Translations under genes and position numbers: made by a program
Notes under the pieces: model-generated
Told to the model about the DNA's origin: nothing
Databases searched by the model: none
The model's input: only the letters and a program-made list of their open reading frames with translations
In this document: positions 1-26,182 of the stretch, piece after piece
How positions within the stretch are numbered: position 1 is the first letter of the stretch
Layout: each line of letters opens with the position of its first letter
NCBI RefSeq assembly: GCF_025602895.1
Contig: NW_026516530.1
Coordinates: 1-26,182 of the forward strand
Length of the DNA: 26,182 nucleotides
Reading direction: 5' to 3'
Source: Polychytrium aggregatum
Lineage: Eukaryota > Chytridiomycota > Chytridiomycetes > Polychytriales

Positions 1-745
1 TCCTCCCGGTGGAGGACTGGCTGCAGCAACTCGAGGACTACCTCGATGCTGCCCAAGTCGCCCCCACCCACCACATCGTCGCCGCCAAGCTCTGCTTAAA
101 GGACCAGGCGTACCGTTGGTACCGCCGCCAAGGGTTCGACGAGCAGAGCGAAGGTGTGTTGACGACTTCAAGGACCGCCTCCGTCGCCGCTTCGGCAGCC
201 CCAATGCTGAACTCATTGCCCGTGACAAGCTATATCTCTCGTGCAGCGTGGTTCTGTGACCCGCTACATCGAGGAGTTTGAAGACCTCTCCTCCCAGATT
301 GAGGAGCTGGGCTCTGCTGATGCGATGTACCTCTTCCAGAAGGGCCTCAAGCCCAAGATCAGAGAGTACATCGCCAGCAACCCTGATGCCCGCAAGTCCC
401 TGGACGTGATGATGGACGTTGCCGAGAACCTCGACAACGTCCAGTACCATGGCCGCCAGTTCTACCCGCAGCTGGCAGGCGGCCATCGGTCTCATCACGT
501 CCCAGCCCGTCCGCCTCGCCCGGCCCCGCCCGCAAGACCCATGCCTGAGCCCATGGACGTTGACGTCAACGCCATGGAGGCTCGTGGCCCTCCCCGCTCC
601 CGGTTCCAGCAAGCTGCCACTGTCTCCCCCAAGGACAGACAGAAGCAGGAGGACCTCCGCCATGGTTCCTGCTTCTTCTGTCACCGGACCGGGACACCAG
701 GCCAAGGAGTGCCCCATGAAGTCGGGAAACGGCCGACCCTACTAG
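1..745 (+). pseudogene. gag: R1 copy A gag, partial and frameshifted
   Basis: Gag forms the virus-like particle and its zinc knuckle binds element RNA. The start codon is off the left edge. Compared with the intact gag of copy B this copy has single-base losses near 6, 164 and 235 and a single-base gain near 688, so no continuous frame remains. Segments of the capsid region and the CCHC knuckle (C-F-F-C...H...) are still recognisable in different frames, and the stop TAG equivalent is at 743-745. I saw no substitutions against copy B, only indels, so the breaks may be sequencing errors rather than decay. Confidence 0.85.
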
Positions 746-767
746 GTGGCTCTGGAGCCCTAGTAGG
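724..767 (+). promoter_or_regulatory. -1 frameshift signal, R1 copy A
   Basis: Heptamer GGGAAAC at 724-730, a 7-nt spacer (731-737), then a perfect 9-bp stem: cctactagg at 738-746 and cctagtagg at 759-767. The gag stop lies in the 5' arm. It is identical to the copy B signal described at 22177-22220. Confidence 0.7.
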
Positions 768-2869
768 AGACCAACGCCGTGGATTGCTCAATGCAGTCCC
801 GCGTCTCCAGAGGAAGTTCACCTCGCCCCCTCCCCCGAAGGAGAAACAAACCAAGTGTTGTGCGTCGTGCGAGAGGTGCATGGTGGCGCAAGCCGCCTGC
901 CTCTCCACGAACGTGAAGAGAAAACCAAAATGAAAACCAAAACAAAAAAGAAAATCAAGAACCCTTGAGGGACAGGGACCGCCTGTGCCCTCACCCCTGT
1001 CAAGTCGTGTGTGTCGGATGCTTCCGACATGTGTCCGCAAGCCGTGGACGTCGTGTGCAATGGCGTGCTGACGCCGCAGGCCCCCGCAATGGCCGAACCC
1101 TATCCAAAATGTCCGAGTGGCCGTGATGAAGCCAACCAAGACCAAGTGTCGCCCGTTCCCCCAAGTCAAGTCATGGTGCAGGAGGCTGTGCAGGAGGACC
1201 ATGAAGAGTCCCTGCTGTACCTCCCTGCCACCGTCCAAGGTCACACCGTCCGAATGATGGTGGACTCTGGAGCAAGCTGCAACTTTGTCAGCAGACGCTT
1301 GCTCCAGGAGCTCAACATACATGCAACCAAGAAGAAGTCGCCGATGAGTGTGGCGCTTGCAGACGATCGTGTGCAGCAGTGCACACACCAAGTGGTCCTG
1401 CGAGTGGCCCTCCATCCCAAGTACCATCCTGTCCTGTTGTTCCAAGTGATCGACACCAAGTTCGATGCCATCCTCGGCATGAGCTGGCTTGCTCGTGCCG
1501 AGCCGACTCCAGTCGTCGACTGGAAAGGCCGCACTGTCCGTGTTGGCCCTGACATTGTCCTGCAGGGCATGGCCTCACCCAACATGCCACCTCTCCTCTC
1601 AGCCATGCAATTCAAGAGGCTGATCAAGAAGGACACGTCGTTCCTCTGTGTCGTGCGTGAGGTCGACGACACCGACCAAGCCGGTCCCGGTCCCCCGCCT
1701 GTGGTGACCAAGCTGCTCGACGAGTACAAGGACGTATTCCCCGACCAGTTGCCACAATGCCTGCCACCCCAACGCACCGTCGATCATCGCATCGACATCG
1801 AACCAGGCTCGTCGCCTCCGTCAAGACCGACGTACCAACTGTCGCTGACGGAGATGGACGAACTCAAGCGCCAGTTGGATGACCTCCTCGCCCATGGGTT
1901 CATCCGCCCGAGCCAGTCACCGTATGGTGCACCAGTGCTCTTTGTCAAGAAGAAAGAAGGTGATCTCAGGATGTGCGTCGACTATCGCGCACTAAACAAA
2001 CAGACCATCAAGAACACCTACCCGTTGCCCAGGATCGACGAGTTGATGGATCGTCTGAGTGGAGCAAAGGTCTTTAGCAAGATAGACCTCCGCTCAGGCT
2101 ACCATCAGATCCGCATCCACGAGGATGATGTCCACAAGACCGCCTTCAGGACTCGCTACGGACTGTACGAGTTCCTAGTGCTGCCGTTCGGATTGACGAA
2201 CGCACCTGCCACGTTCATGCAGCTGATGAACGATGTGTTCCGCCAAGAGCTCGACAACTCTGTCATCGTGTACCTGGATGATATCCTTGTGTACAGCAAG
2301 GATGAAGCGACCCATGAAGGTCATGTCGCCCGCGTGCTGGCCAAGCTACGCGAGCACAAGTTGTATGCCAAACTGTCCAAGTGTGAGTTCTTCAAGAATC
2401 AAGTCCCGTTCCTGGGACACGTTGTCTCAGGAAGAGGAATCGAAGTCGACCCCGCCAAGGTCAAGTCTGTGGTCGAGTGGCCGCCGCTCGCATGCGTCTC
2501 TGACGTGCAGTCGTTTCTCGGTCTCGTCAACTACTACCGCCGATTCATCCCCGATCTGGCGCGCACTGCCGGTCCACTCACAGACCTACTCCGCAAAGAG
2601 TGCCCCTTCGTGTGGGACCACCCACAACGCCAAGCGTTCGAGACCCTCAAGCACGCCTTGACGAACGCTCCTGTCCTCGCTGTGTTCGACCCGAACACGG
2701 ATGTCTCCGTGCACACCGACGCCTCCGACTTTGCGGTGGGAGCTGTTTTGATGCAGGAGGGAAGGCCCGTTGCCTTCGAGTCGCGCAAACTGTCCCAACA
2801 CGAGATCAACTATCCCGTGCACGAGAAGGAGCAGCTTGCGATCATCTACGCGCTGCAGAAGTTCCGAGT
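731..2869 (+). pseudogene. pol: R1 copy A pol, N-terminal part (protease, RT, RNase H start)
   Basis: This polyprotein part matures into the enzymes that copy element RNA to DNA. Visible in order: retroviral-type aspartic protease with V-D-S-G-A-S around 1260; reverse transcriptase with F-V-K-K-K and C-V-D-Y-R-A-L-N near 1940-1995 and the catalytic Y-L-D-D near 2270; RNase H start with H-T-D-A-S-D-F near 2713. The frame is open from about 1000 to 2869 and is broken only by R2, which enters at an R-V codon pair in RNase H. The stretch 731-980 carries three further single-base differences from copy B (near 807, 930 and 975), so the link from the frameshift site to protease is lost as read. Expression would need the -1 shift at 724. 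Confidence 0.88.
2865..2869 (+). repeat. Target-site duplication of R2, left copy
   Basis: The 5 bases cgagt directly before the R2 LTR recur directly after R2 at 8946-8950. A 5-bp duplication is typical of Ty3/gypsy integration and fixes the R2 boundaries. Confidence 0.95.
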
Positions 2870-3288
2870 TGTAAGGAGTGAACAAGCGCAAGGACGAAGA
2901 CCAAGTGCTTGGTATGAGCTTTATTAGCTTTTAGCCCCGAACACCAAAGAACAAGTTTTGTTCGAACTGGTGTTCAACATAGGCTCAGACATGCAGGGCT
3001 ATTTATAGACCGGGAGAAGGTCGAGGGGCAAAAGTGGGCGAGAAGGGTGGAGCATCACAGAGAAGCGAGAAGGGGGTGCGAGAGTGGCTGGTGTGCAAGC
3101 GAGAGAGGCTTGGCACAGCCCGGGGACATGTGCCGAGCGGTGGGGGAGGCAGGAAACCAGTAGACGCGGGTGGCAACGGCGCGTGCTCATGCATGGGGGC
3201 AAACAAACACGTGGGGACTCATGATTGGTGCGGAGGGCGAGAGCATGCGGGACAATCTCATTGGTCCGTTGTGATGCTGGTCATCACA
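2870..3288 (-). repeat. R2 3' LTR
   Basis: A 419-bp copy matching 8527-8945. Read on the minus strand it begins TGTGATG and ends CTTACA. It contains a TATA box (TATAAATA, plus 3000-3007), a hairpin region (2939-2975) and a poly(A) signal (AATAAA, plus 2920-2925), giving a U3-R-U5 order consistent with the minus strand. As the 3' LTR it should supply the poly(A) signal. Confidence 0.95.
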
Positions 3289-3302
3289 CTATCTCCTCCT
3301 TA
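3289..3302 (-). other. R2 polypurine tract
   Basis: On the minus strand this reads AAGGAGGAGATAG directly against the 3' LTR, the expected place for the plus-strand DNA primer. The pol stop codon (TAG, plus 3289-3291) lies inside it. Confidence 0.8.
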
Positions 3303-6300
3303 AACTACGGCGTGTTCCATCTTGAGTTCTCCTGGGGCCAGGCTTGTCTGGGTAGCGTCGGTGGTACTCCGCGGCCACCGTTGGGGCAAAGACAATGTCG
3401 GCGGGCTCCCAACTTCGATCGGTGACCGGGTAGCCTTTCCAATCGATGAGATAGTGCAGCTTTCCGCGCACGAACTTGGAGTCTAAGATCTCTTCGACCT
3501 CCCACTCCAAGTTCCCATCGATGACCACCGCAGGGGGCGGCGCTTGCACCCGACCCGGAAGCGAGTTCTTCTTGTAGGGCTCAAGAAGAGACACATGGAA
3601 CACCGGGTGCACCTTTATGTCCTTTGGCAAGTCCAGGCGGAAAGCCAATGTCCCGACGGCCTCGAGGATGGTGAATGGTCCAATCCTCTGGTAATCCAGC
3701 TTCTTGCTTGGGCGAGTGGTGCTGATGTTACGAGTCAGCACCCAGACTTGATCGCCCGGACGCAAGTCGGGAGCCTGGGACCTCCGGAGATCTGAGAAGT
3801 GCTTGTAGTCAGACTTTGCCTTCTCAAGATTCTCCTTCAACAGTGCCAGGTTCCGCTGGAGATGTTCAACCCTCTCCGTGGCAGAGGGAACATCAGGGCC
3901 GCCAGCGACAACGGGGACTTCGAACCTTGGGTGGAACCCATAGGTTGCCAAGAATGGCGAGGCATGTGTTGACGAGTTCTCGAGGTTATTGTAAGAGAAC
4001 TCGGCCAACGGCAGCAGCTCGGCCCAGTCATCTTGCTGATACGACGTGTAACAGCGCAGGTATTGGTTGATGACCTGGTTGACCCTCTCAGTCTGTCCAT
4101 CGGTCTGGGGATGGAAGGCCGTGGACAGACTGGTTTGGATCCCGAGCTGCGTGCAGAGTGCCTTCCAGAACCGAGAGGTGAACTGACTTCCTCGGTCTGA
4201 AACCACTGTGTCGGGGAGGCCATGGAGACGAAAGACATTGTCGAGGAACAGTGACGCAGTCTCCTCCGCCGACGGCAGTGAACGCCAGGACATAAAGTGT
4301 GCCATCTTTGTGAGGCTGCATACCACCACAAAGATGCAGGTGTGACCCTTGGACTTTGGCAGATCAGTGATAAAGTCCATGGTCAGTGTCCCCCAGGGTC
4401 GATCGGCTGTCTGGAGTGGCAACAGGAACCCAAACGGCTTGTGTCGCGGAGCTTTCGAGCGTGCACAGGTGTCGCACGTCGAGACGTACTCTTTGACATC
4501 TTTCCGATAGGTTTGCCACCAAAACTGTCGCGATACCAGAGCCAGAGTCCGTCGGATGCCTGGATGACCCACAGCGACTGGGTCATGGCACGACTTGAGC
4601 GCCGGAACTCGGCACGACTCTGGGACCACAATCCTGTTCTGGAAGGTGAGGTACTGGCCATTCCAGACGAACTTCGGGTCACGACGGTATTTGTCTAGAC
4701 CGGGATCCCGAGCCTGCTCTTCGGCTATGAGCTGCAGCAAATCCACAGGGTCACTGCGACTTGCAACCGAAGAGCGGGCGTCTCTGCTTCGGAGCACGCG
4801 TATCACCGCGGCAGGATCGAGAAGCAGAGGCGGATCCCTCGACACGGAGGCCGACGAAGGGATGTAGTCCGAGCGACGAGACAGGGCATCGGCCTTGCCG
4901 TTCCTCGCACCAGGACGGTACTGGATGCGGATGTCGAACCGAGACAAGAACTGGGACCACCGTGCATGACGCTGGTTTAGGATGCGAGCCGTTGCCAGGT
5001 ACTCCAAGTTCTTGTGATCGGTCAGAACGGCAACGGGATGCTGGGCGCCTTCGAGGTAGTGTCGCCACGCCTCGAAAGCCTCCTTGATCGCCAACAGCTC
5101 TTTCTCGTATATGCTGTAGTTACGTTCAGCATTCGAGAGTGTCCGCGAATGGAACGAGCAAGGATGAAGGCGATCATCAGCACCCCGCTGGGAGAGCACG
5201 CATCCAAGCGCAAAGTCCGACGCATCTGACTCTACGACGAACGGCTTGGATGGGTCCGGATGCACCAGAACGGGCTCCGAAACGAAGGCATCCTTCAAGG
5301 ATCTGAATGCTTTATCGGCTTCGCGGGACCACTGGAAGCCATGCGTCTTCCGGAAGAGCCGAGTCATGGGCCCCGCGATCTTTGCGTATCCATCGATGAA
5401 GCGTCGATAGAAGTTCGCAAACCCGACAAAGGATCGAAGATCCGAGATGTTGCGCGGTATGGGCCAATCCAAGATCGCAGAGAGCTTGGATCGCTCCATA
5501 CCGATGCCCTCGGGCGAGACCATGAAACCAAGGAACGAGACCGAGGTTTTGGAGAACTCGCACTTCTCCAGCTTGCAATACAGCTTTGCAGCTCGGAGCT
5601 TCGAGAGGACCTGCTTGACGTGCTCTACATGCTGCGACGGATCAGCACTGTAGATCAAGATATCGTCAAGATACGCAATTGCGAACTGGTCCAACTCGGT
5701 GCGCAGGACGTCGTTGATGAAGTGCTGGAACGTCGCTGGCGCGTTGGTGAGCCCAAAGGGCATCACCAAGTACTCGAAGTGCCCATATCGAGTACGGAAA
5801 GCTGTCTTCCACTCGTCCCCGGAGCGGATGCGCAGCAGATTGTAGGCTCCACGAAGGTCCAGCTTAGTGAACACCTTCGCGCCTCGAAGTCGGTCCAGCA
5901 GCTCGCCGATCAGCGGTAAAGGGTAACGGTTCTTTACCGTGATACCGTTCAGTGCGCGGTAGTCAACGCAAAGACGAAGTGAGCCGTCCTTCTTCTTGAC
6001 GAAGAGGATTGGTGAGCCTGCTGGGGACGACGAAGGACGAACGAATCCCTTGGCAAGATTCTCGTCGAGATAGTCACGCAGAGCGTGAAGTTCGGGCTCG
6101 GACAGTGAGTACAGAGGCCCGAACTTTGGCGACTTGCCCGGCTCCAAGTCAATGGGGCAGTCATAAGGGCGATGCGGAGGCAAGGAGTCAGCTTCCTGTT
6201 TAGAGAAAACAGACAGGAAGTCCTTGTACTCCGCAGGCACTTCGACAGTCGCAGTGCTCGGCTCGTCAGTGGGCAGGACATGGACCTGAAAGATGGTCAG

Positions 6301-7389
6301 GGGTTGCGTTCCATGCCTGCATGCATCCAAAGACTCGCGCATCGAGCGGTAATCAATGCTGCAGACGCGGAGAGGAGCGTCCGAGCTGAGAGGAGGGGCG
6401 TGGACAAGGTCAGAATAATGTTCGACGGTTACTTTATTCTGAACAATGTCCGAAGAACAAACAACAGGAGGAGGTACATCAAGGAGGGAAAGAGAACTGA
6501 CAACAGAAGAAGGGGTTTGGGAAGAGCGAAGGGGTTCGGGAGGAACAAGACAAGAAGGGGAAGACGAAGGTGGGAGCGTAGGAGAGGAGCTTAGATCAAT
6601 CAAAGGAGTGGAATCATCAAGAAGGGGAGTGACATTGGAGGAAGTGGAGCAAGACGAAAGAGAAGTAGTGCATGGAGAGGGGTCGGAATCAACAGAAGGA
6701 GGGAGACAAAGAAGACCGCGAGACCAGACAATCTTGGGCTCGGCGGTGCGCAACCAAGGAAAGCCAAGGATAAGTGGTTGATGTGGAGACCTGATCACAT
6801 CGAACCGAAGGCGTTGCGAGACGTCCCCGAGAATCACCTCGAGTGGAGCAGTCTCGCGGAGGATGGGGCCAGACGACAGCGGCTTACCATCCACGCCTTC
6901 CACTGCCAAGGGCGAAGCCTTGGAGCAGGTGGGGACAGAGTGTCGAGCAACAAAGTCCTCGTCGATAAAGTTGCCAGAGGCACCAGAATCGACAAGTCCT
7001 TCGCACGACAGAGAATCACCAGAAGGAAGACGAACAGCGACGGGAACAACCAACGAGCAACGACGAACAGACGAAACACAAGACTTTGGTTCGGTACCAG
7101 CTTCGGCACCAGGGTTGCGGCTAGCACAGACAGTTAACTTTGCCGAGGGTTGGCAGGACAGCTCAGGTATTTGCACCTGTGGATGAGGTGCAGTTCCCAG
7201 TGACACCAGAGGTGCCACGGGTACTATGCCAGAGCTGAGAGTGTCCGCCGGTCCAGAGGCAAGGCGAAGCTGTCCGCACATCACTGCTTCCCCAGTACTT
7301 ACCAAAGGCACCTTACCAATGTCTTCACTTTCGGAAGGCGGTGGGCACGGCTCCGGTTCAAGGCCTTCACTTAGAACCGGGCCTGGTCG
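3289..7389 (-). CDS. pol: R2 pol: protease-RT-RNase H-integrase-chromodomain
   Basis: This is an intact polyprotein frame. Counting from plus 7311 (a GTG, not a true start) it has 1340 residues: protease V-D-S-G-A-S at about 107-112; RT with C-V-D-Y-R-A-L-N near 448 and Y-L-D-D near 547; RNase H with E-S-D-A-S-D-F; integrase H2C2 zinc domain near 905-945 and catalytic D, D, E near 979, 1037 and 1073; a GPY/F-like module with G-P-F; and a chromodomain near 1270-1303 (W-E-V-E-E-I-L, W-K-G-Y). The chromodomain is expected to steer integration to marked chromatin. The frame is -1 to gag and extends upstream past the gag stop to the slippery site, so it should be made as a Gag-Pol fusion, not from its own start. 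No stop or frameshift was seen. Confidence 0.95.
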   Translation of the reverse strand, partial: RPGPVLSEGLEPEPCPPPSESEDIGKVPLVSTGEAVMCGQLRLASGPADTLSSGIVPVAPLVSLGTAPHPQVQIPELSCQPSAKLTVCASRNPGAEAGTEPKSCVSSVRRCSLVVPVAVRLPSGDSLSCEGLVDSGASGNFIDEDFVARHSVPTCSKASPLAVEGVDGKPLSSGPILRETAPLEVILGDVSQRLRFDVIRSPHQPLILGFPWLRTAEPKIVWSRGLLCLPPSVDSDPSPCTTSLSSCSTSSNVTPLLDDSTPLIDLSSSPTLPPSSSPSCLVPPEPLRSSQTPSSVVSSLSLLDVPPPVVCSSDIVQNKVTVEHYSDLVHAPPLSSDAPLRVCSIDYRSMRESLDACRHGTQPLTIFQVHVLPTDEPSTATVEVPAEYKDFLSVFSKQEADSLPPHRPYDCPIDLEPGKSPKFGPLYSLSEPELHALRDYLDENLAKGFVRPSSSPAGSPILFVKKKDGSLRLCVDYRALNGITVKNRYPLPLIGELLDRLRGAKVFTKLDLRGAYNLLRIRSGDEWKTAFRTRYGHFEYLVMPFGLTNAPATFQHFINDVLRTELDQFAIAYLDDILIYSADPSQHVEHVKQVLSKLRAAKLYCKLEKCEFSKTSVSFLGFMVSPEGIGMERSKLSAILDWPIPRNISDLRSFVGFANFYRRFIDGYAKIAGPMTRLFRKTHGFQWSREADKAFRSLKDAFVSEPVLVHPDPSKPFVVESDASDFALGCVLSQRGADDRLHPCSFHSRTLSNAERNYSIYEKELLAIKEAFEAWRHYLEGAQHPVAVLTDHKNLEYLATARILNQRHARWSQFLSRFDIRIQYRPGARNGKADALSRRSDYIPSSASVSRDPPLLLDPAAVIRVLRSRDARSSVASRSDPVDLLQLIAEEQARDPGLDKYRRDPKFVWNGQYLTFQNRIVVPESCRVPALKSCHDPVAVGHPGIRRTLALVSRQFWWQTYRKDVKEYVSTCDTCARSKAPRHKPFGFLLPLQTADRPWGTLTMDFITDLPKSKGHTCIFVVVCSLTKMAHFMSWRSLPSAEETASLFLDNVFRLHGLPDTVVSDRGSQFTSRFWKALCTQLGIQTSLSTAFHPQTDGQTERVNQVINQYLRCYTSYQQDDWAELLPLAEFSYNNLENSSTHASPFLATYGFHPRFEVPVVAGGPDVPSATERVEHLQRNLALLKENLEKAKSDYKHFSDLRRSQAPDLRPGDQVWVLTRNISTTRPSKKLDYQRIGPFTILEAVGTLAFRLDLPKDIKVHPVFHVSLLEPYKKNSLPGRVQAPPPAVVIDGNLEWEVEEILDSKFVRGKLHYLIDWKGYPVTDRSWEPADIVFAPTVAAEYHRRYPDKPGPRRTQDGTRRSLRRR

Positions 7390-7395
7390 TTTCCC
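7353..7395 (-). promoter_or_regulatory. -1 frameshift signal, R2
   Basis: On the minus strand: GGGAAAC (plus 7389-7395) placed in gag frame as G|GGA|AAC, an 8-nt spacer, then a 7-bp perfect stem CCGGTTC (plus 7374-7380) with GAACCGG (plus 7353-7359). The gag stop TAA lies in the loop directly after the 5' arm. The pol frame is exactly -1 relative to gag. The heptamer is a well-known retroviral slippery type; function here is inferred. Confidence 0.75.
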
Positions 7396-8348
7396 GAACT
7401 GAAGTCTTGCACTTCTCCATCTTCGTAAACGATGGTGCGGATGATCCTCGGGCCGGGAGGTCCAGGGGGCGGTCCGGTAGCTCTGGTAGATCCAAACTTG
7501 ACGGGGCAGTTTCGTACCAAGTGGCCCTTCTTGCCACAGTACAGGCAGAGTCCAAAGCGGCGGCGGCGTTGTTTCTCCTCGGCGGTCAGGGGTCCAGAGA
7601 CGGCAGAGTCCACTTGCATGGGCTCGGAAACAATGTAGGAGGGGTGCGGCGGAGCGAGGACGGACGCGGGAGCGATGGCGGGAACGGCAGCGGAGGCGGA
7701 ACCAAAGGCGAACTGGGAAGACCGGTAGCGGGCAGGCGTGCTTCGGCGCTCTTGACGGCGCTCGCGGATTCGTGCATCGAGCTCGTTACAAAGCTCGATG
7801 TACTCCTCCAGATCTCGTGGCAGAGGGCGAACTCGCGAAAGTTCGTCTCTGACATCATCCGACAAGCCAAGTCGGAAGAACGAGATCTTTGCACCGTCGT
7901 TCCAAGTCGTATCGGCGGCAATACGAAGGAACTCGGATGCATAGACTGCGCACGGGCGGTTGCCCTGAGACAGTGTGGTGATCACTGACTCGGCAGTCCT
8001 GGCCCGATCAGGGTCGTCAAACACTTTGGAAAAGCGTTCTAGGAAATCGCCAAAAGAGTTGAGTCGGGGATCACCCATCTCAAGCATCGGAGTCGCCCAC
8101 TGGAGAGCCGGTCCAGTGAGCAGACTAATGACGAATCCGACCTTAATCGGGTCAGCAGGGAACCGGTGGGGCTGCATTCGTATATACAGTTTGCACTGAT
8201 TTACGAATGCCCGGAACCCTTGCCGGTTACCGTCGTAACGGTCCGGCATCTGCACGCTGTACCCAGCGGCAGGAGCATCGCGAGCTGTCCGGAGCTCGGC
8301 GAGCTCGGCCTCCAAGGCACGGAGGCGGTCCACGAGGGCAGGATCCAT
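7371..8348 (-). CDS. gag: R2 gag
   Basis: A 325-aa capsid/nucleocapsid polyprotein with an ATG start at plus 8346-8348 and a TAA stop at 7371-7373. Residues about 1-25 are a charged helix (R-A-L-E-A-E-L-A-E-L). The middle is a Ty3-type retrotransposon gag domain with conserved aromatic and hydrophobic positions (F-R-A-F-V-N-Q; W-A-T-P-M-L). The CCHC zinc knuckle C-L-Y-C-G-K-K-G-H-L-V-R-N-C is at about 268-281, preceded by the P-M-Q-V-D signature seen before the knuckle in many chromovirus gags. The length is normal and no breaks are visible. Confidence 0.93.
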   Translation of the reverse strand: MDPALVDRLRALEAELAELRTARDAPAAGYSVQMPDRYDGNRQGFRAFVNQCKLYIRMQPHRFPADPIKVGFVISLLTGPALQWATPMLEMGDPRLNSFGDFLERFSKVFDDPDRARTAESVITTLSQGNRPCAVYASEFLRIAADTTWNDGAKISFFRLGLSDDVRDELSRVRPLPRDLEEYIELCNELDARIRERRQERRSTPARYRSSQFAFGSASAAVPAIAPASVLAPPHPSYIVSEPMQVDSAVSGPLTAEEKQRRRRFGLCLYCGKKGHLVRNCPVKFGSTRATGPPPGPPGPRIIRTIVYEDGEVQDFSSGNDQARF

Positions 8349-8372
8349 GGCGGGACTGGGACTGGGACTGGG

Positions 8373-8386
8373 AAAAAAAAAAAAAA
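8373..8386. repeat. 14-base homopolymer in R2 leader
   Basis: Fourteen A on the plus strand (T on the coding strand), 24 bases upstream of the R2 gag ATG, next to three gggact repeats (8353-8371). Such runs are prone to length error in sequencing. Confidence 0.9.
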
Positions 8387-8513
8387 GCGAGGAGGTTCAA
8401 GAACAGGAGAGCGAAGAGGGCTCAGACACAAGTGTGCTTGAGGTTCGGACAGGACTAGGAAAGGGGCGGGGCTAGGAGCGGAAGATACCAAGCAGGTGGT
8501 ATCAGTAGAAGAG

Positions 8514-8525
8514 AGTTCGAACAAA
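8514..8525 (-). other. R2 self-priming primer-binding site
   Basis: One base from the 5' LTR end. The coding strand reads TTTGTTCGAACT, which is the exact complement of AGTTCGAACAAA in the LTR itself (plus 8614-8625; also 2957-2968), roughly 40 bases downstream of the TATA box, where the transcript should begin. This is the arrangement used by Tf1/sushi elements, in which the folded 5' end of the RNA primes its own reverse transcription. No tRNA-like TGG start is present at this site on the coding strand. Confidence 0.7.
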
Positions 8526-8526
8526 G

Positions 8527-8945
8527 TGTAAGGAGTGAACAAGCGCAAGGACGAAGACCAAGTGCTTGGTATGAGCTTTATTAGCTTTTAGCCCCGAACA
8601 CCAAAGAACAAGTTTTGTTCGAACTGGTGTTCAACATAGGCTCAGACATGCAGGGCTATTTATAGACCGGGAGAAGGTCGAGGGGCAAAAGTGGGCGAGA
8701 AGGGTGGAGCATCACAGAGAAGCGAGAAGGGGGTGCGAGAGTGGCTGGTGTGCAAGCGAGAGAGGCTTGGCACAGCCCGGGGACATGTGCCGAGCGGTGG
8801 GGGAGGCAGGAAACCAGTAGACGCGGGTGGCAACGGCGCGTGCTCATGCATGGGGGCAAACAAACACGTGGGGACTCATGATTGGTGCGGAGGGCGAGAG
8901 CATGCGGGACAATCTCATTGGTCCGTTGTGATGCTGGTCATCACA
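8527..8945 (-). repeat. R2 5' LTR
   Basis: A 419-bp promoter LTR of R2. On the coding strand: TATA box TATAAATA (plus 8657-8664), transcript start expected near 8625-8635, self-primer 8614-8625 inside a hairpin region (8596-8632), and poly(A) signal at plus 8577-8582. It matches 2870-3288 with no difference seen. Confidence 0.95.
8596..8632 (-). other. Hairpin around the R2 self-primer
   Basis: The outer arms are gaacacc and ggtgttc, and inside them gaacaa pairs with ttgttc (same in the other LTR at 2939-2975). The self-primer bases form part of this fold, so the RNA could switch between a local hairpin and pairing with the primer-binding site. Confidence 0.6.
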
Positions 8946-8950
8946 CGAGT
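8946..8950 (+). repeat. Target-site duplication of R2, right copy
   Basis: cgagt, the second copy of 2865-2869. Its last base is part of the V codon that resumes the R1 RNase H frame. Confidence 0.95.
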
Positions 8951-10721
8951 GTACCTCCACGGTACCGCCAAGCCCTTCAAGATTGTGACGGACCACCAGT
9001 CACTGCGTTACCTCGACACCAAGAAGAACCTGAGCCGACGCCAAGCGCGATGGATGGAGTTCCTCGCCGAGTACAACTACGAGGTTGTATACCAGAAAGG
9101 CAAACTCAATGTGGTGCCTGACGCACTGTCCCGACGCCCCGACTACCAATTGGCGTCACTGTACGAGTCGACTGTCAGTGTCGACAACACGATGCTGGAT
9201 GTTGTCCGAGACAACATCGCCAACGACAAACAGTTCGGAGAACTGTTCCGAAAGGTGTCTAAGCTCCCCAAGGACGACGAATCATCCGAGTACACAGTGC
9301 GTGATGGCCTGCTCCTCCTGAAGAAGGACAGCCGTGTCTGTGTGCCGGACATTCCGTCGTTGAAGACCAAGTTGCTCCAAGAGGTCCACGACTCGCCCCT
9401 CGCTGGACACTTTGGAGTCGAGAAGACATACGACCGACTGGCCAAAGTCGCATACTGGCCTGGAATGAAGCGCACCGTCGAGAAGTACATCGAGTCCTGC
9501 CATACCTGCAAGATGGTCAAGTCACGCACGACCCGAGAGCAAGGATTGCTGCAACCCCTGCCTGTTCCCGACCGCCCCTGGACCAGCATGTCCATGGATC
9601 TCATCACGCATCTACCGACGACCAAGTTGGACCACGATGCAATCGCTGTCTTTGTCGACAGGTTCAGCAAGATGGCACACTTTGTGCCGTGCCAGACGAC
9701 ATGCTCCGCGCCTGACCTTGCACTGCTGTTCTTCAAGCATGTGTTCAAGCACCACGGCCTCCCAAAGTCCATCGTCAGTGATCGAGACCCCCGATTCACC
9801 TCCTTGTTTTGGACAAGTCTGTTCGACCATCTCGGCACCAAGCTGAACATGTCAACCTCGCACCACCAACAAACGGATGGACAGTCCGAGCGGACGATCC
9901 GCACCCTCGAGCAATACCTGAGGACATACGCCTCGACCAGCCAAGACGACTGGGACATACAGCTGAGTCATGCAGAGTTTGCATACAACACCGCCAAGTC
10001 GAGCACAACTGGCTTGAGCCCCTTTGAGGCGCTCTACGGATTCCAGCCTGATGTTCCCACCTCCTTGACACTGACCGAGTCCACGGCTGGATTGCCTCCC
10101 AAACCAAGTGCCTTTGTCAAAGATCATCAAGTCCGACACAAGATGATCGCCGACGCGCTCACGGATGCGCAACAAGTGATGGCGAAGTACTACGACCGCC
10201 GACACCAGGATGTCTCCTTTGAAGTTGGAGACCTTGTCTACCTGGACGCCGACAACATCAAGGTCCCCGAAGCCCAGTCAAAGAAGTTGTTGCCCAAGTA
10301 CCGAGGACCGTTCAAGATAGCGGCCCGACCCAGTCCCCTCAACTACCTGTTGGACTTGCCACCTGGAAGCAAGCTCCATCCTGTCTTCCATGTGTCCAAG
10401 CTGCGTCGCCACACGACCCGCAGTCCAGCACAGTTCCCCGACGCCGACGAAGGTGTCCCGGACGACGCACCACTGGAAGACGACCTCGGACAATACTATA
10501 CTCAAGAATATGAAGTCGAAAGGATCGTGAGGCACAAGAAAGTGGCTGATGGGTCACTTCGGTTTTATGTCAAGTGGGTTGGTTACCCACACTCGGGCAA
10601 CACATGGCAAACACTGGAGGACTTGTCCCATGCACCCGAGGAGCTGAGTAAATACGGTAAACACCTCGAGGAGCCCCAAATAAAGAGCACACGCAGGGCT
10701 CCTCGCAGGAAGCCTTCTTAA
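8951..10721 (+). pseudogene. pol: R1 copy A pol, C-terminal part (RNase H end, integrase, chromodomain)
   Basis: This continues the pol frame broken at 2869: RNase H end with T-D-H-Q-S-L-R-Y-L and the A-L-S-R-R signature near 9127; integrase zinc domain with H...H...C-H-T-C around 9388-9512; catalytic D in M-D-L-I-T near 9596, D in V-S-D-R-D near 9777, and E in D-G-Q-S-E-R-T near 9880; a GPF module near 10305; and a chromodomain near 10505-10625 (Y-E-V-E-R-I-V, V-K-W-V-G-Y). It ends at TAA 10719-10721. No internal break is seen, so before R2 inserted this pol was coding-competent. Any apparent start inside the R2 LTR upstream is an artefact. Confidence 0.92.
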
Positions 10722-10730
10722 GTGTGGGAG
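10720..10730 (+). other. R1 polypurine tract
   Basis: aagtgtgggag lies directly before the 3' LTR, overlapping the pol stop codon; it is the expected plus-strand primer site. Confidence 0.6.
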
Positions 10731-11039
10731 TGTAGGAGATGGTATCTCCGACGCTGTGCTGCGCGTACTGCGCGTACTGCGCGGCGCAGTGGGTCGTGAC
10801 CTGTGCTGCGCTTTGCGTTTTCACGCACCGCAGGCAGGCCACCGCAGGGTATACCTGCGGGTTGCCCCCGTTCCCCCCGTTTGTCTGGAGTTCGGTTTTA
10901 TCGTGAATAAACGTAAGTGCTCCCCGAGCTCACCCGTCCGCTAGAGTAGCCTAGCACCGCCCTGTTCTGCCCCGTCCTGTCTTGTCTTGTACCCCCTCCC
11001 TCCCCGTCTTGCCCCAACGTCCCAGTAGTGGACGTTACA
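10731..11039 (+). repeat. R1 copy A 3' LTR
   Basis: A 309-bp LTR, TGTAGG...TTACA, matching 20946-21254 with no difference seen. It begins with a small palindrome (ggagat/atctcc), contains tandem gcgcgtact units near 10761-10782, and has an AATAAA signal at 10906-10911. It supplies about the last 47 codons of the open frame that continues the viral fibre gene on the minus strand. Confidence 0.95.
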
Positions 11040-14000
11040 TAACCCTTGGTCGCCGAGTCCGACGACAGGATGGGGTCGGGGACGTTGGTCAGCCGGGTGA
11101 CCGACTTGAGATCCATCACACCACTCACGACACTGAAATCACTGGTCGCCAGCCCGCCCGAGAGCTCGAGTACGTTGCTGGTGTTGGTCAAGGCGATGGT
11201 GTTTGTGGGGCTGGTCGTGTCCTGGATGTGCAAGGGGGATGCCACCACCGAGAGCGTCAGGGGCGATGGACAACTCAAAGTCAATGGCTGGTCAAAGGCC
11301 AGCTGGTTTGCACTGAACTGGATGGTACCCCCCGACGGGGCAATAAAGGACGGGCAGGTGAGCGAAGTGGCAATCGACACAGGGGCACCCGTCAGAGCCA
11401 GCGATGCATTAGCAGGGGTGGTGATGGATGTGACGTTCTGGATGGCGGACGAGTTGATCTCGATGCCGCTCTCGATCACCAGCGGCACATTGCACTGGAC
11501 CGTAGAGCCTCCGGTGCCAGTGGAGAGCTGAGCCCCACCGGAAAAGACAATAGAACTGGGCAGAGAGAGATTGGGGCAGATGGCACGGGCATTGGCAATG
11601 TCAAAGAGAATGGACAGATCGTTGCCGGGGGTAGTGGTGTCGATCCATGCAATCCCCGGATTCGGCGTGCTGGTGATGAGCCGGAGACTCTTGGTCTGGA
11701 TGGAGGTAGACGGGTCAAAGGAGACAAATGTAAAGACGTTGCTCGGGATGGAGAGGGTGTCTGCGGTGATGGTCAGCTCGGAGCCGACGATAACCGAGGT
11801 ATCGACACTGAATGCACCGACCCGAGCCAAGTTCCCGAGACTCAACACATCGCTGCTGGCCGAGAGCACGACACCGCTGGTTCCAAAGATGAGCTGGCCG
11901 CCGACGATCTGCAGGTCTCTGTTGAGCAGCTGCAACCCGACCCCATCCGGTGCAGTGGGTCCCGCTGGATTCCACGAGTTGATGGCCATGAGCTGCCGAC
12001 CAGCGTCAAACCATGGGCCATTGGCATTGATCTTGGAGCCATCGGATGCGAGTAGGAAGTTTGCAGCGAGCGAAGACGACCCTGTGCCTCCATAAGCGAG
12101 TCCGACGGCCTGGCCCTGCCATTTTCCCGCGGTGATGGTGCCGACGGCATCGAGATGGGTGATGGAGGAGACAGAGAGGGTGCCGCCGGAAAGCGTCAGG
12201 CCCTCGCCGGCAAAGGTGTCTGCAACCCGCAGACCACTTGGAGCAGCAATCAGCGACGAATCCTGGACCTGCACCGAGAGCTGCTTGCCGGAAGCGACGA
12301 GACCATTGCCGGCCACAGCCAAGCTGTCCCCCGACGAGCACTGGTGAACGCCCGACGAATCCACCAGCCATGATGTATTCCCATACTGCGTGCCGGACTG
12401 GATGTAGACCAGAGTCTGGTTGGGCAGCGCAGCCGGGTTGTCGACATACATGTTGGTGGAGAGCGTCTGGACGGTCAGGATCTGGCTGGTGGCTGCACAA
12501 AAGATGGTCTGGCCGAGGAGGACGACGACCGAGTCGATGCTAAACTGGACGTAATAGTACTGGTTGGTGTTGGTGTCGAGAGTGGGTGCGGTGGCAATGT
12601 AGTAGTCTGCCGTCTGTCTCGATGCGATCCCGTTGCTGACCCAGTTCTGCAGATACGAGAGCGGCACGGCATCGGTCGGATCGGTTGGGGTCGGCAGGCC
12701 CGTCAGCGTCCCTCCGCCCCCGATGGCCAGTTTCGATCCACTCTGGGTGAGGGTCTGGCCCTGGATGTAGAGAGTGGTGCATCCGAGGGTCTGGGACTGG
12801 ACCGAGTTGGCCGAGACGGCATCGGCAAAGTAGCTCTCGATCTGGACCTTGGGGATATCAAGGGTGCCGTCGTCTCGAGCGGTCCAGATGGTCTGTCCGT
12901 TGCGCACGAATGCGGTGGAATTGGTACTGTCCACCAAAGACGAGTGGGTCATGGCGAGAGTGTCGGTTTGCACCTGCTGGGCCTGGATGGTGCCGCTCAC
13001 AGTCTCGCTACCGGTGACGGTCAGGGTGGCCACTTTGACTTCCTCGGTCTCGAAATACCCGCTGGCAATGGCCCCTATCTGCACGAGCACCCAAGTAGAT
13101 GTGTCGATTGGAGGTGTCAGTGCAGTGACACCGGTCAACCCCCGTCCCGTCAGCACAGTGTTAGCAGTGCCGATGGAGAGGAGCCAGGTCTTTGTACCGC
13201 CCGCATTCTGAACGAGATAGTACAGCTGGGCGGATGGGGGGCTGGTCTTGGTGTAGAGACGATAACCCTCGGTTGGGCTATAAGACCACTGGCCCTCGAC
13301 GGTGATGGAAGTCCAGTTGAGATCGTTGATTTGGTAAAAGCCCGTCGACAGCATCGTTTCAAAGACGGGTGCCTGGAGGGTGCTCACCGCAATCGATGGA
13401 GCCGTGAACGACTCGAGCTGTGGTGCATTCAGCGTGCCGTTGACGGTGACGACGGTGCTGCCAGAGGACGGGTCTGGTGAGATCTCTGCGACGGAGATGG
13501 CTCTGGCGGTGGCATCGTATGCGGGTCCCTGGGCCCAGGAACCACTGGTTCTGCACTGGATGCCATCGAGGAGGGTGGTGGAGCCAGTCCCGCCATACGC
13601 GACGGCCACCGGGGTCGACTCCCAGACACCCTGGGAGATGGTGCCGAGCTGCGAGACATGCGACTGGTTCGAGTCGGTTGCAACCAGGCCGCCCGATATG
13701 TTGAGGATGCCGCGGCCTGGCTGGATGCGATGGGTGCCCGAGAAGAGGACCCACTCGGTGACGCTGCCGGTGACAATGCAGACGTAGGTTTGGTCGTCGT
13801 TGATGGAGTAGACCAAGTTGCCGTTGCCTGTCGACACGAGCGACCCAGTGTCCCAGACACCCATCTGCGAGCCGGAGAGAACGAGCACGCGGCCGGTCGA
13901 AGGAATCGACACCCCGGACGGACCAGCGATAGTGAATTGGACCGAAGCGATGGGGGCAAGCCCGACAGACATTTGGTCGACATATGCCTTGGAGACAGCA

Positions 14001-15232
14001 TCACTCGACGAAGACCACGATATGTTCGTCACTCGGTTGCCGCCCATATCGAGCGTCGCCGTGGGGTTCCATTGGCCCGAGAGCGAGCTGCATTGAAGCG
14101 AGGGAGCATCGATGCGGACGCTGGTTGGGTGGTAGACGACGATCTCGTTGGTGTCGCCCTGAATATACCCGAGACCTGAGGTAAAGTCGATCTGGCTGAA
14201 CGTAGACGAGGAGCCGGAACCTCCGCCTCCACCACCGCCAGAGCCACCGCCGCCACCACCAGACGACGGCCAAGTGGGTTGATTCCGGAAGGTGACATTG
14301 CCGAGGAACTCGATCGAGTCGGTGAATGTGACCGGGCCGGTGAGTTCGGGGCAGGTGATGGAGCCGGTGCATACGAGGCTGCCGTCGTTGTAGATCTGGA
14401 TGCCGACCCCATTGGCATTTTGGACTTGGATGGATGCCGAGTCGCTGGTAAACTTGACACCCCCATAGAGATCGAGCTGGCGCACACTGAGGGTGTCGAG
14501 ATGGACAGCGTTGCCTGCATTGAGATAGAGATCCTGGCCGGACCCGGTGATCTGAGTGCCGGCAGAGACATTGATTCCCGCATATGCCTTGAGGGGGCTG
14601 CCACGGATGCTGATCTGGCCGCCGTCGTCGAGCAAGCTGAGGGTCATACCGCTGTCCAGAAAGACCTGGCTGCACTGCACAACGCCGGCCTGCACGGTTC
14701 CAGACTGGCTTTGCAAGAAGAGGGTCCCGCTGTTGTTGTAGATGCCGGTCAGGCCGGTCGAGTCAAAATCGATCCCCTGGAGGGTGTGCAAGGGCTGAGA
14801 GAAGGTCGTCTCGAAACCAATGGTGTTGGAAGCGCTCATGACGCCATTGAAGATCTGCATGGTGCCGTTCAAGGCCGAGTTGGGATCCATGATGGCCACG
14901 AGATTCTCGCTGCCCTTGATGCCGATATAGAAGAGCTGGGTCGAGTCGTCGTAAGTGAGCACGGCGGGAGCAAGCGATCCTCGGTTGACCATGAGGCCGC
15001 CGCGAGTCGATGGGTTGGAGGCATCGTTGACTTCGACATACGCGTCGGTGATGGTGGTGATGGTGCTCTCGACGGTGTTGATGTTGCCGAGGACCTCGAA
15101 ATTGCCATTGACTCTGAGATCGCCGGCGAGCTGGAGGCTGCTGAAGGACACATTGGACTGCGGGGTGAGGGGCTGGAGCAGATTCTGGTCGATTCGTCGG
15201 ACATACTGGGCAAGAGAGCGAACGTCCTGCAT
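11040..15232 (-). CDS. Giant tail-fibre-like surface protein, C-terminus cut by R1 LTR
   Basis: Likely a virion fibre or adhesin. From the first ATG (plus 15230-15232) about 1397 viral codons remain; the open frame then runs into the R1 LTR and stops near 10898. The N-terminus is a short helix (M-Q-D-V-R-S-L-A-Q-Y-V) followed by beta-repeat sequence of the type L-R-V-N-G-N-F-E-V-L-G-N-I-N-T, well known in phage fibres. A Gly/Ser-rich hinge lies at plus 14218-14275. Two modules follow, each with a D-A-x-x-x-x-Y-(V/L) motif, then G-T-I-x-x-G-x-W, then A-Y-G-G-T-G-S (near plus 13590 and 12090). A third module begins with S-A-T-K-G-Y-V exactly where the LTR cuts. The family occurs in phages and in giant viruses. 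The LTR insertion and the loss of its 3' end are seen directly; the fibre role is by family. Confidence 0.8.
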
Positions 15233-15346
15233 GACCACCGCTGTCTTTTGGATGGCGGTGGGCAAAAAAAGGACATTGCAGCTGGCGCAGGAATCATGCA
15301 AATATTTTGTATGATTGAGAGTATCATCGAAACCAAAGTTTGGATA
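15233..15346. promoter_or_regulatory. Divergent promoter region between fibre and coiled-coil genes
   Basis: A 114-bp gap between opposed ATGs. It holds a run of seven A (15264-15270; T on the fibre strand, 31 nt before its ATG) and the palindrome AAATATTT at 15300-15307. AAATATTT is a promoter motif reported for marseilleviruses. Two extra in-frame ATGs for the plus gene (15296 and 15311) lie here, so the gap could be shorter. Confidence 0.5.
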
Positions 15347-17700
15347 ATGAGCGACTTGGATGACCAAATGGGTATGAGCTCAGGAAGTAGCGATGATTCG
15401 ATGTCGGAAGTATCCCCCTTTTATGATGCTGATGCTGCTATGGATGATGTTTTCGATCGATTTTTGGATGAAGAGCCACCCGCAAAAATCGAGATATCGC
15501 CCAGTATTGTGAAACACACTCCAGATGTATCACGAATTGCGGATCCTACTGAAGTCGATTCAGACACTCCGCGTAGGTGGGTCCGAGATATAATTGGTAT
15601 TGTCACGTCTGTTGATAGCTACTCGCATAATATCAAAGGAAAAGGCGAAGCACTGATAAAGAGTATCACATCCGAAACATTTGACCACATCACCAAAATG
15701 ACAAAAGACATAGAACATGATAAAACGATGCTTAATAATATTGAGAGCGGTGATGTTGAAGATTTATACGGTGGTACAATTCAGAATCTGAGAGGAGCCC
15801 TCGATAGTTATCTTGAATACCTGACACGGGAGTATAGTGCAATGCAGGACATCGTTGCAACGACCAAAAAATTGATCGACAAGTATGATGACCAGTCGTA
15901 CCTCGGTACATTGAACGCGCTTAAGATAGAAGTCGAAGTTGGGATTGGACTAATCTACGAAAGAACAGCTTTAAAGACCACGCCACTCTTGAGTGAAGCC
16001 GAAGCAAAGTCGTATGCCCAGGCGAGGATGAATTTTTTTTCATTCCTTGAACGTCTCAAGGATGACTACAGAAATGACATCAGGTTCATTAATAAATATG
16101 GAAGGGTCAGGATGGAAATGGTGGAACGACACCTCGGTGAGATGACCCTGGCCATCAAGAGGGCGTGGAATCAATATACTCTTCATGTGACTCTTATCGA
16201 TGCTGAACGTATGGGATTGAATGAACTTCGCGATACATTGAAAGATACACTCGCCGAAAAAGCACACATCGAGGATAGATATGAGGTACTCCTGTTGGAA
16301 GATCGCAAACGGAAAGAACGTGCAGCCAAAAAGAAGAAACGTGCTACTGAGGCAGACGATGACAAGAAGACTGAAGATGAAGATGAAAAACTAATTCCAG
16401 ATATTGAAATTGCATTAAAAGCACTTGATATTCCTAGGAAAGAATGGCCTGACTTTAATAACACAAGCAATGAAGAATATGAAGACTTCATCCAGCAAAG
16501 GGTTGTTAAAATTGTCGAAGATGAACGCAATAAAGTCGAACAAGCAGCCGTCGCTCATTTTGGAAAAAGTATTGCCGAAAAGGAACAATTGATACAGAAG
16601 CAGCATGAACTACTCACTCACCAGACGGTTGTAATGGATCAACTGAACGCACAGCTGGAAGCCAAAGCTGTCGAGTTAGAAGGAATGGTGGCAGGGAGAG
16701 ACGCGGGAGTTGAACAATCGAGTGAGAGTTTTGCCCAACAATTAGCAGCAAAAGACAGTGAAATTCAAAATTTGTCAGGGCAGCTCATGGCCCGACATGC
16801 GGTTGTAGCCACCCAGACTCACAATATAGAGAAACTGAACAACGAGAAAGAAACAATGACAACTAAGCTGACTGAGAAGGAATATGCGGTTAATCAATTG
16901 AGACAGAATTTGGAACAACATACGGAAGCCCTTACACAGGCTCGAGCAACCAATCTAGATCTGACCCAACAATTGAACACAAATATGGATGAAATTCAAG
17001 CTTTGAAAACCCGGCTCACAGAACGAGAAGGAGATGTAGCCACACAAACTCGTTCGATAGAGGAATTGGAAACCCAAAACCACAACTTGACTGAGGCATC
17101 GGCTTGTAAAGATCGAGAAATCTACAAGCTCCATGTATTGATTGGGAGTGGCAGTGATAGCGACATATACACTAGCCCTCCACGGTCATATACACTTCTT
17201 GAGCTTGAGAGGATGATGAAACACATCATGCAAGGCTATGAATTCAAAGACATTAATGATTCAACACCTCCATACAAGGCTTTGAATGATGCATTGGATA
17301 AAATTCAGAAGCTTCTGAATGCCACCGCGGCTGGTGAAACACACACGGTACCGGACATTAGTGGCACAACATCAATATCCGAAGATCCGATCGGTTTATT
17401 GGTAGCCAATATCGAAGCTATTATTAAAGAACGCATGATGGCACAGACGTTAAAATCAGCAGCACCGGATATTGAGGACTACGTCAAAGAGAAACTTGAA
17501 ACTATACCGTGGGTCGAGCGATCGAGACCTACATGGCAAAGTATACCTCTGACATGGACGCCATTTCCGCAACCAACAATGGGAAATTAGACGACGTCTT
17601 CAGCCCAATGCTCACACGAATGAAGAGCAAAACCAGTGATCTCACTCAACTCTACAATGTCTTCACCACGAGCGGATTCAGTTTCGTGCCCCAGACGTGA
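15347..17700 (+). CDS. Large acidic/coiled-coil protein, one frame change near 17511
   Basis: Not recognised by family. Starting at M-S-D-L-D-D (15347; in-frame ATGs at 15296 and 15311 are alternatives) the first frame gives 747 aa to TAG at 17588-17590. The N-terminus is Ser/Asp-rich; residues about 90-290 look alpha-helical; a strongly basic patch (K-K-K-K-R) followed by an acidic one lies near 320-345; residues about 390-600 are heptad-like coiled coil rich in Q, E and L. From about 17515 the protein-like sequence moves to the -1 frame and runs to TGA 17698-17700, suggesting one base missing near the G run at 17511-17513 (mutation or sequencing error). Its codons are clearly more AT-rich than those of the fibre gene. 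A structural or scaffold role is possible but unsupported. Confidence 0.7.
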
Positions 17701-17998
17701 ACATGGTATTTCTTGCGGTCCAGTTGTCCTCATAACCCTGGATTCTGTTACGCACAACAGCAACGCTTTTCTCCAATGACTTGTAGATTGATATCAACCC
17801 AGTTTTCAAATATGATACATACCAGTCATACCCAGTTATCATCTCAGTAAGAGCATCGCTTATGACTTGAATCTTTGAAATGTCGACGGAACATGTTGTT
17901 GCTGGTGGTTTCGTATAGGCCGACTCGATAAAGGTTGCCAAATTCGATTCAAACACCCGAAATGCGGCGTCAATTGCATTTTTAACAGAATCGTCCAT
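17678..17998 (-). CDS. 106-aa protein with W-x-A-R-N-x-M-F tail
   Basis: ATG at plus 17996-17998, stop at 17678. Unknown family, predominantly helical. Its last 45 residues align without gaps to the end of the 75-aa protein encoded at 18644-18871: over 36 positions about a third are identical, including L, Y, S-L and the closing W-x-A-R-N-x-M-F. It ends 23 bases inside the -1-frame end of the coiled-coil gene (convergent overlap). Seven T on its strand (plus 18028-18034) lie 29 nt before the ATG and just after the stop of the upstream metallopeptidase gene. Confidence 0.72.
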   Translation of the reverse strand: MDDSVKNAIDAAFRVFESNLATFIESAYTKPPATTCSVDISKIQVISDALTEMITGYDWYVSYLKTGLISIYKSLEKSVAVVRNRIQGYEDNWTARNTMFTSGARN

Positions 17999-18040
17999 GA
18001 TCAGCCTACACTTTCCAGAAAATCAAGAAAAAAATGACAA

Positions 18041-18604
18041 TCAATCCAACCCTCCCAAATCCAAACCACAGTAATTGGAGCTGTTCTTATCGGTGTGGTA
18101 CATACCCAGACGATGCGCCTCGCGCTTGAGGAACCGGAAGTTTTCCAAAAACTCCCCGTTGTGACCCTCGGAAGCACTTGCCACATGGGCCAGCTCGTGG
18201 AGCATGACGTACATTAGCAGATTCGGGGGTATCACTTCCCCGGTCTGGCGATCGCGAATGCACATGGAGATCAGCGTGCCCTTGTTCACCGTATACGACG
18301 TGAACTCGGCATTCCGCGTCTCCTGCATCCTTGTCGGGCTAAACCGAGCCCGGAGTCTGTCGAGAGCGATGCGCTCCTTATCGGTGGTCGGGTTGCAGTG
18401 GTTGATGATATGGCTAGCATCAACTCCCAGTTTCCCGAGTATCCGAAAGCTCTCTGCATTGACGTCGTCATTTTTGGATTCATTGACGCAGATGGCTTCC
18501 TTGCCGGGTAAGCACACCTGCTGACGATATCTCGATCGGAAACACACGCACACGGCGACAATGAGGAGTACTGTCAAAAAGCCGATCCAGTTTTGTAAAG
18601 ACAT
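18041..18604 (-). CDS. Membrane-anchored HExxH metallopeptidase (WLM/SprT-like)
   Basis: 187 aa from ATG at plus 18602-18604 to TGA at 18041. Residues 6-22 are a hydrophobic segment, so the protein is probably anchored in a membrane with the enzyme domain after it. The zinc site is H-E-L-A-H at 136-140 with a third likely ligand H148 in S-E-G-H-N-G-E-F, the H-E-x-x-H...G-H-(N/D)-x-x-F pattern of WLM and SprT-like peptidases. Four Cys between residues 18 and 40 could form a redox or metal site. Related small peptidases are frequent in giant viruses; the substrate is unknown. Adjacent genes on the same strand lie about 40 bp away on each side, suggesting a co-oriented cluster of three. Confidence 0.82.
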   Translation of the reverse strand: MSLQNWIGFLTVLLIVAVCVCFRSRYRQQVCLPGKEAICVNESKNDDVNAESFRILGKLGVDASHIINHCNPTTDKERIALDRLRARFSPTRMQETRNAEFTSYTVNKGTLISMCIRDRQTGEVIPPNLLMYVMLHELAHVASASEGHNGEFLENFRFLKREAHRLGMYHTDKNSSNYCGLDLGGLD

Positions 18605-18643
18605 GGTGAGCGTCTTTCATTCAGCCCTGAAAAAAATCGATTT

Positions 18644-18871
18644 TCACTTGGGAGGCTGGAACATGGCATTGCGTGCCTCCCATCCCTTCAGGTACTCGGT
18701 ATCCTGTTTCAAAACATGCTCCTTGACGTCTTTGAGGGATTGATAGTACTCCAGCAGGTTGTCTCGGATGGTTTTGATGAGCTCTTGCTGAATCTTGATG
18801 GTGTTTTCGAGCTCATCCATCGTAGTCTTCTCGGTCTCTGGAGTGACGGGTGCGGACGATGGCTGATCCAT
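18644..18871 (-). CDS. 75-aa protein with W-x-A-R-N-x-M-F tail
   Basis: First in-strand ATG at plus 18869-18871, TGA at 18644-18646. It opens with a Pro/Thr-rich stretch (S-S-A-P-V-T-P) and continues as one amphipathic, heptad-like helix, ending G-W-E-A-R-N-A-M-F and five further residues. It is a diverged paralogue of the 106-aa protein at 17678-17998. A run of eight T on its strand (plus 18896-18903) precedes the ATG by 24 nt. Unknown family; possibly a small virion or scaffold subunit, by inference only. Confidence 0.72.
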   Translation of the reverse strand: MDQPSSAPVTPETEKTTMDELENTIKIQQELIKTIRDNLLEYYQSLKDVKEHVLKQDTEYLKGWEARNAMFQPPK

Positions 18872-18942
18872 TCTAGGGCTACGTTTGTCGGGAAGAAAAA
18901 AAAGGAACTGCGTTGAATGCACCCCCTATATTCTCTCGGTCA
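18872..18942. promoter_or_regulatory. Divergent promoter region
   Basis: A 71-bp gap between the 75-aa gene (minus) and the 220-aa gene (plus). It contains the A8 run at 18896-18903 and a TATA-like ctatatt about 20 nt before the plus ATG. The assignment rests on position only. Confidence 0.45.
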
Positions 18943-19605
18943 ATGAGCAGAAGCCTTGTCATGTCGGCCAAGGAGATTTTCAAGCGTTTTATTGAGTATC
19001 TCAAAGAGAACGGCAGCGAAGCCCAGCGCACGACCGGCCGTGCTCTCTCCAATACATTCGACACCATCTTGGGACATTTGAGTGAGCCGATCTTTGTGGA
19101 TATGTGCGGGGACGTCAACTCGTCGATTCTGCGGGATGTGTCCTTCTTTGAAGCAGCCCGTGACCCCAAGGGACGGGCTATCCTCGAGGAGATGCAGGGG
19201 TTCTGCAAGGGAGTCGATATCTTCCTGAGCGCCGAGCCACCAGAGGAGCTCAACCAGCTCGCAACGCAAAACGAAATGATGGCCAATATGACCAATGCCC
19301 TGGGGAGCTTTGTGTGCAGCCCCAACTTCAGCAATCTCTCGCAGCGCATCAACGACCTGCTCACTGAGGAAGACACCCGCGAGCTGAGTACAATCATCGA
19401 TATGGTCCAACCGGACACCAAGTCAACCCCCGATCTGCAGCCCCAAGACATCAACGCCATGTTCAGCAAGCTCACATCCGCATTCAGCCAGAACCCGTCG
19501 GTCCTCGAGCACTCCTTCCAGCGCATCCGTGGTATACTCGAGCGCGACCCAGAGATTGACGGGATTGTGCGATCCTTTGCCACCATGGCTCATGGCAATC
19601 GATAG
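18943..19605 (+). CDS. Unknown 220-aa helical protein
   Basis: ATG at 18943-18945 (a second in-frame ATG is at 18961), TAG at 19603-19605. I do not recognise the family. The sequence is mostly helical, with an N-terminal basic/hydrophobic helix (A-K-E-I-F-K-R-F-I-E-Y-L) and regularly spaced Phe and Leu in later segments (F-S-N-L-S-Q-R-I-N; F-S-K-L-T-S-A-F). No membrane segment, signal peptide or metal motif is seen. It starts 71 bp from the divergent 75-aa gene and overlaps the kinase stop by 16 bp (convergent). The frame is clean throughout, unlike both larger neighbours, which supports a real gene. Confidence 0.75.
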   Translation: MSRSLVMSAKEIFKRFIEYLKENGSEAQRTTGRALSNTFDTILGHLSEPIFVDMCGDVNSSILRDVSFFEAARDPKGRAILEEMQGFCKGVDIFLSAEPPEELNQLATQNEMMANMTNALGSFVCSPNFSNLSQRINDLLTEEDTRELSTIIDMVQPDTKSTPDLQPQDINAMFSKLTSAFSQNPSVLEHSFQRIRGILERDPEIDGIVRSFATMAHGNR

Positions 19606-20802
19606 ATATCAAAGAAGCTGTGTCTCAAGAGCTGCTCCGGTGTCCACATGATGTCTCCAAAGAGGTCGAGTGCCTCTTTCCGGATATGACCGTGGTAGAG
19701 ATAGGCGTTGGTCACCCCGCAGCTGCTGCACTGGCTGCACTGGCTGGACCCACTGCACGACGACACCTCGCTGAAGGCATCATCGCCACTGTCATTGTCG
19801 TCGAGTAGGTCTGCCTCTTCCGGTGTGTATTCTGCTTCCGAGACCTCGTCGTCGGTCTTGTAAAAGTCTGCGTCGGAGAATGCATCTTCGTCCGTGACAT
19901 CGCTGTAAACGTCGTCACTGTCGGCGTCGTTGGCGCTGTCGTTATCCTCGGCCGCATCGGTTCGGTCGATGGTCAGCTGATCCAGCTGCTCCCTCGATGG
20001 TTTTCGAGGAGGCATCAACTCAGACGGGTACAGGCTGAAGACAAAGTCTTGGATGACCTGCGGCATATCGCTGAGCTCGCCGAGCGAGTTGATGAAGAAG
20101 TGGAGATCCAGGACGCGGATCGAACTGGCCGACCGGGGCGACTCCATCGAGTCGCTGGTTGAATGGGTTTTTCCAGCCGAGTGAATGGAGCTCCGTGAAC
20201 TCAAAATCCCACAGCTTGGGCATGAGGCCGCCGGGTGGATCACAAAAGAAGCGAAAGTCACCATGGGTGTAAGTGATGCCCTTCGAATCGGTCGTGTCCA
20301 GCAGGATGTTCCCATAATGCAGATCGTAGTGGATGAACTTGTATTTCTCCTGGAGAACGTAGAGCGACCAGACGACGGCAAAGATGATATAGCGCCACTC
20401 GGCCTCTCCGATCTCGTGGTGGTTGTCCTCGAGACTGCCATTCTCGATGAATTCGCTCTGCAGCACCTGGCATTTGTGGTAGATGACGTTTTTGAGGAAC
20501 TTGAGTGGGAAGCAGGTGAGGGCCTTGCTGCTGTTCTTGACGACATGATCCGAGATATATCGGGTGATATGCGGGGTGCATTTGCTCTGGGTGAGCTCCT
20601 TGAGCACCCTGGCCTCCATCAGAGCTGGGTGCTTGTCGTCCAGCGGATACTCGGTCTGCAATGGAATCACTTTCACGCCGTAGAGCACGCTGTCCTTGGA
20701 CACAGCGCATGGGAACCCTTTGACGTCGTCGATATCGACCGAATGCAAGAGCTCGCATTCATCGCCGCCAAAGTGCTTTTGGGTGCAGTCAATCACAAAC
20801 AT
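19590..20802 (-). CDS. Divergent protein kinase, frame change near 20170
   Basis: ATG at plus 20800-20802, final stop at 19590-19592, about 404 codons in all. It carries Y-G-V-K (probable ATP lysine K44), a helix-C glutamate near 63, the catalytic loop H-Y-D-L-H-Y-G-N at 158-165 and D-F-E at 199-201 in place of D-F-G. This fits the atypical Ser/Thr kinases common in giant viruses. After about residue 213 the protein-like frame shifts by one; one extra base in the T5 run at 20168-20172 would explain it. The second frame continues with kinase C-lobe sequence, then an unusual Asp/Glu/Ser-rich insert of about 80 residues and a Cys/Ser-rich patch, and closes with L-L-R-H-S-F-F, typical of a kinase C-lobe end. 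It may be intact if the indel is a sequencing error. Confidence 0.78.
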
Positions 20803-20945
20803 GATGCTCGTGGGCTAGCCGAGGACGGAGAAATCAAAGTCGTCGAAAAAGCGCACAAAAATTTTCTCATACCTCTCGCAAGCTGCGCGTGTGGCCACTG
20901 AACGAAACCAAACCCGAACGCAATGGACGGATCGAGCCCAGTTTC
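20803..20945. other. Upstream flank of kinase gene, cut by R1 copy B
   Basis: 143 bp between the kinase ATG and the R1 copy B LTR. It contains A-rich pieces (five A at 20846-20850; acaaaaatttt near 20856), which would be T/A-rich promoter-like sequence for the kinase. No ORF is supported. The last five bases, gtttc, are the candidate target duplication of R1 copy B. Confidence 0.5.
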
Positions 20946-21254
20946 TGTAGGAGATGGTATCTCCGACGCTGTGCTGCGCGTACTGCGCGTACTGCGCGGC
21001 GCAGTGGGTCGTGACCTGTGCTGCGCTTTGCGTTTTCACGCACCGCAGGCAGGCCACCGCAGGGTATACCTGCGGGTTGCCCCCGTTCCCCCCGTTTGTC
21101 TGGAGTTCGGTTTTATCGTGAATAAACGTAAGTGCTCCCCGAGCTCACCCGTCCGCTAGAGTAGCCTAGCACCGCCCTGTTCTGCCCCGTCCTGTCTTGT
21201 CTTGTACCCCCTCCCTCCCCGTCTTGCCCCAACGTCCCAGTAGTGGACGTTACA
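20946..21254 (+). repeat. R1 copy B 5' LTR
   Basis: 309 bp, TGTAGG...TTACA, matching 10731-11039. AATAAA is at 21121-21126. A consensus-like 5' splice site (GTAAGT) follows at 21128-21133. Confidence 0.95.
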
Positions 21255-21266
21255 TGGTAGCATCGG
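21255..21266 (+). other. R1 primer-binding site, tRNA type
   Basis: tggtagcatcgg directly abuts the 5' LTR. It starts with TGG, as expected for pairing with a tRNA CCA end, and the first seven bases are those used by elements primed by initiator tRNA-Met in yeast. No complement was found in the LTR, so this is not self-priming. The tRNA itself is not identified. Confidence 0.65.
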
Positions 21267-21376
21267 AAATCCTCGTCTTGTTTTCGTCCTGTTTGTCCTC
21301 TTTCTAGATCCTCAAGCTGGATCCCGCCTCTCTTGCCGACCGACTCTCCTCTCTGTCCCTGGAGCCTGCCCCTGCC

Positions 21377-22198
21377 ATGAGCAACCCCCGCCCACTTCCG
21401 GAAGCCTTCCTCAAGACCTTCCGTGCCCCAGTGTTTACTGGGAAGAGCCGCTCCTCCTCGGTGGAGGACTGGCTGCAGCAACTCGAGGACTACCTCGATG
21501 CTGCCCAAGTCGCCCCCACCCACCACATCGTCGCCGCCAAGCTCTGCTTAAAGGACCAGGCGTACCGTTGGTACCGCCGCCAAGGGTTCGACGAGCAGAG
21601 CGAAGGTGTGTTTGACGACTTCAAGGACCGCCTCCGTCGCCGCTTCGGCAGCCCCAATGCTGAACTCATTGCCCGTGACAAGCTATACTCTCTCGTGCAG
21701 CGTGGTTCTGTGACCCGCTACATCGAGGAGTTTGAAGACCTCTCCTCCCAGATTGAGGAGCTGGGCTCTGCTGATGCGATGTACCTCTTCCAGAAGGGCC
21801 TCAAGCCCAAGATCAGAGAGTACATCGCCAGCAACCCTGATGCCCGCAAGTCCCTGGACGTGATGATGGACGTTGCCGAGAACCTCGACAACGTCCAGTA
21901 CCATGGCCGCCAGTTCTACCCGCAGCTGGCAGGCGGCCATCGGTCTCATCACGTCCCAGCCCGTCCGCCTCGCCCGGCCCCGCCCGCAAGACCCATGCCT
22001 GAGCCCATGGACGTTGACGTCAACGCCATGGAGGCTCGTGGCCCTCCCCGCTCCCGGTTCCAGCAAGCTGCCACTGTCTCCCCCAAGGACAGACAGAAGC
22101 AGGAGGACCTCCGCCATGGTTCCTGCTTCTTCTGTCACCGACCGGGACACCAGGCCAAGGAGTGCCCCATGAAGTCGGGAAACGGCCGACCCTACTAG
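21377..22198 (+). CDS. gag: R1 copy B gag, intact
   Basis: 273 aa from ATG (context gccATGa) to TAG at 22196-22198. Residues about 30-140 are a Ty3-type gag/capsid domain (W-L-Q-Q-L-E-D-Y-L; Y-R-W-Y; F-D-D-F-K-D-R-L-R-R-R-F; Y-I-E-E-F). Then come a Pro/Arg-rich linker, a P-M-D-V-D signature and one CCHC knuckle at 250-263 (C-F-F-C-H-R-P-G-H...C). It is expected to form the particle and bind element RNA. It serves as the reference against which copy A's indels are read. A -1 frameshift signal overlaps its end. Confidence 0.93.
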   Translation: MSNPRPLPEAFLKTFRAPVFTGKSRSSSVEDWLQQLEDYLDAAQVAPTHHIVAAKLCLKDQAYRWYRRQGFDEQSEGVFDDFKDRLRRRFGSPNAELIARDKLYSLVQRGSVTRYIEEFEDLSSQIEELGSADAMYLFQKGLKPKIREYIASNPDARKSLDVMMDVAENLDNVQYHGRQFYPQLAGGHRSHHVPARPPRPAPPARPMPEPMDVDVNAMEARGPPRSRFQQAATVSPKDRQKQEDLRHGSCFFCHRPGHQAKECPMKSGNGRPY

Positions 22199-22220
22199 GT
22201 GGCTCTGGAGCCCTAGTAGG
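22177..22220 (+). promoter_or_regulatory. -1 frameshift signal, R1 copy B
   Basis: The slippery heptamer GGGAAAC (22177-22183) sits in gag frame as G|GGA|AAC. A 7-nt spacer follows, then a perfect 9-bp stem, cctactagg (22191-22199) with cctagtagg (22212-22220), and a 12-nt loop that can pair further (gct/agc). The gag stop is inside the 5' arm. The downstream pol frame is exactly -1 to gag and open. Confidence 0.8.
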
Positions 22221-22765
22221 AGACCAACGCCGTGGATTGCTCAATGCAGTCCACGCGTCTCCAGAGGAAGTTCACCTCGCCCCCTCCCCCGAAGGAGAAA
22301 CAAACCAAGTGTTGTGCGTCGTGCGAGAGGTGCATGGTGGCGCAAGCCGCCTGCCTCTCCACGAACGTGAAGAGAAAACCAAAATTGAAAACCAAAACAA
22401 AAAAGAAAATCAAGAACCCTTGAGGGACAGGACCGCCTGTGCCCTCACCCCTGTCAAGTCGTGTGTGTCGGATGCTTCCGACATGTGTCCGCAAGCCGTG
22501 GACGTCGTGTGCAATGGCGTGCTGACGCCGCAGGCCCCCGCAATGGCCGAACCCTATCCAAAATGTCCGAGTGGCCGTGATGAAGCCAACCAAGACCAAG
22601 TGTCGCCCGTTCCCCCAAGTCAAGTCATGGTGCAGGAGGCTGTGCAGGAGGACCATGAAGAGTCCCTGCTGTACCTCCCTGCCACCGTCCAAGGTCACAC
22701 CGTCCGAATGATGGTGGACTCTGGAGCAAGCTGCAACTTTGTCAGCAGACGCTTGCTCCAGGAGC
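22184..22765 (+). pseudogene. pol: R1 copy B pol, N-terminal fragment (linker and protease start)
   Basis: In the -1 frame after the slippery site an open, charged linker (K/E/N-rich near 22370-22420) leads to the aspartic protease start V-D-S-G-A-S near 22711-22730. The frame is intact to 22765, where R3 interrupts it; stray LTR codons then give a stop at 22798-22800. Reverse transcriptase and later domains of this copy would lie beyond R3. Confidence 0.85.
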
Positions 22766-23579
22766 TGTTAGGGATAGCTTCTGCTTGTTCTCCACTTTGA
22801 CTGCACACTTGGCTGTTCTTTTGCCTTTCTGTTTGTTTGTGTGTAGCTTTGCAGTTCCCCTCCAATTTTCCGCCTTTTGCCTGCCATTTCCGCTCCTTCC
22901 GCACTTCCGTTTCCCCGCGCTGCTCCGCTTCCTTTGTCTTCTTCGCACGCGCCGGTTTGTTTGTGCACGCGCCTTGCTGCGATTGGTTGCAATTCGGCTG
23001 TCATGAACACCCTCTGCCTTTGCCCTCTTCCTTCCTTTGCCTTTGCCCTTTCCTTTCTGTTTGCCTGCCTTAGCGCTTTCCCTTCCTTCTGTTTGTTTGT
23101 TTCCCGCGCTGTGCTGCCTTGTTGTCTTCCCGCCAGCACGCGCGCTGTCTGTGTTCCGTTCCCGCTTCCTTGCTGTTGGTCGTGGGTTACGCCCACGACG
23201 CCGCCTCGACGCCGCCTGACGCCTTGGCGCCGCCATGCCGCCGCCACTGACGCCCGCTGACTCACGGATCCCGAGTCACGGCCGCCACCTGCTTCGCTCG
23301 CTGCTTCGCCCTCCCCGCCGCTGCTTCGCTCCTGCCCCCTCGCTCTGCAACGTCGATCCTTGGCGCTCGCATAAATAGCCCTCCGACCAGCCTCTGTCTT
23401 TTGCCTTCGTCTTGCCACTTTGTATTTTTAGTATCCTAAGCCTTGGATCTAGAATAAAACTTTGGCTTCACACTTGACACTCTGTGTCCCAGTCCAGTCC
23501 CCGCTCCTCTCCCTACGTTCGAGTCTTGCATTAGGACTCTTGCGCGCTTCCCTGCTTGCCCCGTTGTCCAGTCTTGACA
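22766..23579 (+). repeat. R3 5' LTR
   Basis: The left boundary is exact from the break in R1. The right boundary is inferred from a CA end (TTGACA) just before the primer-binding site. It contains ataaatag at 23371-23378 as TATA box and AATAAA at 23453-23458, giving a long pyrimidine-rich U3 of about 630 bp. Otherwise 22766-23651 has no supported gene. The second LTR is off-window, so the end is provisional. Confidence 0.75.
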
Positions 23580-23581
23580 CT

Positions 23582-23590
23582 TGGCAAGAC
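23582..23590 (+). other. R3 primer-binding site, possibly self-priming
   Basis: tggcaagac lies two bases after the inferred LTR end. Its exact complement gtcttgcca occurs in the LTR at 23409-23417, 38 bases from the TATA start, the same spacing as the R2 self-primer. It also begins TGG, so a tRNA primer cannot be excluded; the match is only 9 bases. Confidence 0.5.
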
Positions 23591-23651
23591 CTTCAACAAC
23601 CCCCCACTTGCCCAGCTTTTGTCCCCGTTCCCTTCGCTATCTCTTTTACCA

Positions 23652-24890
23652 ATGGCTTCCCCTTCTGGCCTTTCCGAGCCCGAGCTCCAGGCCATCCGTG
23701 CGGTCATTATCCAGTCCGCCGAGAACGCCCGTTCTCTCCAGGACTTTTCCAAGTTCCTCCACGATCAGGATGATGCGCTCAACCGCATCACCGATCGTAT
23801 GGACCAGGTCCTGGCTCGCCGTGAAGAGGATGTCCGCCAAGTTGTCGCCGCCAGTGTCCAGGAGGCCCTCCGCAGCTACCAGGCCCAGCTACCTCCTCCA
23901 GTTCCTGCTCCCGCTCCGATCCGTCGCGCAGGTCGCCCCTACTTCGGCGTACCTGACGACGTCGATGATCCTGCCCAAGACCCCGAGGATCACTCTGCTG
24001 GTCGCAACTCTGCCACCAGGCAGATAGGTCCTCCCGACCGCTTCTCTGGTAAGGACCCGAGCCGCTGCAATGCCTTCCTCTCGCATTGCAGACTGGCCTT
24101 CGTGTCCAACCCTCCCCTCTTCCAGACTGAAAGGGATAAGGTGTTTTACGCCTTATCCTATCTCGATGGTACTGCTGCAGACTACATGCAGCCGTACATC
24201 GATCAGTTGGAGAGAGACCCCGAGTGCTCTCCCCCTGCCATCCGTGACTTTGCCGGTTTCTCCGAGTGGCTCCGTGCTGCCTTTGGCCAGGTCCAGCCCA
24301 CCATCGCCGCTGCTCGCGAGATGGTCAGGCTTTACCAAGTCACCTCCGCCGCCGCCTATGCCGCCGAGTACCGCCGCCAAGCCGTCCACCTCGTCACTTG
24401 GTCCCAAGACCCTCTCATGTTCCACTTCGAGAGTGGACTCAAGCCCTCGGTTCAAGATGAACTCTCCCGCCGCTCCTTCGACAACCTCGAAGATCTCATG
24501 CAAGCGGCGATCGCCATCGACAACCGCCAGGAGGACCAACGCTCCCGCCGTCCCAACCACCGCTCCGCTCCTGCTCCTGCTCCTGCTCGTCCGGCTCCTC
24601 TCCCTTTCCGTCCGGCTCCTCGTCCCTTCGCTCCTGCTCCTCCTCCTCGCCCCGCTCAAGCCTTCAACGTTCCCCAGCCCATGGACCTCAGCCAGGCTTC
24701 CGCTCGCAGGCTGACCGCCGAGGACAAGGCCGCCCTCCGTGCTGCTAATCGTTGCTTTTATTGCAAGCAGGAAGGGCACATTGCCCCTCGCTGCCCCAAT
24801 AAGGCATCCTCCCGCTTGGCTGCCATCGATGCTTCTTTGGCTGTCGTTGATGTGAATAAACTTGACGACCAGGAAAACTTCTCTGCCTAG
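23652..24890 (+). CDS. gag: R3 gag
   Basis: 412 aa from ATG at 23652 (context accaATGG) to TAG at 24888-24890. An upstream open stretch in the same frame lies in LTR and leader and is not part of the gene. There is an N-terminal helical region (about 1-75), a Pro-rich linker, a Ty3-type gag domain at about 130-290 (F-S-G; A-F-L-S-H-C; W-L-R-A-A-F; Y-A-A-E-Y-R-R), a Pro/Ala-rich tract built of ctcctgctcctg-type repeats, a P-M-D-L-S signature, and a CCHC knuckle at 368-381 (C-F-Y-C-K-Q-E-G-H...C). No break is seen. Confidence 0.92.
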
Positions 24891-24916
24891 AAAAGGTCGG
24901 AGGAGCTTTCCTAGGC
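24872..24916 (+). promoter_or_regulatory. Candidate -1 frameshift signal, R3
   Basis: GGAAAAC (24872-24878) is in gag frame as G|GAA|AAC. A 6-nt spacer follows, then an 11-bp stem with one mismatch: gcctagaaaag (24885-24895) with ctttcctaggc (24906-24916). The gag stop is in the 5' arm. The heptamer is weaker than the R1/R2 one because the first three bases are not identical. Confidence 0.5.
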
Positions 24917-25574
24917 GTCAATCATGTCATAAATCTTCCTCCTGTAAATGTCTCCACGGTAAATCACTCTTCTGCCTTTTGCCATCTTGCCCCCGTCACC
25001 ATTGCCACCGTTTCCACCGCTCTTGCTTCTTCGTCTTCGCCTCCCGAGCCTGACATCCAACGTCAGCCCTCCCTCGCTGTGACTCTGCTGTGCGGTCCAG
25101 AGTCCATACGGGCAACCGCCATGATCGATACCGGCGCGGTTACTTCGTTTATGGACACTGGATTCGCCGCAACCCACGCTCTCCCCACCTTTGAAACTTC
25201 TTTCGTCATCACTCTTGCCGATGGTTCTTCGATGGAGTCTAGTCTTGGAGTTTGTGTTTCTATGATCACAGGCATCAGCCACTATGAACAAATCTCGTTC
25301 GCGCTGATTCCCTTGGCTTCATACCCGATCATCTTGGGTATGGATTGGATCAAGAAACACAAACCCTACTTTGACTGGCACCATGACTCTATTTTCTTGC
25401 CTTGCACCTCTATCCACAGTTTGGCCTCCCCGTTCTCTCCCGAGCCACAGTCCTCTAGGTCCAGCCCTGCCGAGTCCCCTGCTGAGGTCCCCGCCGAGCC
25501 TGCCGTGTCCCTGCCCGAGTCCAAGATTGTTCCTGCCAAGTCCCCAGCCGAGTCCCCAGCCGAGCCCGAGATCC

Positions 25575-25642
25575 TCCCTGCCTTGCCTCCTGCCGTGCCC
25601 AAGCCCAGTCCCTGCCTTGCCTCCTGCCGTCCCAAAGACCAA
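25575..25642 (+). repeat. 34-bp tandem duplication in R3 pol
   Basis: The 22 bases starting tccctgccttg at 25575 recur at 25609, an offset of 34. The offset is not a multiple of three and shifts the frame between protease and reverse transcriptase. Confidence 0.75.
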
Positions 25643-26182
25643 GACCAAGACCCAGTCCCTGCCCAGCGTCAGCCTGATCGGCAGCATCCCCTTCCAGCAC
25701 GCCGTCCAGAAGGAAGGCCTGGAAGTGTTCCTCTTGGATGCTGCCCGAGTCCTGTCCCTCTGCTCCGTCGACGCTGGAGCCAAGCCAAGGCCGAGCCCTC
25801 TGTCCCCTCCAAGTACTCGTCCTTTGCCAAGGTGTTTTCCAAGTCCGAGGCCGACAAGCTCCCCCAGCACCGCCCTTACGACCACACGATCCCGTTGGTC
25901 GAAGGTGCGTCTCCGTCGTTTGGGCCCGTCTACAACCTCTCCAAGCCGGAGATGGACGCCCTCCACACCTACATCCAAGAGAACCTCTCCAAGGGTTTCA
26001 TCCGCCGTTCCGAGTCCCCTGCCGGTGCCCCAGTCCTGTTCGTCAAGAAGAAGGATGGCTCCCTCCGTCTCTGCGTCGACTACCGGGCCCTGAACAAGAT
26101 CACCGTGCCGAACCGCTGTCCCCTTCCTCTGATTGCCGAGACGTTCGACAACCTCGGCAAGGCCAAGATCTTCACCAAGCTC

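Follow-up and report, generated by a model that had tools for sequence, protein, structure and literature searches.

Giant viruses of zoosporic fungi, the 'Mycodnaviridae', have already been reported (Myers et al. preprint, cited in PMC12993054); in the part of that review drawn on here, nucleocytovirus genes in zoosporic fungi and possible lysogeny are described, a situation like the one we report for Polychytrium aggregatum. Nucleocytovirus DNA is likewise present in a fungal chromosome of Rhizophagus irregularis, as a 1.5-Mb endogenous viral region that is, in the portion of the paper cited, asfarvirus-related, continuous, poorer in transposable-element signals and without MCP, A32 and D5 (PMC10640383); the 2023 abstract states that no double-stranded DNA virus of fungi was known at that time (PMC10640383). 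Similarly, viral genes occur in small islands in the genomes of the chytrid Gonapodya prolifera and the blastoclad Allomyces macrogynus, the excerpt available naming a DNA polymerase for G. prolifera and a D5 primase-helicase for both or for A. macrogynus (PMC5294986).

We conclude that an island of seven open genes in P. aggregatum is very probably one piece of a nucleocytovirus that was endogenised and has been cut by recent retrotransposons. The island lies at 11040-20945 of the window, a stretch of 26,182 nucleotides that makes up contig C255 (~26 kb) of the 64.7 Mb assembly, and is flanked on both sides by the Ty3-type chromovirus R1 (Table 1). The dense packing between two R1 copies described in the first-pass annotation is confirmed: intergenic gaps, taken from ORF coordinates, are 39-143 bp, the 220 aa frame and the kinase frame converge and share 16 bp, and 95% of the island is coding (9409/9905 bases, with the split kinase counted through).

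Table 1. Features of the window, with positions, strand and basis of assignment
Feature	Position	Strand	Basis or remark
R1, Ty3-type chromovirus, 5' part beyond contig end, interrupted by R2	1..11039 (3' LTR 10731-11039)	+	Pfam domains, LTR
R2, second Ty3-type chromovirus, nested in R1	2870..8946 (LTRs 2870-3289 and 8527-8946, identical)	-	
Fibre gene, phage-type, 3' part cut off by R1	11040..15232 (ATG 15232)	-	ORF; R1-free site and continuation on C2
T7 tract (A7 on + strand) upstream of fibre ATG	15264..15270	-	Promoter-like, shared tract type
Coiled-coil protein, 747 aa	15347..17590	+	C-terminal half hypervariable between copies
Small protein, 106 aa	17678..17998	-	ORF; T7 tract 29 nt upstream
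WLM-type HExxH metallopeptidase, 187 aa	18041..18604	-	PF08325, 4.5e-7; homologues P0121, P0122
Small protein, 75 aa	18644..18871	-	ORF; T8 tract 24 nt upstream
220 aa protein, without known family	18943..19605	+	ORF
Haspin-like kinase, acidic C-terminus	19590..20802	-	PF12330, 1.5e-6; frame change near 20.02-20.13 kb
Second R1 copy, 5' LTR and gag	20946..22765 (5' LTR 20946-21254)	+	
Third LTR element, Ty3-like, nested in right R1, cut by contig end	22766..26182	+	Pfam retroviral-type protease; RT start by eye

Pfam searches with the seven genes gave two families above cut-off, WLM and Haspin_kinase, and none for the other five genes, which counts against our reading. The small HExxH peptidase proposed from the sequence is of WLM type. 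The atypical kinase is haspin-like, although its reading in the window is split by one frame change; the copy on contig C2 is a single open frame of 403 aa (Haspin_kinase 3.5e-6). A single-sequence structural model of the 220 aa protein, all helix with a mean pLDDT of 46.5, was of low confidence and was rejected. None of the seven is a hallmark gene, as had been stated. WLM peptidases, haspin-like kinases and coiled-coil proteins are known in eukaryotes too, as would be expected if these were ordinary host genes or a host transposon. We regard such an origin as highly improbable, given the open frames and coding density, the phage-type fibre, a WLM protein with one further match at E 1e-3 or better besides its own genome's record (88 word-sharing candidates scored), and an island in which the Pfam search found no retrotransposon domain.

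The island is also found on contigs C2 and C278. The 1.1 kb WLM stretch and the fibre gene are present in three copies and the kinase in two; on C278 (~24 kb) R1 cuts off most of the 220 aa gene and the kinase. C2 is 1068768 bp long and carries the island at about 100-112 kb and, at 500-508 kb, a host-type gene (NAD_binding_4, 1.3e-52) whose frames are split, placing these viral genes inside a host contig. The window contig is short and both its ends fall within retrotransposons, so that contamination might be suspected, or a chimeric contig, which had been named at the outset as grounds for abandoning the viral reading. Such an artefact is very hard to reconcile with the same island on C278 and, beside a host gene, on the 1.07 Mb C2, with an R1 element, in or beside the island, whose 41 listed matches extend over at least 14 of the assembly's contigs, or with public records of the MCP and the WLM protein under Polychytrium aggregatum, and we give it very little credence.

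Chromoviruses had been anticipated in the same eukaryote, and both R1 and R2 are Ty3-type elements of this kind. In R1 the protease, RT, RNase H, integrase zinc-binding domain and chromodomain exceed their cut-offs, while the integrase core rve (29.2 bits) falls below its cut-off of 32.6; the two R1 LTRs that face the island are identical, and on C278 R1 sits inside the fibre gene with a 5-bp target duplication, GTGAC. The domains, LTRs and short target duplication of a Ty3-type chromovirus are thus all present. R1 on C2 is without R2. Across the assembly R1 has at least 41 matches on at least 14 contigs, 40 at 100% identity and one at 99% (40 of 699 first-look candidates scored); with the matches listed spread over 14 contigs, the idea of R1 as a virus-specific invader is unsupported. 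Another LTR element, Ty3-like by eye, lies within the DUF5901 gene on C63, a gene that is intact on C5. Between copies of the transposable elements the differences are gaps, mismatches being few or absent, and frameshifts were for this reason rejected as proof of decay; they may be assembly errors. The right-hand R1 with its nested element shows no mismatch between the window and C2 although the adjoining island differs, an observation that we count against our main reading.

The fibre frame runs open into the R1 LTR, from which it had been argued that viral DNA was present before R1. C2 supplies the R1-free site: there the gene continues for ~2.2 kb. This continuation matches phrog_2647 at 4.6e-31 and 297 phage records (E limits of these searches, 0.01 and 0.1), and a diverged repeat of it makes up residues 843-1051 of the window part (28%, 1.5e-8). 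The assignment to a phage type holds through the homology of the part beyond R1, kept on C2, whereas the window part had no homologue outside this genome in the searches made, which we count against our reading: a protein search scored 7997 candidates of which none reached E 1e-3, tblastn against 50,697 phage records gave nothing, and no PHROG matched at E 0.01. Solved structures matched the window part weakly (E 0.013 for the best of them) and mostly around a glycine-rich stretch, and DNA matches to 14 phage records were short and on the same stretch; neither was accepted as homology.

The hallmark genes whose search had been recommended, MCP, PolB, A32 and VLTF3, are all in the same assembly. 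MCP occurs at three places (C5, C63 and C326; E 3.6e-56; 0/14 control genomes), and the copy on C63 has both PF16903 and PF04451 (Pfam 6.3e-57 and 2.9e-51; double jelly-roll). Its best solved-structure matches are 8h2i (334 bits) and 3kk5 (288 bits), which we take to be PBCV-1 capsid proteins. On C96 an A32-type ATPase of 308 aa (2.9e-6; 27.4 bits against a cut-off of 22.8), of a family that also matches 2/14 control genomes, forms a divergent pair with a VLTF3 of 432 aa (1e-46; control 0/14), and the same contig encodes a large subunit of RNA polymerase that differs from three further types present in this genome. C189 and C5 carry intronless PolB frames (992 and 995 aa) with exonuclease and polymerase domains; the family also matches 5/14 control genomes, and the lack of introns and the neighbouring genes suggest a viral type. 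The control matches of the A32 and PolB families weigh against our reading. A primase domain (AEP_C962R, 4.6e-14) marks a D5-type candidate, whose frame was read in part. The NCLDV-type DUF5832 is found at four places in the genome (control 0/14), one of them on C2, 12 kb from the fibre gene. A viral block also contains a chitinase, a plausible tool against the chitin wall. When a viral contig collection was searched with MCP alone there was no match; an alignment of 18 MCPs gave short partial matches at two loci, which were not used.

Whole-genome searches for MCP, A32, VLTF3 and PolB gave no match on any of the three island contigs, C255, C278 and C2. Two of these contigs are short (26 and 24 kb), but the 1.07 Mb C2 also lacks the four near the island. 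The first-pass annotation had itself held that the absence of hallmark genes within tens of kilobases would speak against a giant virus, and by that reasoning the result weighs against it; the tie between island and hallmark genes is therefore indirect and comes from shared features. One of these, common to many genes of both groups, is a tract of T6-T9 located upstream of the ATG. T6 or longer occurs within 70 nt of the ATG in 4/7 island genes and 12/25 other viral-block genes, against a background of 0.3% in transposable-element DNA and no more than 3.4% for the island as a whole. No tract precedes 3/7 and 13/25 genes, respectively, which we count against our reading. The tract was first spotted by eye, in a list of 24 entries; the positives include one doubtful gene, a 213 aa frame on C5, and for D5 and PolB the upstream stretch counted is in part R1 LTR. 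Left out of the 25 were the C2 172 aa and 835 aa genes, a 118 aa gene, a Fanzor-like gene and a 195 aa gene twice, among which only the Fanzor-like gene has T6; with these six entries added the count is 13/31. A role for the tract as terminator of the preceding gene is insufficient, because in the divergent pairs fibre/coiled-coil, 75 aa/220 aa and A32/VLTF3 one of the two genes also has it upstream, and in MCP/RNase III both do. A second string, GATATTTGGAG, is shared upstream of one C2 gene and DUF5901; with three loci, two of which are copies, it is too little to claim as an element.

It is in this light that a second large DNA virus or element has to be weighed as the source of the island, separate from the one that supplied MCP, A32 and PolB, with at least two viral lineages endogenised. 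The absence of four hallmark families from all three island contigs, even C2, and the missing tract at 13/25 of the other viral-block genes are as expected from two viruses. Against this, the tract is found in both gene groups, synonymous divergence and dN/dS between copies are similar for both, and DUF5832 is a near neighbour of the fibre gene on C2. We consider two separate sources quite unlikely and infer a single viral origin for the island and the hallmark genes. With hallmark genes in the same genome and the island on a megabase contig with a host gene, the endogenised giant virus proposed at first pass is supported.

Between copies of the island dN/dS is 0.06-0.18 (coiled-coil C-terminus excluded). 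Synonymous changes outnumber nonsynonymous ones by 20 to 4 between the window and C2 and by 22 to 11 between the window and C278, in counts without the C-terminal half of the coiled-coil protein and the kinase C-terminus and, for C278, also without most of the 220 aa gene and the kinase. For the fibre gene against C278 the count is 20 to 11 when 19 codons before the ATG are included, and 19 to 7 otherwise. The differences being mainly synonymous, the copies diverged under selection. This bias, together with MCP (415 aa) and RNase III (299 aa) frames that are open in all three copies, with single-base indels that may be assembly errors like the mismatch-free gaps between transposable-element copies, and with the lysogenic cycle suggested as possible for fungal Mycodnaviridae in the part of a review cited (PMC12993054), could also reflect a persistent, still selected resident, latent or extrachromosomal, in an assembly that mixes strains. 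This alternative, which overlaps our main reading, seems rather unlikely: C2 extends over 1.07 Mb and includes a host gene, R1 lies inside the fibre gene, and the other LTR element lies inside DUF5901 on C63.

If the island is endogenised nucleocytovirus DNA, the nuclear genome may have been entered more than once by related viral genomes, or by a mixed population, whose copies, evolving under purifying selection, would already have differed at ~1-1.5% of synonymous sites. Identical Ty3-type elements would then have inserted into the copies in a recent burst, splitting the fibre gene at differing places. In the free virus the fibre would presumably have mediated attachment, while the WLM peptidase and the kinase would have manipulated the host or helped particles to mature; the T-tract may have been a promoter element. 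We also entertain, as a doubtful extension, that several strains of one fungal giant virus are long-term selected residents, latent and occasionally active, with a T-tract promoter, a phage-type fibre and a swapped hypervariable coiled-coil cassette, which a chromovirus burst is now disabling.

P. aggregatum thus offers a chytrid nucleocytovirus with a capsid gene and several comparable copies, and with features open to test: a putative promoter tract, a phage-type fibre gene that R1 has cut, a chitinase, and differences between copies in which selection can be read. In a tree of 112 MCPs (kept by length from the best 120 of 7992 scored matches; quick method, midpoint root), the eight with fungal names all fall on one 37-row side with support 99, beside 29 other sequences, and this grouping of the P. 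aggregatum MCP with those of other zoosporic fungi is consistent with a virus lineage using such hosts. Chloroviruses are not known to have an RNA polymerase large subunit; the P. aggregatum virus resembles PBCV-1 in its capsid protein, its closest match of solved structure, and differs in the RNA polymerase large subunit on its A32/VLTF3 contig. Compared with R. irregularis, MCP and A32 are present in P. aggregatum, and the viral DNA is broken up over several contigs, with retrotransposons within it. Compared with the small islands of G. prolifera and A. macrogynus, P. aggregatum has MCP, A32 and VLTF3 as well, some of them in multiple copies.

Matches to all four of the nucleocytovirus hallmark families sought on the strength of the first-pass annotation, which had proposed an endogenised giant virus, were found in the assembly (64.7 Mb in 418 contigs, of which the window is the whole of C255, 26,182 bp). 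MCP occurs at three places, and at all three it is adjoined by a divergent RNase III gene. A32 and VLTF3 form a divergent pair on contig C96, with a gag of R1, the Ty3-type chromovirus that flanks the island, close by. PolB without introns, putatively of viral type, lies on C189 and C5; the assembly has 18 polymerase matches in all, and the remaining ones are mostly fragmented. Downstream of PolB, C5 encodes a short protein likened to Erv1 thiol oxidases by eye only (it has no Pfam match), then a glutaredoxin-like protein and a C962R-type primase domain; it also carries a papain-type peptidase and DUF5901, a family whose C63 copy is interrupted by a Ty3-like element. The C96 block includes a GH18 chitinase with a CBM5/12 domain, the host wall being chitin. 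C96 and C24 carry an RNA polymerase large subunit whose open frame spans ∼900 aa, and three further types are present on C22/C375, C301 and C68. The equal scores of the C22 and C375 matches suggest that the assembly contains some regions in duplicate; some of the copies counted may therefore be haplotypes. Two viral blocks pair a TnpB/Fanzor-like gene with a neighbouring transposase-like gene, by eye of the mariner/IS630 type; the TnpB/Fanzor-like gene on C63 has a Cas12f1-like TNB domain.

Features located in the window and in other viral blocks (L, local coordinates)
Feature	Contig	Position
106 aa gene	C255	17678-17998
75 aa gene	C255	18644-18871
Gene model BJ171DRAFT_597244 (P0121), window part	C255	17678-18871
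Right-hand R1 with nested third LTR element	C255	20946-26182
Different R1 within fibre gene	C278	near window 13,125
Transposase-like and TnpB/Fanzor-like genes	C63	L018:2990 to L025:3073
Transposase-like and TnpB/Fanzor-like genes	C96	L047:4773-7735
GH18 chitinase	C96	L047:8493-9653
GATATTTGGAG		L010:9100, L024:784, L048:1891

The island itself is as first described: seven open-frame genes fill 9409 of its 9905 bases between two R1 copies, whose LTRs on the two sides are identical. Pfam recognizes, above its cut-offs, a WLM metallopeptidase and a haspin-like kinase, in agreement with the small peptidase and kinase claimed earlier, and assigns no family above cut-off to the other five. The public gene model fuses portions of three genes (75 aa, WLM and 106 aa) in exon-like fashion, in the window and in the copy on C2 (1.07 Mb). 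The 106 aa and 75 aa proteins have a common C-terminal W-x-A-R-N-x-M-F motif, seen by eye, and are perhaps paralogues.

Searches for MCP, A32, VLTF3 and PolB gave no match on C255, C278 or C2, the contigs with island copies; on C2, the one long contig among them, none of the four is thus matched within tens of kilobases of the island, which counts against the island being part of the same virus. C2 does carry an NCLDV-type DUF5832 12 kb from the fibre gene, with a Ty3-like element in between; this family, which we take to be mainly viral, occurs at four places in the genome and in 0 of 14 control genomes. A T tract, here a coding-strand run of at least six T in the 70 nt upstream of the ATG, is present at 4/7 island genes and 12/25 genes of the other viral blocks. 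Such a run occurs in 0.3% of 70-nt stretches taken at random from TE-rich DNA and in 0.7–3.4% of those from the island and C96 overall (binomial 4e-5 for the island genes and 6e-12 for the others, at about the highest background). Copies of both groups of genes have similarly low dN/dS, and island and hallmark blocks alike are compact, with open frames. Together, the DUF5832 near the fibre, the T tract, the low dN/dS and the compact open frames make a single virus the likelier source of island and hallmark genes. Separately, the string GATATTTGGAG lies upstream of one C2 gene and of DUF5901, and may be a second promoter motif.

The fibre frame in the window continues open into the R1 LTR. The same position on C2 is free of R1 and the gene extends ∼2.2 kb further, while on C278 a different R1 splits it, with a 5-bp target duplication; the fibre gene is thus older than R1 insertion, as had been claimed. 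The phage-type label also holds, although its support lies mostly outside the window. Pfam, PHROG, protein and phage-record searches with the window part gave no homologue outside the Polychytrium aggregatum genome. The C2 continuation, in contrast, matches phrog_2647 (head decoration; 4.6e-31), cyanophage PSS2 (41%, 3e-21) and 297 of 50,697 phage records (E 0.01), and fibre residues 843-1051, in the window, repeat that stretch in diverged form (28%, 1.5e-8).

Across the compared parts there are 20 synonymous and 4 nonsynonymous changes between window and C2 (ratio 0.06; Fisher 1.2e-9), and 22 and 11 between window and C278 (0.16; 2.8e-7). For the pairs of MCP, RNase III and PolB the counts are 12 and 7 (0.17; 1.7e-4), or 32 and 18 (0.18) with the C278 fibre included; PolB alone gives 6 and 6. 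These low ratios indicate that the viral copies diverged under selection, for which divergence as viruses, prior to integration, would be the simplest reading. The coiled-coil genes of window and C278 show two differences in the first 285 codons, while the remainder has dS 0.36 and dN 0.28 with both frames open; the C2 gene, split over two frames, has by eye one window-like stretch followed by a C278-like one. We read this pattern as a putative variable cassette exchanged between strains.

The right-hand R1 and its nested element, common to window and C2, show 0 mismatches in ∼5.2 kb, where ∼58 would be expected at the island's synonymous rate. Such a flank does not fit beside a differing island, and calls for recombination through the flank or, alternatively, for an assembly that followed identical repeats. 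TE copies in the assembly differ by gaps, with few or no mismatches. Indels of one base, among them the frame change that splits the kinase in the window and those of the C2 fibre gene, may therefore be errors, and we do not count them as proof of decay. Genome-wide, a first look gave 699 R1 LTR candidates, 40 of them scored; 40 of the 41 matches listed had 100% identity, suggesting that R1 multiplied in a very recent burst.

In a midpoint-rooted tree of 112 MCPs drawn from the matches listed, all eight fungal-named MCPs (Polychytrium, two Quaeritorhiza, two Blyttiomyces, Catenaria and two Allomyces) fall on one 37-row side (support 99) with 29 other rows, and the Polychytrium MCP groups with Quaeritorhiza (support 94). 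No paper in the literature searched connects Polychytrium aggregatum with a giant virus; a preprint about the giant viruses of zoosporic fungi (cited in PMC12993054) may do so. The T tract, the selection between copies and the variable cassette have no counterpart in passages of the cited work on fungal nucleocytoviruses. Endogenous nucleocytoviruses in fungi have already been published (PMC5294986; PMC9894930; PMC10640383).
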